Under the pieces are notes generated by a model, which saw nothing but the letters and a program-made list of their open reading frames with translations, did not search any database and was not told the origin of the DNA. A stretch of 64,000 bases of DNA from Planctomycetota bacterium (GTDB lineage Bacteria; Planctomycetota; Phycisphaerae; Phycisphaerales; Phycisphaeraceae). The position numbers were made by a program, and so were the translations under genes. The stretch covers positions 62,001 to 126,000 of the forward strand of contig JAJRXX010000062.1 in the NCBI GenBank assembly GCA_024276075.1. Direction: 5' to 3'. Numbering within the stretch: position 1 is the first letter of the stretch; each line of letters opens with the position of its first letter. This document shows positions 1 to 64,000 of this stretch, piece by piece.

Positions 1-315
1 GCCAGGCTCTCGCTGGGGCTTGTCGAACCCGACCGCTGTGTACGCAGGGAATCCCCCCTTCGATACCAACATCCCGTGCAACGGCTGTCGCATGAAGCCC
101 GCATCCGTTGTGATCGCGGGCCGACCCATCACGTACCAATACATGGGTAGGTCTTCAAAGTTATTGTGCTTGGCTTCCTCGAAGTCGAACCGGCGTACCA
201 ACCGCTTGCTACGCAGCAACAGAGCGCTGTCCACCTCTTGTGCATAACTCACCCATGGCAGCGTCGACAGACACAACCACAGCCCCAAGCAGGTTCTTAC
301 CGACCTTAGACGCAT
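1..315 (-). CDS. Secreted protein of unknown function, N-terminal part only
   Basis: Reading the minus strand from an ATG at 315 gives an open frame with no stop down to base 1, so the gene runs off the left edge; 105 codons are visible. The start MRLRSVRTCLGLWLCLSTLP is a signal peptide (basic n-region, leucine-rich h-region) with likely cleavage after SYA, leaving mature QEVDS. The mature part has RRFDFEEAKHNN and a MYWYVMGRP stretch. I do not recognise the family; similar openings are, to my recollection, seen in large planctomycete secreted or repeat proteins, but that is not shown here. It lies downstream of prfA on the same strand, separated by about 345 bp that contain a repeat, so it is probably transcribed separately. 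Confidence 0.72.
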   Translation of the reverse strand, partial: MRLRSVRTCLGLWLCLSTLPWVSYAQEVDSALLLRSKRLVRRFDFEEAKHNNFEDLPMYWYVMGRPAITTDAGFMRQPLHGMLVSKGGFPAYTAVGFDKPQREPG

Positions 316-660
316 TGAGTTGTTATCGGATCAAGCCACCGATGGACAACAAATAAGCATCCGGGTAATGGCCTGCCGCTGCCCCCAATTCGAGGTAGTG
401 GATAACTTTGAATCCAAACGTCATCACGACGAGCCACGATCGTCAGGGAGTGGGCATCTTCTGCTTTGAAAACACCTTATACGCATTGCGTATAGTTCTA
501 TCGCGTCGTAGGTGATGTAAATGATTGTCTGTTCTGTTCCCGCGTTCGCAGGCACCACGCAAACACGCAAGTATTAATCTTGATTGGTATTATCACCGAC
601 GTCTCGAATGATAATTCCCGCCAAGATATTCAACATGACCCACTACCCAATTCGATCGGT
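316..660. other. Intergenic region with one R1 repeat
   Basis: No gene is supported here. The stretch holds R1 repeat copy A at 479-590, directly downstream of prfA. The rest is unremarkable sequence that should include the promoter of the partial secreted-protein gene. I see no convincing -35/-10 pair. Confidence 0.6.
479..590. repeat. R1 interspersed repeat, copy A
   Basis: About 112 bp, beginning with the odd-length palindrome ATACGCATTGCGTAT and ending ATTAATCTTGATTGGTAT. It matches copies at 3241-3344 and 20498-20601 almost throughout, with a few inserted bases in the middle (around 555-565). The insertions shift any reading frame relative to the other copies, which argues that the element is non-coding. 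It lies 70 bp beyond the prfA stop codon, in the same orientation relative to the gene as the other two copies. Confidence 0.85.
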
Positions 661-1743
661 TTATAACGCCGCCAAACGCCTGGCGTGGTCCTCAGCCACC
701 AACGCCGCTAGCAGCTCATCGAGCTTACCCTCGAGGACTGACCGCAGGCCAAACGATCTGTCTAGCCGATGATCCACGACGATGTTCTCCTTGTACCGAT
801 ACGTCCGCACCCGCTCGGCCCGGCCAGCGGACCCGATCATCTTCGACCTCGCCTCGGCGCGCTGGGCGTCGAGCTGACGCTGATTGTGGTCATACACACG
901 GGCACGCAGCAGTTGCCACGCCTTGATCCGGTTCTGGTGCTGGCTCTTCGACTCTTGCATACGCACCTCGATCCCCGTCGGCTCGTGAACCAGGTGCACC
1001 GCTGTGGCGACCTTGTTCACGTTCTGACCGCCCGGCCCCTGTGCCGTCGTGATGTGTACCTTGACCTCCGACTCAGGGATGTCGATCTGCACGCGATCCG
1101 GCTCGGGCAAGACCGCCACCGACGCCGTCGACGTATGCACCCGCCCCTGCGCCTCGGTCGCTGGAACCCGCTTCACACAGTGCACGCCACCTTCGTAGCC
1201 CATCCCCTGCCACACGCCCGAGCCCTGGACACTCGCCACCGCGTGACGCACGCCGCCCTGATCGCCCCCCGAAAACTCCATTACCTCAAATCTCCAACCT
1301 TGCTGCGCCGCAAAACGCTGGTACATTTCAAATAGGTCCCCCGCCCACAGTGCCGCCTCCGCGCCGCCCGTTCCCGCGCGCACCTCCAGAATCACCGCCC
1401 CCACCGATCGGTCCTGGGCTGTGACCAATTCCCCCGCGATCTCGTCGAGCAACGCCTGCGCCTCGCCACGCAACGAGGGCAACTCCTCACGTGCCAACTC
1501 GACTAGTTCCTGATCGCCGCCCGCGTCGATGATCTGCTGATGATCGACGATCTGGCACTCCAAGCCTGCGTAGCGACGGTAACGCTCCACAAGATCGGAC
1601 AACGCCGCACGCTTGACCGACAGTTCCTGGACCAAGCGGTGATCCGTGACCACAGCCGGGTCTGACAACTGCCGCTCGAGTTCGTCATGCTGGACCGCAA
1701 GGGATTTGAGCTTCGCAATCAGGTTGGCGTTTTCTTCAGGCAT
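661..1743 (-). CDS. prfA: Peptide chain release factor 1
   Basis: Class I release factor that reads UAA/UAG stop codons on the ribosome and triggers peptidyl-tRNA hydrolysis. The PAT tripeptide in KRVPATEAQGRVHTS identifies RF1 (RF2 has SPF), and GPGGQNVNK carries the catalytic GGQ. I start at ATG 1743 (MPEENANLIAKL), giving 360 residues, the usual RF1 length. A longer in-frame start at 1824 would add 27 residues, but that extension (LTVAARYGYERI) is translated repeat sequence related to element R2 and should be ignored. No clear Shine-Dalgarno is visible. prmC, the usual neighbour, is absent; rpmE lies upstream on the same strand. Confidence 0.96.
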   Translation of the reverse strand: MPEENANLIAKLKSLAVQHDELERQLSDPAVVTDHRLVQELSVKRAALSDLVERYRRYAGLECQIVDHQQIIDAGGDQELVELAREELPSLRGEAQALLDEIAGELVTAQDRSVGAVILEVRAGTGGAEAALWAGDLFEMYQRFAAQQGWRFEVMEFSGGDQGGVRHAVASVQGSGVWQGMGYEGGVHCVKRVPATEAQGRVHTSTASVAVLPEPDRVQIDIPESEVKVHITTAQGPGGQNVNKVATAVHLVHEPTGIEVRMQESKSQHQNRIKAWQLLRARVYDHNQRQLDAQRAEARSKMIGSAGRAERVRTYRYKENIVVDHRLDRSFGLRSVLEGKLDELLAALVAEDHARRLAAL

Positions 1744-1835
1744 GTTATTGACACGAACCTGGATTATCCGCTCGTAACCGTAACGAGCCGCGACTGTGAG
1801 AGCGGGCCTTTCGACAACGTGCATTGCCCTAGCCC
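1744..1835. repeat. Degenerate R2-like repeat upstream of prfA
   Basis: On the minus strand this stretch reads CTCACAGTCGCGGCTCGTTA followed by CGG and an ACG-rich segment. That closely matches the inner part of R2 at 41275-41315 (CTCACAGTCGCAGCTCGTTA). The terminal inverted repeats of R2 have decayed here. It fills the gap between rpmE and prfA and explains the spurious N-terminal extension of prfA. The boundaries are approximate. Confidence 0.55.
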
Positions 1836-1895
1836 AGATCGGCGCACGCAGACACCGCCGTCACAATACGAACGCGGCTTACGAGTTAAACGCGG

Positions 1896-2129
1896 CTAGG
1901 CTTTTTTAGCGGAGCTTTTTTTATCGAAGTACGAGCCCTGGAACTTCTTCTGGAACTTCTCTACCCGACCTGCGGTATCGATGAACTTTTGCTTGCCGGT
2001 AAAGTACGGATGGCAGTCGCTACAGATATCGACGTGCAGTTTCTTGACCGTGCTGTGCGTGGTAAACGCATTACCACAAGCGCACGTCACGCTGCACTCG
2101 ACGTATTCGGGGTGGATATCGGTCTTCAT
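1896..2129 (-). CDS. rpmE: Large-subunit ribosomal protein bL31
   Basis: A 77-residue structural protein of the 50S subunit. [20 protein letters not shown] is the typical L31 opening, and the cysteine pairs CAC and CSDC make it the zinc-binding (C+) form. The C-terminus is lysine/serine-rich (KKSSAKKA). The start is supported by AGGAG about 9 bases upstream of the ATG. It precedes prfA on the same strand; an rpmE-prfA neighbourhood is common in bacteria. The intervening gap is occupied by a degenerate repeat. Confidence 0.96.
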
Positions 2130-2225
2130 GGGCCGGGCTCCTGATCCTGCTGATCGACCATCGCTAGAAAAGGTATTGTATCACCCTGCCACCAGCATTC
2201 AATCACCCCGCAAGAGCTGTACCCC

Positions 2226-3122
2226 ATGTACGTCTACCTCAACGGCCAAATGGTCGATCAACGCGAAGCCAAGATCAGCGTCGGCGACGCGGGACTCCAG
2301 CACAGCGTAGGGCTGTTTGAGACCATGGGGGTCTACCACGGCAGGGTGTTCCGCGTCCAGGACCACCTCCAACGGCTGGCAAACAGCGCTGCTACGCTTG
2401 GCCTAACCCGCGAAATCGACCTCAACCAGCTATCACACGCCATCGAACAAACCATCGAGCACAACAGGCTCGACCACGCTCGGCTACGCCTGACCGTCAC
2501 CGCGGGCACCACCTCGCTGCTGCGTCCCTCAACCGACAGCGACCCAGCCATCGAACCCACCGTCCTGGTCACCCCCAACGAGCCGATCACCTACGATCCG
2601 GCCTACTTCGAGCAGGGCGTCGCTGTGATAATCGCTTCATCCACAACCAACCCGTTCGACCCCACCGCTGGGCACAAGACCCTCGCCTACTGGCAGCGGC
2701 TACGCACACTGCGCCAAGCGGCGTCAACCGGTGCCGGAGAGGCCATCTGGCTCACCACCACCAACCACATCGCTAGCGGAGCGGTCAGTAACATCTTCCT
2801 CGTCAAAGACGAGCAACTGTTCACCCCCATCGCTCGCGGCGAAGAAGTCCAAGGCTCACTGCCCGCACCGGTCCTGCCTGGTATCACACGCGCAACGATC
2901 ATCGAGTTAGCCGAAAACACCAACATCTCCGTTACACGCAGAATGCTCCAGATCAACGACCTGCTCGAAGCTGATGAGGTCTTCCTAACCAACTCCGGTT
3001 GGCTGATGCTACCGGTCAACCGCGTTGAGAAAAAGCAAATCGGTGACGGCAACGTCGGCCCGATTACACGACAACTCCGCACCGCACTGCTCGACCTAAT
3101 CGACCGCGAAACCAATAGTTAA
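2226..3122 (+). CDS. Class-IV PLP aminotransferase / aminodeoxychorismate lyase-like
   Basis: A 298-residue fold-type IV PLP enzyme. MYVYLNGQMV, GLFETM and the hydrophobic LQRLANSAATLGL match the N-terminal domain. The PLP lysine is expected in GHKTLAYWQRLR. SGAVSNIFLV, the LPGITR turn and TNSGWLMLPV are the conserved C-terminal motifs. The family includes branched-chain aminotransferase (IlvE), 4-amino-4-deoxychorismate lyase (PabC) and D-amino-acid transaminase. Sequence alone does not separate them safely; the short length favours PabC- or DAAT-like members. It is a single gene, divergent from rpmE and convergent with the DUF89 gene. Confidence 0.88.
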   Translation: MYVYLNGQMVDQREAKISVGDAGLQHSVGLFETMGVYHGRVFRVQDHLQRLANSAATLGLTREIDLNQLSHAIEQTIEHNRLDHARLRLTVTAGTTSLLRPSTDSDPAIEPTVLVTPNEPITYDPAYFEQGVAVIIASSTTNPFDPTAGHKTLAYWQRLRTLRQAASTGAGEAIWLTTTNHIASGAVSNIFLVKDEQLFTPIARGEEVQGSLPAPVLPGITRATIIELAENTNISVTRRMLQINDLLEADEVFLTNSGWLMLPVNRVEKKQIGDGNVGPITRQLRTALLDLIDRETNS

Positions 3123-3139
3123 CTTCGCACCGCGCGTTA

Positions 3140-3178
3140 TCTCCTCCCCTCCCTCGCAGGGAGGGGCCGGGGGAGGGT
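3140..3178 (+). terminator. Stem-loop after the aminotransferase gene
   Basis: CCCCTCCCT-CGC-AGGGAGGGG is a perfect 9-bp GC-rich hairpin, followed by GGGGGAGGG, about 20 bp after the stop codon. There is no U-tract, so it may be a strong pause, an mRNA stabiliser or a dispersed GC-rich palindrome rather than a classical intrinsic terminator. Confidence 0.5.
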
Positions 3179-3240
3179 TGGACACCCGGCTTTTACAAAT
3201 CACACGCCCAGGCAGAAGAACCCGCTCCAAACAGAATCTA

Positions 3241-3344
3241 ATACGCATTGCGTATAATTCTAGCGCGTCGTAAGTGATGTAAGTTATTGTCTGCCCTGTT
3301 TTCGCGTTCGTAGACACCGCGCAAGTATTAATTTGAATTGGTAT
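3241..3344. repeat. R1 interspersed repeat, copy B (overlaps a gene end)
   Basis: 104 bp from ATACGCATTGCGTATAATTC to ATTAATTTGAATTGGTAT. The 3' end of the DUF89 gene lies inside it: the TAA stop at 3328-3330 and the last codons (DYTNSN) come from the repeat. It lies between the convergent aminotransferase and DUF89 genes. Confidence 0.87.
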
Positions 3345-4458
3345 AATCCCCCGCCTGATCAAACTTCAGTGCCAAGTCAAACACCTCACCGCCCAATACG
3401 CTCGCCACGCCAATGTCCTTGACCATCGCGATCTTTAGCACGTCGCAGGTAAACGTGGCCTCGAAATTCGACTCCAGTGCTCGCCCCATACCCTCGAGCA
3501 CCACCAGGTCCACCGCACGCCGACTTACCGCCTCGTTCAGCGCCGATGAGCACTTCGACAGGTCGATCAACGGCGTCCCGTTGCCGCTGGGGACCAGTTC
3601 CAGGCTGCCCTTAGCTAGGGCATCACGGATCGTCGCGTCCCACCGGGCGACCTCGCCGATCATGACTTCCAGTTCCGCATGTGTGATGTCGTTCAGAGAT
3701 GCGGTGGTATTGGCTGTCATCACCACGCCCGTGCCCCGTTTCAGGAGTGCCCGTGCCAGCGGGATCATGCCCAGCACAATGTCGAACCCCGCGTTGTCCA
3801 CGAACAGCACCGCAGATTGATACACCTGCCCGTGGTGCCAACGATCGAGCCAGCGATCCAGATCGTCGAACAACCACGGCCGGGGCTTGAGCTTCGACCG
3901 GGTCTCATGAAAGTCGGCACCGCCCGATTTGTATAGCTCCAGCGTCGCCGACACGCCCAAGTCGAATATATTGCCCGCGAAAACGCCCTCGATCAGCCGC
4001 ATCGCACGCTCCTGGTTCGGTAGCGCGTCCAGGTCCGCCAACACGCCAGGCAGAAGCGCCATCGCAGCGTGGTTTTCTTTTTCCTTCGCCAAGCGGTACG
4101 CGTCATCAAACCCGAACTCACGCAACACACGCTCACGCTCGACGCAGATCGCCAGGATGTCGAGCCGACCGAACTTGCTCGGCTGCTGCGCCAACGCGTC
4201 GAGGTATCTGTAAAACACCGCTGCCGCCTGATCGGCGCGACGCTCAATCTCTGCCGCGTCCAGGCCCCGGGCCCGCCCCTCATTCACCGCTTCTTCCATC
4301 AGTGACGGGAAATGATTGCGGAATAGCGCCAGCCAATACGCTAGCCGTTGTTTGTCGGGTCCAAGCTCCCACGCGCATGGCAGATACCCCTGCGGGTCCG
4401 CCAATAGCGGCAAAACGCCGGTCGTCACGGGCTGCGTCGTCGGTGTGTCCATGGTCAT
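3328..4458 (-). CDS. DUF89 / PanK4-type damage-control phosphatase
   Basis: About 376 residues. The stretch VLFVDNAGFDIVLGMIPLAR followed by LLKRGTGVVMTANTTASLND is the hallmark of metal-dependent DUF89 proteins of the subgroup related to the C-terminal domain of pantothenate kinase 4; the Asp-Asn pair and later Asp residues bind the metal. Family members dephosphorylate damaged or surplus phosphometabolites, such as phosphopantetheine derivatives or sugar phosphates. The substrate here is unknown. I use ATG 4458 (MTMDTPTTQ), with GGGA upstream. A GTG at 4476 and an ATG at 4452 are alternatives. The start lies just after the hisH stop, so the two genes are probably cotranscribed. The last residues and the stop codon come from R1 copy B. 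Confidence 0.85.
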   Translation of the reverse strand: MTMDTPTTQPVTTGVLPLLADPQGYLPCAWELGPDKQRLAYWLALFRNHFPSLMEEAVNEGRARGLDAAEIERRADQAAAVFYRYLDALAQQPSKFGRLDILAICVERERVLREFGFDDAYRLAKEKENHAAMALLPGVLADLDALPNQERAMRLIEGVFAGNIFDLGVSATLELYKSGGADFHETRSKLKPRPWLFDDLDRWLDRWHHGQVYQSAVLFVDNAGFDIVLGMIPLARALLKRGTGVVMTANTTASLNDITHAELEVMIGEVARWDATIRDALAKGSLELVPSGNGTPLIDLSKCSSALNEAVSRRAVDLVVLEGMGRALESNFEATFTCDVLKIAMVKDIGVASVLGGEVFDLALKFDQAGDYTNSN

Positions 4459-4477
4459 TCTTAAATCCCGGCCCACT

Positions 4478-5116
4478 TTAGATCGATACGAAATTGCGCA
4501 GGATATTTAGCCCCACACGCTGCGATTTCTCAGGGTGAAACTGCGTCGCCCATACGTTTTCGCGCCACACCGACGCGCAAAATTGTATGCCATAGTCCGC
4601 TGTGGCACTGATGACCGGAGCCTGGTCGGTTACTGTGGGCTGCGCGTAGTAGCTGTGCACAAAATACACCGCGTCCCCTTGCGACAAGCCCCGTAGCAGC
4701 GGGTCGTCTCGCTGCCACTCGATCGTGTTCCAACCCATGTGCGGCACTTTGAGCCGACTGCCATCCGGAGCGTCATTGGAGAACCGTACCACCGGCCCCG
4801 GCAACACACCCAACCCTTCAACCAATTCGCCATCTCCCGCGTCCTCCTGCGAGCCGTCAAACAACAGCTCCAGCCCCAGGCAAATACCCAGGAACGGCTT
4901 ACCCCCACCGATATACCCGCGGATCGCCTCCACCCAGCCCCCGCTACGCAAATGCGACATGCCATCGGCAAACGCCCCGACGCCCGGCAGCACCAGCTTG
5001 TCCACGTCACTGACCTGTGTCGCGGACGACAGGATCACCGCCTGCGCACCGACGTGCTCAAACGCCTTTTGCACACTGCGCAGATTACCCATCGCGTAGT
5101 CGATGATACCGATCAT
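4478..5116 (-). CDS. hisH: Imidazole glycerol phosphate synthase glutaminase subunit HisH
   Basis: Glutaminase subunit that feeds ammonia to HisF in histidine biosynthesis. IGIIDYAMGNLRSV is the standard start. GICLGLELLFDGS holds the nucleophilic Cys, and QFHPEKS holds the catalytic His and Glu of the class I glutamine amidotransferase triad. About 212 residues from ATG 5116, the usual length; an in-frame start 8 codons upstream is less likely. hisF and hisA are not in the window, so the his genes are dispersed. The DUF89 gene follows at once on the same strand. Confidence 0.95.
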   Translation of the reverse strand: MIGIIDYAMGNLRSVQKAFEHVGAQAVILSSATQVSDVDKLVLPGVGAFADGMSHLRSGGWVEAIRGYIGGGKPFLGICLGLELLFDGSQEDAGDGELVEGLGVLPGPVVRFSNDAPDGSRLKVPHMGWNTIEWQRDDPLLRGLSQGDAVYFVHSYYAQPTVTDQAPVISATADYGIQFCASVWRENVWATQFHPEKSQRVGLNILRNFVSI

Positions 5117-5227
5117 CAGAAAAGAACACCCCAGTCGCATACACGGATGGCTTTATCAAAGACCAACCGCCAGCAGACGATCTTATTTATTAACGGTGAT
5201 AACTTAGACGACCTGTCACCCGAGGTA

Positions 5228-5872
5228 TTAGTCGTACAACGAGACGACGATTTCGACCCGGCGGCTCTTGGCCTTGGTGCCTCGCGGGAACCACTGCCCC
5301 AATCCCACAGCTTCCATTCGATGCGGGTCCACGCCCTGCTCCTGGAGGTAGCGATGCACAGACGCAGCACGGTGCAGGCTCAGTTCAAGGTTGTCCGACC
5401 ACTTGCTCTTTTTAATTTTGTCCGTGTCCGTGTAGCCTTTAACCAAGACCCTCTTGTCTGAATAGTCACGCTTAATCACACCCGCGATGCTTTTGAGCGT
5501 CTTGCGCGCCGAGCTTCGCAAAGCAGACTTGCCCGGTGCAAAAAGAATGTCACCCGGCACGCGCACCGTGATCTCGCCCGGCCCCTGGATCGTCTCCACA
5601 CCCTGGATACCGCTGAAGCCGGTGTTCGCCGCGGCAACGGGAACGATATTCACGCTGGCGATTTGATCCTGCTGTGCGACGAGATTCCGATGCTCCATCT
5701 CCGCCGCCCGCAACGCCAGCCTTAACCGACCCAATTCCTCCTGCAACTCATGGTTCTGAGTCCATAGGTCGTCATTCTCTGTCTTAAGCTGATCGTACTG
5801 ACAGCCCATCAGCGAGCCCACCGCCGCCACGAGCAACACCGCACTGATTTTCATCATTCCATCGCGTTTCAT
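5228..5872 (-). CDS. OmpA-family lipoprotein (peptidoglycan-binding)
   Basis: 214 residues from ATG 5872, with AAAGG upstream. A longer frame reaching 6082 runs back into the prepilin peptidase gene and is not used. The N-terminus MMKISAVLLVAAVGSLMGC is a lipoprotein signal with lipobox LMGC. A heptad-like stretch (NDDLWTQNHELQEELGRL, about residues 28-66) predicts a coiled coil. The C-terminal 120 residues carry the OmpA/MotB signature (VKGYTDTDKIKKSKWSDNLE, then LSLHRAASVHRYLQEQGVD). Such proteins are envelope-anchored and bind diaminopimelate in peptidoglycan, as Pal and OmpA do. No tol genes are adjacent, so a Pal role is only possible. Confidence 0.88.
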   Translation of the reverse strand: MKRDGMMKISAVLLVAAVGSLMGCQYDQLKTENDDLWTQNHELQEELGRLRLALRAAEMEHRNLVAQQDQIASVNIVPVAAANTGFSGIQGVETIQGPGEITVRVPGDILFAPGKSALRSSARKTLKSIAGVIKRDYSDKRVLVKGYTDTDKIKKSKWSDNLELSLHRAASVHRYLQEQGVDPHRMEAVGLGQWFPRGTKAKSRRVEIVVSLYD

Positions 5873-5973
5873 GATCGCTTGCCTTTCAGCTTCGGTGCAC
5901 CGAGACCGATGCAACCGGCGTTTTATGCCCCCCATCAGCCAAACAAACCGACTCAACTGCCCAACACACCCCG

Positions 5974-7116
5974 TTAAAATATACCAAAAAACGACCAGAA
6001 TATCTCCCGGGCCGCCAGCATCCCCACCCCCGCCAAAGCCAGATACGGGCCGTATGGGATTACCCGCCCCCTGCTCTTCCACAGCCTCGCCAGCCCGCCC
6101 TGCACCGCTGCGGCAAATAGCCCTAGAAACGGCGCGATGAAGAACACCGCCACCGCGTCACCCGCCCCCAGCACGCACCCAATCGCCGCCAACAGATGCA
6201 CATCGCCCAGACCCATCGCCTCGCGGCCAAACGCCAACGTACCCAGAATGCGTATACCCCAAATGACGCCCCCGCCCACCAGGTATCCGCACAAAACACC
6301 CCCCAACACACGCAGGCCAAGCGGGTACTGATTCTCCGCGGGCAGATAATCCTGAGGCACATTCATCAGCGCCAAGCCCACCGCAGCGCCCAGCACCGGC
6401 AAGCCTACAAATAGGCATTCCTTGAGCACCTCTCGCCGCGGGTGGGGGTGTGACAAAAACGCGTCCGCGGGTTCGGCCTCGTCTAGCGTCTCTTCCACCT
6501 CGTCAAAGCTACGTGGTAGTAGCCGCAGGTGCAGCAGCAGCAACGCGACGGTTAGCCCCACCACGCCACCGACCGTTGCGCCAAGACCCCGCGCATCGAC
6601 CACCGGCGCCGTCTGCTCCATGGCTGGTAGCCAAATCGCCGCGGTCGGTAGTATCACCAGCGCCGCGAGCGTCACCGTCTGCGGGATCCGTACCGGGATG
6701 ATGAACAGCCGGGCGTCGATCACCGTCGCCGCCAAGAGCGCCGCGACCATCACCAATTGCACCACAAACGCTGGCCACGTCGCACCCAAGCCTGCTTGCA
6801 CAAACTCGAGACGCAAACCGCTCACGTAATCGACCAGGTACACGCCCACGAACATCGCAGCGCACAACAACTCGATCAACGGGTACTGCACGCTGATACC
6901 CGTCTTGCACGACCGGCACTTGCCACGCAGAAGCAGCCAACTCAGTAACGGGATGTTGTCGTACCACGCGATCTGTTTGCCACACCCCGGGCACCGCGAC
7001 CGGGGTGTCACCAACCCGATCCCTTCGGGCATCCGGTAGATCACCACGTTCAGGAAGCTGCCCACGCACGCGCCGTACACCGCCAATAGGATCAGCCAAG
7101 GTACGTGCTGGGGCAT
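5974..7116 (-). CDS. Prepilin peptidase (type IV leader peptidase, PilD/GspO family)
   Basis: Polytopic inner-membrane aspartyl protease that cleaves and usually N-methylates prepilins. The N-terminal domain has YGACVGSFLNVVIYRMPEG and two CxxC pairs (CPGC, CRSC) typical of bifunctional enzymes. The catalytic aspartates are in ATVIDARLFIIP and the GLGDVHLL (GxGD) motif. At 380 residues it is about 100 longer than most PilD proteins; the extra part is a linker after the sixth hydrophobic block (DEVEETLDEAEP) plus added hydrophobic segments. The start has GGAG 7 bases upstream. It is a good candidate to process the pseudopilins at 40.3-42.6 kb. Confidence 0.92.
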   Translation of the reverse strand: MPQHVPWLILLAVYGACVGSFLNVVIYRMPEGIGLVTPRSRCPGCGKQIAWYDNIPLLSWLLLRGKCRSCKTGISVQYPLIELLCAAMFVGVYLVDYVSGLRLEFVQAGLGATWPAFVVQLVMVAALLAATVIDARLFIIPVRIPQTVTLAALVILPTAAIWLPAMEQTAPVVDARGLGATVGGVVGLTVALLLLHLRLLPRSFDEVEETLDEAEPADAFLSHPHPRREVLKECLFVGLPVLGAAVGLALMNVPQDYLPAENQYPLGLRVLGGVLCGYLVGGGVIWGIRILGTLAFGREAMGLGDVHLLAAIGCVLGAGDAVAVFFIAPFLGLFAAAVQGGLARLWKSRGRVIPYGPYLALAGVGMLAAREIFWSFFGIF

Positions 7117-7171
7117 ATAAGCTCCGGGATCAAAGATTGGTTAATTAATTCACTTACCACAACCCGGGTTC

Positions 7172-7465
7172 TCACAGGTCGCCCGCTCCCTCATCCCCGC
7201 GGCCAGCCACCCGTAGCTTACCCTCAACGTCGGTGGTCAGTTGGGCAATCCGCTGCTGGGCTGTGTCCAGGATCGATCGGCACTGACCGATCAGCTTCGT
7301 CGCTTGCTCGTACTGGGCCAAGCTCTGCTCCAGGCCGACCTCACCCGACTCGATCCGCTCGATCACAGCCTCGATCTGCTCGATCGCCTGCTCAAACCGC
7401 ACCGGCTCGACGCCCGGAGAATCATCCCCGCTATCACTGTCCTGCTTGGTCTTGCGATTGGTCAT
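7172..7465 (-). CDS. xseB: Exodeoxyribonuclease VII small subunit
   Basis: A 97-residue acidic helical protein. RFEQAIEQIEAVIERIESGE followed by GLEQSLAQYEQATKLI is the XseB signature. It assembles in several copies with XseA to degrade single-stranded DNA. The first ~22 residues (MTNRKTKQDSDSGDDSP) form a disordered polar extension. xseA, often the upstream neighbour, is missing; nadB is upstream on the same strand with a 43-bp gap. Confidence 0.92.
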   Translation of the reverse strand: MTNRKTKQDSDSGDDSPGVEPVRFEQAIEQIEAVIERIESGEVGLEQSLAQYEQATKLIGQCRSILDTAQQRIAQLTTDVEGKLRVAGRGDEGAGDL

Positions 7466-7508
7466 CCCATTGAGTTTACAAAAAGTCGCCGCCCCGCGGC
7501 TGGGTAGC

Positions 7509-9290
7509 TCACACCGGCACGTCCTTTTCCGCCCCGGTGACTAGTGATCGCACGGGTTCGGTTTGGCCACGCTGCCAGAGGTCGTGGCAACGAAACCCGT
7601 CGCGCTGCTCGGGGTGGTCCAAGCGGTAGTGTGTGCCTCGGCTCTCGGCACGCCACTGCGCAGCACGCGTGATCAGGGCACCGATCTGGAGCATGTTCTG
7701 CACTTCCCACCCGTTTTGGTCGTCGAAAATCTTGTCGAGCGTGTACCGTGCCCAGAAGTCGAACATCTCCAAGACCTCCGCTAGCCGATCCCCGTCCCGC
7801 TCGATACCCACGTGCCGCCACATGACCGATTCCAGACTCGACCGCACGTCTGCGAGGTCCAACTCCGACCGGTCCGATGGCCGAATGTCAGAGACGATGT
7901 TGATCGGTGCCCCAGCCGTCGCGGTCCCCGCCTGTTTGGGATCAAGCATTTCATAGCAAGCGTGACCCGTTTGGTGGCCACAGACCAACCCCTCTAACAG
8001 ACTGTTGCTGGCTAATCGGTTCGCCCCGTTCAGACCGGTGCATGCAGCTTCGCCGCACGCGTACAGGCCCGAGATATTCGTTCGGCCAAGGCTGTCCACA
8101 CGCACGCCGCCGATCATGTAATGCGCCGAGGGGTGGATCGGTACGGGGTCGGTTCCAGGGTCGATCCCAAACTTGTCGAGCACAGCCGATATCCCCGGGA
8201 ACCGCTTGGCAAACCGCTCGCGTCCGATCGAGCGGCAGTCCAGGTAAGCATGTGTAAAATTGGTCTTGGCGATCTGTGCCAGGATCGCTCTGCTGACCAC
8301 GTCGCGCGGTGCTAGCTCGGCCCGCTGATCGTAATCGGGCATAAACCGATACCCGTTCCGGTCGATCAGAGTGGCCCCCTCGCCACGCACCGCCTCCGAG
8401 ATCAACGACCTCGCCGCCCCGGCTACGTAGAGCGTCGTGGGGTGAAATTGCACAAATGCCATATCCGCCAGCACCGCGCCCGCCCGATACGCCAGCGCCA
8501 AACCATCACCTGTCGCTGCCCCAGCGTTTGTCGTCTCACGATATAGCTGCCCGCAACCGCCGCTGGCTAGGATCGTCGCCTTCGCCCAGATGACCTGTAG
8601 CCCGTACCGTGGGTGGTGCGTAATCGCACCGATGCAGCGGGCTGTATTCGATGCGTTGTTGTTGATGGCAGGGGTTACACTACCCGGGGCAGGCGGGGAA
8701 CCAACCGTTAACAGGTCCAAAACAAAGCAATTTTCGAATAAACGGACCCGCTCGCGCCCGTCGACCTGGGACGACAGCGTCCGGATCAACTCCCTGCCCG
8801 TGGCGTCGCCGTCGGCGTGGAGGATACGCGCCACGGCGTGGCCACCTTCACGGCCAAGCGCAGGACCACCATCACCACCCGGCTGCTGATCAAAACGCAT
8901 GCCCCACTGGATTAACTCGTGCACACGTGCCGGCCCCGCAGCCACGACCCGTTGAACCGTGGGCTGGTCGCACAGCCCCGCGCCGGCTTCGAGCGTGTCT
9001 GCCGCGTGCAGGTCGAATGAGTCGCCGCCACGCTGGTCACGGCTGCCGTTCTGAGTCGGGGTCGTGTTACCTTCGTTTACGGACGCGATCCCGCCTTGGG
9101 CTAGGTAGGTATTGGACTGTTGCAGGTCGCCTTTGCTGGCCACGATCACATCGCCGAACTCGCTGGCTGCCAGTGCTGCGCGTAGCCCAGCCACGCCCGA
9201 GCCGATGATCAGCACGTCGGTAAAAATTTGAGGCAACAGCGCCACGCGAAACGGGATCAGATACCTGCGATCGTCGATTTGGCGGTTCAT
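7509..9290 (-). CDS. nadB: L-aspartate oxidase
   Basis: FAD-dependent flavoprotein that oxidises aspartate to iminoaspartate, the first step of de novo NAD synthesis in the cytoplasm. 593 residues. VLIIGSGVAGLRAALAASEF is the dinucleotide-binding motif, and NTYLAQGGIASV and QFHPTTLYVAGAARSLISEA belong to the fumarate reductase/aspartate oxidase fold. GLYACGEAACTGLNGANRLA is the second FAD segment. It is slightly longer than the common 530-550 residues because of Gly/Pro/Asn-rich loops around residues 70 and 215. The start is supported by AGG a few bases upstream. nadA and nadC are not nearby. Confidence 0.95.
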   Translation of the reverse strand: MNRQIDDRRYLIPFRVALLPQIFTDVLIIGSGVAGLRAALAASEFGDVIVASKGDLQQSNTYLAQGGIASVNEGNTTPTQNGSRDQRGGDSFDLHAADTLEAGAGLCDQPTVQRVVAAGPARVHELIQWGMRFDQQPGGDGGPALGREGGHAVARILHADGDATGRELIRTLSSQVDGRERVRLFENCFVLDLLTVGSPPAPGSVTPAINNNASNTARCIGAITHHPRYGLQVIWAKATILASGGCGQLYRETTNAGAATGDGLALAYRAGAVLADMAFVQFHPTTLYVAGAARSLISEAVRGEGATLIDRNGYRFMPDYDQRAELAPRDVVSRAILAQIAKTNFTHAYLDCRSIGRERFAKRFPGISAVLDKFGIDPGTDPVPIHPSAHYMIGGVRVDSLGRTNISGLYACGEAACTGLNGANRLASNSLLEGLVCGHQTGHACYEMLDPKQAGTATAGAPINIVSDIRPSDRSELDLADVRSSLESVMWRHVGIERDGDRLAEVLEMFDFWARYTLDKIFDDQNGWEVQNMLQIGALITRAAQWRAESRGTHYRLDHPEQRDGFRCHDLWQRGQTEPVRSLVTGAEKDVPV

Positions 9291-9385
9291 AATAACCTAG
9301 TCGTCCTGGCTGTGTCGGGTGCTGGAGGCTTTGTACTAGTGAAACTGTCCGGGCAGGCCCGAGCCTACACGCTGAAAGCTTTACG

Positions 9386-9868
9386 CTAGTCAATCTGACC
9401 CGTCCCCTGGAGTGTCACCGACGGCAGGTCGGTGTGCAATTCGTCTAGCAACTTTAGCAACTCACCCGGAGGCTGGTAATACAAAACCCCTTGCACCCGG
9501 TACCTGATGCCGCGGAGCTGATCCGTGCCACTGTACGGGATCGCCACCGGCAGGCTTACCACCTGTCGGCCCACTCGACTGCCCCCCTGCTCGACACCAC
9601 CGGGCAAGGTGCGATGCAACTCATCGACAAACGTATATCGGTCCATGCCATCAAGCGTCACAGCATAGTCGCAACGCACCAACGGCAGCGCCACCAGATT
9701 CGGATTCTCTACGATCACGTCAATCTCTAACCGGATACCATCCGGTGTCCGATCCACCAGGCGCACACCCACAACACGCGCCGTCGGCTGAGCGACCTTA
9801 TCCACCAACCGACACCCGCTGACCATGCTCATCGCTATCACTAGCCATACAAACTGTCGCGTCACCAT
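9386..9868 (-). CDS. LEA14-like (LEA_2) lipoprotein
   Basis: 160 residues. The N-terminus ends in the lipobox VSGC at residues 16-19, so it is a lipoprotein. The mature part (VVGVRLVDRTPDGIRLEIDV, then VENPNLVALPLVRCDYAVTL) matches the water-stress/LEA type 2 beta-sandwich, in which a VxNPN motif is typical. Bacterial members are small periplasmic lipoproteins of poorly known role. GAGGAGG directly upstream of the ATG supports the start. It follows cstA by 45 bp on the same strand, so it may be cotranscribed. Confidence 0.8.
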   Translation of the reverse strand: MVTRQFVWLVIAMSMVSGCRLVDKVAQPTARVVGVRLVDRTPDGIRLEIDVIVENPNLVALPLVRCDYAVTLDGMDRYTFVDELHRTLPGGVEQGGSRVGRQVVSLPVAIPYSGTDQLRGIRYRVQGVLYYQPPGELLKLLDELHTDLPSVTLQGTGQID

Positions 9869-9913
9869 AGCCTCCTCTATCGGCTGGCCCGGTCAAAGCC
9901 TACACCATACATT

Positions 9914-11905
9914 TCACGACCGGCTTGGGCGCAGAACATCAGCGGCCGCAGACTCCACACCCCCGGGCCACGCCGGAGGCTCTTCGATCACGCCCTTAAT
10001 CTTTGGAAACAGCAATACCGCCTCAATGATCATCCACACCTCCAGCGCCAAGGTCGCGATGGCCAGCACAATCAGCGGATAATTGGGGCTATCCTGCCCG
10101 GTCCAGCCACGCAGTTGGATCAACATCGCCCACGCGGGCATGACCAGCATAAACAGCATGGGCAAGACCAGAAACCAGATCGGCTTACCGCGGCGCCAAA
10201 GGTAGAACGAGATTACGAGAAACGACAACCCACCCAGCAGTTGGTTCGTGGCGCCAAACATCGGCCAGAGAATCATGCCACCCTGGCCCAGATTGGCGAC
10301 CGACCAGGGACGTCCCGGCGCGGGAAACGCAGCGATCACCGCGGCGATCGTGACGGCGAAAACCGTGGCTGCGTGCTTGTTCGTCAACCAAACAAGCGGA
10401 TTGATACTAACGCCGTTCGGTTGGGCAACGGGGTTTGCCGAGCCGTGGTCAACGGGACCCTGGCACTGGGGGCACTGCCCTGAGACGTTAAACGACAAGT
10501 CATATCCGCAGGCCCCACAAGCCGAGCGTAAGACGCGCGGGGCAAACGTCGCTGCCAACTCCTGAACCACATACCGTTGTAGGCGACACGCGGTGTCGAG
10601 CGTGGTACCTGCAAACGACGCAACCAACACACCCATCAGCGCCACCGCCACGTGTGTGGGCACGCCCAAAGCTTTGAGGAAGTTCGCCGATCCGTCTACG
10701 AACGCGCCGACTTTGGCGCCCAGACCCGCAGCCATGCCCCAGGAGGCGTACCGCGCCAGCCACGCCTGCTCACCGACCAGTACACCACCGTCTTTCGCCG
10801 TAACACCCAGACCAATCCCCGCGACACACGCCAGGATCACCAGCGTAGCCAAGAAACCCTCCGTGAGCATGGACCCGTAGCCCACGAAGCGCGCGTCCGC
10901 CTCGTTGGTGAGTTGCTTGCTGCTGGTGCCGCTGGACACGAGGCAGTGGAACCCGCTGATCGCACCGCAGGCAATGGTGATGAACAGGAACGGAAATATG
11001 ATCGGCGCATCGACGGGGTCGAACTGCCACAGCGGCGCGACGATGCGCAACTCAGGCCGGGCCGCGCCCTCGATCGGTGGCGCACCGCCCGCAAACGCCG
11101 CCCACGCCAGACCCACGACGATCAAGCCCAGTGCTGAAATTAATTGCAATGAATTGATGTAATCGCGGGGCTGTAGCAGCATCCACACGGGCAGCACACT
11201 GGCTACATACGAGTACGCCAACAGCAGCACAACCCAGGTCATAACGGACCAACCCGCCATGGTGGAGTTGATGGCGTGGAGAATGCCCCAGTTGCCGTAG
11301 ACCACGGTCAGATACATCACCACGAGCGCAATGACCGATGGCCACAACAGGCCCACCCCGCGCCGGTGCAGCCACAGACCGATGACGAGCGCAATCGGGA
11401 TCTGCACGGTGCACGGAAATATCGTGGCGGGGTACTGCCTGAACACCGCCGCGATCACCAAGCCGAATATCGCTAACACGATTGTCAGCGACATGAACAA
11501 CACCAGCAGGAACAGGAACCGCACGCGACGATTGAGCACCCGGCCGGCGATATCGCCAACAGTCTGGCCGTTGTTACGCAGCGACACGACCAGCGCGCCG
11601 AAGTCGTGCACCGCCCCGATGAAGATCGACCCGAAGATCACCCATAGCAAGGCTGGTAGCCAACCCCACATGATTGCAATCGCAGGGCCTACGATCGGGC
11701 CCGTACCCGCGATCGACGTGAAATGATGGCCAAAGACGACCATCTTCGGCGTCGGGACGTAGTCGCTGCCGTCGTTTAGCCGACACGACGGGCAAACAGC
11801 GTCCGCCGACAGCTCGAAGACCTTTGTCCCAAGCCACCGGCCATACGTGTGATACGCAATGATGAATCCCACGCCAGCAACCAGCGCGATCAGCAGTGTT
11901 CCCAT
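9914..11905 (-). CDS. cstA: CstA-family carbon starvation / pyruvate transporter with inserted zinc ribbon
   Basis: 663-residue polytopic membrane protein. FGHHFTSIAGTGPIVGPAIA, followed by MWGWLPALLWV and FIGAVHDFGALVVSLRNNGQ, are diagnostic for CstA. CstA and its paralogue BtsT take up pyruvate or peptides under carbon limitation. The oddity is a roughly 25-residue cytosolic insert near residue 455-480, RSACGACGYDLSFNVSGQCP with a closing CQ. It holds two CxxC pairs and looks like a zinc ribbon of the CGYDL type seen in planctomycete membrane proteins. It lies between the segment ending TLDTACRLQRYVVQELA and the hydrophobic run that starts at about residue 510. No btsSR-like regulator is adjacent. 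Confidence 0.94.
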   Translation of the reverse strand: MGTLLIALVAGVGFIIAYHTYGRWLGTKVFELSADAVCPSCRLNDGSDYVPTPKMVVFGHHFTSIAGTGPIVGPAIAIMWGWLPALLWVIFGSIFIGAVHDFGALVVSLRNNGQTVGDIAGRVLNRRVRFLFLLVLFMSLTIVLAIFGLVIAAVFRQYPATIFPCTVQIPIALVIGLWLHRRGVGLLWPSVIALVVMYLTVVYGNWGILHAINSTMAGWSVMTWVVLLLAYSYVASVLPVWMLLQPRDYINSLQLISALGLIVVGLAWAAFAGGAPPIEGAARPELRIVAPLWQFDPVDAPIIFPFLFITIACGAISGFHCLVSSGTSSKQLTNEADARFVGYGSMLTEGFLATLVILACVAGIGLGVTAKDGGVLVGEQAWLARYASWGMAAGLGAKVGAFVDGSANFLKALGVPTHVAVALMGVLVASFAGTTLDTACRLQRYVVQELAATFAPRVLRSACGACGYDLSFNVSGQCPQCQGPVDHGSANPVAQPNGVSINPLVWLTNKHAATVFAVTIAAVIAAFPAPGRPWSVANLGQGGMILWPMFGATNQLLGGLSFLVISFYLWRRGKPIWFLVLPMLFMLVMPAWAMLIQLRGWTGQDSPNYPLIVLAIATLALEVWMIIEAVLLFPKIKGVIEEPPAWPGGVESAAADVLRPSRS

Positions 11906-12015
11906 AGATGATATCCAGGAAAAATCGCAGCAAACTGTGATTGTATAAGTATAGCAATTTCAATAGGCTTAACGGCTAATTTTGAAGGGTCAATAAAATG
12001 AGCCAACCCGCCCCG

Positions 12016-12678
12016 TCAAGAGGTGCGTAACCGCTTTCTCATCGACTCGATCGTTTGGCGCACGTGTTCGAGGCCTTGCTCGTCGCCCATTTCGATCAAT
12101 TGCTGAGCGGGTATCGGTTTGCCAAATTCCATCGCGATCTTCCCAAACAAGTGGGGCAGCTTCCGCCCCTTGGGCCAAGCGTCAAACGCACCCGCGATCG
12201 CCACGGGTACCACCACAGGCCTGGCACGGCGGACCAGCAGCATGGTTCCGCTGGCAAACGGTTTGGTGATGCCGTCGGGCGTGCGCGTGCCTTCGGGATA
12301 GACCAAGAGCGCATGACCGGATTTGAGCAAACCGATCGCGTAGCGCATGGCGGCCAGATCGACCCCGCCGCGATTGACGGGGAAGGCGTTTATCGACCGG
12401 ATCAGCCATCCAAAAGCGGGATTGGCAAACAGCGACGACCGCGCCAAGGCGTAGAACTGCCGATGGTGGCACCCAATGGCATTAATGATCGGGTCGAGAA
12501 AAGATTGGTGGTTGCTAAGCAGCAGCACGGGTCCGGTACGCGGCACGTTGCGCACACCCCAGACGCGGTATCCGTAGCAAGACGCCATCCATGTGTAGCA
12601 CGCCATGTGCGCAACGGTCCGCCACAAGATGCGCCCCAACGAAGCCCCGGGCTGGCGCGCTCGCACTGCTTGAAACAT
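12016..12678 (-). CDS. plsC: 1-acyl-sn-glycerol-3-phosphate acyltransferase (PlsC family)
   Basis: About 220 residues. NHQSFLDP is the HX4D-type catalytic block (NHxSxxD), and FPVNRGG and VYPEGTRTPDG are acyltransferase blocks II and III. It should acylate lysophosphatidate in phospholipid synthesis at the inner membrane. The open frame extends into cmk, but GAGGG places the start at ATG 12678 or the GTG two codons upstream, 25 bp after the cmk stop. cmk-plsC order is a common bacterial arrangement, which supports cotranscription. Confidence 0.9.
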   Translation of the reverse strand: MFQAVRARQPGASLGRILWRTVAHMACYTWMASCYGYRVWGVRNVPRTGPVLLLSNHQSFLDPIINAIGCHHRQFYALARSSLFANPAFGWLIRSINAFPVNRGGVDLAAMRYAIGLLKSGHALLVYPEGTRTPDGITKPFASGTMLLVRRARPVVVPVAIAGAFDAWPKGRKLPHLFGKIAMEFGKPIPAQQLIEMGDEQGLEHVRQTIESMRKRLRTS

Positions 12679-12703
12679 ACCCACAACATATCCCTCAGGG
12701 GTA

Positions 12704-13426
12704 TCATCCCCAGATAAAGTCCGAACCAAGGTCCTCGTCGGCCAGATCACCCTCCAAACGGTGTCGCACCAGGTCCTCGAGCAAAGACACGACTTCATCA
12801 AGCGCCAGCTCGGAGGTGTCAATCCGCTGCGCGTCGTCGGGGCAGATCAGTGGCCCGTCTTTGCGGTTGGCGTCACGCTCGTCTCGGCGCGTGATCTTTT
12901 CCAATATCTGCGCCTCATCGGCCGACTTGCCCGCGGCGCGGAGCTGATCGGCACGCCGTTTGGCACGCACCTTTGGTTGGGCATCCAAAAAGAATTTCAA
13001 CGTGGCATTGGGAAATGCGACCGATCCCTGGTCGCGCCCCTCGGTGACCAAGCGGGGGTGCTCTCGGGCGATCCGCCTCTGTGCTTCGACCAAGACCCGC
13101 CGCACCTGTGGGATGGACGCCACGTCACTCACGTGACCGGTGACGTCCGGGTCGCGTAGCCGAGACGTGACATCCCGATGAGCGATCCTCAATTGCGGAG
13201 GGTCGCTGGCCCAGTCAAACGTAATCGGGCAATCATTGGCTAATTCCACCACCTCGTCAGTCATCTCAACCGGGTCGATCCCCTGGTCGAGACAATAGGC
13301 AGTCAGCCCGCGGTACATCGCGCCGGTGTCGAGGAACTCCAGGCCCAGCCGCTTGGCCAATAGACGTGCCACCGTAGACTTACCTGAGCCGGCAGGGCCA
13401 TCGAGTGTGATGATCAAAATCGCCAT
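12704..13426 (-). CDS. cmk: Cytidylate kinase
   Basis: 240 residues. ITLDGPAGSGKSTVARLLAK is the P-loop, and GLEFLDTGAMYRGLTAYCLD is the CMP-binding region. RDQGSVAFPNATLKFFLDA and the RRADQLRAAG lid follow. It phosphorylates CMP/dCMP with ATP. The usual motif TEGRDIGTVVFPxA has the variant TEGRDQGSVAFPNA. It is followed closely by the acyltransferase on the same strand. Confidence 0.96.
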   Translation of the reverse strand: MAILIITLDGPAGSGKSTVARLLAKRLGLEFLDTGAMYRGLTAYCLDQGIDPVEMTDEVVELANDCPITFDWASDPPQLRIAHRDVTSRLRDPDVTGHVSDVASIPQVRRVLVEAQRRIAREHPRLVTEGRDQGSVAFPNATLKFFLDAQPKVRAKRRADQLRAAGKSADEAQILEKITRRDERDANRKDGPLICPDDAQRIDTSELALDEVVSLLEDLVRHRLEGDLADEDLGSDFIWG

Positions 13427-13486
13427 CGCCAGGGGCCCGCGGCGACCGACCCCTTTACAGGGTTGCTCGCCTCGATGGTAGGTGCT

Positions 13487-16219
13487 TCACTTCTTCTTTT
13501 TGAATTTGAGCGCCGCCTGCGCCGCTGCCAGCCTTGCGATCGGCACGCGGAACGGCGAACAACTCACGTAATCCAACCCGACCGCGTGACAGAATTGGAT
13601 CGACGCCGGGTCGCCCCCGTGCTCGCCGCATATCCCACGCTTGAGCTTCTTGTTCACCTTCAGGCCCTTTGCCACAGCCATGCTCACCAGTTGCCCCACG
13701 CCGTTGGTGTCGAGCGATTGGAACGGGTCACGGGCGAAGACCTCCTGAGAAATATAGTCAGGCAAGAACGCATTCACATCGTCACGGCTAAACCCAAACG
13801 TCATTTGTGTCAGATCGTTGGTCCCGAAGCTGAAGAAGTCAGCATGCTGAGCGACCTCGTCGGCTGTCAATGCTGCGCGGGGCACCTCGATCATCGTGCC
13901 GATCGGGATGTCGAGCTTGCCCTTGTACGCCTTTTCCTTTTTGACACGATTGATCGTCTGCAAAGTCAACTCGCGGAGAATCTCCAACTCCCTGGCCGAG
14001 CCGACCAGCGGGATCATGATCTCCGGCTTGGCGTCGATCTTTTTCTTCTTACACGCAATCACGGCTTCAACAATGGCGGTCACCTGCATATCGAGGATCT
14101 CGGGGTAAGTGATCGACAGCCGACAACCGCGGTGGCCGAGCATCGGGTTTGACTCGTGCAATTGACTTACCCGAGCTTGTACCTGATGCACGTCCAGCCC
14201 CAGGCGCTGAGCGATCTCCTCTTGTGAGCTCTCGTCGTGCGGCAGGAACTCGTGCAACGGCGGGTCGAGCAGGCGCACCGTCACAGGCAAGCCCTTCATC
14301 GCTTTGAAGATCCCGACGAAGTCGTCTCGCTGGAACGGCAGCAGCTTCGCCAACGCGGCCTGCCTCGCCTCAAGCGATTCGGCCAGGATCATCTCACGCA
14401 TAGCGGTGATCCGGTCGCCCTCAAAGAACATGTGCTCTGTGCGACACAGGCCGATGCCCTGCGCACCAAAGTCACGGGCACGCTGGGAGTCGGCGGGGGT
14501 ATCAGCGTTGGTGCGGACCTTGAGCTTGCGGTACTTGTCAGCCCACTTCATCACCTTGGAAAAGTTGCCCGATAGCTGTGGCATGGTGGTCGCCACTTCC
14601 CCGACCATTACCTCACCGGTCGCCCCGTCGATCGACAAGACGTCGTCACAGGAATATGTCTGACCGCCAACCGAGATCGTACGGGCCTTCTCATTAATGT
14701 GAATCTGCCCAGCCCCGGCGACGCAGCACCGCCCCCAGCCCCGAGCGACCACCGCAGCGTGGCTGGTCATGCCACCCGTGCTGGTGAGGATTCCCGCTGC
14801 CGAGTGCATGCCGTCGATGTCCTCCGGACTTGTCTCCTTGCGCACCAACAGAACCTTCTCACCCGCGTGTGTCCGATCCACCGCCTCGTCAGCGGTGAAC
14901 GCCAGCTTGCCGACCGCAGCGCCCGGTGACGCGGGCAGGCCAATGGTCAAGACCTGTGCCTTTTGCTTGGCCTTGGGGTCAAAGCTGGGTAGCAACAATT
15001 GCGTCAGGTCGCCGGCGGGGATGCGCATAACCGCTTCTTTTTCGGTGATCAGCTTCTCCCTGACCATGTCGCACGCAATCTTGACCGCTGCGGAACCCGT
15101 GCGCTTGCCCGTACGCGTCTGGAGCATGTATAGCTTGCCCCGCTCGATGGTGAACTCAACGTCCTGCACGTCACGGTAGTGCTTCTCTAGCAGCTTCTTG
15201 ATCTTCAGCAGTTGGCGGTAGACGGTGTTGTTCCAGTGGGCCATCTGCTGGACCGGTAGCGGCGTGCGGATACCCGCAACCACGTCCTCGCCCTGGGCAT
15301 TGATCAGGAACTCGCCATAAAACTTGTTCTCACCTGTTGAGGGATTGCGTGTGAACGCGACACCCGTACCCGAATCGTCGCCCATGTTGCCGTAGACCAT
15401 CGACTGGACGTTGACAGCCGTGCCCAGCAGACCGGTGATGCCCTCTACCTGACGGTAACGAACCGCACGCGACTGCATCCAGCTATTAAATACCGCGTCG
15501 ATAGCCAACTGAAGCTGCTTGAACGGGTCCTGCGGAAAATCCTGACCCACATGGTGCCGATAGACATTCTTGTATTCCTCGCACAGTTCGATCATGCCCT
15601 GTGTGGGTACATCGGTGTCGAGCTTCACCCCGTACCGCAGCTTGATCTGGCTAAACGCTTCCTCAAAGTGCTCGTGTCCTACCTCCATAACCACGTCGCC
15701 AAACATGTTAATCAGCCGACGGTACGAGTCATAAGCAAACCGCTCGTTACCCGTCTCATTGGCTACACCTGTTACAGACCTGTCATTGAGGCCGAGGTTC
15801 AAGATCGTGTTCATCATGCCTGGCATCGAGGTGGCGGCACCGGATCGGACCGAGACCAGCAACGGGTCGTTTCGGTCACCGAACTTTTTGCCAAGCTCTT
15901 TCTCGAGCATCGCCACCGACTTCTTCACTTGGCCCATCAAGCCGGTCGGCAGCTTGCGATTGTTCTTGTAGTAAAGATCACAAACGCGCGTCGTGAGCGT
16001 AAAGCCTGGCGGGACAGGCAGCCCGATCCCGGTCATCTCGGCGAGGTTGGCGCCTTTGCCCCCCAGCAGCTCTTTCTGGCCGCTCTTGCCGTCCGTCCGG
16101 GTCTTGCCGAAGTAATAGATCATTTTGCCGCCGCGCGATGAGCCGCTCGATGGGCTTTTGCTCTTGCGCGATGACTTGGTTCGACGTGTTACTTTTGTCC
16201 GCTTGGTCTTCTTCGCCAT
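13487..16219 (-). CDS. ppdK: Pyruvate, phosphate dikinase
   Basis: 910-residue cytosolic enzyme that interconverts pyruvate + ATP + Pi and PEP + AMP + PPi. The ATP-grasp domain (LLGGKGANLAEMTGIGLPVP, VSVRSGAATSMPGMMNTILN) is followed by the swivelling phosphohistidine domain (GGMTSHAAVVARGWGRCCVA, catalytic His in TSHAA). The C-terminal PEP/pyruvate barrel has GLCRTEHMF and FFSFGTNDLTQMTFG. It has an extra basic N-terminus of 32 residues (15 Lys/Arg, many Ser) before MIYYFGKTRTDGKSGQ, where PPDKs normally begin; an internal start at that Met is possible. No PPDK regulatory protein gene is adjacent. Confidence 0.96.
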   Translation of the reverse strand: MAKKTKRTKVTRRTKSSRKSKSPSSGSSRGGKMIYYFGKTRTDGKSGQKELLGGKGANLAEMTGIGLPVPPGFTLTTRVCDLYYKNNRKLPTGLMGQVKKSVAMLEKELGKKFGDRNDPLLVSVRSGAATSMPGMMNTILNLGLNDRSVTGVANETGNERFAYDSYRRLINMFGDVVMEVGHEHFEEAFSQIKLRYGVKLDTDVPTQGMIELCEEYKNVYRHHVGQDFPQDPFKQLQLAIDAVFNSWMQSRAVRYRQVEGITGLLGTAVNVQSMVYGNMGDDSGTGVAFTRNPSTGENKFYGEFLINAQGEDVVAGIRTPLPVQQMAHWNNTVYRQLLKIKKLLEKHYRDVQDVEFTIERGKLYMLQTRTGKRTGSAAVKIACDMVREKLITEKEAVMRIPAGDLTQLLLPSFDPKAKQKAQVLTIGLPASPGAAVGKLAFTADEAVDRTHAGEKVLLVRKETSPEDIDGMHSAAGILTSTGGMTSHAAVVARGWGRCCVAGAGQIHINEKARTISVGGQTYSCDDVLSIDGATGEVMVGEVATTMPQLSGNFSKVMKWADKYRKLKVRTNADTPADSQRARDFGAQGIGLCRTEHMFFEGDRITAMREMILAESLEARQAALAKLLPFQRDDFVGIFKAMKGLPVTVRLLDPPLHEFLPHDESSQEEIAQRLGLDVHQVQARVSQLHESNPMLGHRGCRLSITYPEILDMQVTAIVEAVIACKKKKIDAKPEIMIPLVGSARELEILRELTLQTINRVKKEKAYKGKLDIPIGTMIEVPRAALTADEVAQHADFFSFGTNDLTQMTFGFSRDDVNAFLPDYISQEVFARDPFQSLDTNGVGQLVSMAVAKGLKVNKKLKRGICGEHGGDPASIQFCHAVGLDYVSCSPFRVPIARLAAAQAALKFKKKK

Positions 16220-16474
16220 GTCTACCTGTCCTGTGTAAATAACGTGGGCACACCGTCATGGGCCCGAGCCAGCCACGCGGCACAGCCCTGTATGCGCAAC
16301 TATTTGTCGATCTGAGTACTGCCGATCAAGACCCGAGCCCGCAGTGTCCCGCAAAGGATCAAAAGGCTCGATTTGGCCAAACGACAACCACCCCTTCTAA
16401 AAGCAAGAACGGCAGATTCTAATGGAATACCCCGCTCCGTCAAAGCAGTCGAATCTAGACGTAACCCGTACACA

Positions 16475-16891
16475 TCAAACGATCTGAGCAGGTATAGCCT
16501 GGGGCTTTCCCTGACGATCCACGCACACCAAAGTAGTCTCGGCAGTCGCCAGAAGTTCGTCGCCACGGCGGATCTCGTATTCCTGGTCGACCTTGACCCG
16601 TGACGGCTTGCCCCCCTTTGCCAGCCACACCCGCACGAGCAAAACGTCGTCGTATCGCGCGGGTTTGCGGTAGCGGATACTCATCCTCGCTACGACAAAC
16701 AGAACCCCCTGCTGCTCCAACTCACTGTAAGGCATGCCCCGATCTCGCAGCCACTGCGTACGAGCCAGTTCCAGCCACACCGGATACACGCTGTGATGCG
16801 CCACGCTCATCGGGTCGCACTCGATGTAGCGCACCTGGACCTCGATCTCAGATTGCGGTAAACGGGTTATCAATTGTTGTTCGTCGGGCAT
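16475..16891 (-). CDS. Acyl-CoA thioesterase, hotdog fold (YbgC/4HBT type)
   Basis: 138 residues. VQVRYIECDPMSVAHHSVYP followed by VWLELARTQWLRDRG is the 4-hydroxybenzoyl-CoA thioesterase family motif, with the Asp in CDPMS at the catalytic position. ARMSIRYRKPARYDD and RVKVDQEYEIRRGDELLATA complete the single hotdog domain. It probably hydrolyses short acyl-CoA thioesters; YbgC-type members often sit with tol-pal, which is not the case here. It is a single gene; R3 copy A lies just upstream. Confidence 0.9.
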   Translation of the reverse strand: MPDEQQLITRLPQSEIEVQVRYIECDPMSVAHHSVYPVWLELARTQWLRDRGMPYSELEQQGVLFVVARMSIRYRKPARYDDVLLVRVWLAKGGKPSRVKVDQEYEIRRGDELLATAETTLVCVDRQGKPQAIPAQIV

Positions 16892-16919
16892 CAGAAACTC
16901 GTGTCAGCAGCATCGCACG

Positions 16920-17051
16920 TATTAGAGCAACTGGCGTCAATATTTTCGATCTTGATTGGATCGTAGGTGTAACAGACATCTGTATTTCACGGTTTGCAAG
17001 CAAGCCGTGCCACCCGGTCAATGGAGATTAATTACACCAAGTGCTCTAATA
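16920..17051. repeat. R3 MITE-like element, copy A
   Basis: About 130 bp bounded by perfect inverted ends TATTAGAGC / GCTCTAATA. The similarity between ends continues imperfectly inward (AACTGGCGT against ACTTGGTGT). The core has the hairpin CACGGTTTGC-AA-GCAAGCCGTG, one mismatch from the perfect palindrome in the other copies. There is no ORF of its own. It is closely similar to 40177-40304 and 42920-43025. No clear target-site duplication is visible. Confidence 0.85.
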
Positions 17052-17094
17052 TAGCCAAAAGGTTCAAGCGGCAGAGCTAGATGAACGGCGACAC

Positions 17095-17125
17095 AAAAAA
17101 ACCGCGGCTAAACCGCGGTTTTTTT
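17095..17125. terminator. Bidirectional intrinsic terminator
   Basis: A-tract, then CCGCGG-CTAAA-CCGCGG, then a T-tract. It is a 6-bp GC stem extended by A-T pairs on both sides, so it works in either direction. It lies 40 bp beyond the stop of the minus-strand porin gene, for which it is the likely terminator. Confidence 0.9.
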
Positions 17126-17163
17126 GCTCAACAACTACTGACGATTTCATTTTGAACATGCGG

Positions 17164-18729
17164 CTAAAACGTGTATTGCATAATCAGGTAAACGAAGTCG
17201 ATATCCTGGCTCGCACCCGTCTGCTCGATGAAGTTGCCAGCGAAAAAGCGACTGTACCCAAGGACGCCCGTCAAGTGGCTAGTGAAGGGGTACTTGGCCA
17301 ACAAATCGATCTCGCTGCCGACTTCGCGGCTCAAACCCACGCCGCTGGCCCGTACGATACCGCCGCCCGCGTTATACAAAGCGTCGTTTTGCTCAGCGCG
17401 CCAATAAAAATGACCTGTGAGTTTTACGACCAGCTTTTCGACGGGAAAGAGCGTAACGCCACCGCTAAGATCAATGATGTTCTGTCGGCCGATGATGTCG
17501 ATAAAACCTAGATAAGCGTGACCAAGCGGGAACAACTGGTTAAACGTCTCGACGTTGTTGTCACCTGCGGTATCATCACCACTGGCGTAATCAAAGCCGA
17601 CATGGAGCCTGGGACGCCCTGGCAGTTTAGGTAAACTCAAACCGACCTCGCTGGCGAACATGAAGGCATCGATATCCGCAGTCCCCACGTCACCGGTCTG
17701 GTAGGCGCCCTCAATGTCGTAATCAATTCCCGAATCGCCGCACTTGCCCCAGAGTCGACCACCAAGGGTATGACGCGATTCGTTGCCGGTGGTGCCGTTG
17801 AAGGTGACAGGGTCATCTTTTCTTAAGAACAACCAATACAAATCGACACCTTTGGCTTGATTGGTTGCGTAGATACCCGAAAACTCGGTCTGTTTGTCGG
17901 CTTCGTTGAACCGATATTTTTGTACCGAGGCAAATTGCGTGTAGAACCCAGACGCTTTCCAGCCGTCGGAAGTCTTGAGTATCCCGGTCACACCGTCCCA
18001 CCGGCGCAGCGTGTTGCCCCACGGCAACGGGCTGACCAACCGCTGCTTACCAAACAACAGCGCCTGCCGACCAGTGCGCAATATGAATGACTGATCGTTT
18101 TCGAGAGGCATAGTCAGATCAAAGAAGGCCTGCTCCAGTGCCAGACTGTCGACGTCCAAAGTCCGATGCCCACCTGGCAGGTCCCGCTGTGTCGAGCCGG
18201 CGCTCTTGACTTCGACGAAGAGCCGAATGTTTTCCCCAAAATGCAGGTCGCTGTGCAGCAACATCCGTCCGAGGGTAAACGAATCGTTATCGTCGGCCGT
18301 AGCACCGAAATTAAACCGGCCCCAGCTTTCGCCGCGAATCCGGATATGGCCGCCCAAGCTGGCCCAGACCGATCCGTCTTCACTGAGTTGGATGTGCTTA
18401 ATCGCGTCGAGCGAGTCGCCGGTGCCCTGCCCATTAAAATCGGACCAGTCCTCTTCATGGCGAAGAAATTTACGCTTGGGTCGCCCGGATTTATTGGAGT
18501 CAGGGGATGCCGCAGTCGCCGCAGCAGGTTTAGCGACAGGTTTGGTGATATCGGGCTTCGGCTCGTCGGCTTGCGGTTTCGTCTGACCGAAGATGCCTTT
18601 GGATTGCGCCCGCACATCCGCAGTTGTGAACATGGTCATCGCAGCGATGAATATGGCACAGAAAGGTCCTGCTAAAAAACCCTTGCCTAAACGCCGTGGT
18701 CGCCCCGGTAAATCAGTGAAAATGTTCAT
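17164..18729 (-). CDS. Alginate-export-type outer-membrane porin
   Basis: 521 residues from ATG 18729 (MNIFTDLPGRPRRLG). An N-terminal hydrophobic segment ends at DVRAQ (signal peptide). A Pro/Lys/Ala-rich linker follows (about residues 45-85), then a beta-strand-rich domain. GHIRIRGESWGRFNFG and RQALLFGKQRLVSPLPWGNT followed by LRRWDGV match the alginate export (AlgE-like) family. The last residues QYTF end in an aromatic, as expected for a beta-barrel protein. In planctomycetes such proteins are generic outer-membrane channels, so alginate as cargo is not implied. It is a single gene with a strong terminator. Confidence 0.85.
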   Translation of the reverse strand: MNIFTDLPGRPRRLGKGFLAGPFCAIFIAAMTMFTTADVRAQSKGIFGQTKPQADEPKPDITKPVAKPAAATAASPDSNKSGRPKRKFLRHEEDWSDFNGQGTGDSLDAIKHIQLSEDGSVWASLGGHIRIRGESWGRFNFGATADDNDSFTLGRMLLHSDLHFGENIRLFVEVKSAGSTQRDLPGGHRTLDVDSLALEQAFFDLTMPLENDQSFILRTGRQALLFGKQRLVSPLPWGNTLRRWDGVTGILKTSDGWKASGFYTQFASVQKYRFNEADKQTEFSGIYATNQAKGVDLYWLFLRKDDPVTFNGTTGNESRHTLGGRLWGKCGDSGIDYDIEGAYQTGDVGTADIDAFMFASEVGLSLPKLPGRPRLHVGFDYASGDDTAGDNNVETFNQLFPLGHAYLGFIDIIGRQNIIDLSGGVTLFPVEKLVVKLTGHFYWRAEQNDALYNAGGGIVRASGVGLSREVGSEIDLLAKYPFTSHLTGVLGYSRFFAGNFIEQTGASQDIDFVYLIMQYTF

Positions 18730-19299
18730 ACGCCAGGTGTCTCCAAAAAGCGGAACCCTCAAATACAATCAACGCAGCCAGCCAGAATCCGTTATTCCGT
18801 CAAATGGCTCTTTTATGGTTTAGATATCCGACCTCTGTGACATGCAACCGTTTTTGTTGTCAGCAAACTCATGCCTGCGCGAGGTTAATACAATTACACC
18901 GTCCGGTAAGATTTCTCGGCTCTCACCCACTCGGCAATTGAAAAATCCGGGACGCTGGCATCACTGAGCCTCGAGGCTCGCATCTCGGAAATCAATCCAA
19001 CTCTTTTTTTTACAAGTATTTAATCTGACCCCATCTCGTTTTTCCAGTGATCTTGAGTGACGTCCTTCACCAACCTAGATGGCGTTGCTCGATCGTCCTT
19101 ATATTTGTCCCCTAATTTGGCCTAAAACCCCCTGCGACGGGTCCGGTTGTAGGGATTGAAGCGGTTATACAGGCCGAGCCAACTGGGTAGTCGCCGCGTT
19201 ACCCTACGGCGAATCCTCTGTGCTGATGGCGGCTGTGCCCATGGTCGATATGAATCATGATCCTCTGGGCATACCCTTGCCCTATGTGAGATACGGCTC
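18730..19299. other. Intergenic region between divergent genes
   Basis: 570 bp between the divergent porin and zinc-ribbon protein genes. It contains AT-rich runs (T8 near 19005) and should hold both promoters. A minus-strand open frame at 19122-19400 with an arginine-rich end overlaps the next gene and is not supported. No repeat or RNA is recognised. Confidence 0.5.
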
Positions 19300-20340
19300 A
19301 TGCTGAAATTAGACGCAACGCTCATGGCCCCCACCGTTTCGCAGGTCATGTCCGTAACCGGATGGGGTCTGCCGCCTGTCGATTGGGGAAAACGGGCCAA
19401 TCAATCCGCTAAGAATACACTCGATAATTGCGAAGACGCCGAACTGTTCGCGCCCCAAGATTTGGCCAGCGAACCCATGGCCGGTGCCGTGCGGGCGCTG
19501 CTGTATCTCTGGACCGGCTGGCCCGGGGATTGCCAAATGCTCAGCGGCGCCGCCCCGGAAGATGAACGGCTGTATATCTCGGCGCTGGCATACCGGCACG
19601 AAGGCAAAGCTGAAGAAAGCAAGTCACAGTTCCAACAACTCACAGATCGTCGCCCACACGACGTCAAGCTGGCGAAGCTGGCAACAGAACTCATCAGCGA
19701 CAACGCGGAGCCTTCCCTCAAGCGCTTCCGAGACCTGATCGCTTTGGGTGAAGCGTGGGAGACGTTCGCGTTTACAGACCTTTTAGCTCAAGCGAAGGAG
19801 GGCAAGTTAAACCTCGCGGGTGAAGAGATAGCCCGTAAACTGCAATGGGAAGAATTCAACCTGTTGCTCCATAGCTGCTACCTCGCTGCCACAGGTGAGG
19901 ATATAGAAGTCAAGGAACAACAGGTTAAAGTCGACAAAACACCCGCTTGGCGTAAAAACCAGTCCTCGTCTTCGAGCAGGATGCGTGCCGATCGTTCACA
20001 GCGAACCGATTCGTCCCGCGCCGCCGCGTCGGCTACAAAACCATCCGACACGAAAGTGTCAAAATCCCAGCCTACCGAGATCAAGATCAAGTGCCCAAAG
20101 TGCAAACACGTTTCATCCGTGTCGACCTCTTCACGAGGACAGGCCATTAAGTGTGGCGGCTGCGGGGTGGGCATCCGCGTCGCCGGCGGAGACGACAACC
20201 CCACAAGTAACCACCCGGCAAACTCGATCAAGCTGGCTTGCCCAAAATGCAGAAACGTCGGCTCATACGCGGCATCTGCACGCGGGGGTCAAGTGGCGTG
20301 TAGCAAATGCCGGACGACGTTCTTGTTTGCCGCAGCATAA
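19300..20340 (+). CDS. Hypothetical protein with two C-terminal zinc ribbons
   Basis: 346 residues, unknown function. Residues 1-200 are helical and acidic, with a TPR-like middle (ISALAYRHEGKAEESKSQFQ). Residues 205-255 are a low-complexity Ser/Lys/Arg linker (RKNQSSSSSRMRADRSQRTD). Two related zinc ribbons follow: IKCPKCKHVSSVSTSSRGQA with a later KCGGC, and LACPKCRNVGSYAASARGGQ with a later CSKC. The ribbons are about 45 residues apart and look like an internal duplication. The N-terminal opening MLKLDATLMAPT has no known motif. The start codon is ATG with only weak GAGAT upstream. A role in nucleic-acid or protein binding is possible but unproven. Confidence 0.8.
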   Translation: MLKLDATLMAPTVSQVMSVTGWGLPPVDWGKRANQSAKNTLDNCEDAELFAPQDLASEPMAGAVRALLYLWTGWPGDCQMLSGAAPEDERLYISALAYRHEGKAEESKSQFQQLTDRRPHDVKLAKLATELISDNAEPSLKRFRDLIALGEAWETFAFTDLLAQAKEGKLNLAGEEIARKLQWEEFNLLLHSCYLAATGEDIEVKEQQVKVDKTPAWRKNQSSSSSRMRADRSQRTDSSRAAASATKPSDTKVSKSQPTEIKIKCPKCKHVSSVSTSSRGQAIKCGGCGVGIRVAGGDDNPTSNHPANSIKLACPKCRNVGSYAASARGGQVACSKCRTTFLFAAA

Positions 20341-20377
20341 CCCTCCATAACCATCAACTCACGTTAGAATACCCGCA

Positions 20378-20450
20378 GGCCCCGTAGCTCAGTGGTTAGA
20401 GCTGTCGACTCATAATCGATCGGTCGCGGGTTCGAATCCTGCCGGGGCCA
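20378..20450 (+). tRNA. tRNA with anticodon CAU, probably tRNA-Ile2
   Basis: A 73-nt cloverleaf folds fully: acceptor GGCCCCG/CGGGGCC, D-arm GCTCAGTGGTTAGAGC, anticodon stem GTCGA/TCGAT with loop CTCATAA, and T-arm GCGGGTTCGAATCCTGC, with discriminator A. CCA is not encoded. The anticodon CAU could mean Met, but the acceptor GGCCCC and the D-arm match the tRNA-Ile2 type, whose C34 is changed to lysidine by TilS to read AUA. The anticodon stem lacks the GGG/CCC pairs of initiator tRNA. Confidence 0.93.
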
Positions 20451-20497
20451 TTGGATGCTTTCGCACCTGATTACATTGCGTCGAAATCTGACCTGTG

Positions 20498-20601
20498 ATA
20501 CGCATTGCGTATCGTTCTAGCGCGTTGCAAAGGATGTAAGTTATTGTCTGTTTTGCCTTCGCGTTCGCAGATGACGCGCAAGTATTAATCTTGATTGGAA
20601 T
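20498..20601. repeat. R1 interspersed repeat, copy C (abuts a stop codon)
   Basis: 104 bp from ATACGCATTGCGTATCGTTC to ATTAATCTTGATTGGAAT. It lies between the tRNA and the sulfotransferase gene, whose TGA stop (20601-20603) overlaps its last base. Orientation relative to the gene is the same as in copies A and B. Confidence 0.87.
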
Positions 20602-22055
20602 CACAGGGATGTTTCTCTCAAACCGGCGTAGATGCCGCGTGCTTCTTTTATAAGAGATGGGGCAACGGCCCCAGTATCTACTTCCCGCATCCGCGCGGGA
20701 CGCACAGTGGCGGCAACCGACATGTAGGCGTCTCCGATCTTGCTTCCGATAGTCTCCGCCAGCCGACGTAGACCGGCCTCAGGGGCCTCGCATAGCGCCT
20801 CGTAACTCAGAAAGAACAAGTCCTCTTTTCTCGTCAGAAGGTGCCTGTATGTAGCGACCCAATACTCTAACCAGAAGGCTAGCGATTCGGCGTCTTGTGA
20901 TTGGCGCTTGTGAAACCATCCCTCAAAATCGATAGGACGTAGGTTCTTACCGAAGTCGTAATGGCCGATTGCCCGCATATACTCGCAGGCAAACGGGTCT
21001 TCCTGATGGATTTTCAGAAAGTTGCGGTGCTGATTCAGTAACGAAGCTGCGTGGTGAAGCGGTTCCCGAAACGGCACAACAATGACCGAATCAGGAAAGA
21101 GCCGCCGCAGCGTTGGTATACGCGCAATGTTGAGGTTGTTCTTAGAGACGTATCGCATGCCGTGGGTATCTTGACCGCTGCGCAATAGGATGATCTTGCG
21201 CATGTGACTGCGAAAAAAATCCGAAAATTCATCATCGTTTTCGTCTTGCCACGGGATAATGCAATCGTTCAGATAGTGTTTTCGCCAAAACGTTTTCCAC
21301 AGCACCTCCTCCAGAGCCTCAGGGCTATCAAAATCGATGAGCATCCCGTCACCGTGGGCACGTTCTCGTAAACTGCCAGCCTTTTGGAACATCGCGGAGA
21401 AACGGCTCCACAAACAGGGGATCAGAACGAACGGCATGTCACGGTAGCTGTGGGAAGCGAATCCATCGAGTTTTACGCAACACTCGAGCAGCAATGTGGT
21501 CCCCGCACGGGGAAGCGCGGTGATGAAAACGGGTCGGTCCGCTTTACACGCGGCTAACTGTCTGGCAAACAGACGATCCTCTATATCCGCAAGCGAAACC
21601 TGTGCCGTCGTATACGTCTTGAAGGCGACGTGGTGCAGACATCGGTCCAGAGTGGAATAACTCGTCTCTTGGGACGTCTTATTTTGAGGGGCAAAGAATA
21701 CGAAAACAGTCAGAACACTGCTCGTAACTAGAAACACAGGCGAGACGGTAACAGAGAACACAGCGTCAAGAGAGAGCCACCCAAACCAATCGCACACCCA
21801 CAACAACCCCGCCGGAATCAGCATCGCTGCCGCTGCGCCGGTGGTAAGCACGAGAAACAAACCCAACAACTGCTTTGCATCCCTTTGGAGTGCCGCCTCT
21901 TTGACTTCGTCGGTCAGCGTAGAATCACGAACCACACCAAACGAACGACGCGATATGGCGACAACCTCGCCGCTCTTCTCGACCACCCCGAACCGTTGTA
22001 TTAAAAAAACAAAACCGAAGACAAGAAAGGCGGCACCGATCCAGGGAATCATCAT
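20601..22055 (-). CDS. Membrane-anchored PAPS-dependent sulfotransferase
   Basis: 484 residues. Three hydrophobic segments (about residues 3-20, 62-85 and 97-118) precede a soluble catalytic domain. VFITALPRAGTTLLLECCVK holds the 5'-phosphosulfate-binding loop (PRAGTT), and SVIVVPFREPLHHAASLLNQ resembles the 3'-phosphate-binding region. It should transfer sulfate from PAPS to a carbohydrate or lipid acceptor at the membrane; the acceptor is unknown. The start overlaps the stop of the small membrane protein gene (ATGATGA), so translation is probably coupled. It is the third gene of a cassette reading 23678 to 20601. R1 copy C lies at its stop codon. Confidence 0.86.
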   Translation of the reverse strand: MMIPWIGAAFLVFGFVFLIQRFGVVEKSGEVVAISRRSFGVVRDSTLTDEVKEAALQRDAKQLLGLFLVLTTGAAAAMLIPAGLLWVCDWFGWLSLDAVFSVTVSPVFLVTSSVLTVFVFFAPQNKTSQETSYSTLDRCLHHVAFKTYTTAQVSLADIEDRLFARQLAACKADRPVFITALPRAGTTLLLECCVKLDGFASHSYRDMPFVLIPCLWSRFSAMFQKAGSLRERAHGDGMLIDFDSPEALEEVLWKTFWRKHYLNDCIIPWQDENDDEFSDFFRSHMRKIILLRSGQDTHGMRYVSKNNLNIARIPTLRRLFPDSVIVVPFREPLHHAASLLNQHRNFLKIHQEDPFACEYMRAIGHYDFGKNLRPIDFEGWFHKRQSQDAESLAFWLEYWVATYRHLLTRKEDLFFLSYEALCEAPEAGLRRLAETIGSKIGDAYMSVAATVRPARMREVDTGAVAPSLIKEARGIYAGLRETSL

Positions 22056-22285
22056 TTCCCTCCGTCTGGGCCATTATCCTTCGGCGTCTTCTTCCGTAGG
22101 AGCCGCTTGATCGGATACCAAATGAATCCGATCAAGGCGACAATGATACCTACGATGACGGCAAGAAATGCACCGATCGCGGACAACCCCGTTCCCGGCC
22201 CAATATACGCTATGGCAGATTGAGGCAGGAGACAGACTAAAATAATTGCCAATGCGGGAAGCGTCCCCCATGCTCGCGTTTTCAT
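22052..22285 (-). CDS. Small membrane protein with YIGPGTG motif
   Basis: 77 residues from ATG 22285, with GAAGG about 9 bases upstream; a longer start at 22351 is less likely. A signal-like segment ends at SAIA. YIGPGTGLSAIGAFLAVIVG follows, then a hydrophobic helix and a basic tail (WYPIKRLLRKKTPKD). No enzyme motif is visible. Its stop overlaps the sulfotransferase start, implying a fixed stoichiometric or structural partnership with that enzyme. The function is unknown. Confidence 0.75.
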   Translation of the reverse strand: MKTRAWGTLPALAIILVCLLPQSAIAYIGPGTGLSAIGAFLAVIVGIIVALIGFIWYPIKRLLRKKTPKDNGPDGGK

Positions 22286-22358
22286 CGTTTTAACCTTCGC
22301 TTGTTCGCGACAACCGAGTTTTATCCTCGTGGACTCAACGGATGATTCCATAATCCGT

Positions 22359-23678
22359 CTAATTCGTTGTTGTAAAAAGACGATTGTATATCAATGGCAG
22401 ACGCTCCACTTCGTCGACCAAACCGACAATTCCATTATCAACGTAGTTTACGTACTCCCACACCATCTCACCTCGGGGGTTTATCTCGAAAGCCCTCCCC
22501 TCCTGAGATTCCGTAATCAGTAGGTTGCCGTTTGGAAGCCACTGGTGCTTACCCATTATAGCGGTGTAGAACGGGACGGTAGGGTTGCCTTCGAAGTACA
22601 CGTCCAATTTCTTCTCTCGTGCGGACACAATCACAATCCTGCTCTGATGACCGTACTCCTTCGATGCGATTAAGTTATTGTCAAAGACGGAGAATCTGTT
22701 CCCATCAATAAAATCCGGATCATGCTGCCGGACGAACCAGCCCATGCAAAGCAACTTAATCTTTCGAGTATACCGATTGAAGACGAATACGGTATTGATA
22801 TTCCGAAGAGAGACCAGAACATCTCCCTTTCGAAAGAAGTCTTCCTCCATCGTGTCGGGAAACGGTTCGACGTCGTTCAAATGAAGCACATCGCCGTAGC
22901 TAGCCACTATCAGCGTGGACCAGTTATCAACACTACCTGTAAAGAGCAATCCATTCAGATCGTTTTCGATCAGGAGGTCAGCCACGGACCACTCATTAGC
23001 GATCCTGCCATCGGGCGTCACTTCTAAAAATGTGTCTTCATAGATTGGCGTCTTGCGGTTAGAGAAACGCGCATCGGGTTTTGTGTGGCATTTCTTACCG
23101 CTCACCCACAAGTTCCCTTTGTCATCACGGTGGACCGAATGGTGCGTTAGGTAGGGCAATCGCCACACGACCTCTCCGTGAGGGTTTATGCGGACAAGCC
23201 CCAGACGTTCAAAGTTAAATACCAAGTCGCCGTTTTCCATGAGCACGCGGCCATGGATATGTGTGCCCGGCCTTTCTTGAGGAACCCATCCTTTTGGTAG
23301 ATGCTTCGCATCGGGCCATATCTTGAACCAGTCGATTTGCCATTCGTGGAGCTTTTGGCCGTCCATGTCCAGAATTTCGGCCACAATCGTTTTGTCGCTC
23401 CCGATCTTGGTAATTAGGTTCAACCCCTCGTACGCATCCCCGGGCCTATGAATGGCTTTCCCATCCTTACCCTCCACGCGTATGTAATACCAGGGAAGCT
23501 CTTGCTTAACCGTTATCGCGATAAGTTTTTTGTATCCTTCAGCCGCGCTCGCGTAGACCTGGAACGGAAAGATATGGTACCTGCCAACCAAAACCCCGTA
23601 AGTGAAGACGAGGCATAACGTCGAGGCTACAAAAAAGAAAAACGCAAATCGGTCCCCCGTTAACTTATTTTTCTGCAT
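22359..23678 (-). CDS. Arylsulfotransferase (ASST)-family beta-propeller protein
   Basis: 439 residues. One N-terminal membrane anchor (FAFFFFVASTLCLVFTYGVL) is followed by a long soluble domain with repeated beta motifs: ILDMDGQKLHEWQIDW, NGDLVFNFERLGLVRINPHG, HQWLPNGNLLITESQEGRAF and RGEMVWEYVNYV. This is the pattern of ASST-family six-bladed propellers. Classical ASST moves sulfate between phenols without PAPS through an active-site His; I see candidate His residues (YLTHHSVHRDD, GTHIHGRV) but cannot assign them. It is the first gene of a cassette with a small membrane protein and a PAPS sulfotransferase. Confidence 0.8.
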   Translation of the reverse strand: MQKNKLTGDRFAFFFFVASTLCLVFTYGVLVGRYHIFPFQVYASAAEGYKKLIAITVKQELPWYYIRVEGKDGKAIHRPGDAYEGLNLITKIGSDKTIVAEILDMDGQKLHEWQIDWFKIWPDAKHLPKGWVPQERPGTHIHGRVLMENGDLVFNFERLGLVRINPHGEVVWRLPYLTHHSVHRDDKGNLWVSGKKCHTKPDARFSNRKTPIYEDTFLEVTPDGRIANEWSVADLLIENDLNGLLFTGSVDNWSTLIVASYGDVLHLNDVEPFPDTMEEDFFRKGDVLVSLRNINTVFVFNRYTRKIKLLCMGWFVRQHDPDFIDGNRFSVFDNNLIASKEYGHQSRIVIVSAREKKLDVYFEGNPTVPFYTAIMGKHQWLPNGNLLITESQEGRAFEINPRGEMVWEYVNYVDNGIVGLVDEVERLPLIYNRLFTTTN

Positions 23679-23705
23679 TAGGCATACACGCTTTTGTTCA
23701 ACTGT

Positions 23706-23711
23706 ATTATA
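23706..23711 (-). promoter_or_regulatory. Candidate -10 box of the sulfotransferase cassette
   Basis: On the minus strand a perfect TATAAT lies 28 bases upstream of the ATG at 23678, in an AT-rich stretch. No good TTGACA is found 16-18 bases further upstream, so it may be activator-dependent or a chance match. Confidence 0.35.
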
Positions 23712-23900
23712 CTACAAAATAAGTGGTTGTATATCGATCGAGACAGGATTTTTCTCTTACTAAATCAACTACTCACACGAGTCCTCCATGCACTTCATCA
23801 GATGAACATTGCCCGGGTCTGCCATCATCAGGTCAATGATAGCCGAACGCGCAGCGATGGAGGTATAGTGTGACCTTATGCGCCGCGATTGGCATTGAAT

Positions 23901-26534
23901 TTATAGATAATATTCAATCGAGCGTAAATCGTCGATGTCGGCGGGGTCTTCGTCGGCTAGTTCGGCGGCAAGCCTGGCGAACTCTTTTTCCTTCGCCATA
24001 AACGCCTCACCCAGCACCGGGTCGAACTGCGTGCCGATCGATGACTTGATGATATCCACCGTCTTCTGGTGAGGAAACGGCTCCTTGTAGGGGCGTCGGG
24101 TGGTCAGCGCGTCGTAGACGTCCGCAATCGCGGCGATGCGGGCTGAAAGCGGGATGTCCTCCCCGCTCACACCATTTGGATAGCCTTTGCCGTTGTACCA
24201 CTCGTGGTGGCCCTGGGTGATATCCAGTGCCATGTTCAAAAACCCAACATGGGGCGTGCGCTCGATCACCGACTGCAGAGTCTGAGCGCCGATATCGACG
24301 TGGGTCCTCATGATGGCCATTTCCTGGTCTGTCAGCTTGCCGGGCTTGAAGAGGATGCGATCAGGAATAGCCACCTTGCCGATGTCGTGTAGCGGTACCG
24401 CGCGCTTCAGATTGTTCACAAAAACGTTGTCGATCTCGCCACGAAACTGCTCTTTTGTTCTGAGGTGTTGCGCAAGCTCCACTGAAAACAAACTCACACG
24501 ATCCAGGTGTTTGCCCGTTTCATTGTCACGATGATCCGCGAGCTTCGCCAAAGCAAAGACGATGGCGTTATGCGCCTCATCGCGATCGTGTCGGCTCTGG
24601 ATGACGTCGATCGCTGACGCAGCAAGGTTACAGACCAGGTCGAAGTACTCTAGGTCCAACGGGTCGAAGCTGGTGCCGCCGTGGCGCTCCGTGGCGTTGA
24701 TCACGCCCACGACACGATCCGGTGTGCGTAGCTCCGCCGAGACCAACGGCGCGAGCGACTTGTGTTGATCGGCCTTAGATTTTTCGTTGGTCGGCTGATT
24801 CATCTGAACCGGCTCTTGGGAAGCATAAACCTGACCGGCGACGTTTCCGCCTATGGGGATGCGGACCTGGGAGACCACCTCGGGGGGCACACCGATCGAG
24901 CGCGCGATACGCAGGTACTTGCCCGTATCGTCGGGCAGCATGATGGAAACACGCATGCAGCCGGTCAACTCGACAGCGGCTGAGATGATGCAGTCCAATG
25001 CCTCTTCGAGGTTGTTCGTCCCTGTCAGGCTGCGCGACAAGTCAAGCATAATCATCAGGGCACGCGCCTGGCCGCCACGAGCCGCGATATTGGCCACCAA
25101 TTGGTACCTGCTGCGCTGCAGCCTTTCCATCAACCGTATGCGATAGATGAATTGCCGAGGCTTAAACGGTTTGGTGATAAATTCGTCAGCCTGCGCCTCA
25201 AAGGCGGCCTTGATGTCACCGCCATCGCTGTGTGAACTCATCATCGTGATGAGCATATCCTGCATGGCGGGGTTGGCCTTGAGCCGCCGTGTGCATTCCA
25301 ACCCACTGAGCTTGGGCAGATCAATGTCCATCACGATAATATCCGGCTGATATTTTTCGCATAGCTTAAAACATTCCATGCCATCACAAGCCTCGACGAC
25401 CTCGTAGCCTTCTTTCTCAAGCAGCCTGCGGCACAACAGCCGTATATCAGGCGAATCGTCCACAATCATGACGCGCATCGGCCTATTTGCCATGTCGGTC
25501 GTGACGGCTTCGGGATTGTCTTGAGAGCCACTCTCACCGTCAGTAGCCGAGGCGTTGGCCAACGGCAACCGCGCTGCATGGTCTTGCCCGGCGACGCACA
25601 GGCGGTTGCCCCCGGCCTGCTTGGCGGTGTCGAGCGACTTGCTAGCCAGAGCCAACATCTGAGTAATTGTCTTTGTTTCTTCATCACGCTGGGCGACACC
25701 GATGCTGACGGTAACGGATAATTCGAATCCGTCTTTCTTGATGACACTGGTCTCCACAGCTTTGCGCATCCGCTCCGCGCCTGTGATAGCTTGTCGCGCC
25801 TTTGAACCGGGACAGATCAACAGAAATCGACTGTTCCCGATGCGGAAAATGGGCTCACCAGTACGAGTCATAGCCCGGAGTGTTTTGGCGGTACTGCGGA
25901 GTACCGCATCGGCTGCCGCGGGGCCGTTTTCTTCGTCAAAACGCTTGAACTGATCGACACCAATCAAAACACAAGACAGCGACAGCCCTTGACGTTCGGT
26001 GAGCGCCCAAGACTCATCAAGTCTCCGCAGTGCTTCCTGACGATTAGGTAACTCCGTCAACGCATCGATCGTGGCTAATCGCTGCAGCTTGTTATTGAGA
26101 TGGGTAAGCTGGGCTCGGGTTTGGTCAGCGGCCCGACGCTCTGTGACCAGATCATCTTCGAGCTTCAGCAGCAGGGTAGCCGTGCGTAGCTTGGCATCAA
26201 GCAACTGAAAATCAACCGGTTTGAGAAGCAAGTCGTCCGCTTCGGACCAGAACGCTTGTGTAAGAGACATGGCATCGGTCGCGGTCGCCAAAGTCAGGAT
26301 GTGAATCGCCCCTTCCGTAACGGAAGACCGAAGCGCTCGACAAAACTGCCCCTCCCTCATCCCTGGCATCATCAGATCGACGATCACGATCCTTGCGTCT
26401 CGATCTTTAGCAATACGCAGAGCATCGACGTCCGAGTCAGCGGTGTGCACTGCATAACCGTTGGCCGTCAGGTGCTGTTCTAACAGCCTCAAGACAGACG
26501 GGTCGGGATCGATAATGAGTACGCTCGTCGCCAT
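23901..26534 (-). CDS. Five-domain response regulator: REC-GGDEF(degenerate)-REC-GAF-HD-GYP
   Basis: 877 residues. Receiver 1 (residues 1-120, VLIIDPDPS, IVIVDLMMPGM) and receiver 2 (about 352-470, VMIVDDSPD, IIVMDIDLPKLSG, ITKPFKP) both keep the phosphoacceptor Asp and the switch Lys or its equivalent. Between them is a GGDEF-type domain whose active-site motif has become RIGNSRFLLI, so it should not make c-di-GMP. A GAF domain (about 490-640) and a C-terminal HD-GYP domain follow. The latter has LHDIGKVAIPDRIL and GKGYPNGVSG, the intact motifs of c-di-GMP phosphodiesterases. It probably degrades c-di-GMP under two-component control; no cognate kinase is adjacent. Confidence 0.93.
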   Translation of the reverse strand: MATSVLIIDPDPSVLRLLEQHLTANGYAVHTADSDVDALRIAKDRDARIVIVDLMMPGMREGQFCRALRSSVTEGAIHILTLATATDAMSLTQAFWSEADDLLLKPVDFQLLDAKLRTATLLLKLEDDLVTERRAADQTRAQLTHLNNKLQRLATIDALTELPNRQEALRRLDESWALTERQGLSLSCVLIGVDQFKRFDEENGPAAADAVLRSTAKTLRAMTRTGEPIFRIGNSRFLLICPGSKARQAITGAERMRKAVETSVIKKDGFELSVTVSIGVAQRDEETKTITQMLALASKSLDTAKQAGGNRLCVAGQDHAARLPLANASATDGESGSQDNPEAVTTDMANRPMRVMIVDDSPDIRLLCRRLLEKEGYEVVEACDGMECFKLCEKYQPDIIVMDIDLPKLSGLECTRRLKANPAMQDMLITMMSSHSDGGDIKAAFEAQADEFITKPFKPRQFIYRIRLMERLQRSRYQLVANIAARGGQARALMIMLDLSRSLTGTNNLEEALDCIISAAVELTGCMRVSIMLPDDTGKYLRIARSIGVPPEVVSQVRIPIGGNVAGQVYASQEPVQMNQPTNEKSKADQHKSLAPLVSAELRTPDRVVGVINATERHGGTSFDPLDLEYFDLVCNLAASAIDVIQSRHDRDEAHNAIVFALAKLADHRDNETGKHLDRVSLFSVELAQHLRTKEQFRGEIDNVFVNNLKRAVPLHDIGKVAIPDRILFKPGKLTDQEMAIMRTHVDIGAQTLQSVIERTPHVGFLNMALDITQGHHEWYNGKGYPNGVSGEDIPLSARIAAIADVYDALTTRRPYKEPFPHQKTVDIIKSSIGTQFDPVLGEAFMAKEKEFARLAAELADEDPADIDDLRSIEYYL

Positions 26535-27054
26535 TTAAATATTTCGCTTAGTCAATGCCCACACAAACGTATCGCTGTGGCGCCGGGCCCGGTTTTCTCA
26601 TATCAAAACAAACACGCGCACGGTATCTCCATAAAATTCAATCACGGGTGCGTTTCGGAAACGTTTTTCCCGATCCGAACAGCGGTTTAAGATCGACAGT
26701 CACTCGTGACATCGCGGCTCCTGTGCCCCCCTGCTCTCCAAGGCTTTGAACATCCTCGCCACCCGGTCTTTTTTCCTGACCACCACTGCGTTTAACACCA
26801 ATGAAATCCGAACGATAAACAGCAGTACGCCTATCCTGAACAATCGGTCTTTTGAGGTAGGAAATATACCTGCACACGGGCTGATTAACCGCAACCAATA
26901 GCATGTCTAGGACGTGTGAACGCCAGCCACGCGATCGGGCCGTTATAGGACGGATTTAACACGCCAACCCGCTCGTCGATTAACTTACAATTGATCGCGA
27001 CGACGTGTTTGTTGTCAATCGGTTAGCCTCATCCAGACAGAGAGGACAGGTACG
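26535..27054. other. Intergenic region with two overlapping small open frames
   Basis: 520 bp between divergent genes. On the minus strand a 24-codon frame (26638-26712, MSRVTVDLKPLFGSGKTFPK) has AGGAG five bases before its ATG. It overlaps the end of a hydrophobic 64-codon frame ending at 26700, whose best start is a TTG at 26894. Neither is recognised, and base composition does not clearly support them. The + strand promoter of the PfpI gene should also lie here. Confidence 0.35.
26638..26712 (-). CDS. Possible 24-residue peptide
   Basis: ATG at 26712 preceded by CAGGAG with a 5-base spacer, ending TGA at 26638. The product MSRVTVDLKPLFGSGKTFPK plus RTRD is basic (6 Lys/Arg). It may be a real leaderless-type small protein or a chance frame. 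No family is recognised. Confidence 0.2.
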   Translation of the reverse strand: MSRVTVDLKPLFGSGKTFPKRTRD

Positions 27055-27597
27055 ATGCAGCCACTACAAGGCAAACGTTTTTTGATCTTCGTCGGGGACG
27101 CTTACGAAGACCTTGAGTTGTGGTACCCCAAGCTGCGGCTGCTGGAGGCGGGCGCGAGGGTCGCCGTAGCGGGCCCGGAAACACAGACCAAATACACTGG
27201 CAAGCACGGGTATCCCTGCGTAAGCGACGCCTCGATCGACCAGATGGCGATAACGGACTTCAACGGCCTGATCATCCCGGGCGGATGGATGCCCGATAAG
27301 CTGCGACGCGACCCACACGTGCTGGAACTGACGCGCCAGTTTGCCAAGGCGGGCAAGCTCGTGGCCGCAATCTGCCACGGAGGCTGGATACCGGTCTCAG
27401 CGGGCGTCTACAAGGGCGTCAAGGCCACAAGCTCACCGGGCATCAAGGACGACCTGATCAACGCGGGAGCGGCATGGAGCGACGCACCCGTGGTCGTCGA
27501 TAGGCACTTTGTATCGAGCAGAAAGCCGGACGATCTGCCCGATTTCTGCAAGGGTATTTTTGAGGTGATGGGTGTCGGGTCGTGGGTGTCGAAATAG
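27055..27597 (+). CDS. DJ-1/PfpI-family protein
   Basis: 180 residues, one flavodoxin-like domain. FVGDAYEDLELWYPKLRLLE contributes the conserved Glu, and LVAAICHGGWIPVSAGVYKG has the nucleophile elbow with Cys-His. The family includes PfpI/YhbO-type proteins, variously reported as proteases, glyoxalases or protein/nucleotide deglycases. The enzymatic role here is uncertain; a stress or repair function is the usual inference. GAGAGGACAGG upstream supports the ATG start. It is a single gene, convergent with ruvC two bases after its stop. Confidence 0.9.
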   Translation: MQPLQGKRFLIFVGDAYEDLELWYPKLRLLEAGARVAVAGPETQTKYTGKHGYPCVSDASIDQMAITDFNGLIIPGGWMPDKLRRDPHVLELTRQFAKAGKLVAAICHGGWIPVSAGVYKGVKATSSPGIKDDLINAGAAWSDAPVVVDRHFVSSRKPDDLPDFCKGIFEVMGVGSWVSK

Positions 27598-27599
27598 CG

Positions 27600-28127
27600 T
27601 TATCGGCCTAGCGGCTGATTGATCGTCATGGCTTGGCGCGTGCTCAGACGTTGCGCCAAGGTCAGCGCGATGCCGATCGCATCCGCCACATCAGGCGGGC
27701 TCGGTGGCTCGGGCAGCCTGAACTGCATTTGTACAGCACCCTGCATCTGTTGTTTCGAAGCGTGGCCGTAGCCGGTGACCGCGCGCTTCACCTCGGTGGA
27801 CGGCAGGTGCTCGACTTCTAAACCCTGCTGCTGCGCCACCAGGAGGATGACGCCTCGGGCGTGCGCCATCATGATCGCGGTGCGTGGGTGGTTGTAGTGG
27901 GCGTAGAGTTTTTCCACAGCCATATGAGTGGGCTTTAATTCAATAATCAGCGATTCCAGGTCTTGGTGCAGGTGTTCAATGCGGGCTTCGAGAGATTGCT
28001 TTGCGTCGAGTCGGATGACGCCAGCCTCTACGAGTTGAGGGTCAAAGTACCCGTCCGGTAGCGCTACGACGCCGTAGCCGGTCAGGCGTAATCCTGGATC
28101 AATGCCGAGCACCCGTTGCATGGACAT
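27600..28127 (-). CDS. ruvC: Holliday-junction resolvase RuvC
   Basis: About 175 residues. VLGIDPGLRLTGYGVV carries the first catalytic Asp, and THMAVEKLYAHYNHPRTAIM carries the catalytic Glu of the conserved AVEkLF/Y block. DVADAIGIALTLAQR carries the terminal Asp pair. It resolves four-way junctions with RuvAB during recombination repair. I use the ATG at 28127 (MSMQRVLG); an ATG at 28121 or the longer 28157 frame is possible. ruvA and ruvB are not adjacent. Confidence 0.95.
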   Translation of the reverse strand: MSMQRVLGIDPGLRLTGYGVVALPDGYFDPQLVEAGVIRLDAKQSLEARIEHLHQDLESLIIELKPTHMAVEKLYAHYNHPRTAIMMAHARGVILLVAQQQGLEVEHLPSTEVKRAVTGYGHASKQQMQGAVQMQFRLPEPPSPPDVADAIGIALTLAQRLSTRQAMTINQPLGR

Positions 28128-28302
28128 AGAATACGATACGTGGGGGAGGAAACACACCCCGGTCGCCGTACGGCAGTCTAGGCTGACCGGTCCGGGTCAA
28201 TCCTTGTCAGGTTATTTGTCCTGCCCTATCGTGGCGGTTTTGGACACAAAGCCCGGTTGGCCACGCCGTGTCGGCAAGACCAACGAGAAGGACTCGAATT
28301 AA

Positions 28303-30684
28303 TTGGCTAAACGACGCACCAGCCGAAAAGAACGGCTTTTATTCGACGAGGACGCCGAAGCAGCCGCGCCCAGCGAAGACAACGGCCAGCAAATGGTCGC
28401 TCTACACGAGACGGCTCAGTCGCGGTATCTCAACTACGCCCTGTCGGTGATCACCAGCCGAGCGTTGCCCGATGTGCGTGACGGCCTCAAGCCGGTGCAG
28501 CGCCGCATCCTGTACACCATGTGGAAGCAGGGCTTGACGTTCGACGCTAAGCACCGCAAGTGCGCCAAGGTCGTCGGCGATGTGATGGGTAACTACCACC
28601 CGCACGGTGACTCAGCGATCTACGACGCCCTGGTGCGTATGGCGCAACCCTTTTCCACACGCGAACCCCTGGTCGACGGCAGTGGTAATTTCGGCTCGCT
28701 CGACGGCGACGCCCCAGCAGCCATGCGGTACACCGAGTGCCGACTCGCGAGAATCGCTGACGAACTGCTCGCCGAGATCGATCGCGGCACCGTCGACTTT
28801 CGCCCAAACTACGACAGCACGAGGCAGGAGCCCATCGTCCTGCCGTCGCGCATACCTAATCTCCTGGTCAACGGCGCCACAGGCATCGCGGTGGGCATGG
28901 CGACGAATATCCCACCTCACAACCTCGGTGAGGTTTGCAAAGCCCTGGTCAAGCTCCTGGATAATCCCGAACTCAAGACCCACCACCTGTGTCGACAGGT
29001 CCAGGGCCCCGACTTCCCCACCGGGGGACAGATCCTCAACACACCCGAAGAATTGCGTGATATCTACAAGAACGGGTCCGGACCCGTACGCCTGCGTGCC
29101 ATACACGAAGCAGGCCCCACCACGCGGTCGAGCAGGGTTCTGATCGTCACGGCCATCCCCTACACCGTAAACAAAGCCACCCTCGTCCAGCGCATTGCCG
29201 ACGTCATCATCAGCAGGAAGCTGCCGCCACTATTAGACGTCAGAGACCTATCGACCAGCGACGTGCGGATCGAATTGGAACTGAGAAAAGACGCTGACGA
29301 ACAGAAAGTCTTAGCGTACCTGTACAAACACACGCCCCTGCAGATCAACTTCAACGTCAACATGATCTGCCTCGTACCTACGGAAAATCCGTCCGTCGGC
29401 CGACCCGAACGATCTGACCTACGCGAGGTGCTCTGGAACTTTCTGCTGTTCCGCATGCAGGTCGTCACACGACGGCTAGAGCACGAACTCGAAGTACTCA
29501 AACGGCGCATGCACATCCTCGAAGGGTTCGAGGCGGTGTTCGATGTACTCGACCAGATCATCAAGGTCATCCGTGGTTCTGATGGCAAGGCCGATGCGGC
29601 AAAAAAGATCATGGCCAAGTTCGGCCTGGACGATCTGCAGACCGACGCTATTTTAGAGTTGAAGCTCTACCGCCTGGCACGACTGGAAATCCTCGCGATC
29701 CGCAAAGAACTCGCTGACAAGCGCAAGCGTGCCAAGGAAATTATCAAACTGCTCACCGACGATCAGGGCCGATGGCAGATCATCCGGCAAGAACTCCTCG
29801 ACGTGCAAAAAAAATACGCCCAACCGCGCCGGACGGTAATCGCCAGCGTGACGGACGAGCCGGAGTTTGAAGCTGACGACTTTATCGTGGACGAAGACAA
29901 CGTCGTAATCGTGACGCGCGACGGCTGGGTCAAGCGTCAGAAAGAGGTACGCGACCTGTCCACGACTCGGCTACGCGAGGGCGACGCGGTCCTGACCGCC
30001 CAGGCGGGCAGCACCCGCGCCACGATCGTGTTTATGACCAACCTTGGCGTCGCTTACACCTGCCGAATCGACAACATCGCCCCGACGACGGGCTACGGCG
30101 ATCCGATCCAGAAGCTTTTCAAATTAAAGGACGGCGAGCGGATCGTGACGGCGTTCAGCCTCGACCCGCGCGTGGCCAGCGGTATCGGTGCCGGGGACGA
30201 TGGCGATGCCCCCCCCCCGACGCATGCGGTGGCGGTGACCAGCGACGGGTACAGCATACGGTTTAGCCTCGATACGTTTGTCGAGCCCAGCACGCGTGCC
30301 GGTCGCCGTTACGCCAAGCCCGCCAAGTCGGCCCAGGTAGTCACCGTCTCGATCATCCACGGCCAAGAGACGCTGATCGCCGCGACGAAGGAAGCACGCG
30401 TGATGATCACCAAGGCCAGTGAGGTCAACTTCCTGTCGGGGCCTGGCAGGGGCGTCATCCTGATCAAACTGGGCAAAGGCGACCGTGTGCTGGGCTGCAT
30501 TGCGTCTACGGGCGATCGCGATTTAATGACGGTCCAGACCAGCCGCGGGGGCACACAAACCGTTAGCACCGCGAAATACGAGATCACCGGCCGAGGCGGC
30601 AAGGGCCGTGAAATACTTAAACGAGGCACGCTCACACAAGTGCTTCCACAGGAGCCGACCGTGCCGGTTATGCTTGAGGATTAA
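28303..30684 (+). CDS. parC: Type IIA topoisomerase subunit A, ParC-like
   Basis: 793 residues starting at TTG 28303, with GAAGGA about 11 bases upstream. [20 protein letters not shown] and the catalytic-Tyr region [20 protein letters not shown] define the breakage-reunion domain. A beta-pinwheel C-terminal domain begins near residue 525. At the site where gyrase carries the GyrA box (QRRGGKG, after the first blade) there is [13 protein letters not shown] instead, which favours a topoisomerase IV (ParC) role. A GRGGKG appears only at the extreme C-terminal blade. The partner subunit is encoded 550 bp downstream, after a small lipoprotein gene. Confidence 0.9.
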
Positions 30685-30748
30685 GTCTATTTAAGATGCA
30701 ATTGGGAATGCAAGCACCATCCAAATCCTTCGGAAAGGACACCCCGTG

Positions 30749-31186
30749 ATGAAGCACCAACCACTGTTTTCAATCCGACAGCGGGCCCATCTGTGGATCG
30801 GGCGCTTTCTGTTAACGCTAGGCATCCCCCTGCTCGTGGTGGCTTGCGGTGACGGCGAGGCAGTGCAACCCCCGCCTGAGGTAGCCAACTTCACCTTCAC
30901 CCTCGTCAACAACACCAAAGATAAGATCATAGACCTGACCATCTCGGGCATGCCGATACCGATCAAATTCACACTCATTGAACCCGGCGCTTCAGCAATG
31001 CTAAGGGGAAAAATAATGGAGATATCTCCCAGAGTAACCGTGGCCTGGACCGATCCGACCAGCAAAGGCTCGCGGCACAGCGTGGATGTCAAAGTGGCCA
31101 AGTACATCTCCGACCGATTCAATGGAGCGTTTACTTTTACCGTGAAATCGAAAAAGAAAGTGACCTTTTCAGCAGGAAAATCTTGA
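30749..31186 (+). CDS. Small lipoprotein of unknown function
   Basis: 145 residues. The N-terminal signal has a long basic n-region and ends at lipobox LVVAC (about residue 32), giving a lipid-anchored mature protein rich in beta-forming residues (FTFTLVNNTKDKIIDLTISG). No family is recognised. GGAAAGGAC upstream supports the ATG; a GTG one codon earlier is possible. It sits between the A and B subunit genes of a topoisomerase on the same strand, with short gaps. Whether it is functionally related is unknown. Confidence 0.75.
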   Translation: MKHQPLFSIRQRAHLWIGRFLLTLGIPLLVVACGDGEAVQPPPEVANFTFTLVNNTKDKIIDLTISGMPIPIKFTLIEPGASAMLRGKIMEISPRVTVAWTDPTSKGSRHSVDVKVAKYISDRFNGAFTFTVKSKKKVTFSAGKS

Positions 31187-31235
31187 ACTTAGTCACTTTA
31201 AATGACAAAGACATGATTCTGGCCACAGGTTAGCA

Positions 31236-33191
31236 ATGACCGCCACATACACCGCTAAAGACATTACCGTTCTCGAAGGGCTCGACCCCGTGCGCAAGCG
31301 CCCGGGGATGTACATCGGTTCGCTGGGCTCGGCGGGGCTGCATCACCTCGTTTGGGAGATCCTCGACAACGCGGTGGACGAAGCGATGAACGGCCACGCC
31401 ACCGAGATCGCACTCACGCTTCACAAAGACGGCACGTCGGTCACGGTAAAAGACAACGGGCGAGGCATCCCGGTTGATAAGCACCCCAAGTTCAAGAAAA
31501 ACGCCCTTGAGATCATCCTGACCACGCTGCACGCGGGTGGAAAATTCGACAGCAACTCGGAGAGCTACAAAACATCGGGTGGCCTGCACGGCGTCGGCGC
31601 CAGCGTCGTCAACGCACTGTCAAAAGAGCTCAAAGCCACCGTCAAACGCGACGGTGCGCAGTGGGAGCAGACATTCCGCTGCGGACGCCCCACCACAAAG
31701 CTCAAACGACTCGGCGCAGCACGGGGGACCGGGACGACGATCTACTTCCACCCCGACCCGACTATCTTCCCGAAGACCGAGTTTAATCCCGCGACGATCG
31801 ACGAGCGCCTCGAAACGATCAGCTACTTGCACCGCGGCGTGCGCGTCACCTTCGACGACCAGGTCAACAAAAAGCAGCAATCCTACAAACACGATCGTGG
31901 CATCGTCGATCTGCTACACAAGATGCTCACCGGGACCGCGCCTAGTAACGAATCGAGCGGAACCGCGCCTAGCAAACCCGTACACGAGTCGCCCTTTACC
32001 CTGATCCGTGACAGCGACACGACGCGGGGCGAGCGGATCGAGGTGGCTCTGCAATGGACCGAGGCGACCTGCGAGAGCCTGCGCAGCTACGTCAACGGGA
32101 TACCCACTGGCTCGGGCGGGACCCACGAAAACGGCCTACGATCGGGGATGGGTAAAGCGCTACGCAATTACATCGAAACCCACTCGCTGGCGCCCAAAGG
32201 CGTGACGCTGATATCTGAAGATCTCCGCGAAGGCCTCGTCGGCGTGCTGTCCATATTCGTAACGGAGCCGCAGTTCCAGGGCCAGACCAAGGACCGTCTC
32301 AATAATCCCGAAGCTCAGGCAATCGTCGACTCGGCAGTGCGACCCGCGCTCGAGCACTGGCTTAACCACAACCGTACGGCTGCAGAAGCAATCGTGTCGA
32401 GGGTCATCCTCTCTGCCAGGGCCCGGGAAGCCTCCCGCGCCGCGCAGCAACAGGTCGTGCGCAAGTCAGCCGTGTCACACCGGCTAAATCTCCCGGGCAA
32501 GCTCAGCGACTGCACATCGCCGGGCACCGCGGGCAGCGAATTGTTCATCGTCGAGGGCGACTCAGCCGGTGGCTCTGCCAAACAAGGCCGCGACCGCAAG
32601 CACCAAGCGATCCTGCCGCTTCGGGGCAAGGTACTCAACACGGAGCAGGCATCGCTGGCCAAGGTACTCGACAACAAAGAGCTGTCGGACCTCGTCACCG
32701 CGTTGGGGTGTGGTGTGGGCAAAGCGTTTGACCTGTCCAAGCTGCGCTACGGCCGGGTCGTCCTGTTGGCCGATGCCGACTCCGATGGGCACCACATCAC
32801 CACGCTGCTGCTGACGTTTATTTACCGGCACATGACGCCACTCATTACAGCGGGCAAGGTTTACCTGGCTGTGCCGCCGCTGTACCGGATCGATATCGGC
32901 AAAAAAACGTACTGGGCCACAGACGACGCCGACCGCGACCGCATCCTCAAGACCCACCGCGACGACCGAGCGAAGCCTCAGATCATGCGATTCAAAGGGC
33001 TCGGCGAGATGATGCCAAGCGCCCTATGGGAAACGACGCTCAACCCCAAGACACGTCAGCAGCTGCGTGTCCACATCGTGGATAACCTCCAGACCGACCG
33101 CATCATTGGCGAACTGATGGGCAAAGACGCGTCTGCTCGTCTGCGCTTTGTGATGGACCGCGCCGACGAGGCCCAAGACCTGGACCTCTAA
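31236..33191 (+). CDS. parE: Type IIA topoisomerase subunit B, ParE/GyrB-like
   Basis: 651 residues. The GHKL ATPase domain has VWEILDNAVDEAMNGHA and the ATP-lid GGLHGVGASVVNALS. A transducer domain follows, then the TOPRIM domain (IVEGDSAGGSAKQGRDRKHQ, DADSDGHHI), which coordinates Mg2+ with the catalytic Tyr of subunit A. The length fits ParE or short GyrB. A small duplication (TGTAPSNESSGTAPSKPV near residue 230-250) lies between the ATPase and transducer regions. It pairs with the ParC-like gene upstream. The gyrase/topo IV distinction rests mainly on that partner. Confidence 0.92.
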   Translation: MTATYTAKDITVLEGLDPVRKRPGMYIGSLGSAGLHHLVWEILDNAVDEAMNGHATEIALTLHKDGTSVTVKDNGRGIPVDKHPKFKKNALEIILTTLHAGGKFDSNSESYKTSGGLHGVGASVVNALSKELKATVKRDGAQWEQTFRCGRPTTKLKRLGAARGTGTTIYFHPDPTIFPKTEFNPATIDERLETISYLHRGVRVTFDDQVNKKQQSYKHDRGIVDLLHKMLTGTAPSNESSGTAPSKPVHESPFTLIRDSDTTRGERIEVALQWTEATCESLRSYVNGIPTGSGGTHENGLRSGMGKALRNYIETHSLAPKGVTLISEDLREGLVGVLSIFVTEPQFQGQTKDRLNNPEAQAIVDSAVRPALEHWLNHNRTAAEAIVSRVILSARAREASRAAQQQVVRKSAVSHRLNLPGKLSDCTSPGTAGSELFIVEGDSAGGSAKQGRDRKHQAILPLRGKVLNTEQASLAKVLDNKELSDLVTALGCGVGKAFDLSKLRYGRVVLLADADSDGHHITTLLLTFIYRHMTPLITAGKVYLAVPPLYRIDIGKKTYWATDDADRDRILKTHRDDRAKPQIMRFKGLGEMMPSALWETTLNPKTRQQLRVHIVDNLQTDRIIGELMGKDASARLRFVMDRADEAQDLDL

Positions 33192-33258
33192 AACAATTTC
33201 TCTTGCAGGGTCGTCCAAAACGAGACGCGACCGTAAGGCAGCAAGCATCTTCCTTCTC

Positions 33259-34938
33259 TTACTGTGCCACGCCGGGATTAACCGTAACCGAGTCCGAGAC
33301 AAGGATATTCGGAGACGATTGGTGCTCATGGAGCATCTCGAAAAAAGCCTTGAAGTCGAGCTGAACAAAGATTTCAGCAAGCTGAGGGTCAAATTGTGTA
33401 CCCGCATACCTGCTTATCTCTTCGAGCGCCTGCTGGTGCGGGACGGGCCTGCGGTAGCTGCGGTTTGAGCTCATCGCATCAAACGCATCCGCCAGACTGA
33501 TCAACCGACCCAGCATCGGGATATTCTGCCCCGAAAGCCCACGGGGGTATCCCTGCCCATCCCACCGCTCGTGGTGGCACAGCACGCCGGGGACCAGGTC
33601 CTGCATCTGCCGGATGTCAGAGACGATCTTGGCACCGATCTCAGGGTGCTTGCGGACCAACGCCTGCTCCCGGTCGGTAAGCGGGCCCGCTTTGCAGAGT
33701 ATTGATTCGGAAACGCCGATCTTGCCCACGTCGTGGATGACGCCCGCCAGGTAGGCCCGTTCGGCTGTATACGGATCGATACCCGCCGCCAGCGCCAGTT
33801 GCTTGGTAACCAAGGCGACGCGTTCAGAATGGCCGTAGGTATAGCTGTCCTTGGCGTCGATCGAATGGGTCAGCGCGTGCAGCGTCCCCAGGAACATCGA
33901 TTGCATGTCTTCATAGAGCAGCGCGTTCTGAAGGTAAATCGCCAAGCTCCCCCCCAACGAAGCGCACAGTTTTGTATCGACGCTGCTTAGCTGTGAGTTA
34001 TTGATCTTGTCGGCTCCGAAGATCACGCCGATTGCTTTACCTTTGTAAACAAGCGGAACTATCAGCAGCTGCGCACCTAGCCGCGGCAGGTGGGGGATAT
34101 CGAGCGTGCGTGTATCGTCCACGATCACCGGTTGTGCGTTGCGCCCGAATCGTGACATCAGCATGCAACCGATACGCAAAAGGACATGGCCCTCACACCC
34201 GTATTGCCCTGACTTAAACAGTTGACCCGCGAGGCTGCTCAGGTGCGAGTCGTCGAGTGTCATAGCCACCCACGAGAGCCCGACAACTTGCTGTAGGTCT
34301 TTACAGACCTGCGCGAGTAACCGGTCCGGGGGATTGTCCACCGTCATGCTCGTCGTGAATTGATGTAGAAGGCTTAACTCTTCGTAAGCTTCGCCAAGAT
34401 GCCTGCTAAGCTGCTTGAGATCAGCCGCCTGGTGCTGCATCTCGGCGGCGTCCCGCCCGACCCAATTGAGCACGCCGGCTAGACGCTTTACCTCAGTTTG
34501 AGTCACAAGCCTGGACCGATCGATACGCGTGATCGTCGCCTGCCGATCTAGCTGTTGCTGATCACACAGCAGGCTCAGCCACTCGCTACGCAGCCATTCG
34601 TCAGTCAATGCCAATACAACAGGTTTGGGTTGCTTGCCTGCTGAAGCGTCGCCATTTTTTTGTATGTGAGCCGCTACCAGGGGGATCAACCATACCCCAT
34701 GCCAAACCTCGACGGGCTGGGCATGTGGACCCCATAGCGCATCTAGGTGACAGTGTAGAGATTGTTTGAATTGTGGACAGCCAACAATGATCTGCTCGAT
34801 CCACACAGCCCGCTCGTCCAAGATGACCGCACCACCTTGAGGGTCTACCCATGCGGGTGTCAAGCCCAGCGACTCAACGCGATGCTGAATCTGCTGGGTC
34901 GCTATGTCGAAGTCGGCTTGACTATAGGACCGTGTCAC
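33259..34938 (-). CDS. GAF-HD-GYP protein (c-di-GMP phosphodiesterase type)
   Basis: 559 residues. Residues 1-150 form an unassigned domain (QGGAVILDERAVWIEQIIVG and later PVVLALTDEWLRSEWLSLLC). A short helical linker and a GAF domain follow (about 190-340). The C-terminal HD-GYP domain (350-540) has HSIDAKDSYTYGHSERVALV, IHDVGKIGVSESIL and WDGQGYPRGLSGQNIP; all metal ligands appear intact. It should hydrolyse c-di-GMP or act as a sensor. The GTG start overlaps the TGA of the receiver gene upstream by four bases (GTGA), so translation is coupled. Confidence 0.92.
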   Translation of the reverse strand: MTRSYSQADFDIATQQIQHRVESLGLTPAWVDPQGGAVILDERAVWIEQIIVGCPQFKQSLHCHLDALWGPHAQPVEVWHGVWLIPLVAAHIQKNGDASAGKQPKPVVLALTDEWLRSEWLSLLCDQQQLDRQATITRIDRSRLVTQTEVKRLAGVLNWVGRDAAEMQHQAADLKQLSRHLGEAYEELSLLHQFTTSMTVDNPPDRLLAQVCKDLQQVVGLSWVAMTLDDSHLSSLAGQLFKSGQYGCEGHVLLRIGCMLMSRFGRNAQPVIVDDTRTLDIPHLPRLGAQLLIVPLVYKGKAIGVIFGADKINNSQLSSVDTKLCASLGGSLAIYLQNALLYEDMQSMFLGTLHALTHSIDAKDSYTYGHSERVALVTKQLALAAGIDPYTAERAYLAGVIHDVGKIGVSESILCKAGPLTDREQALVRKHPEIGAKIVSDIRQMQDLVPGVLCHHERWDGQGYPRGLSGQNIPMLGRLISLADAFDAMSSNRSYRRPVPHQQALEEISRYAGTQFDPQLAEIFVQLDFKAFFEMLHEHQSSPNILVSDSVTVNPGVAQ

Positions 34939-35339
34939 GCCACATCGTTCACTTTCTGATCGGTTGGGCCTGTCAGCAGGTCTTTGACCCGATCCAGGAT
35001 CTCGCGCGAGCTGAACGGCTTGGTGATCACGGCGGCGATGTTGGTCTTAAGATAATCGTCGGAGAGGTTGAATCCACGAGCGGTGACCATAAGGATAGGT
35101 ATCGAGCTTGTGGCTGGATTGTCCCGGAGGCATTTGCTCAACTCGACGCCGGTCATAAACGGCATCTGGTGATCCGTGATGATGAGGTTCGGCAGACGAT
35201 CTAACGCGATGGCGAGCCCTTCTCGGCCGTCTTCTGCTGTGAGCACGTCAAACCCCGCCTCGTCAAGCTTTAGCTTCACGACATGCCGGATATGAGCCTC
35301 GTCATCAATCAGCAATATGAGCGGTCGCGGTTCGCTCAT
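34935..35339 (-). CDS. Single-domain response regulator (CheY-like)
   Basis: 134 residues: LILLIDDEAHIRHVVKLKLD (acidic pair), NLIITDHQMPFMTG (phosphoacceptor Asp), VITKPFSSREILDRVKDLL (switch Lys). GGGGAG four bases upstream supports the ATG. It overlaps the start of the HD-GYP gene; the two probably work as a pair, with the receiver controlling or being linked to the phosphodiesterase. It is preceded on the same strand by the secretin/TPR genes. Confidence 0.93.
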   Translation of the reverse strand: MSEPRPLILLIDDEAHIRHVVKLKLDEAGFDVLTAEDGREGLAIALDRLPNLIITDHQMPFMTGVELSKCLRDNPATSSIPILMVTARGFNLSDDYLKTNIAAVITKPFSSREILDRVKDLLTGPTDQKVNDVA

Positions 35340-35421
35340 GATCTCCCCAGTCGTTTCGGCACCCCGTAAAAACGTCGTTCGTAATGCGTTCGGTCATCAC
35401 GGCCGTAGTTTTTCGTGGTCG

Positions 35422-35691
35422 CTAGCTCCGTGCAACGGCATCTGCCTGACGACTATTGGCCAGACGGATACGCAAGTCAACAGGCAGATTTAATCGATAG
35501 AACAAATCTCTGCGTCCGATGAACATGGGTGGCAACGAATCCTTACCCGCAGCCGTTGTTGTCGTGTGAAGTTCACCCAGATATAGGTGAGCACGGCTAT
35601 CGACGGTGCTGTTGACCACCAAGAACAATATCAATATCAGACACGCCGCAACTAACAATCTGTCAATTCGTAACAAACCCGACAGGATCAC
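35422..35691 (-). CDS. Small single-span membrane protein of the secretin cluster
   Basis: 89 residues from a GTG at 35691, preceded by a strong AAGGGGAGG at a 6-base spacing; a TTG 9 codons upstream is less likely. One membrane segment (LLVAACLILILFLVVNST) is near the N-terminus, with a short periplasmic part (SLPPMFIGRRDLFYRLNLPV). This size and topology resemble GspC/PilP-like accessory proteins, but no motif confirms it. It follows the TPR lipoprotein gene by 64 bp and probably belongs to the same transcript. Confidence 0.7.
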   Translation of the reverse strand: MILSGLLRIDRLLVAACLILILFLVVNSTVDSRAHLYLGELHTTTTAAGKDSLPPMFIGRRDLFYRLNLPVDLRIRLANSRQADAVARS

Positions 35692-35755
35692 GTGACGCCT
35701 CCCCTTTCTGGGCCTCAATTCGAGGCAAACCCCACCGCCAACCGTAGCCTGACCA

Positions 35756-36979
35756 TTAGTCGATTGTTAACTCGTGTTGCTCCGCCTGGGCCGCCACTTT
35801 TGCGAGTAGTTGTCGTGCCCTGCTGTCACCTGGATTTCGGCGTAGCGCCTCGGCGTATGCATCCGCGGCTTCCGCCATGCGATCGCTTCGCTCTAACGTG
35901 ACCCCACGCAGCAAAACGGGAGTGGGGTTTTCCGGTGCTAGTTGCGCCGCCTTGTCGAGCATTTCCAGTGCCAACTCGACCTCACCCTGCTTCGACCAAA
36001 CCACACCGGCCAGCAGATACCCCTCATATTGGTTGGGGGCGAGCTTCTGGATACGGTTTGCCGCTAGCAAAGCACCTTTCGAGTCTTCCTGTGTCAATGC
36101 CAATTCACCGAGCTTGATCCATGTCTCCACGCTCAGGGGATTGGTTCGTGTGAGGCTGATGTAAATGTCTTTCGCCTGGCCGACCCGACCCGAAGCGAGG
36201 TAGCTATCCGCCAATGCGCGTTTAAGATCGGCTCGGTCTGCCTGGCCCGGTTGCTTTAGTAGCGACTCAAACCTGCGAGCAGCCTCCGACCCCTGGCCGG
36301 CCCCAAGCAGCGCAAGCGCCAATTCCTCTTGGATACGCAGGTCGTCGGAACGTATCAGCAACGCCTGACGGAAATAATCGACAGCGTGTCTGTGGTCGCC
36401 ACGCATGACGAACAGTTGACCGATTGCCATGCGGACACCCGCGTTTAGGTCAAAATAGGTCATCTTTTCGGTAAGGATCGCCATGGCTTCATCGACCCGA
36501 TCCAGCACGACGAGCATTTCGGTCATGGCCAAGAGATACGCAGCGTTGTCCGGCTGGAGTTCGTAAGCCTGCTTATAAAAATCGTAGGCGGCATCAAACC
36601 GCATCCACCGCTGCATCACAATACCTTGGTAGTAATAGGCGGGGGCGTGCTTCTCATCCATCTCAATGGCGAGCTTAAAACGGTGAAACGCGCGTTCGAG
36701 CTTGGCGCGTTCCATCGCTACGCGACCGGCGAGCGTGTATAGCCTTGCGTTCTTGGTGTCGATCTTGATGGCTTCGGTGAGTGTCTTTTCAGACTGATCG
36801 AGATCGCCTGCGTCAAACTGCTGCTGTGCCATCTGCAGCATCAGCGTCGAACGCATGGTTTTCCAGCGTGCGTCAGCGGCATTGACATGGTCTTTGTGAG
36901 TCGAGCATCCAGCCGCTAAACCGATGACGACGACAGCCGTAATGAGTTTGCTTGTTGCCCTGGTCTTCGTGAAATACAT
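35756..36979 (-). CDS. TPR lipoprotein of the secretin cluster
   Basis: 407 residues from ATG 36979 (GAGA upstream). MYFTKTRATSKLITAVVVIG and AAGC form a lipoprotein signal. The mature protein is a run of about ten tetratricopeptide repeats: AQQQFDAGDLDQSEKTLTEA, AGRVAMERAKLERAFHRFKL, YYYQGIVMQRWMRFDAAYDF and others. TPR lipoproteins of this kind (PilF/PilW type) support secretin or pilus assembly. It is encoded 64 bp after the secretin gene and probably cotranscribed. The long upstream extension of the frame is secretin sequence, not part of this protein. Confidence 0.85.
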   Translation of the reverse strand: MYFTKTRATSKLITAVVVIGLAAGCSTHKDHVNAADARWKTMRSTLMLQMAQQQFDAGDLDQSEKTLTEAIKIDTKNARLYTLAGRVAMERAKLERAFHRFKLAIEMDEKHAPAYYYQGIVMQRWMRFDAAYDFYKQAYELQPDNAAYLLAMTEMLVVLDRVDEAMAILTEKMTYFDLNAGVRMAIGQLFVMRGDHRHAVDYFRQALLIRSDDLRIQEELALALLGAGQGSEAARRFESLLKQPGQADRADLKRALADSYLASGRVGQAKDIYISLTRTNPLSVETWIKLGELALTQEDSKGALLAANRIQKLAPNQYEGYLLAGVVWSKQGEVELALEMLDKAAQLAPENPTPVLLRGVTLERSDRMAEAADAYAEALRRNPGDSRARQLLAKVAAQAEQHELTID

Positions 36980-37043
36980 GATCTCTTTTCCTTCCGATCC
37001 AACCGGTGATGCGGGCCCCCACGCATCCGGCTTCGCATAGCGA

Positions 37044-39770
37044 TTAGTCCTCCTGGTCCGGTGACAGCAGCAGCCACTCGACAACCGCATTGAAGGGGTC
37101 GGACTCTGGAACATCTTCTGATTCGGTCGTGATCAATTCATCTGCCTGGAACTGGTCCTCCACCGCGATCACCCCTGCGGATAGATCAGGGGCCGTCGCT
37201 TGCTGAGCGACCTCGTCGCGTACAAATCCAAAATCGGCTGCTGTGCGAGACAGCGAATCCTCAACACTGTCGTTTGCTTGAAAAGCAGAGACGTCGGCCG
37301 TGGTATCGACATCCATTCCCGGATCGATCGCGGGTGTAAAGGCCGCACTATCATCCCACTGGGGCACCTCCACCGTCTGAGCCTGCAGTGTGTCTGGCGT
37401 AGTGACGGTCGACGTGGCAACAGTCGGCGCGGTAACGGTCGGCGTAGCAACCACAGGCTGATTCGTCATCAGCATGGGTGCGTCATCCGTGATGCTGGGC
37501 ACCTCGACGGAAGCGGACGGCACCTGTGCCTTGGGCGTCACCGGAATAATCGAAGCGACATCGGCTTTCGGCGTCTCCCTTTTCTTCGACGTCAGACTCT
37601 TTTTGAGCCAAGATTGAATCTGTGATTTAGCTTCGGCCTGTGGCTTAACACTGGTACTGGGTTGAGGTTCGATCTTGGCTTGGGGCTCAGGCATGACTTC
37701 GGTTTCAAATTGCGTGTCATCGGTAGGTGCGAAGTCGTCCCAAGTGGAGTTGTCCTGGGCAGGAATCTCCATATCAAAAGCGGGCTCCGATTGTGCCTCG
37801 AAGCTGTCTTCGAATACGGGGTCAGGCTGCGTCGACAACCCCGAGTCAAAATTCTGGCTGTCCATATCCTGAATCTGGTAGGACGAATTGTCCTGCCAGG
37901 CGGGCTGATCAAAACCGGTATCGACAGCGGGCGTCACCATGCTCGGGATGGTGGTGTTGAAGCTGGAGCTATCCATGGGCACATCGCTGCTCTCGGGCCA
38001 AGAATAGCCCTGCGAGCCGGCGCCATTGCCAACCGCGCCGCGGAGAATGTCATCAACGGTGCCGTTAAGGATGCTGAAGTTAACCGGATCGTAGACCTGT
38101 TTACCGGTAATCTTCTGCTTAAATTCAATGGCCTCGTAGCTTTTGGGTTCGAGGGTCAGCGCCATATTGACAGCCCAAAGAGCTTTTTCGCTGTTCCCTT
38201 CGCTGTAATACCTCTGTGCGTCGCGGAGGTAAGCGGCAGTCATCTTCGTGCGAGACCAAGGCAGTAATCCCTCGCGTGCACCCAACCGCGCCATCTCGAT
38301 GCTCTCCTGAGTACTCTCGCCAAGTGCGTACAGGCTTTCATCCTTTATGATCGTCGGCGTGATCAGGAAAATGACTTCGTTGCGAACAACCTTGTCATCC
38401 TGACTCTTGAACATAACACCCAGAAGAGGGATATCTCCCAACAAAGGCACCTGCTTGCGAGTAACGGTCGTGTCTTCCTTGAACAGACCGCCCAGGACGA
38501 CCGTTTGGCCGCTCCGAACCACAACGTTAGTGGTGATCTCCTGATTCGTTGTTTCGGGTACCACAAAGCTCCCAACCGTACGGGTCGTATCGCCGGCGGA
38601 GATCGAAGGCTTTAGCTCGAGACGGATGAACCCGTCTTCGCTGACAAACGGGCGTAGCGTTAATTGGGTACCAATTTCGAGGAACTCGACCGTCTGCGTC
38701 GTCGACGTTTGCGTCGCGGTGCTGCTGAGGTAGCCGAGCTTCTCACCAACAAGCAGGTCGGCCCGCTGGCGGTTAAGCACTAGCAACTTCGGGTTTGCCA
38801 GAACGGTCGTGTCCGTAACCGCGTCGAGCGCTCGGATAAACGCGCTGACCGAATGTGTGACGATACCGATCTTCGCCCCGGATTGTCCGGCAGAGGTATT
38901 ACCCACACTGGTCTGAAAGGCCCCCCTGCCTTTGGGCAACGACGTGGTCCCGGAAATCACATCATTGACGACGCCCAGCGGGTCGGAAAAATTGCTCAGT
39001 GCGAAGTCGGCCAACACCGATAGGTCAACACCGAAGGCGTTGTCCTCTGTGAGGCGGGCTTGCAAAATAGTCGACTCGACGAGGACCTGCTTGGGTCGCC
39101 TATCAAGGTCTTTAATCACTTCAAGGATCTCTTCGATATTCTCCTGGAAGTCACGGATGACTATCGTATCGGAGTGGGCAAAACTATTAGCACCGCCATC
39201 AGACAAGCTTGGCTGGAAACCGGCGCCAACGTCACCGCTGATCGAGAGCGACCCCGCCTCTGAAAGCAAGGGCGTCGCAAAAGCAGAGGCGTCGGCGGCT
39301 GTGATGTAGTTCAGACGGACGATCCGGGTGACGGGCTTGCGCTGCGCGTCCTCGATCGCCTCTAGTTCGCTACCCGTATAGACGAATATCAGATTACCTT
39401 TTTCCTGATAGCCGAAACCGTTGGTGTGGAGGATCGCGTCAAGCGCTTCATAAAAGTCCACGCCGTAAAGGTCCGCTGAGATCATGCCCGCGACGTTTCG
39501 GCTGGCGATGATGTTGCGTTGCGATTGCAGGCTCAGGAGTTGGAGCACCTTGGCGACTTCCAAATCTTTTACGTGCAGGTCTACCTGACCGAATGAACCG
39601 ACCTTTACCGCGTGCTTCCCTGCGGACTTGTCGTCGGCATCGTCATCAAAGATGCTGCCCTGTTCGCCCGCGGGAGGAGCCCCGTTGACCTCAAGACCCA
39701 TCCCGACACCCACCCATGCGACAGTGCAAAATAGCACCGCTCTGATCATTATGCGTTTACGATCGCCCAT
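37044..39770 (-). CDS. Type II/III-type secretin with long acidic C-terminal tail
   Basis: 908 residues from ATG 39770 (GAGGAG upstream). A signal segment (IMIRAVLFCTVAWVGVGMGL) is followed by an N0/STN-type domain (VDLHVKDLEVAKVLQLLSLQ) and an N1-like repeat with LNYITAADASAFATPLLSEA. The secretin core runs roughly from residue 230 to 500: TVLANPKLLVLNRQRADLLV, VRSGQTVVLGGLFKEDTTVT and VPLLGDIPLLGVMFK. Unusually, another ~400 residues follow. A TPR-like stretch (AAYLRDAQRYYSEGNSEKAL) is followed by an Asp/Glu/Gln/Pro/Thr-rich tail with repeats such as VATPTVTAPTVATSTVTTPD. It forms the outer-membrane pore of a T2SS or T4P. Confidence 0.92.
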   Translation of the reverse strand: MGDRKRIMIRAVLFCTVAWVGVGMGLEVNGAPPAGEQGSIFDDDADDKSAGKHAVKVGSFGQVDLHVKDLEVAKVLQLLSLQSQRNIIASRNVAGMISADLYGVDFYEALDAILHTNGFGYQEKGNLIFVYTGSELEAIEDAQRKPVTRIVRLNYITAADASAFATPLLSEAGSLSISGDVGAGFQPSLSDGGANSFAHSDTIVIRDFQENIEEILEVIKDLDRRPKQVLVESTILQARLTEDNAFGVDLSVLADFALSNFSDPLGVVNDVISGTTSLPKGRGAFQTSVGNTSAGQSGAKIGIVTHSVSAFIRALDAVTDTTVLANPKLLVLNRQRADLLVGEKLGYLSSTATQTSTTQTVEFLEIGTQLTLRPFVSEDGFIRLELKPSISAGDTTRTVGSFVVPETTNQEITTNVVVRSGQTVVLGGLFKEDTTVTRKQVPLLGDIPLLGVMFKSQDDKVVRNEVIFLITPTIIKDESLYALGESTQESIEMARLGAREGLLPWSRTKMTAAYLRDAQRYYSEGNSEKALWAVNMALTLEPKSYEAIEFKQKITGKQVYDPVNFSILNGTVDDILRGAVGNGAGSQGYSWPESSDVPMDSSSFNTTIPSMVTPAVDTGFDQPAWQDNSSYQIQDMDSQNFDSGLSTQPDPVFEDSFEAQSEPAFDMEIPAQDNSTWDDFAPTDDTQFETEVMPEPQAKIEPQPSTSVKPQAEAKSQIQSWLKKSLTSKKRETPKADVASIIPVTPKAQVPSASVEVPSITDDAPMLMTNQPVVATPTVTAPTVATSTVTTPDTLQAQTVEVPQWDDSAAFTPAIDPGMDVDTTADVSAFQANDSVEDSLSRTAADFGFVRDEVAQQATAPDLSAGVIAVEDQFQADELITTESEDVPESDPFNAVVEWLLLSPDQED

Positions 39771-40176
39771 CCTACATGCTCCTCGGCCTCGCTTTTTCAT
39801 TCCCTGTCCTCATACGCCAATACTCAATCAATACGGTTCTAATCGGCTTATTCTCTCTGCTGCCCTGTCTTGGTATTGACCGCATATCACCACTCGGCTA
39901 CGCCGATGCCCGTTGGCAAATCGGCACTGGTTACACGGCGGCATCATGGGCATGGTTATGCCCTGTGGCCTAAGGCCTGCAGGTCTCATCGGCTTATTGG
40001 GAACCCGACTTTTCCGGGGGTTGCGATCGGGCAAGCGAGATAACAAAGAAGTAGCTTTTAAGCTGTAACGAAGAATCCCTTTTGTGCGGTTATGAGGCCT
40101 GACTATTATCGGGACCGATAGCGTGCCGATAATCGGACGCTATATGCGAAGAGACATGATCTGATAATGCTATTTT
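39771..40176. other. Leader region of the secretin gene with several hairpins
   Basis: On the minus strand upstream of the secretin, four compact hairpins occur in a row. They are AACCC-loop-GGGTT near 39999-40023, CCTG/CAGG enclosing GGCC-TTA-GGCC near 39963-39985, GGGCAT-AACC-ATGCCC near 39948-39964, and AGCTT/AAGCT-type pairing near 40053-40064. Together they suggest a structured 5' UTR or small RNA. I do not recognise a known riboswitch consensus. No ORF is supported. Confidence 0.4.
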
Positions 40177-40304
40177 TTTAGAGCAACTGGCGTAATTAAT
40201 CTCCATAACCAGGTGGCACGGCTTGCTTGCAAGCCGTGAAATACAGATGTCCATTACACCTACGATCCAATCCAGATGGAAAATATTGACGCCCGTTGTT
40301 TTAG
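40177..40304. repeat. R3 MITE-like element, copy B (overlaps a stop codon)
   Basis: About 128 bp with the ends TTTTAGAGCAACTGGCGT / ACGCCCGTTGTTTTAGAA. The core hairpin CACGGCTTGC-TT-GCAAGCCGTG is a perfect 10-bp palindrome. The TAA stop of the GspH-like pseudopilin gene (40301-40303, minus strand) lies inside its terminal repeat. It is inverted relative to copy A. Confidence 0.85.
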
Positions 40305-40810
40305 AATGGGGCGATCGTGACCAATCCGGTAAACGGAGCGACCGCGATGCGGTATCGGATGTTGCCACCTAGCACATCGACCGACCCGCCATCCGTGGGT
40401 GCACCGAGCGGATCAAATTCCAGGAATGCGACGCCGTTAAAAACCGGGTTCTGCATCGTGACGCCTGTGAATCGCGGGTCCGTGTTGAAATCAACGATGA
40501 AGTTTGCGGCACCAAGTCCGCCCGATTTCCAGCTCGCGTTGAGGGTCGTCCCGGCTTGATCTGTGACACGATACCGGTTGTTTGCGGGTTCGAAGATAAC
40601 ACGACGAACCGCCTGGCTGGCAATCGCGTCGTTCTGAGCGATGAGGATATCGGAGATGATCATCCTGCCAGCCGCCTGGACACCTAGTGTGCCGGGGTTG
40701 AGCAAAGACGGGACGACGATCGCGCCCGCGAGCCCAATAATCACGATCACAACCAATACTTCAACTAGTGTGAATCCTCGCGGTGCTAGAGATGTCGAAC
40801 CTCGCCGCAT
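40301..40810 (-). CDS. GspH-type minor pseudopilin
   Basis: 169 residues from ATG 40810 (GGGGAG upstream). RGFTLVEVLVVIVIIGLAGA is a canonical prepilin cleavage site (after Gly) and hydrophobic helix with Glu5. The C-terminal domain has a GspH-like order of beta segments (RRVIFEPANNRYRVTD, VAFLEFDPLG). It should be a minor pseudopilin at the tip of a pseudopilus or a T4P-like fibre. An in-frame ATG at 40867 is possible but overlaps the upstream gene. The stop codon lies within R3 copy B, so the natural C-terminus may have been altered. Confidence 0.85.
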   Translation of the reverse strand: MRRGSTSLAPRGFTLVEVLVVIVIIGLAGAIVVPSLLNPGTLGVQAAGRMIISDILIAQNDAIASQAVRRVIFEPANNRYRVTDQAGTTLNASWKSGGLGAANFIVDFNTDPRFTGVTMQNPVFNGVAFLEFDPLGAPTDGGSVDVLGGNIRYRIAVAPFTGLVTIAPF

Positions 40811-40844
40811 CTGTGGCTTCTCCCCTGCCGTTATCGGCTGGCCG

Positions 40845-41117
40845 TTATTTGTCGCGCGTGCCACCATCGATCCGTACCCGTGCCCGACCCGACTCGAACA
40901 AATTCGATAGCTGCTCGACTTCCCGTGAAACTCTGCGTAGCTCAGCGATCATCTGCTCACGCTGTTGACCGGCGTTTGAAATACCCTGTGCGTAAGCAGG
41001 CGTGGCCATGCTCAAAGATTCCTCGGTGACGACACCAGACCACGTGGTCCAGAGTTGAAGCGCCAAGAGGATCGCCAAAACCGTTAGAACCGAATTGAGG
41101 TATCGCAGGGGATTCAT
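40845..41117 (-). CDS. Small membrane/coiled-coil protein of the pseudopilin cluster
   Basis: 90 residues; AAGGAG with an 8-base spacing supports the ATG. A membrane segment (LTVLAILLALQLWTTWSGVV) and a TPAYAQ stretch that could be a signal-peptidase site are followed by a charged amphipathic helix (REQMIAELRRVSREVEQLSN). I cannot assign a family. It sits 34 bp upstream of the GspH-type gene, so it is probably part of the same secretion unit. Confidence 0.7.
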   Translation of the reverse strand: MNPLRYLNSVLTVLAILLALQLWTTWSGVVTEESLSMATPAYAQGISNAGQQREQMIAELRRVSREVEQLSNLFESGRARVRIDGGTRDK

Positions 41118-41420
41118 ACGCCAGCTCCTTCGACTTGATTGCGAGTTTTATTGACACAGACCGCCGTGTGGCTCTTGGGTCGTTACAGGACCACGACTGC
41201 CCGGCTCTATCTACTTATTAATACGCATTCAGGTAAATTTGTACGTATTGCCATTCAAGAAGAGGTCCACTCCCTCACAGTCGCAGCTCGTTACGGCCAC
41301 GCACGAATTAATCTGAATGCGTATAAGTCTTATCGGCAAGATCAGGGTACCGCTTCGGGAATGCACAAAAGTCGGTTCCTTCACGCCTACCCCCTTGAGG
41401 AGAGACTTTTAAAACAGCTT
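41118..41420. other. Gap containing an R2 element
   Basis: 303 bp with no gene. The middle is the R2 repeat (41221-41324). The remaining sequence shows no ORF of interest and no terminator. Confidence 0.6.
41221..41324. repeat. R2 MITE-like element with perfect 12-bp inverted ends
   Basis: Exactly 104 bp, the same length as two R1 copies, bounded by ATACGCATTCAG and CTGAATGCGTAT, which are perfect inverted repeats. The first ~30 bases read from either end are similar to R1, so R1 and R2 look like relatives. There is no internal gene. A degenerate relative lies at 1744-1835, upstream of prfA. Confidence 0.85.
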
Positions 41421-41960
41421 CTAGTAATCGGTGTAAGATGCCCCGTGCACGTCGGAGCCCGGCAGATTGGCCGCAATGGTGCCCGTCGAGGGCTGATAGA
41501 CCCATCCCTCGGGCCCCTCGGCGATGACAGGACCAAAGTCGTAAGAGTCCATAAACCGGATATCGTTGTTGCTATTGATCAGGTTCATGGGCATCCGTTC
41601 CATGTAGGGCCCAAACTTGTATTCGTCGCTGGGGATCCTGGAGGTGTCGCCCTGCTCATTGGTATACATGGTCATCTGTGCGAGGAAGGCGTCGTAGGTC
41701 GGTGCCGTCAGGGTATCGCCCCGAGGGTAGCCCGGCGCGACGCCCGCGTGCTGTGCTCGATAGACCATGATCTGTGTGCGCAGATCATGGAGCGTCTCAC
41801 GCAATGCGGACTCTTGCTCGATGTTCGCTGCGCTCGACAGCCGCGGCGCTACCATGACCGCCAAGAGGGTCAGGATAATCGCCACGATCAATACCTCCGC
41901 CATGACGGATGACCGACGAAAAAATGTAGATCGCTGCTTGTTACGAGGGCCCGTAGACAT
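41421..41960 (-). CDS. Pseudopilin-like protein with non-canonical cleavage site
   Basis: 179 residues. The N-terminal helix VMAEVLIVAIILTLLAVMVA with following PRLSSA has the layout of a prepilin (Glu at position 5 of the mature protein, long hydrophobic helix), but the residues before it are RRSSVMAE, so the usual cleavage Gly is replaced by Ser. The rest has GspG-like features (ETLHDLRTQIMVYRAQHAGV and a C-terminal GWVYQPSTGTIAANLPG). It follows the GspG gene with a terminator between them. It may be a pseudopilin that is poorly cleaved, or an uncleaved membrane relative. Confidence 0.75.
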   Translation of the reverse strand: MSTGPRNKQRSTFFRRSSVMAEVLIVAIILTLLAVMVAPRLSSAANIEQESALRETLHDLRTQIMVYRAQHAGVAPGYPRGDTLTAPTYDAFLAQMTMYTNEQGDTSRIPSDEYKFGPYMERMPMNLINSNNDIRFMDSYDFGPVIAEGPEGWVYQPSTGTIAANLPGSDVHGASYTDY

Positions 41961-42035
41961 TTTTATATCTCAACGTGGCGTTGTTTTAAGGGTGTGATTT
42001 TCATCACGCTCATTGCAATTTTCTTATCGCCCTAA

Positions 42036-42072
42036 ACAAAAACTCACCCCGACCGTTAAGCCGGGGTGAGTG
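42036..42072 (-). terminator. Intrinsic terminator of the GspG gene
   Basis: Read on the minus strand, CTCACCCCG-10 nt-CGGGGTGAG forms a 9-bp stem followed by TTTTTGTTT. It lies about 20 bp after the GspG stop codon, so it separates GspG transcription from the next pseudopilin gene. Confidence 0.85.
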
Positions 42073-42090
42073 AGTAATAACACGAATGAA

Positions 42091-42597
42091 TTAGTAGGTG
42101 TCTACGTCCGCGGCGTCGACTTCCACACCGACGACGGGATTAGCGGCGGCCAGGTTAGCCAGGATTTCACCCGTAACGGCGTTGTAGGTCCAGCCCACAC
42201 CCGCAGCGGTAGCACCGGCAGCCGCAACGGTCGCGCTGGCTTCAAATGGGTTGAGCGGGGGCTTCTGTAGGTAAGGCCCAAAGGTATTCGGACCTGCAAC
42301 CACGATCCCGCCTGCGGCACTGGTGATGTTGATTAGGTTGTCAAACGTACGACCAGCGGCGTCGGTGTTGCCGTCCATTTGTGCCAGCGTGGGATAAGTA
42401 CCGTTGTGCTGAATCTGGTACAGCTCAAGCTGGCTTCGGATCGCCTGTAACTGTGAGTTGAGGTTGCTCGCCCGGGCGGCTTCGCTAGCATTCGTGAACT
42501 GAGGTATCACGATAGCTGCGAGGATGCCCAAGATCACGACCACGATCAAAATTTCGACGAGCGTGAAGCCCTGTTCTCTGCGACTGCGTAGTGACAT
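42091..42597 (-). CDS. GspG-type major pseudopilin
   Basis: 168 residues from ATG 42597 (GGGAG upstream). REQGFTLVEILIVVVILGIL followed by AAIVIPQFTNASEAARASNL is a full prepilin leader, cleavage Gly, Glu5 and GspG/PilE-like helix. The C-terminal globular domain is short (about 130 residues) and has GVGWTYNAVTGEILANLA, similar to the end of the pseudopilin at 41421-41960, so the two are paralogues. It would form the shaft of a pseudopilus. It is the most upstream gene of the pseudopilin set, with its own terminator. Confidence 0.9.
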   Translation of the reverse strand: MSLRSRREQGFTLVEILIVVVILGILAAIVIPQFTNASEAARASNLNSQLQAIRSQLELYQIQHNGTYPTLAQMDGNTDAAGRTFDNLINITSAAGGIVVAGPNTFGPYLQKPPLNPFEASATVAAAGATAAGVGWTYNAVTGEILANLAAANPVVGVEVDAADVDTY

Positions 42598-42919
42598 AGC
42601 TGAATTCTCCCTAAAAAGTCCGGTCCAACCCATTTCCATGCAAACCCACACGGGCCTGCTTTATCTTCACCTCCACTTTATTGGGAGGACGCTGATGCAC
42701 TGGCGCTGCTAGATTTCAATCGTCCGCCAGGGTGTAAGACTTGATCCCTCTGCGTGTCATCTTGATCACGCGCGGGTTCTCTTGCCCACACCACCGTCAA
42801 AAAACGAACGACACGAATAAAAAACGATACCTGCAAGTAAATGACAAGCCCCGGGAACAGCTAAAAACAGCATTTCACCAAACGTGACCGCTACAACCAA
42901 CACAACACGCACAAGGTGA

Positions 42920-43025
42920 ATTAGAGCAACTGGCGTCATTAATCTCCGTTAGCCGGGTGGCACGGCTTGCTTGCAAGCCGTGAGATACAAATGCATTTCA
43001 CACCTACGATCTAACGGGATGGAGA
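42920..43025. repeat. R3 MITE-like element, copy C
   Basis: Starts ATTAGAGCAACTGGCGTC and contains the perfect palindrome CACGGCTTGC-TT-GCAAGCCGTG. It matches copies A and B closely but lacks the final terminal repeat, because the adjacent element R3' begins where it would end. Confidence 0.8.
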
Positions 43026-43134
43026 ATTAGAGCAACTTGCGTAATTATTCTCCATCTCCTCAAGAAGAAGGCAGGTCAATGACCTGCCCTACTCCAGAAC
43101 TGACATGGCGATTATTTATGCAAGGTGCTCTATT
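43026..43134. repeat. R3' MITE-like element with a different core
   Basis: About 109 bp. The ends ATTAGAGCAACTTGCGTAAT and (reversed) AATAGAGCACCTTGCATAAA pair over about 28 bases with few mismatches, clearly related to the R3 ends. The core is different: GGCAGGTCA-A-TGACCTGCC, a perfect 9-bp palindrome. It is directly joined to R3 copy C. Confidence 0.8.
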
Positions 43135-43203
43135 TATGCCCGTTGCTGACGGTCGCGGCTGACGGTCGCGGCTCGTGGCGTACGTCATCCGACGATCGAC
43201 GGA

Positions 43204-45030
43204 TCACTCCTCGACGGACAGGACAGCCATGAAGGCTTCCTGAGGAATATCCACGGTCCCGACCCGCTTCATGCGCTTCTTGCCCTCTTTCTGCTTCTCG
43301 AGCAGCTTGCGTTTTCGGCTCACGTCTCCGCCGTAGCACTTTGCGGTGACGTTTTTGCCGACACTCTTAATAGTCTCTCGCGCGATGATCTTGCCACCGA
43401 TCGCCGCCTGGAGGGGAATCTCAAAAAGGTGACGATCGATTTCCTTTTTCAGCCGAACGAGCAGTGTACGCCCACGGTGCTCAGCCTTGGCGCGGTGGAC
43501 GATCACCGACAGCGCGTCGACCTTTTGCCCGTTGACCAGGATGTCCATCTTGACCAGGTTGTCAGCCCGGAAGCCCTTGAACGTGTAGTCCATGGTGCCG
43601 TAGCCGCGTGTGATGGACTTGAGCTTGTCGTAAAAGTCGTAAATGATCTCGGCTAGGGGCAATTCGTATTCAAGGATTTGGCGGTTGTCGCTGAGGTACT
43701 GCTGTTTCTTGTAGATGCCGCGACGAGACTCACACAGCTTCATCAGGTCCCCGATCGACTCGGTCTGGGTGATGATCTCGACGCTGACGATCGGCTCGCG
43801 TACCTCGACGATATTGGACACATCGGGCAGGTCGGCTGGGTTTGTGATTTGCATGGTGCGCCCACCTGTCATGGCGACCTCGTAGGTCACGGTCGGCGCG
43901 GTCTGGATGACCTGGGTACGGCCCTCACGCTCGATGCGCTCCTGGACGATCTCCATGTGCAGCATGCCCAAGAACCCGCAGCGGAAGCCAAAGCCCAACG
44001 CATCGCTGGACTGAGGCGCATAGGTAAAACTGGCGTCGTTCAGGTGCAGGCGGTCAATGGCGTCACGCAGCTCGTCAAACTGCGTGTCGCCTGCTGGGTA
44101 AAAATCACAAAAGACCATCTGCTGCGGCTGCTGATATCCGGGCAACGGCTCGTCGGCGGGATCGAGGTCGAGTGTGATCGTGTCGCCTATGTTTACGTCA
44201 TCGAGCGTCTTGATCGAGGCCACGAGGTAGCCCACCTCGCCTGCAGAAAACGGCTGCTTGGTCGGTGTCATCTTCGGCGTAAATTTCCCCAACTCGGTGG
44301 CGACGTAGGTTCGGCCGGTGCCCATCATCCGTACCTTATTCCCCACAGCCAGCATGCCATTGAATAACCGAAAGTACACGACAACCCCGCGATAATCGTC
44401 GTATTTGCTGTCAAAAATCATGGCTTGAGTCTTGACGGTCGGGTCGCCGCTGGGGCCGGGCAAACGGTCGCAGATCGCCTCCAAGAGTTCCTCGATGCCT
44501 TTGCCGGTCTTGGCGGAGCAGTAGATACAGTCCTCCGCGGGTAGCCCAAGCACCTGCTCGATCTCCATGGCCACGTCTTCGGGCCGCGCCGAGGGCAGGT
44601 CAACCTTATTAATGACGGGGATCAGTTCCAAGCCGGTCTCGACGGCCAGGTATGCGTTGGCGACGGTCTGTGCCTGCACGCCCTGGGTAGCGTCCACAAC
44701 GAGCAGGGCGCCTTCGCACGCAGCCAATGCTCGGCTAACCTCGTAATGAAAGTCAACGTGGCCGGGCGTGTCGATCAAGTTAAACAGGTATTCCTCAGTA
44801 GCGCCGCCCTTTTTCTTTTCGCCGGCTTGGGCCAGGGGACGCTTGTACGTGACGCTGACGGCTGAGGCTTTGATGGTGATCCCACGCTCGCGTTCGAGGT
44901 CCATGCCGTCGAGTAGCTGTGCACGCATCTCGCGATCACTGATCGCGCCGGTTAATTGGAGCATGCGGTCGGCGAGGGTGCTCTTGCCATGGTCGATATG
45001 GGCGACGATGCAGAAGTTGCGGATGTTCAT
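43204..45030 (-). CDS. lepA: Elongation factor 4 (LepA)
   Basis: 608-residue translational GTPase that affects ribosome back-translocation and initiation under stress. MNIRNFCIVAHIDHGKSTLA is the P-loop region, LIDTPGHVDFHYEVSRALAA holds G3, and VINKVDLPSA holds G4. The EF4-specific C-terminal part (TMDYTFKGFRADNLVKMDIL, AKCYGGDVSRKRKLLEKQKE, GKKRMKRVGTVDIPQEAFMA) is complete. A short Lys/Gly loop (AQAGEKKKGGATEEY) interrupts the G-domain before G3. It is a single gene. Confidence 0.97.
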   Translation of the reverse strand: MNIRNFCIVAHIDHGKSTLADRMLQLTGAISDREMRAQLLDGMDLERERGITIKASAVSVTYKRPLAQAGEKKKGGATEEYLFNLIDTPGHVDFHYEVSRALAACEGALLVVDATQGVQAQTVANAYLAVETGLELIPVINKVDLPSARPEDVAMEIEQVLGLPAEDCIYCSAKTGKGIEELLEAICDRLPGPSGDPTVKTQAMIFDSKYDDYRGVVVYFRLFNGMLAVGNKVRMMGTGRTYVATELGKFTPKMTPTKQPFSAGEVGYLVASIKTLDDVNIGDTITLDLDPADEPLPGYQQPQQMVFCDFYPAGDTQFDELRDAIDRLHLNDASFTYAPQSSDALGFGFRCGFLGMLHMEIVQERIEREGRTQVIQTAPTVTYEVAMTGGRTMQITNPADLPDVSNIVEVREPIVSVEIITQTESIGDLMKLCESRRGIYKKQQYLSDNRQILEYELPLAEIIYDFYDKLKSITRGYGTMDYTFKGFRADNLVKMDILVNGQKVDALSVIVHRAKAEHRGRTLLVRLKKEIDRHLFEIPLQAAIGGKIIARETIKSVGKNVTAKCYGGDVSRKRKLLEKQKEGKKRMKRVGTVDIPQEAFMAVLSVEE

Positions 45031-45128
45031 AATCGCCGGACATTGTAGGGACAGGAGCGATCAAAGAAAGGACAAGCCGTAATGGGGCATATCGAGCGAA
45101 GCAGTGGGCTGGGCATGGTGGGCACGAT

Positions 45129-46058
45129 ATGATGGCCAAGATGCCAACGGATCAACACGCAAGCGTATGTGGTTTTAGCTTCGGCAGGAATCTCACGAAG
45201 CTCAATTACCCCGTGGAAGCTGCGGTCGGCAGTGTTTTGCCACTGTGTGATCGGTTCGTCTTTGCGGTAGGAGCCAGCGACGACGACACCCGGAAACGAG
45301 TCGCCGCCATCAGCCCGAAGATGGAGATAATCGACACCGTTTGGCCCGATGTGCAGGTCGACGGCGAGGTCCTGGCGATCGAAGCCAACAAAGCCATGAC
45401 CGCCGCCCAAGACACCGGCTGCACCTGGGGCCTATACATCCAGGCTGACGAGGTGATCCATGAGGACGACCTGTCACTGATCCGAGCGGCGATGGACCAC
45501 TGGCAACCCCACCCACACGTCAAGGCGCTAATGTTTAGGTACCTGCACTTTGTACTCGACTACCAAACGATCGATCCGTGGATGTACCACAAAGCCTGCC
45601 GGATCGTCCGACTCGACGAGTCGTGCCGCATCTTCGGCGACGCCTGCGGCCCAGGGCTGCGCGACTACACGGGGTCGATCAACGACGGGTACCTCGACAA
45701 ACGACACCTGGGCGGGCACGTGCAATGGGCGTGTGACCCGTCGGCTCGCTGGCGAGGGCGTCAAGCACGTATCTTCCACTACGGCTGGGTCAAGACGCGC
45801 CAGGAACTCGATGACAAATTTCAGATGGTCGAAAAACTGTGGTGGGGTACGCTCGACCATGGCGAACGCGAACGCCGAAAGAGCAACAAATTTGGACGCT
45901 TCGCTGATCGGTACCCATACCTGAAGAACTTCAACGGCCAACACCCCACGCTAATGCAAACGCACACCGCGTCACACGCACCCTACCTGGCTCGACGCAA
46001 CCGCTGGCTCAATCCTCGCTTTTACGCCGAGGTCATTCGGCACGGGTTTCACGGATAA
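45129..46058 (+). CDS. Glycosyltransferase (GT2-like)
   Basis: 309 residues. The start ASVCGFSFGRNLTKLNYPVE and FAVGASDDDTRKRVAAISPK resemble the nucleotide-sugar-binding half of GT-A enzymes. WGLYIQADEVIHEDDLSLIR offers a DxD-like acidic site. The second half has MYHKACRIVRLDESCRIFGD and HYGWVKTRQELDDKF. Its family is close to glycan GT2-type proteins found in polysaccharide clusters; the substrate is unknown. It is convergent with the WaaP-like kinase gene 8 bp away and begins the glycan cluster. Confidence 0.82.
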   Translation: MMAKMPTDQHASVCGFSFGRNLTKLNYPVEAAVGSVLPLCDRFVFAVGASDDDTRKRVAAISPKMEIIDTVWPDVQVDGEVLAIEANKAMTAAQDTGCTWGLYIQADEVIHEDDLSLIRAAMDHWQPHPHVKALMFRYLHFVLDYQTIDPWMYHKACRIVRLDESCRIFGDACGPGLRDYTGSINDGYLDKRHLGGHVQWACDPSARWRGRQARIFHYGWVKTRQELDDKFQMVEKLWWGTLDHGERERRKSNKFGRFADRYPYLKNFNGQHPTLMQTHTASHAPYLARRNRWLNPRFYAEVIRHGFHG

Positions 46059-46066
46059 TACCTAGG

Positions 46067-46918
46067 CTAGCCGTCGAGCAAGCTCACGACCTGTTTCGCG
46101 ACCGAGCGCAGCCGATTCGCAGTATCCCGGGCGATCGACGGGTCTGCATCGAGTAGCTCCTTGAGGCAAATCAACCCTTCGCGGGTAGTCACGCCCCCGG
46201 GTTCCTGCGTGGCTTGGAGAAAATTAGTAAGCATACGACAGACGTGTGCCTCGCCTGGGCGCCGGCGGCGCAAACCGGCGGGATCGATCATGCACGGCTG
46301 CGTCTCCCCTTGCTCGCACGGGCTGTCGATAATCAGATTACTGGGCTTGAGGTCGCGGTTAATGATGCCCGCGGTTGTCATGGCACCGATCTGCCTGCCG
46401 ATCATCCTCGCTACTATTTGCCGTGCTCGGCAGGTGGGTACCTCCAGGCGCGAGTCGGACGAGTCCACCAGCCAGTGGTAGAGCGATTCGCCTTCGACGT
46501 ATGGCAATATCAGTGTCTGAACGCAATTAGACAGACCGCTTTCGTGCACCAACGCCAACGGCATACTGACGCGCACACCCGCATGCGCCAGTCGCCGGGT
46601 GCCGCACCACTCCTGCCAAGCGGGTGTTCGGCGAAACAGGTGATACAACCGTGTCTTCCATGCGGGGGCACGGTATCGCTTGACCACCCAGCGACGATCC
46701 GCGTGTGACGAGACCCAAACGCGCGAACGGTCGTCGTCCTTGAAGATCGTCTGAACAGCGTTTCGACTCTGGATCAGGCTTGCGATTGCTTCGCTAATCC
46801 GCTCCTGCGAGCCGGCCAGACCCGTATCACGAGCCACGTCGAGATCGACCCAGCACCGCGACCAGCCAAGGTCTAGGCGTGCAGCGAAATAACTTGCACC
46901 GTTACGGATCGAACCCAC
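46067..46918 (-). CDS. LPS-kinase-like (WaaP/Kdo kinase family) protein
   Basis: About 283 residues from GTG 46918 (GGAGG upstream); GTG 46921 is equally possible. RRWVVKRYRAPAWKTRLYHL gives the ATP-anchoring Lys. HWLVDSSDS and MTTAGIINRDLKPSNLIIDS form the catalytic loop, in which HRD is NRD. MIDPAGLRRRRPGE replaces the metal-binding DFG. The overall pattern fits lipopolysaccharide core kinases, which phosphorylate sugars such as Kdo or heptose. It is the last gene of a tight four-gene operon with a GT39-like protein, a methyltransferase-glycosyltransferase fusion and a methyltransferase. Confidence 0.8.
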   Translation of the reverse strand: MGSIRNGASYFAARLDLGWSRCWVDLDVARDTGLAGSQERISEAIASLIQSRNAVQTIFKDDDRSRVWVSSHADRRWVVKRYRAPAWKTRLYHLFRRTPAWQEWCGTRRLAHAGVRVSMPLALVHESGLSNCVQTLILPYVEGESLYHWLVDSSDSRLEVPTCRARQIVARMIGRQIGAMTTAGIINRDLKPSNLIIDSPCEQGETQPCMIDPAGLRRRRPGEAHVCRMLTNFLQATQEPGGVTTREGLICLKELLDADPSIARDTANRLRSVAKQVVSLLDG

Positions 46919-46937
46919 CACCAAAGCCTCCAGGTAT

Positions 46938-47771
46938 TTAGACGATTTGCCCGTGTGGTTGCGAGTCGTGATCGGTACGCCGCAGCACGATAAAAGCAAA
47001 CATCGAAGCGTCGGGCCCAAACCGGTTCAACGCACTCTCGACGGTTTTCCAAAAGCCAAAACTCCACCCGGGCTGAAGGCTCCGCATCGACACGCCACCG
47101 GACAACAGATACCGCAGCGGCATCAGCGGTTTGATCGTCTCGATGCGCCACTGAGGAAATCGCTGCTCGAATTTTTCACGATCACGCTCCAAGATGATCC
47201 AAGGCAGCGCGCCGTTTGCACTCGATAGCGGCCCCGAAGACGAGAAGCCCCAGTCCACCGCGTCGGGCTCAAACGGCTCGTGGTGCAGGCGCGTGTAGAC
47301 CTGCTTGGACCACGCAGTGACCCAGGGCTCGACCATGGCGATCACCCCGCCGGGCGCCACGCACCGACCCGCTGCAGCGAAAAACTGCCCCGCATCGGGG
47401 ATGTGGTGCAACACCTCGACCATCACGACACCGCGTAGCGCACCAGCGGCAAACGGGAGGGCCTGACCATCCGCCACCATATGTACGCCCGGGCACGCCA
47501 GCACGTCTGATGTGACCAAGCCGTGTATGAACTCGTCCATAAAACCCGCGCCCGAGCCCAGCTCCAGGATGGGCCGATTACCCCCAGGCACCGCCGAGGC
47601 GATCAGCGCGTACCACTCGCGGTATATTTTTTTGAGGAACGGCTTCTCGCGGATGATACGGCGCCGCAGCGCCGTGGTCCACGGGTCGTCGATATCCAGC
47701 CCACGGGTCAAGGGGTGCGCCAGCAATCGTTTCGTGGCTAAGAGGGGCGAAGGCATCAGTAATCGGCGCAT
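46938..47771 (-). CDS. SAM-dependent methyltransferase
   Basis: 277 residues of the class I fold. RPILELGSGAGFMDEFIHGL is motif I, ADGQALPFAAGALRGVVMVE and VLHHIPDAGQFFAAAGRCVA are motifs II-III of the Methyltransf_11 type. The substrate is not evident; in this cluster it is likely a glycan or lipid intermediate. The ATG directly follows the TGA of the upstream fusion gene, so translation is coupled. Confidence 0.88.
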   Translation of the reverse strand: MRRLLMPSPLLATKRLLAHPLTRGLDIDDPWTTALRRRIIREKPFLKKIYREWYALIASAVPGGNRPILELGSGAGFMDEFIHGLVTSDVLACPGVHMVADGQALPFAAGALRGVVMVEVLHHIPDAGQFFAAAGRCVAPGGVIAMVEPWVTAWSKQVYTRLHHEPFEPDAVDWGFSSSGPLSSANGALPWIILERDREKFEQRFPQWRIETIKPLMPLRYLLSGGVSMRSLQPGWSFGFWKTVESALNRFGPDASMFAFIVLRRTDHDSQPHGQIV

Positions 47772-49277
47772 TCAGACAAACTTGATGCGTGACGCAGCGA
47801 ACATCACCATCCTCATCAGCAGCGCACCGTGCCGCCACCGCTGTATCTGGGTGCTGCCGTAGGTACGCTTGCGGTAGCGGATGGGCATGTCAAGGATTTT
47901 CAGGTTCAGCTTCGCGGCGCCGAACAGCAGGTCAAAGTCCCCAAACGGGTCGAAGTGCCCGAAGTACGCGCGGGTTGCGGCGAGCCGATCGTAGTCACGC
48001 TTCCACAGCACCTTGGTCCCGCACAGTGAGTCCTTGATCGGTTGGCCCAACAGCCAGGAAAACGCGAGGCCGAAAAACTTGTTGCCCAACAGGTTAAAAA
48101 ATCGCATGGCCTCGCCCTCCATGGGGTAGACCAGCCGCACGCCGTTGATGAACTCGCCTTTGCCGCTGCGGATCGCTTCGTAAAACCTGGGCAGGTCCTC
48201 GGGCGGGACCGTCAGGTCCGCGTCGAGGATCATCAGGATGTCACCCGTTGCGTGGGTGTAGCCTAGCCTGACGGCGTCGCCCTTGCCCTTGCCGGTCTGG
48301 CGCAACAGTTGACAGCGTTTGTCGGAGTGTTGTGCGATGGTCTGCTCGATGGCTTCGTATGTGCCGTCGGATGAATGACCTTCGACAAAGACGAGCTCCG
48401 TGCCGCCGCCCATCTCGGGTGTGCGTTGCATAATCTGTGTGATATTGCCAGCCTCGTTTCTCGCGGGCACGATCACGGACACGACAGGCTCACGCTCCCT
48501 CTCGACGCGCCGGGGCGTGGGCCGTGCCAACAGGAAGTTTGATAACGCCAGGTGCTTAAACGGCCAAAGCCGGACCAGAAATTTGTTGAAGATCGGGTTG
48601 ATGATGGGCGTGCGTATCGGCCAAATGACCTCGCTCCAGTTACGCATCATCTCAAAGCCGGATAGGCAAAGGAGATTCCCGATGTCCTCGACGGTTAGCC
48701 AGTTCTGATTTTTCCGGTGCATGGGCCTCGACAAGCGCAGCCGCTTGGCCAAAGTCAACGGCTTCTCCCACAGCCGACTGTATGAATTAATAATGACACG
48801 GGTGCGGGGCGTCGAGAGCTTGGCGATGTTTTCCAAGACGGTCTGAACGTCCCAAAGGTCCACGATCAGATCGGAAAGGATGATGAAGTCGAACTTCTCA
48901 TCGAGGTCGATCTCGTGCGCGTCGCTGTGGATCAGCTTCAGGTGAGGGTGTCGCTCTTTGCCACGGCTGATCATCTCTTTGGAGATATCAATGCCCACAC
49001 CCACACTTGGCTCTAGTGAGGCGAGCAGGTCACCGGCAGCGCAGCCCAACTCCAGTACCCGGCTGTTCGGTGGTATCAGGAATTGATAGACCCCCCTGAG
49101 TCGGCTGTGGTAGTAGCCGCCCAACCCGGTCCAGGAATCCATCTTTTGTGCGATGCGGTCCCAATGACTAGCCCGTGCGTCGCGGTGCGCCTGCGCAGCT
49201 GACCGATAGGTAGAGGCGGGTTGCTGGGGTGTGGGTCTACCAACCGCGGGGCCGAGGGTAATCGTGCTGGTGGGCAT
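47772..49277 (-). CDS. Fusion of methyltransferase and GT2 glycosyltransferase
   Basis: 501 residues with two complete domains. Residues 30-245 are a SAM methyltransferase (SRVLELGCAAGDLLASLEPS, SDAHEIDLDEKFDFIILSDL). Residues 265-500 are a GT2/dolichol-phosphate mannosyltransferase-like domain: VSVIVPARNEAGNITQIMQR, FVEGHSSDGTYEAIEQ, LGYTHATGDILMILDADLTV and GTKVLWKRDYDRLAATRAYF. It probably transfers a sugar to a polyprenyl phosphate. The two domains are joined by a segment ending LLARPTPRRVERERE. It is followed at once by the methyltransferase gene. Confidence 0.9.
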   Translation of the reverse strand: MPTSTITLGPAVGRPTPQQPASTYRSAAQAHRDARASHWDRIAQKMDSWTGLGGYYHSRLRGVYQFLIPPNSRVLELGCAAGDLLASLEPSVGVGIDISKEMISRGKERHPHLKLIHSDAHEIDLDEKFDFIILSDLIVDLWDVQTVLENIAKLSTPRTRVIINSYSRLWEKPLTLAKRLRLSRPMHRKNQNWLTVEDIGNLLCLSGFEMMRNWSEVIWPIRTPIINPIFNKFLVRLWPFKHLALSNFLLARPTPRRVEREREPVVSVIVPARNEAGNITQIMQRTPEMGGGTELVFVEGHSSDGTYEAIEQTIAQHSDKRCQLLRQTGKGKGDAVRLGYTHATGDILMILDADLTVPPEDLPRFYEAIRSGKGEFINGVRLVYPMEGEAMRFFNLLGNKFFGLAFSWLLGQPIKDSLCGTKVLWKRDYDRLAATRAYFGHFDPFGDFDLLFGAAKLNLKILDMPIRYRKRTYGSTQIQRWRHGALLMRMVMFAASRIKFV

Positions 49278-49284
49278 GGTGTAT

Positions 49285-50661
49285 TTAAACCTCTTTTACC
49301 GTTGATAGACGAGACCCGCTCGTTGGATCACAACTGTACCGGTCCCCACCCAGGCCAACAATGATGCGCCATACTCCAACGCCCACCAGGATGAAAAGGA
49401 TCAACCAAATGGGCATGAGAAACCGCCCGCCACCGCCGACGTACGTGGCCATGACGACCAGTGTATTGTAGACCACGAACGCCCATAATACCTGCACCCG
49501 CCAGTTTGACCGCGCCCACCGCAAGCCAAAACACGTCAACACCAACAATAGAGGGCCGTAGACCGTAGGTTTCGACCAGAGCTTGACGAGCCTGTAAACC
49601 GCGAGCCTGGGTATCTGCCACGGGTTGGCCTTGATCCAGGTCATGGCTTCACGCTGGCCGTATTGCATCTTCTCACGCTCCCATTCGATCGCTGTCAGGT
49701 CTCGCGTGGCAAACCGATCGTAGAGCGGATCGAAGAAACCGAATGCTTCGACGTTAATCCAAGCGCCGTGGCCCGCCAGAGCCATATCGCTGAAACCACC
49801 GGGCAGGCCGATACCCCCCTGTGTGCCCAGCGGAGCAAACGTGTCCAATACCCGGCAGTTCCTCGCCCACCACGGCGCGGGTAGCGCCAGTGCCAGTAGC
49901 AAAAACGCGCCCGCCGCCAGTCCCACGCCCGCACGACGGTCTTGATGCCTTGAGCCCAGCCAGCACCAGACCACCAGCGCCAGTCCCAGTGGGTACCACA
50001 TGACAAACAGCGATCGCATCAAGACCATGCAACCCATAGCAACCCCAGCCGCCGCGGCGTACCGCAATTGCCTGTGCTCGATGATCATGACCAACGACCA
50101 GACCAATAGGATCACCAGGAGCGTGCTGGGCCCCTCGGTGAGGTAGTAGCCCGCGTATTTTTTGAGGACGGGGTCGCACACCCCGATCGCGGCTGTAACC
50201 ATAGCGGGAAAAGGCCCGGCGAGGCGCCACGCCAGCCAAGCCGCTATCGCCACCGCCACAGCGATAAACGTGCAGTTGATTAGCCGCCAGATCAGGAAGT
50301 TTCGGCCGAAAATTTTATAGATACCCGCAACCATGAACGGCAAACCCGGCGGACGGTAGGCAGTGGGGCTGTAGGGGTCGTGGCGTTCGAGCAACTCGCT
50401 GTATCGCCTTAACTCGCCGTGCTGAGCGTAGGGTTCGCGAAACTCGGGATCACCCCAGTAGCGTCCGAAGCCACGGCCCCGGGCGAGGTTCAAAGCGATA
50501 TTGTCGTAATCGATGCCGTCACCGTTCTTCGGAGGCAGGTCCCAATACCCGAACAGGCGGACGCTGAGCACATTGGTCGCCAGCGCCACCAGAAATACAA
50601 GCACAACCACGCGTCGCGGTGAGCTGAACCAACCCGAATCAGAATCGACCGCAAGCCTCAC
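49285..50661 (-). CDS. Membrane glycosyltransferase, GT39/ArnT-like
   Basis: 458 residues starting at GTG 50661, with AAGGAG 8 bases upstream. There are about ten membrane segments. The first extracytoplasmic loop has DGIDYDNIALNLARGRGFGR and the PYSPTAYRPPGLPFMVAGIY motif with RPPG typical of PMT_2/ArnT-type enzymes. These use polyprenyl-phosphate sugars as donors. AAAAGVAMGCMVLMRSLFVM and a GGGGRFLMPIW segment are also typical. It would take the product of the neighbouring GT2 domain as donor. It is the first gene of the minus-strand operon, divergent from the methyltransferase at 50723 with only 60 bp between. Confidence 0.88.
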   Translation of the reverse strand: MRLAVDSDSGWFSSPRRVVVLVFLVALATNVLSVRLFGYWDLPPKNGDGIDYDNIALNLARGRGFGRYWGDPEFREPYAQHGELRRYSELLERHDPYSPTAYRPPGLPFMVAGIYKIFGRNFLIWRLINCTFIAVAVAIAAWLAWRLAGPFPAMVTAAIGVCDPVLKKYAGYYLTEGPSTLLVILLVWSLVMIIEHRQLRYAAAAGVAMGCMVLMRSLFVMWYPLGLALVVWCWLGSRHQDRRAGVGLAAGAFLLLALALPAPWWARNCRVLDTFAPLGTQGGIGLPGGFSDMALAGHGAWINVEAFGFFDPLYDRFATRDLTAIEWEREKMQYGQREAMTWIKANPWQIPRLAVYRLVKLWSKPTVYGPLLLVLTCFGLRWARSNWRVQVLWAFVVYNTLVVMATYVGGGGRFLMPIWLILFILVGVGVWRIIVGLGGDRYSCDPTSGSRLSTVKEV

Positions 50662-50722
50662 CGTCGGGACTCCTTGGCGGCTACCTAGAAGATATCATTC
50701 AAACACTTAGAATATAGAGGAC

Positions 50723-51571
50723 ATGACGAATACGATCCAAAAGCTGTTCTTGCCATTCCACCGTGCGGCTCACTGGCCCGATGGGCCAACCTACCAACAT
50801 GAGCAGCGCCGATGGATGCTCACTCGTGTGTTGTCGGAGGTGCCGCTCGACGGCGTGCAAACGGCCGTGGAACTGGGCTGCGGCGACGGATGGGTCTGCG
50901 GAGAGTTGGCACACCAACTCGGGTGCCGCGTCGTGGGTTTCGACATTAATCTCAATCGGATTGCCCCCGCTGCCAATGCAATAACTGTGCTGTTGGTCGG
51001 TGGGGATGCGTCCGCCCCCCCTATCGCTCACGGCAGCGTTGATCTGGTATTCACATTTGCGGTGCTCGAACACCTGCCCGACCGGTTGGAGGTCCTACTG
51101 AAGCTCAAAACACTACTCAAGCCCGGTGGAAAAATGATCCATATCGTTCCCACGTCCACGATGAAAATCCTGCAGTGGGTCGGACATGGCCCGGATTTGG
51201 TTCGTAAACAAGTCCGTGGGGTGACGCGCTTTCTCGCCGACCAACGTCATCACCGTTCCCAGAAGTACATACAGGGCCACGAGACGAATAACCCTCGCCG
51301 CGCGTCAAGGCGACGGGGCCTGCGAAAGTTAATACCACGTGTGCATGGTGAATATGAAAATAATTTCCGTGAGTTTGTCGAAAACTCGCACCAGCACTGG
51401 ACGGAATTGTACGGTCGGGCTGGCCTGCGGGTGGTGCGTGCGGTGCCGCTGGGGTTGTTCTCCCCGTATTTTTTCGGGTTTTCGGGACCGGCCAAGTGGG
51501 CGGCGAGAGTTGGGTTGGCGTCGCTCTACGGCTATGTTGTCGAAATGGCAGATGAGTGTAATCGGGGATGA
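50723..51571 (+). CDS. SAM-dependent methyltransferase
   Basis: 282 residues. VQTAVELGCGDGWVCGELAH is motif I; a second motif, SVDLVFTFAVLEHLPDRLEV with LLKLKTLLKPGGKMIHIVPT, completes the class I fold. The C-terminal half is basic, with HHRSQKYIQGHETNNPRRAS and RFLADQ, and lacks a recognised substrate domain. It is the first gene of a plus-strand set (methyltransferase, small ORF, GT4) facing the minus-strand operon. Confidence 0.88.
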   Translation: MTNTIQKLFLPFHRAAHWPDGPTYQHEQRRWMLTRVLSEVPLDGVQTAVELGCGDGWVCGELAHQLGCRVVGFDINLNRIAPAANAITVLLVGGDASAPPIAHGSVDLVFTFAVLEHLPDRLEVLLKLKTLLKPGGKMIHIVPTSTMKILQWVGHGPDLVRKQVRGVTRFLADQRHHRSQKYIQGHETNNPRRASRRRGLRKLIPRVHGEYENNFREFVENSHQHWTELYGRAGLRVVRAVPLGLFSPYFFGFSGPAKWAARVGLASLYGYVVEMADECNRG

Positions 51572-51578
51572 GGTCGGT

Positions 51579-51779
51579 ATGGGTAATTACTGCATCAAAG
51601 ACGGGTACGAACACCAGACAGTCAACGCGACGCTCGAACAAAAACCCGGTGGCTACTGGCAAGGCAAACGTGATCTGCTAAACCGCTATTGCCAAATGGC
51701 TGGCTGTCACGTGGGTGGACGGGGTTCGCCATCGCAACGGTTCTTGACCCGCTTTGCAATTCAAACGATGCTGGCGTGA
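51579..51779 (+). CDS. Possible small protein between methyltransferase and GT4 genes
   Basis: 66 residues from ATG 51579, preceded by GAGG. It fills the gap between a stop at 51571 and a GTG start at 51783, leaving only three bases at its end. The product (KDGYEHQTVNATLEQKPGGY, then WQGKRDLLNRYCQMAGC) has no recognised motif. It could be a remnant of a longer gene or a genuine small protein; the compact spacing favours coding. Confidence 0.4.
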   Translation: MGNYCIKDGYEHQTVNATLEQKPGGYWQGKRDLLNRYCQMAGCHVGGRGSPSQRFLTRFAIQTMLA

Positions 51780-51782
51780 CCA

Positions 51783-52925
51783 GTGCGCATCTGTCTATTT
51801 ACCCCCAATTTTCTCCCCTCAATCGGCGGCGCCGAGCGTGCCGCGGACGTGGTCGTGCGTGGGCTGATCGCTCGGGGCCACGATGCGATGGTTCTGTGCC
51901 AGAAGACGGGACCGATGCCAGACGTGCCTTACCCCGTGAGACGATACCGCCGCCCCCCCGCGCAGCACCTTTGGCCCGAACTGCTCGCCTGGCCGGTCCG
52001 ACGAGCGCACCGTGTATGGAAATTCGACGTGATCCTCGCGTTCTACGGCTACCCGACGGGTTACGCGGCTAGCCAGGTCTGCCGACGGCTAGGGGTGAAA
52101 CTCGTCATCAGCGCGCGAGGCGGTGATATGTACCATTGCTTTCATGGCCTAAAAAAGCCTCGCGTGACGAAGACCATCCGGGCTGCATACCGCAGAGCGG
52201 ACCGGATCGTATCGGTGAGCGGCTGGATCACGTCGCGCCTCCAAGAGGTCTGCGGCAACGCCCTGCCCCCGATCGACCTCGTGCCTAACGGGATCGACTT
52301 GGCTGCGCATGATAAGACGCGAGACCAGGCCCGCGACCAACCCCCGCCGGATATCGACTCCCTCGTCGGCGGTCAACCGTATGTATTGCACCTGGCCACG
52401 CTCAACCCCGTCAAGGGACACGATCTGGCATTGCAGGCGGTGGCTCGGCTACACGAACAATTCCAGTCGCACAAACTCAAGTACGTGATCGTCGGCGACG
52501 GTCAATCGATGCCCACGATCCAAAATCAAGTCAAGCAATTGGGGTTGACGGACACCGTGGTGCTGCTGGGCAAGCGTGTGGGCCTGGAAAAGGCATGGCT
52601 ATACGACCACGCGACGCTGATGGTCACCACCAGCCGAGAGGAGGGCATGCCCAACGTGGTAATCGAGTCGATGGCTAGCGGCCTGCCGATCATTGCTAGT
52701 GACATCGGTCCCCACCGCGAGTTGATCGAGGGCCGGAATTGGGGCGTACTTTTCAAAGACGGCTGCGCCGACGACCTGGGCGACAAGCTTGGCCAACTGC
52801 TCGACGCGGACCTGGCGCCCATGCACCAACGGGCGCTTGACCTTCGCAATGACTACGGGATCGAAACCATGATCGACGGGTTTGAGCGGGCCTGCCAGGC
52901 GGCACTGTCCCAGAAGACGCGGTGA
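51783..52925 (+). CDS. Glycosyltransferase family 4 protein
   Basis: 380 residues, GTG start. RICLFTPNFLPSIGGAERAA is the GT4 N-terminal signature. The C-terminal GT-B domain has LHLATLNPVKGHDLALQAVA, VIVGDGQSMPTIQNQVKQLG and SREEGMPNVVIESMASGLPI; the EGMPN-IES motif is the retaining EX7E site. It transfers a sugar from a nucleotide donor to a glycan or lipid acceptor in the cytoplasm. It is convergent with asnB. Confidence 0.94.
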   Translation: MRICLFTPNFLPSIGGAERAADVVVRGLIARGHDAMVLCQKTGPMPDVPYPVRRYRRPPAQHLWPELLAWPVRRAHRVWKFDVILAFYGYPTGYAASQVCRRLGVKLVISARGGDMYHCFHGLKKPRVTKTIRAAYRRADRIVSVSGWITSRLQEVCGNALPPIDLVPNGIDLAAHDKTRDQARDQPPPDIDSLVGGQPYVLHLATLNPVKGHDLALQAVARLHEQFQSHKLKYVIVGDGQSMPTIQNQVKQLGLTDTVVLLGKRVGLEKAWLYDHATLMVTTSREEGMPNVVIESMASGLPIIASDIGPHRELIEGRNWGVLFKDGCADDLGDKLGQLLDADLAPMHQRALDLRNDYGIETMIDGFERACQAALSQKTR

Positions 52926-52973
52926 TGCGAACGGGATTTAAAACCAGCTTGATTCGATCAACCTCGTTTTGGT

Positions 52974-54815
52974 TTACCCGTCCAGCGGGTGCGTCTCCAA
53001 CCACGCCAGCAGAACGATCAGCGTGTACATAACGCGCTGATCGCCTCCGCCGTTTGACGCCCTGCCCCAACGCCTGCGGACCTCGCGAACCTGGAGGAAC
53101 GGCGCGAGTTGGTCGGCTTGGTCCACCCATTGCCCGCACACCCCTTGCCAAGGCCCTTGAAAATAACTGCGCAGCGGCACGGAGAACCCGTGCTTGGGCC
53201 TGTCCCACACACCCCGGGGCAGATACCGCTGTGCGAGGGTGTTGAGTATGGCTTTCGTGCCATTGGCCGTCTTGACCGCAGCGGGTTGAGGCAGAACCAG
53301 ATCAACGACATCGTTGCCCAGGATCGGCACGCGCACCTCGAGGCTGTGCGCCATGCTCGCCCGGTCGGTCTTGACCAGACAATTATCACTGAGATACGTC
53401 CACAGGTCGCCTCGCATCAGGCTGTCGGTGTCCATCTTGCCGCCCCACCGCAGGACCTGCTCGCACCAGTGCCCCAGTGTTTGGTCGGGTCGGCAGGCGT
53501 GCCAGGCGTCGGGTGTCAGGACGTTTCGCATGCTCTTGCGCCCGGCGGGGTACGGGCCCAAACGCACACGGTCCCACAAAACGCGATCCGTTCCGCGCAG
53601 CGTTCGGCGGAGCACCGACCCCGGGAGCAAGCCCATCGTCACAGCTCGGTTCAACCACGCCGCCACGCGGCCCGGCGGGTATTGTAATTCGCCTTGAAAA
53701 AACCGCTCGTAGCCACCGAATAGCTCGTCGCCCCCGTCGCCGGAGATGGCCACGGTCACGTCCTTGCGGGTGTGGTAGGACAAGCTCAGCGTGGGCAGGT
53801 ACGCGGGGTCGGCCAGGGGCTGATCGAGGCTCTGGATCGCTCGTGTCAGCGCGTCGGCGTCGATCTCCTGCGAGTCGATCTCGTGGTGTTCACAACCGAG
53901 TTGTTCGGCAACCTCCCGCGCGTAGGCACTCTCGTCGTAACGGCCGTCCTGTGCGAAGCGCACACTAAACGTGCGCACCGGGCTCGACCCGGCGTCGTTC
54001 ATGTAATAGACCATCAGCGAACTGTCGATACCGCCGCTCAAGAACGCGCCCACCGGTACGTCGGCGACGAGCTGCCGCTTGATGCTCTGGCGCATGGCTG
54101 TGTCGGTGGCGTCAACGAGATCAGAAAACGACATCGCCTTGTCACAAGGGCTGGGGATGTCCCAGTACCGGCCCACCTTGCACGAACGGGTCTGGTCGTC
54201 CCACTCAAGCCAACCGGCTGGCCCCAGTGCGCAGACGTCTTGGAGAATGGTCATCGGCGCGAAGATCGACTGGCAAGCCAGGTAGTCGCGCAGTGCTTCA
54301 TAATTAATACGCCGGGGAAAGCCGCGCATCTGCCAGAACGGATCGAGCGTGGACCCGAAAACAAACCCGTCAACGCAGGAGTAATAAAACGGCTTGATGC
54401 CGAACCGGTCACGCGCGGCAAATAGCTTCCGCCTGTGCGTGTCCCAGATCGCAAACGCGAACATCCCGTCCAAAGCGTCGAGCAGCTTCGGCCCACCCCA
54501 CACAGCGTATCCCTTGAGCAGCACCTCGGTATCGCTGCGCGTGGTGAAGCGCACGGCCTGGCTTTCGAGCCGTTTTCGCAGGTCTTGAAAGTTGTAGATT
54601 TCGCCGTTGAAAACGATCCAGTACCTGCCGTCGTCGGTGGACATCGGCTGATGCCCGCCCTCGATATCAATCACCGCAAGCCTGCAGTGCCCCAGCCACG
54701 CGCCGTCCTGGTGCCAGATGCCCTGATCGTCGGGACCGCGGTGTGCCAGCGACGCGACAGCCCGGTCAAAGTCGTCTGACCACCGTCCGCCGATCATGCC
54801 TGCAATACCGCACAT
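52974..54815 (-). CDS. asnB: Asparagine synthase (glutamine-hydrolysing)
   Basis: 613 residues. The start must be ATG 54815, because the N-terminal nucleophile Cys2 in MCGIAGMIGG follows it; longer frames are excluded. The glutaminase domain has RLAVIDIEGGHQPMSTDDGR and WIVFNGEIYN. The synthetase domain has VPVGAFLSGGIDSSLMVYYM (PPi loop) and TVAISGDGGDELFGGYERFF. It makes asparagine or, in polysaccharide clusters, an amidated sugar or peptide. Its place beside glycosyltransferases suggests the second role is possible. Confidence 0.95.
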   Translation of the reverse strand: MCGIAGMIGGRWSDDFDRAVASLAHRGPDDQGIWHQDGAWLGHCRLAVIDIEGGHQPMSTDDGRYWIVFNGEIYNFQDLRKRLESQAVRFTTRSDTEVLLKGYAVWGGPKLLDALDGMFAFAIWDTHRRKLFAARDRFGIKPFYYSCVDGFVFGSTLDPFWQMRGFPRRINYEALRDYLACQSIFAPMTILQDVCALGPAGWLEWDDQTRSCKVGRYWDIPSPCDKAMSFSDLVDATDTAMRQSIKRQLVADVPVGAFLSGGIDSSLMVYYMNDAGSSPVRTFSVRFAQDGRYDESAYAREVAEQLGCEHHEIDSQEIDADALTRAIQSLDQPLADPAYLPTLSLSYHTRKDVTVAISGDGGDELFGGYERFFQGELQYPPGRVAAWLNRAVTMGLLPGSVLRRTLRGTDRVLWDRVRLGPYPAGRKSMRNVLTPDAWHACRPDQTLGHWCEQVLRWGGKMDTDSLMRGDLWTYLSDNCLVKTDRASMAHSLEVRVPILGNDVVDLVLPQPAAVKTANGTKAILNTLAQRYLPRGVWDRPKHGFSVPLRSYFQGPWQGVCGQWVDQADQLAPFLQVREVRRRWGRASNGGGDQRVMYTLIVLLAWLETHPLDG

Positions 54816-54922
54816 GGTGGGCCGATTATGACGACCGGCAGACAGTGTGCAATTTATTGAACTACCCCTCACTGCGCGCGTGCGACGCACCGCATCCGAC
54901 GGTCAACACGGATGACGATCGA

Positions 54923-56608
54923 TTAGCTATCGCGCTGGGGTTGCGGTGTCAGAGGCGGGTCTGAATTGAGATAAGGCCCATGGGTGTCGGCGGAGGTGGG
55001 TGTGGACTCGTGTGAGACAGGTAAATTCAACGTAAACGACGTGCCTCGACGCGGTGAACTGCTCACATCAATGTGGCCGCCGTGCTCCTCGGCAACCTTC
55101 TTGGACACGACCAGCCCCAAGCCCGTACCCCGCAGGCCCTTGGTCGAGTAAAATGGTTTAAACAGGTGCTTGGTTGACTCACTGGTGATCCCCTCCCCGT
55201 TGTCGTGGACGGTGATCTTCGCGGCATGGTCCTTGTCGTCGTACTCGCACCTGACTGTGACAACCCCGCCACCGGGCTCGACAGCGTCCAGCGCGTTCAT
55301 CACAAGATTTAGTACAGCCTGGTGGATACCCGCTGAGTCCACGGGCACCGGAGGCATCTGGGTATCAAAGTCCGCAATCAGGGCGACATTTTTGGTGTCA
55401 TACTGGTTCTGGGCCAACGCGACGATATCGCTAAGTAGCCTGGGCATATTCGTGGGCTCGAGCTCCGGGCTACGCTGCTTGGAGTATGTGAGCATGTTCA
55501 TGGTCAGCCCGAATATCCGGTCGAGGTTCCGCGAGACGATCTCCCAGCCGCCACGGACTACCTTCATGGTGTCTTTGCGGATGCCCAGTTCCACAACGTC
55601 CGCGCCGCCACGCAGGCCCTGAAGGATGTTCTTGATCGAATGCGACAGCGACGCCACGGTCTGCCCCACCGCGGCGAGCCGTTCACGATGCAAACGCTGG
55701 GCGTAGTTTTCCGCGTTGACCAGTGCAAGCCCGGTCTGAACGCCGATCGCGGTCAGCAGGCGTAGCTGGTCTTCGGTGTAGGTGTAGTTGGCGATCTGGC
55801 TGTCGATCTGGATGACACCGAATGTTTTGTCTTTGAACTTAATGGGCACACACATCGCCGAACGGATGCCGTAGTTCTGGATGCTATCACCGCCAGCAAA
55901 CCGCTTGTCGGCCATCGCGTTGCTAGACAGCACACCCTCCCCCCGACGCAGGACGTGCTGGATGATGGTTTGGCTCACAGCGATCTTGGTGTCTTTAGAA
56001 TCTTTCGGCGCCAATCGGTGACGCACGACCACCGGCTCGAATTTTTCCTGACGCTTGTCGTGAAGCATGACGAAACCACGATCAGCTTGAAAATAGTCGA
56101 ATATCAAGTCCATCACGCGATCGAGCAGGTGCTGCTGGTCGACGATGGACCCAACGAGCTGAGTTAATTCATAGATAACCCTCAACTGAAGCATCGCGGC
56201 GTGGTTGGGGTCGGCGACGGCCATGATCATCGAGTCGTCGTTGCTCGCCGCAGCGGCGCTGACATGCGCATCGATCTCGCCGGGCTTGGCGACGCGGACG
56301 TCGTTGCGCTTCATTTTCACGTTTTGGCCAAACAAGAACAGAGACATGCCCACCCTGATCTGATCACCGGAGCGAAGCAGGTGTGAGCCCGTAACGCGCA
56401 CGCCATTGACAAACGTCCCGTTGGCGCTGAGCAAATCGCGGATGTACCAGCTACCGTCATCGGGTGTGAGCTCCGCGTGCCTGCGCGATATCGTCTGATC
56501 GGTCAGCGGCAGCGCCTCGCTGGACCGGCCGATCAACTGAGGCTCGTCGTCGGGCAGCTCAAACCGCCTGCTCTTATCCGGGCCCTTCAATACCGTTAAT
56601 ATCAACAC
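54923..56608 (-). CDS. FHA-GAF sensor histidine kinase
   Basis: 561 residues from GTG 56608 (GGAG upstream). Residues 1-95 are an FHA domain (IGRSSEALPLTDQTISRRHA, LLSANGTFVNGVRV) that would bind phosphothreonine. A GAF domain spans about 140-305. The dimerisation region has ASLSHSIKNILQGLRGGADV with the phosphorylatable His. The HATPase follows with VLNLVMNALDAVEPGGG and GLRGTGLGLVVSKKVAEEHG. It is soluble, with no membrane segment. It should link a Ser/Thr kinase signal to a two-component relay; no receiver is adjacent. Confidence 0.93.
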   Translation of the reverse strand: MLILTVLKGPDKSRRFELPDDEPQLIGRSSEALPLTDQTISRRHAELTPDDGSWYIRDLLSANGTFVNGVRVTGSHLLRSGDQIRVGMSLFLFGQNVKMKRNDVRVAKPGEIDAHVSAAAASNDDSMIMAVADPNHAAMLQLRVIYELTQLVGSIVDQQHLLDRVMDLIFDYFQADRGFVMLHDKRQEKFEPVVVRHRLAPKDSKDTKIAVSQTIIQHVLRRGEGVLSSNAMADKRFAGGDSIQNYGIRSAMCVPIKFKDKTFGVIQIDSQIANYTYTEDQLRLLTAIGVQTGLALVNAENYAQRLHRERLAAVGQTVASLSHSIKNILQGLRGGADVVELGIRKDTMKVVRGGWEIVSRNLDRIFGLTMNMLTYSKQRSPELEPTNMPRLLSDIVALAQNQYDTKNVALIADFDTQMPPVPVDSAGIHQAVLNLVMNALDAVEPGGGVVTVRCEYDDKDHAAKITVHDNGEGITSESTKHLFKPFYSTKGLRGTGLGLVVSKKVAEEHGGHIDVSSSPRRGTSFTLNLPVSHESTPTSADTHGPYLNSDPPLTPQPQRDS

Positions 56609-56626
56609 GTCGCGCTCTCCTGCCTG

Positions 56627-58102
56627 TTACCGCTTGGGCAGCCGCTGGTGCCAATGGGCAAGCTGCTGCTCGAAGCCCTTGATACCGGCGCTACCAAAGC
56701 TGGTGTACCGATCCACGACGCGCCCAGGCCCCAGCCAGTCGTAGACGTCGTCGCCACAAGCATCGGCGCCCGCTTGACGGCATGCGTGGTCGAAGTCATC
56801 TCGCTTAAGGCTTTCCAAGCTGTTGATCCCCCGCTCTTGGCACGTTCTAACCAGCGTCGCCACGATCTGGTGCGATGTTCGGAACGGCACCCCCCGAGTA
56901 ACCAAGCACTCGGCGAGGCTGGTCGCGTCCAAAAACCCCCGATCAAGCGAACCCTTTATTATAGCCTCGTCAAACTGGGTCGTCTCGACAATTTTTACCG
57001 CGATGTCCACGCAATCCACCAGAGTGTCATACGCCCCGAAAACATGGCGTTTGTCTTCCTGCAGGTCGCGTTGGTAGCCGATGCCCAACCCCTTGCAGAT
57101 GGTCATCAGAGCCACCAAATGCCCGTAAACGGTCCCGCACCGGCCACGCACCAGCTCGAGCATGTCCGGGTTGGCCTTCTGGGGCATCATGGACGAGCCG
57201 GTGGTGTACCGGTCATCGAGGCGGATGAACCCGAACTCGGTGCTGTTGTAAATGATCCACTGCTCCGCCCAGCGCGAGAGTGTCATGGCTGTCATTGACA
57301 AGGCGTACACAAAGTCAATCGCCGCGTCGCGCGACGCCGTGGCGTCGATGCTGCTGCCCGTCGGGTCACCGATCTCCAACGCAGCCGCGGTGTGGTCGCG
57401 ATCAATAGGCAAACCGGTGCCGGCAATCGCGCCGCTGCCCAATGGGTTGCCCCGGTTAAGTGTCCACAGCAACGCCAATCGATCCCGGCTTCGATCGAAC
57501 GCATTGATCCACGCCACCAGTTCCGCGCCCACAATGATCGGCTGAGCACGTTGAAAGTGCGTGTACGAAGGCATAACCATACGCCCGTCACGCTGCGCCA
57601 GCGTCAGAAAAGCGTACGACAAAGTGTTAATCTTGACCTGCAACTGTGACGCTGCGTCTTTGATCCATAGCTTCAGGTCCAGTGCGACCTGATCGTTTCG
57701 GCTGCGCCCTGTGTGCAGCTTTCTGCCCGCGTCGCCTGTCTTCTCGATCAGCGCAGCCTCGATGCACATGTGCACGTCTTCTAGCTGCTCTTTCCAACCC
57801 GACCAGCCCGCTGCGGACCCCGTCTGAGCTTCGGCGGCCTCAATTTCAGTGAGAATCTCATTGAGCCCCCCCTCGATCTGCCCCAGCTCGTCTGCGGTAA
57901 TCAGGCCGATGTGGCAGAGCATGCGCGCGTGAGCGACGGACCCAGCGATGTCGTGCCGGTACAGCCGGTAGTCGTAGGAAAGCGAGGACACGAACCGCGT
58001 AGCCAACGGGTCTGCCCCAGACCCTTGACCCGATTTGGCGTGCTCCCAGGGCTTCGACGCGGGGGCGGGCTGACCGCTGGATGTGGGGTGGCTGTCGCTC
58101 AT
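56627..58102 (-). CDS. argH: Argininosuccinate lyase
   Basis: 491 residues. HTGRSRNDQVALDLKLWIKD and the signature GSSMMPQKANPDMLELVRG (fumarase/aspartase superfamily, catalytic Ser loop) are intact. It splits argininosuccinate into arginine and fumarate in the cytoplasm. The N-terminus has ~35 extra polar residues (SDSHPTSSGQPAPASKPWEH), slightly more than usual. argG is not adjacent. Confidence 0.96.
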   Translation of the reverse strand: MSDSHPTSSGQPAPASKPWEHAKSGQGSGADPLATRFVSSLSYDYRLYRHDIAGSVAHARMLCHIGLITADELGQIEGGLNEILTEIEAAEAQTGSAAGWSGWKEQLEDVHMCIEAALIEKTGDAGRKLHTGRSRNDQVALDLKLWIKDAASQLQVKINTLSYAFLTLAQRDGRMVMPSYTHFQRAQPIIVGAELVAWINAFDRSRDRLALLWTLNRGNPLGSGAIAGTGLPIDRDHTAAALEIGDPTGSSIDATASRDAAIDFVYALSMTAMTLSRWAEQWIIYNSTEFGFIRLDDRYTTGSSMMPQKANPDMLELVRGRCGTVYGHLVALMTICKGLGIGYQRDLQEDKRHVFGAYDTLVDCVDIAVKIVETTQFDEAIIKGSLDRGFLDATSLAECLVTRGVPFRTSHQIVATLVRTCQERGINSLESLKRDDFDHACRQAGADACGDDVYDWLGPGRVVDRYTSFGSAGIKGFEQQLAHWHQRLPKR

Positions 58103-58414
58103 GGCGACAGTTTATACCGCTAGGGATAAAAAGTCGCGGAAACACAAAGGGGTAAATCGAGCGATCAAAAGCAACAAGACGGATATTCGTCCAGGCTGAC
58201 GCCGTTGCTCGGACGTTAATCTGGGTAATTTAATAAGCACTTTGGCTGATGTGAAAGCGTGGCTGAGAAAATTTTTTTAAAAACCAACGACAAACGTCTA
58301 TGCACTGTTCTGGATTACTTGATAGGGTATGAGTTCTCAATCCGTGCTGCATGTTGGCGCGGGGTATGTTTTTTTATTGGATTCCTTATCAGAGAAAATA
58401 AGAAGGAGGACCTC
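58103..58414. other. Intergenic region upstream of the PEP-CTERM gene
   Basis: 312 bp between divergent argH and the PEP-CTERM gene. The + strand half is open (an AT-rich frame starting at 58259) but its products have no secretion-protein features. AAGGAGG at 58402-58408 marks the true start of the downstream gene. No terminator or RNA is seen. Confidence 0.55.
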
Positions 58415-59440
58415 GTGGTAAAACATAAACGATCAAACCTATTATGTGCCTTAACGGCGAGTACGATGCTTGTATTTGGCACGGGTATAAGTCAAGCGGC
58501 GGTGACGTTCCAATGGGCGACAGTGGGCGCACCGGGGAACACAGCAGACGCGGAGGTTATGAATGACGGCACCTCGGGGTATGGCTCGGTGGGCCATGTG
58601 TACCGGATTTCCAAGTACGAAGTAACACACACGCAGTACGCCGAGTTTCTCAACGCAGTAGACCCCACCGGCACCAACAGTTTGGGCCTGTACAATGGTA
58701 ACATCGGTGTCAGCGGCATCTCCTTGACTTCCGGCAACACTGATGGTTCAAAATATGTAGTCCGCGCCGGAAATGAGACTCAACCGGTAGGGGCGGTGAC
58801 ATTTTACAATACACTGCGCTTTGCCAACTGGCTGCACAACGGCCAAGGCAACGGGGACACCGAAACAGGTGCGTACACACTGTTAGGTGGCACACCCGTA
58901 CCAAGCAGCGCCAACAGCATCACGCGTAATACGACAGCGAACGTTTTTCTACCCAGCGAAGATGAATGGTACAAAGCCGCGTACTACAACCCCGCCACGA
59001 ACAGCTACTTCGACTACGCCACGAGCAGTAATACAGTTCCTACGGCTGTAGCACCCCCTGGCGGCAGCAACTCGGCGAGTTACAGTGGTGCCGGCGGCCG
59101 TACCTCCGTTGGAGCGTATACGAATTCAGTCAGCCCATTCGGGACGTTCGACCAGACCGGCAATGTATGGGAATGGAATGAGACATTGATTTCCGGCACA
59201 TTACGCGGTATCCGCGGCGGCTCGTTTCCTAACGGTGCCGATATTTTGCCAGCGTCATTCCGCCTCATCGGCGGCACGCCTCCAACGACCCAAGGGGTCG
59301 CCATCGGATTTCGCGTGGCAAGTACGGTCCCCGAGCCAACATCACTCGCAATCCTAGCTCTTGGCAGCTTAGCGCTGATACGTCGCCGTGAAACGAAGCT
59401 TGACAAGTTTAATCACTCAATTCATGACGTTGTTCGTTGA
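58415..59440 (+). CDS. PEP-CTERM protein with FGE-sulfatase-like fold
   Basis: 341 residues from GTG 58415, with AAGGAGG six bases before it. A signal peptide (KHKRSNLLCALTASTMLVFG, ending SQAA) is followed by a SUMF1/formylglycine-generating-type domain (YEVTHTQYAEFLNAVDPTGT, FLPSEDEWYKAAYY, GNVWEWNETLISGTLRGIRG). The mature part has no Cys, so the catalytic cysteines of real FGEs are missing and a binding or structural role is likelier. The C-terminal sorting signal is VPEPTSLAILALGSLALIRR followed by a basic cluster. A 15-residue tail (TKLDKFNHSIHDVVR) runs past the RRR, which is unusual. Confidence 0.87.
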   Translation: MVKHKRSNLLCALTASTMLVFGTGISQAAVTFQWATVGAPGNTADAEVMNDGTSGYGSVGHVYRISKYEVTHTQYAEFLNAVDPTGTNSLGLYNGNIGVSGISLTSGNTDGSKYVVRAGNETQPVGAVTFYNTLRFANWLHNGQGNGDTETGAYTLLGGTPVPSSANSITRNTTANVFLPSEDEWYKAAYYNPATNSYFDYATSSNTVPTAVAPPGGSNSASYSGAGGRTSVGAYTNSVSPFGTFDQTGNVWEWNETLISGTLRGIRGGSFPNGADILPASFRLIGGTPPTTQGVAIGFRVASTVPEPTSLAILALGSLALIRRRETKLDKFNHSIHDVVR

Positions 59441-59522
59441 GGGTTGTTGTTTGGAGAGGGATTCCACCCGGCTCGGTTTAATGTTGGCAATATATAGCTC
59501 GTACAGAAATGGAGAATCTACA

Positions 59523-60314
59523 ATGAACTATCTTAAACACCTACGGCACGCGGCAATGATTGCCGTTTTAGCAGTAGCCTCGCATGGGTCTGGGGCATAC
59601 GCCGCGATCGCGATCTCTGAATATTTTCCAACGGCTATTGGGAACCAATGGACGTACACCGGTTCGCTCAACAGGGCTTCGATCGGGAACTTCCCGACCG
59701 TTAACCTGACCATCCAAACCACCACCAACCAGACGATCCATTCCACGAATACGACCGGGTTCGATCGTCAAACCGATATCACGGGAGATCCGGGTAGCCG
59801 TCGCTTCTTTAGCGTTACCAGTTCGGGCTTGAACCTTCACCGCGATGAGTTCAATCTCCTGGGTAACAATAGCGACTTCGAGCAGTTAGATAATGTGGTC
59901 AACCTCCTTCCGACCATGATCAACGTCGGTGATCAATTCACTCCCACGGTGACCTATCAGGGCCTGGATTCCTCTGGGGGCTGGACCGGCACCTGGAATC
60001 TAACGATCGACGTTAACGGGTTTGAACAGGTGGTGACACCCTTGGCAACCTACCAAGCCCTCAAGGTGACCATAAATAACGTCTGGAACGACAACAACCC
60101 CGAAAACGGTACCTCCACGACTACACAGTGGTTGGTGAAGGGTTTGGGCCGTGTCCGGATTGATGAAACCTTTCAAGATTTCGATAGCGGCTTTCTCGAT
60201 GACGAGGGCAACTCCAGTTTCTTGCTAACCAGCACCACCGTCCCGGAGCCAACTTCACTTGTGCTTCTGGGCCTGGGTGTGCTGGGCATGGCGGCGCGGC
60301 GTAGAGCGGTGTAA
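59523..60314 (+). CDS. PEP-CTERM protein of unknown function
   Basis: 263 residues from ATG 59523 (GGAG upstream). A signal peptide (LRHAAMIAVLAVASHGSGAY) is followed by a beta-rich extracellular domain with many Asn/Thr repeats (VNLTIQTTTNQTIHSTNTTG). The C-terminal signal VPEPTSLVLLGLGVLGMAAR plus RRAV is a textbook PEP-CTERM sorter for EpsH/XrtA-type exosortases. The exosortase itself is not in the window. It follows the other PEP-CTERM gene by 82 bp and shares 3' repeat sequence with it. Confidence 0.87.
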   Translation: MNYLKHLRHAAMIAVLAVASHGSGAYAAIAISEYFPTAIGNQWTYTGSLNRASIGNFPTVNLTIQTTTNQTIHSTNTTGFDRQTDITGDPGSRRFFSVTSSGLNLHRDEFNLLGNNSDFEQLDNVVNLLPTMINVGDQFTPTVTYQGLDSSGGWTGTWNLTIDVNGFEQVVTPLATYQALKVTINNVWNDNNPENGTSTTTQWLVKGLGRVRIDETFQDFDSGFLDDEGNSSFLLTSTTVPEPTSLVLLGLGVLGMAARRRAV

Positions 60315-60341
60315 GCAAGACGACAACCTAATAACCAATCA

Positions 60342-60385
60342 GCCCTCGGTGAGGGCCGGGAGTTGTTGTTTGGAGGGATTTAGCC
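60342..60385 (+). terminator. Terminator-like hairpin after the PEP-CTERM genes
   Basis: GCCCTC-GGT-GAGGGC forms a 6-bp stem, followed by GTTGTTGTTTGGAG. The tail GTTGTTGTTTGGAG with GGGATT recurs at about 59445-59470, after the first PEP-CTERM gene, where the stem is degenerate. Together they look like duplicated 3' ends of two related transcription units. Confidence 0.55.
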
Positions 60386-60414
60386 CGTCCTATTTACGCT
60401 TGATAAATTTTCAC

Positions 60415-61512
60415 TCAGTCGATCGACAGATCGTCATCGTCCAGAGGAGCTAAGCGGTGGTAGATGTTGACCACCTTGGCTAACGACTGTGCCAATAGCG
60501 GTGCGATCGACGTACATGTATGAACGGCGGAACTGCCGAACGGCTGGTTGTGGTGACGAAACAGGACCACGACGGCGAGCGTGTCATCCTCGTGGCGACA
60601 AGGGAAGGTCAAAAGATGGCTTTCCGAAAGATACGGGAACGACTCGCCCAGCCACTCTTCTAGTGCACCGCTGTCGGTGAAATGCATCGGCCATTTGGTC
60701 TCGACCATCTTCGGTGCAAGGACGTCGGCGAGGTGCTGCAATAAAATCTCAGCGGACTCGGCGTTGCACTCGTAATTGACGTAGCCGCCCAAAGAATACT
60801 CCTCCGGCTCGGTGCTGGCGGGCAGGTAGATCGCGGCGTTGGTCGGGCCTATTTTTTGCAGGATGTACTCGAGTGTCCGCCGCAACAGCGTCTCGAGGTC
60901 AAGCTCCTGACGGATCAGGTTCGTGTACTCGTGGGTCTGGGTGAGCAGGGATACCTGCTGGGCGAGCTCTTGGTATGCGATGACCAGATCGTTGCAGAGG
61001 ATGTCGACTTGGCTGGCAATCTCGTCACGGTCGTGGTTGAGTTTCTTGCAGATCTGACGCAACTTCTTGATCCGCTTCTCTTTCTTCTGGTCGGCACGCA
61101 AACGGACCACCGCTTCATCCACACGCTGCTTGACCTCGTCCGGCTTGAACGGCTTAACGATAATGTCCACCGCACCCACGCGGATCGCTTCGAGGGCGCA
61201 ATCAAGTGTCGGCTGATCGGTCATGACGATCGCGTGGATCACGTACCCGCGGCGTAGGCGCTTCGCCAGTGCCAAACCCGATCCGTCAGGCAGGTTGGAA
61301 TCAATGATCGCTAGGTCAATCGGTTTCTTGTTGAGGTATTTAAATGCTTCGGAGATGCAATCGACTTGAACAAGCTTTACCTTGGTCTGGCCAAGACAAC
61401 GCAGCAACTGATCGCCCACTGATTTGTCCTGGTCGACCACCAACACATTGATAGCTTTACGCGACGACTCTTGGTTGTCGGAAGTTGTGCTGGCTGAAGT
61501 CTGACGCGGCAC
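60415..61512 (-). CDS. Receiver-GAF-type response regulator
   Basis: 365 residues from GTG 61512, with AGGAG six bases upstream. Residues 20-140 are a receiver (VLVVDQDKSVGDQLLRCLGQ, LAIIDSNLPDGSGLALAKRL with the phosphoacceptor Asp, IIVKPFKPDEVKQRVDEAVV). A long coiled-coil linker (RADQKKEKRIKKLRQICKKL) joins it to a GAF-like C-terminal domain (YILQKIGPTNAAIYLPASTE, then LLTFPCRHEDDTLAVVVLFR). There is no DNA-binding domain. It is followed on the same strand by nothing within 100 bp and preceded by the HDOD kinase, its likely partner. Confidence 0.88.
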   Translation of the reverse strand: MPRQTSASTTSDNQESSRKAINVLVVDQDKSVGDQLLRCLGQTKVKLVQVDCISEAFKYLNKKPIDLAIIDSNLPDGSGLALAKRLRRGYVIHAIVMTDQPTLDCALEAIRVGAVDIIVKPFKPDEVKQRVDEAVVRLRADQKKEKRIKKLRQICKKLNHDRDEIASQVDILCNDLVIAYQELAQQVSLLTQTHEYTNLIRQELDLETLLRRTLEYILQKIGPTNAAIYLPASTEPEEYSLGGYVNYECNAESAEILLQHLADVLAPKMVETKWPMHFTDSGALEEWLGESFPYLSESHLLTFPCRHEDDTLAVVVLFRHHNQPFGSSAVHTCTSIAPLLAQSLAKVVNIYHRLAPLDDDDLSID

Positions 61513-61609
61513 ATCTTTCTCCTGCGGTCACTGGTCTAGACGCCCCAAAACACCGGAGCTCTAGGGCCTAACCAATCGGCCTCGGGCCTCCACGGCTTGT
61601 ATCGACCAA

Positions 61610-63931
61610 TTAACCAGCCGAATCGAGCGGGATCGTAAGCGTGGCAACTGTTCCTGTTTTTGGTGAGCTGCGCAGGTCGATTTTGCCGTTATGGGCTGCG
61701 GCAAAGTGCTGCACGCGAGTCAACCCCATACCCATCTGACGACCGGCGGGCTTGGCGCTAAAGAAGGGGTCCAGGGCGTGAGAATGGGTGTACTCGTCCA
61801 TGCCCTTCCCGTCGTCCGTGACCTGAACAATGAGATTGCTTTTCAGAGGATCGATCTGAGCGGTCACATGAACAGCGGTCTTGGGTGAGGCTTGGATCGC
61901 ATTGATGATCAACTCCGTAACCGCTTGACCGATCTGGTCGGGGTCTATGACAACGGGTGACAACCCCGTCTTAAACTGCAGCGAGATCGGCGTCCTGGAC
62001 TCGGGTGCACGCAGCGAGCTTTTGACGTTCTTAACAACAGCATCGAGCATGACAGCGAGATCGGTCGATCGGCGCTTCGCTACGGGAGGGGAGGCGAACA
62101 TACGCATCGCCGAGATAAAATCGCTTAAACGGTGACTCTGATCGACGATGGTTTGCGAAGCGACCTGCTCCTTGGACCCGGGCGAAAGTGTTCTAGTAAG
62201 TAACTGAGCACGCCCCGAGATGACCGCAAGGGGATTATTCATCTCGTGCGCAGCACCGCCGGCCATCTCACCGAGACGGGCGAGCGACTGAGTTTGCGTG
62301 AGCTTTTCCTGAGTCTCCGCCAAAGCGCGATTCACGTCAGCCAGTGCACGGTTGGCCTGAGCGAGGTCCTCACCCAAACGGCGTACGCCTTCGTGTTGGG
62401 CGGCGGCGGCAATGGCGGAACCCCAGCTAAATGTCAACGCCTCCATCTGGTTCGGGGGCGGCAGCGACACGCGATCATGCACCATCACCGCGACGGTGCC
62501 CCATCCCCCGTTTAACGGCAGCAAATGCAGCTTACGAGGGTCTTCTGATTCAATTAGATGATCGGCGATCCATGGCAGCACGCTCATGAGCGACATCGAA
62601 AGCGTCTGGTCACCCGACAAGTTCGCCAGATCGGGTGAATACGAAGGCGGCTCGACAAACTCCGTGCGAATCAACCCGCCTTGATCGTTGTATTGACTGA
62701 CCAACCAAACCATGTCGTCACCGGCTGTGATGTCGCCCGGCTGATACAGCATGGCACAGTAACCCGTGCCCAACACCGATGAAACACTCTTGACAACGGC
62801 GTCGAGGACGTCCTGTACAGTCCGCCCCGGCGTGGCCTGTTTGTGAAACGTGCTTACGGTCTCGAGTACACGTGACTGACGCGCAGCTGTGTTGGTGCGT
62901 CGTTCGAGCGCGCTGTTGAGTTGTCCCAACGCCACATTCGCCTGCTGAATTGACTGGAGGAACAATTCTCGCGAGGGCTGGTCGTTTAGCCCCAACACCT
63001 CCGAACGCTGCTGGAGCTCTTCATGAAGCTGACGCGTGATCTTGTGGACGACTTTGGGAATCAGCCCAAGCTCCAGTGCCATGTTGTCAATGTCGTGCCT
63101 GAAGACGAAATTCCCGCTATAACCGATGTGATTCAGGCGAACCAGCAAGTCGGCCAAGGTCACCAGCCCGATGATCCTGCGGTGCCCCAACTGCGGGAGC
63201 GTTTCGTAATCCGATCCGTGCAGCCAAATACAGTCCTGTATCCAGTACGGCAGCAGCCATTGCTCCGAGAGGCGCTTGCCTGCTGTGTGGTGATCGATAC
63301 CCATCACCTTGCGTTCAAATACCGATATATTGCTCTGATTGAGTTCCGCTAATTCGATCACGCGTGAGTAACTCTTGGGCAAAACGTAATCGAGCGCGAT
63401 TTTGCCGACATCGTGCATCAACCCGCAGACGAATGCCTCCGCAGCAGGCAGGTCGGAGAGATTGGGGTGCGCCGCAGCGATCAGTTCCGCGGCAATCCCG
63501 ACCGCCAGGCTGTGTCGCCAGAAATTTTCACGGTCGAACTTGTAGTTTGCATGGATGACACCGTCGTCGCCGAACTTGCCCGACGCGACGTTTTGCGAAC
63601 CGGTATCGGGGTTGTCAAACAGCTCGAACACCTTGATCGACAAAGCGGCGTTTCGGATCGCATTAAAACCAAGCAAAACGACTGCTTTGTCGATCGTCAT
63701 GGTATTGTCGCGCACGCCACGGTCGGCACGCCGGCACATTGACAGAACCTTGGCGGTGAGGGTCTGGTCGGAGCTGACCAACTCGATGACCTCACGGGCA
63801 TTTGTATCATCGCTGGCGGTGAGGGTCAGCAGCTTCGTGGCGATCGCGGGCAGGGTGGGCAGCGAGTCGATCTGCCGTAGTATCAGCTCGATGCGACGGG
63901 CTTGAGCGGGTTCGGTCGTGACAGTACTCAT
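61610..63931 (-). CDS. HDOD-GAF sensor histidine kinase
   Basis: About 773 residues from ATG 63931 (MSTVTTEPAQ); a TTG at 63943 is possible. Residues 10-210 form an HDOD domain (QIDSLPTLPAIATKLLTLTA, FVCGLMHDVGKIALDYVL, HHTAGKRLSEQW). A GAF-like domain follows (about 350-520) with RTVQDVLDAVVKSVSSVLGT. The kinase core has EMAGGAAHEMNNPLAVISGR with the phosphorylatable His, ELIINAIQASPKTAVHV, and GRQMGMGLTRVQHFAAAHNG. It is soluble. It is the likely partner of the receiver protein encoded 98 bp downstream on the same strand. Confidence 0.92.
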   Translation of the reverse strand: MSTVTTEPAQARRIELILRQIDSLPTLPAIATKLLTLTASDDTNAREVIELVSSDQTLTAKVLSMCRRADRGVRDNTMTIDKAVVLLGFNAIRNAALSIKVFELFDNPDTGSQNVASGKFGDDGVIHANYKFDRENFWRHSLAVGIAAELIAAAHPNLSDLPAAEAFVCGLMHDVGKIALDYVLPKSYSRVIELAELNQSNISVFERKVMGIDHHTAGKRLSEQWLLPYWIQDCIWLHGSDYETLPQLGHRRIIGLVTLADLLVRLNHIGYSGNFVFRHDIDNMALELGLIPKVVHKITRQLHEELQQRSEVLGLNDQPSRELFLQSIQQANVALGQLNSALERRTNTAARQSRVLETVSTFHKQATPGRTVQDVLDAVVKSVSSVLGTGYCAMLYQPGDITAGDDMVWLVSQYNDQGGLIRTEFVEPPSYSPDLANLSGDQTLSMSLMSVLPWIADHLIESEDPRKLHLLPLNGGWGTVAVMVHDRVSLPPPNQMEALTFSWGSAIAAAAQHEGVRRLGEDLAQANRALADVNRALAETQEKLTQTQSLARLGEMAGGAAHEMNNPLAVISGRAQLLTRTLSPGSKEQVASQTIVDQSHRLSDFISAMRMFASPPVAKRRSTDLAVMLDAVVKNVKSSLRAPESRTPISLQFKTGLSPVVIDPDQIGQAVTELIINAIQASPKTAVHVTAQIDPLKSNLIVQVTDDGKGMDEYTHSHALDPFFSAKPAGRQMGMGLTRVQHFAAAHNGKIDLRSSPKTGTVATLTIPLDSAG

Positions 63932-64000
63932 GAATAAAACCAACCCAATCCAAATAGTTCACCTACCGCAATTAGGCAGGCCGACATGGCTTGGTTGCGT

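Follow-up and report, generated by a model that had tools for sequence, protein, structure and literature searches.

Three adjoining genes on the minus strand of the window (the whole stretch of 64,000 nucleotides analysed here) form a self-contained, horizontally mobile module that probably charges a carrier with activated sulfate inside the cell and delivers the sulfate to an acceptor outside; the crossing of the membrane, the carrier and the acceptor are what we infer. An earlier note on this DNA had described the genes as those of an ASST-like propeller, a 77-residue protein and a membrane sulfotransferase, the last two overlapping, and their coordinates, lengths and Pfam matches agree with that description, as does the ATGA that the last two genes share (Table 1); the note had given no strand. 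The propeller stop and the start of the tiny gene are 73 nt apart. As the cassette was not found in the close relatives sampled and its G+C is lower, its position here is taken to be recent. Neither a duplicated tRNA end (the mark of an integrated element) nor anything in a repeat search for such an element was found, and PADLOC returned no defence family.

Table 1. Features of the three-gene cassette and their positions in the window
Feature	Position	Strand	Remarks
ASST-type beta-propeller gene	22359..23678	(-)	439 aa
Tiny YIGPGTG membrane protein gene	22052..22285	(-)	77 aa
Sulfotransferase gene	20601..22055	(-)	484 aa, N-terminal three-helix membrane domain
ATGA overlap, tiny-gene stop / sulfotransferase start	22052..22055	(-)	
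Promoter-like site upstream of propeller	23706..23733	(-)	Weak; such sites no commoner than in shuffles
Propeller His179-His180, candidate counterpart of EcAST His252	23139..23144	(-)	85/87 and 87/87 propellers; matched by order, no direct alignment
Propeller His266-x-Asn268, active site (= EcAST His356/Asn358)	22875..22883	(-)	87/87 propellers; aligned with HIN of Cpz4
Propeller Arg292, active site (= EcAST Arg374)	22803..22805	(-)	85/87 propellers; aligned with Arg of Cpz4 'SGRN'
Propeller His319 codon, predicted sulfo-histidine nucleophile (= EcAST His436)	22722..22724	(-)	His in 87/87 propellers
YIGPGTG motif of tiny protein	22187..22207	(-)	Predicted mature N terminus, periplasmic face
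N-terminal membrane domain of sulfotransferase, aa 1-121	21693..22055	(-)	AF2 helices 2-21, 49-90, 106-121
PAPS-dependent-type sulfotransferase domain, aa 131-484	20601..21665	(-)	PF13469 E=1.8e-12; predicted cytosolic
5'-phosphosulfate loop R183-A-G-T-T187	21495..21509	(-)	Arg and Gly 88/88, Thr 87/88
Lys305, counterpart of TPST Lys in K-D-P-F motif	21141..21143	(-)	88/88; aligned with TPST
3'-phosphate-binding element R330...S338	21042..21068	(-)	Arg330 and Ser338 each 88/88

That the three genes belong together is shown by their recurrence, the earlier note having proposed a search for co-occurrence of the three families and named rare co-occurrence as a refutation. Among 88 independently sampled loci, the propeller lies within 4 kb of the sulfotransferase in 80 and the tiny gene in 84, and all eight genomes without a nearby propeller have one elsewhere (E 3e-133 to 1e-43). 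A reverse search starting from stand-alone tiny genes found an adjoining sulfotransferase in 15/15 cases (7/7 planctomycete and 8/8 further alphaproteobacterial genomes) and an adjoining propeller in 13/15 (7/7 and 6/8, respectively). The cassette occurs in at least six phyla (Planctomycetota, Pseudomonadota, Cyanobacteriota, Thermodesulfobacteriota, Bacteroidota and Gemmatimonadota), with a gene order that differs across lineages and neighbours that vary around a constant set. Conserved neighbours are confined to one Rhodobacterales group (about 15 loci) carrying UbiA, AsmA-like, TMEM260-like and DUF4185 genes, and a conserved neighbour that could make the acceptor was sought and found nowhere beyond this group. 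Glycosyltransferase and other glycan genes surround some of the loci, and no PKS was seen in the annotated plasmid loci. The parts also diverge in step (distance correlations of 0.72-0.93, with 0/999 permutations as high), which partly reflects shared ancestry.

Pfam (PF14269, E=1.1e-32; PF05935, E=2.9e-13), an AF2 model (pLDDT 91.8, pTM 0.85) and PDB folds, the best being Cpz4 (9kf4, E 2e-14; also 9kf6) and the E. coli ASST (4p04, E 8e-12), all give the propeller an ASST-type beta-propeller fold; PDB matches to designed beta-trefoils were ignored as compositional. The protein has one transmembrane helix at its N terminus (residues 6-34), and its propeller is predicted to be periplasmic. A helix was detected here in 63 sequences, and in only 39 of them does it show a clear positive-inside pattern, which counts against the relay model. 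The earlier note would have taken a lack of any sulfotransferase active-site residues in the propeller as a refutation of its reading; the ASST set is present in 85 to 87 of the 87 propellers. The register of His319 places profile position 309 on residue 436 of 3elq, as read from the ends of the aligned stretch (306-377 against 433-513), and a Thr occupies the candidate EcAST Thr501 position in 59/87. Plasmid-type 'aryl-sulfate sulfotransferases' of Pantoea and Alloyangia were dropped as references for this mapping because they have no HxN motif. Judged by its residues, the ASST active site of the propeller is intact, and the protein would be catalytically active. Genomes can carry up to four full-length propellers as against one tiny gene (L014, L045); the genes around the remote propellers are mixed, some of them glycan-related, with no conserved acceptor-making neighbour.

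The sulfotransferase matches the folds of Stf1, Stf9 and TPST (12-16% identity in structure alignments), and protein-tyrosine sulfotransferases (TPST) are the best matches of its profile. It possesses the 5'-PSB Arg/Gly/Thr loop and the 3'-PB Arg...Ser of PF13469 sulfotransferases; between these PAPS elements, His234 and Glu250, either of which may be the catalytic base, are each found in 88/88, the Glu of TPST not being clearly aligned. The PAPS loops are intact in sequence, which suggests an active enzyme, and the PAPS synthesis genes that the earlier note had proposed looking for are present in the same genome: an ATP sulfurylase (E 1e-94) and two matches to APS kinase (E 4e-71 and 1e-34). 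No Pfam family scores over the cut-off in the membrane domain preceding the sulfotransferase. In 50 of the 88 loci this domain and the sulfotransferase form one protein, and in about 36 it is encoded by its own gene, so the cassette has four parts, and the domain functionally belongs with the sulfotransferase.

The tiny protein, which likewise has no Pfam family over the cut-off, consists of a signal peptide ending in AIA, the YIGPGTG motif, one transmembrane helix and a WYPIKRLLRKK tail. Y27, G29, G31 and P58 are invariant over 49 aligned rows, the xP motif keeps a constant spacing in 84/85 sequences, and the first 28 residues after AxA have zero net charge, also in 84/85. Judged by charge, its C terminus lies inside, as does the long loop of the three-helix membrane domain. 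The same short YxGPGxG membrane domain is found at the N terminus of planctomycete type I phosphodiesterases (PF01663). There, unlike in the cassette, it is fused directly to the enzyme, a phosphodiesterase of the alkaline phosphatase superfamily, and a weak ASST-like gene lies directly upstream of the phosphodiesterase in 3 loci. The role of a small membrane protein with one helix is compatible with many functions, which counts against the relay model.

The closest known system is the two-step sulfation of caprazamycin in Streptomyces sp. MK730-62F2, where sulfate passes from PAPS through Cpz8 to a pyrone and on to Cpz4; the donor of Cpz4 is a phenolic sulfate made by the PAPS enzyme, and the carrier is a triketide pyrone from a type III PKS (PMC4257720, PMC4924298). 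There, as in the cassette, the gene of a PAPS-dependent sulfotransferase stands with that of an ASST-type propeller, and Cpz4 is the best structural match of our propeller, with the HxN, Arg and QHD motifs aligned. The cassette differs in that it has neither a type III PKS nor an antibiotic cluster, in that both of its enzymes are membrane-anchored, in the constant presence of the tiny YxGPGxG protein and the three-helix domain, and in its occurrence in Gram-negative phyla among unrelated neighbours. The earlier note's statement that no pathway of this composition is described was too strong, since this relay from a PAPS sulfotransferase to an ASST is known; what stands is the membrane form with the tiny protein, as neither the YxGPGxG motif nor a sulfate relay outside caprazamycin was found in the literature searched. 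Both enzyme types are known, and their membrane version with a tiny protein appears to be undescribed.

The two enzymes also resemble better-known relatives taken singly. The AssT of E. coli CFT073 (PF05935) shares the propeller fold, the active site (His436 and surroundings) and a predicted extracytosolic location; sequence similarity to it is weak (E 0.007), and the cassette propeller, unlike AssT, is accompanied by a PAPS sulfotransferase, with no assT-specific partners recognised adjoining it. The sulfotransferase has the fold, 5'-PSB, 3'-PB and catalytic Lys of tyrosylprotein sulfotransferases and the mycobacterial Stf1 and Stf9 (PF13469-type), but differs from them in having its own membrane domain, fused or in a neighbouring gene. 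Xanthomonas RaxST/RaxX likewise sets a PAPS sulfotransferase gene beside that of a very small protein in which a tyrosine is conserved; RaxX, however, is a peptide secreted via RaxAB, whereas the small protein of the cassette is membrane-resident and travels with an ASST propeller. No conserved exporter that would suggest a RaxAB-type link occurs near the cassette, and the tiny protein retains its membrane helix.

The likeliest reading, to which we give a probability of about 0.6, is a membrane version of the caprazamycin relay, with charging in the cytosol and discharge by the propeller in the periplasm; the membrane-bound relay suggested by the earlier note is thus partly supported. The sulfotransferase domain, to which sequence and fold assign both family and active site, would be kept at the inner membrane face by the three-helix domain and would sulfate a membrane-soluble acceptor from PAPS, most likely a phenolic or lipid-like one. 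The sulfated acceptor would then cross or span the membrane, and the tiny YxGPGxG helix and the three-helix domain may be its binding or passage site. On the outer side, the anchored propeller, presumed active from its active site, would accept the sulfate on His319 and hand it to an extracytoplasmic acceptor, for example a glycan or an envelope lipid. One charging unit could serve several propellers. It counts against this model that no carrier-making gene travels with the cassette, as the type III PKS does in caprazamycin; the carrier would need to be something that cells commonly contain. It is possible, though we hold it only tentatively, that this amounts to a general membrane sulfo-carrier system in Gram-negatives of several phyla, in which a charging unit loads a common membrane molecule, the sulfate then being spent by one or several propellers on different envelope acceptors; the YxGPGxG helix would be shared with a parallel phosphodiesterase system. 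Such a charging unit may comprise the sulfotransferase, the three-helix domain and the YxGPGxG helix, with a logic perhaps like that of polyprenyl-phosphate sugar carriers.

Among the competing explanations, the one that comes next, though unlikely, dispenses with a relay: both enzymes would independently sulfate the same envelope molecule or pathway, with PAPS as donor inside and environmental aryl sulfates outside. Each active site is complete by itself and glycan genes surround some loci, as this would have it, but it leaves unexplained why the tiny protein and membrane domain accompany the pair in neighbourhoods that are otherwise unrelated, and why there can be several propellers to a single tiny gene. 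Somewhat less probable still is that the tiny protein is itself the carrier, its invariant tyrosine being sulfated by the TPST-like sulfotransferase and the propeller taking the sulfate from sulfotyrosine. The profile matches to protein-tyrosine sulfotransferases and the position of the tyrosine, right after the predicted signal cleavage site, speak for this, as do the aryl sulfates among ASST donors (PMC13426309) and the precedent of RaxST/RaxX, where a small protein encoded next door is sulfated on tyrosine (PMC6637879). Against it, the translocated tyrosine points away from cytosolic PAPS and so could be charged only once; its surroundings have no net charge in 84/85 sequences, unlike the acidic ones of many known sulfotyrosines; and it is conserved, too, in the fusions of the domain to a phosphodiesterase, which have no sulfotransferase partner. 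The idea of the tyrosine as the only carrier was weighed and given less credence.

A non-catalytic propeller, for instance a subunit binding or docking the sulfated product, is improbable: many beta-propellers do bind, several such being among the structural matches, but a binding scaffold would have no need of a catalytic set kept in at least 85/87 propellers, with His319 in 87/87. Chance neighbourhood or local gene shuffling, for which the recent placement here could be cited, has next to no probability and is refuted by the recurrence of the set: the same grouping in 80 of 88 loci is not chance, and searches begun independently at two points both led to the set, which recurs in six or more phyla.

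PAPS is cytosolic, and a route for sulfate across the membrane would therefore explain how bacteria could sulfate molecules outside the cell. What most bacterial ASSTs use as donor and acceptor in nature is a stated gap (PMC13426309). A propeller always found with a PAPS sulfotransferase would show where its donor comes from and open the question to genetics.

The three genes that the earlier note had described as a sulfation cassette are all present on the minus strand of the window, the propeller first, then the tiny protein and then the sulfotransferase (see table). The ASST-type beta-propeller matches Pfam families PF14269 (1.1e-32) and PF05935 (2.9e-13), the PAPS-dependent-type sulfotransferase matches PF13469 (1.8e-12), and the tiny YxGPGxG membrane protein matches no Pfam family above its cut-off. 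The sulfotransferase consists of two fused parts. A membrane domain of three helices takes up residues 1-121; the sequence from about residue 131 onwards can be aligned with sulfotransferases encoded as separate genes, upstream of which lies a membrane protein of about 125 aa belonging to the same family as residues 1-121.

Features located in the window and in comparison loci
Feature	Locus	Position	Strand
Propeller gene	window	22359-23678	-
Tiny protein gene	window	22052-22285	-
Sulfotransferase gene	window	20601-22055	-
tRNA-Met (CAT) gene	window	20378-20450	+
Secretin-like and pilin-like genes	window	35756-42651	
Glycosyltransferase-, methyltransferase- and asparagine-synthase-like gene run	window	45129-54890	
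Weak ASST-like propeller gene directly upstream of YxGPGxG-phosphodiesterase gene, same strand	L100	1847-3181	-
Same arrangement	L115	1787-3148	-
Same arrangement	L124	3-1370	+
YxGPGxG-phosphodiesterase fusion	L107	1-1770	-
Multiple full-length propellers	L014	5191-11706	
Multiple full-length propellers	L045	8618-13318	
Multiple full-length propellers	L055	3701-6747	
Multiple full-length propellers	G728, G729 (genomes)		
Cassette with conserved neighbours	L005	196-12211	
Tiny gene; sulfotransferase and propeller	L009 (plasmid pSC52_6)	1113-1346; 19998-23080	

This set of genes is widely conserved. Run against plasmids by tblastn, the sulfotransferase gave eight records, seven of them with a propeller nearby. 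The plasmid sulfotransferases were aligned for a single scan of species genomes, the best 80 loci were retained, and the resulting 88 loci (the window, 7 plasmids and 80 genomes) were scored with profiles made in this analysis. Within 4 kb of the sulfotransferase, a propeller is found in 80/88 loci and a tiny gene in 84/88; several of the loci missing a part nearby are contig ends, and where no propeller lies nearby (eight genomes), at least one is found elsewhere in every genome (six at E 1e-90 or better). Because these loci had been picked via the sulfotransferase, we also searched in reverse from the tiny protein. In 392 Planctomycetota genomes there are seven clear stand-alone tiny genes, counting that of the window, and both enzymes adjoin all of them; in 289 genomes from the class to which a Tateyamaria locus belongs, eight further strong stand-alone matches are accompanied by the sulfotransferase in 8/8 cases and the propeller in 6/8 (neighbours judged within the 1.5 kb fetched). 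The reverse search agrees with co-occurrence of the three families across genomes; the observation of a three-gene cassette is confirmed and strengthened.

Gene order is variable and the gene set constant: membrane domain (TM) and sulfotransferase (ST) are fused (TM=ST) in 50 loci and form two genes in about 36, with the orders tiny-TM=ST-ASST (30 loci), ASST-tiny-TM-ST (16), ASST-tiny-TM=ST (14) and others. Between the four parts, pairwise distances show correlations of 0.72-0.93, higher than in any permutation, with a contribution from shared ancestry. Plasmid pSC52_6 has the tiny gene about 19 kb away from the other two, next to a further sulfotransferase-like gene and an acyl carrier protein. 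Neighbouring genes are conserved only in about 15 Rhodobacterales loci, where the cassette sits amid UbiA-HAD, AsmA-like, TMEM260-like (DUF2723) and DUF4185 genes (with GtrA and GT61 glycosyltransferase genes also present in L005), suggesting that the acceptor there is an envelope glycan. In the window, a glycosyltransferase-type gene run about 21 kb from the cassette could supply a glycan acceptor, and there are secretin-like and pilin-like genes of a cluster of the type II secretion or type IV pilus kind (both from translations only).

Most of the window has a G+C content of 54-63%; the two 2-kb blocks of the cassette, at 54% and 49%, rank with its lowest. Only 3/60 relatives have a propeller match, and a weak one, and no stand-alone tiny gene was found in sampled genomes of the organism's own family, order or class. 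Low G+C and near-absence in relatives point to acquisition by transfer, as again suggested by the sulfotransferase tree, where the window groups (seven rows, 100/99 support) with Okeania cyanobacteria, Desulfocapsa and two planctomycetes. The tRNA gene lies about 150 bases past the cassette end; no duplicated tRNA end was found within the window. The source assembly comprises 2.88 Mb in 77 contigs.

Both enzymes appear equipped for catalysis. Arg183 and Gly185 of the 5' loop, Lys305, Arg330, Ser338 and the candidate bases His234 and Glu250 occur in 88/88 sulfotransferases; the loop's two Thr are present in 87/88. The sulfotransferase model (pLDDT 91.8) resembles mycobacterial Stf1/Stf9 and tyrosylprotein sulfotransferases, the latter also matched by its sequence profile. 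ATP sulfurylase and APS kinase, for PAPS synthesis, are present in the genome. The propeller, too, keeps core active-site residues. Its best solved folds (model pLDDT 91.8) are Cpz4 of caprazamycin biosynthesis (9kf4, 9kf6), then E. coli ASST, whose site comprises His252, His356, Asn358, Arg374, His436 and Thr501 (PMC13426309). In profile alignments, His319 coincides with E. coli ASST residue 436 (register taken from stretch ends), and His266-x-Asn268, Arg292 and a QHD motif align with Cpz4. His180, His266, Asn268 and His319 are invariant in 87/87 propellers, with His179 and Arg292 kept in 85/87.

In the tiny protein, Tyr27, Gly29, Gly31 and Pro58 are invariant (49 aligned rows), and a signal-peptidase-like AxA precedes the tyrosine in nearly all cases; a few planctomycete proteins have no evident signal peptide. 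The tyrosine-to-inner-proline span has a fixed length in 84/85 proteins, the net charge over its first 28 residues is zero, and it is followed by a basic tail; this fits a predicted single helix that places the tyrosine outside and the basic tail inside. That the tyrosine serves only as a sulfate carrier is a reading against which the domain's wider distribution speaks: in many Planctomycetota, large type I phosphodiesterases (PF01663) of about 720 aa begin with this YxGPGxG membrane domain, and they account for most of the 69/392 genomes with a match (e.g. loci L107, L103, L110, L120). In loci L100, L115 and L124 the arrangement is parallel, the phosphodiesterase replacing the sulfotransferase. 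With both enzyme types sharing it, the YxGPGxG domain is a membrane device serving two different group-transfer enzymes.

The earlier note knew of no pathway of this composition; the two-step chemistry has a precedent in caprazamycin. According to PMC4257720 and PMC4924298, which cite Tang et al. 2013 as primary source, a pyrone is sulfated there by the PAPS sulfotransferase Cpz8, and the phenolic sulfate formed serves Cpz4 as donor. The cassette has the same two enzyme types, but both are membrane-tied and no carrier-making gene travels along. This is read most economically as a relay through a common membrane molecule, which would be charged with sulfate inside and discharged outside, the crossing, carrier and acceptor being inference. 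The tiny gene is single in each of twelve genomes in a tiny-profile search, the L014, L045 and L055 genomes included; between two and four full-length propellers occur in some of the twelve and in other genomes with the cassette (L014 and L045 each have three within a few kilobases), as a single charging unit that supplies several dischargers would predict. The membrane-bound relay proposed earlier is well motivated but unproven, and the cassette is a new and widespread form of two-step sulfation, bound to the membrane.
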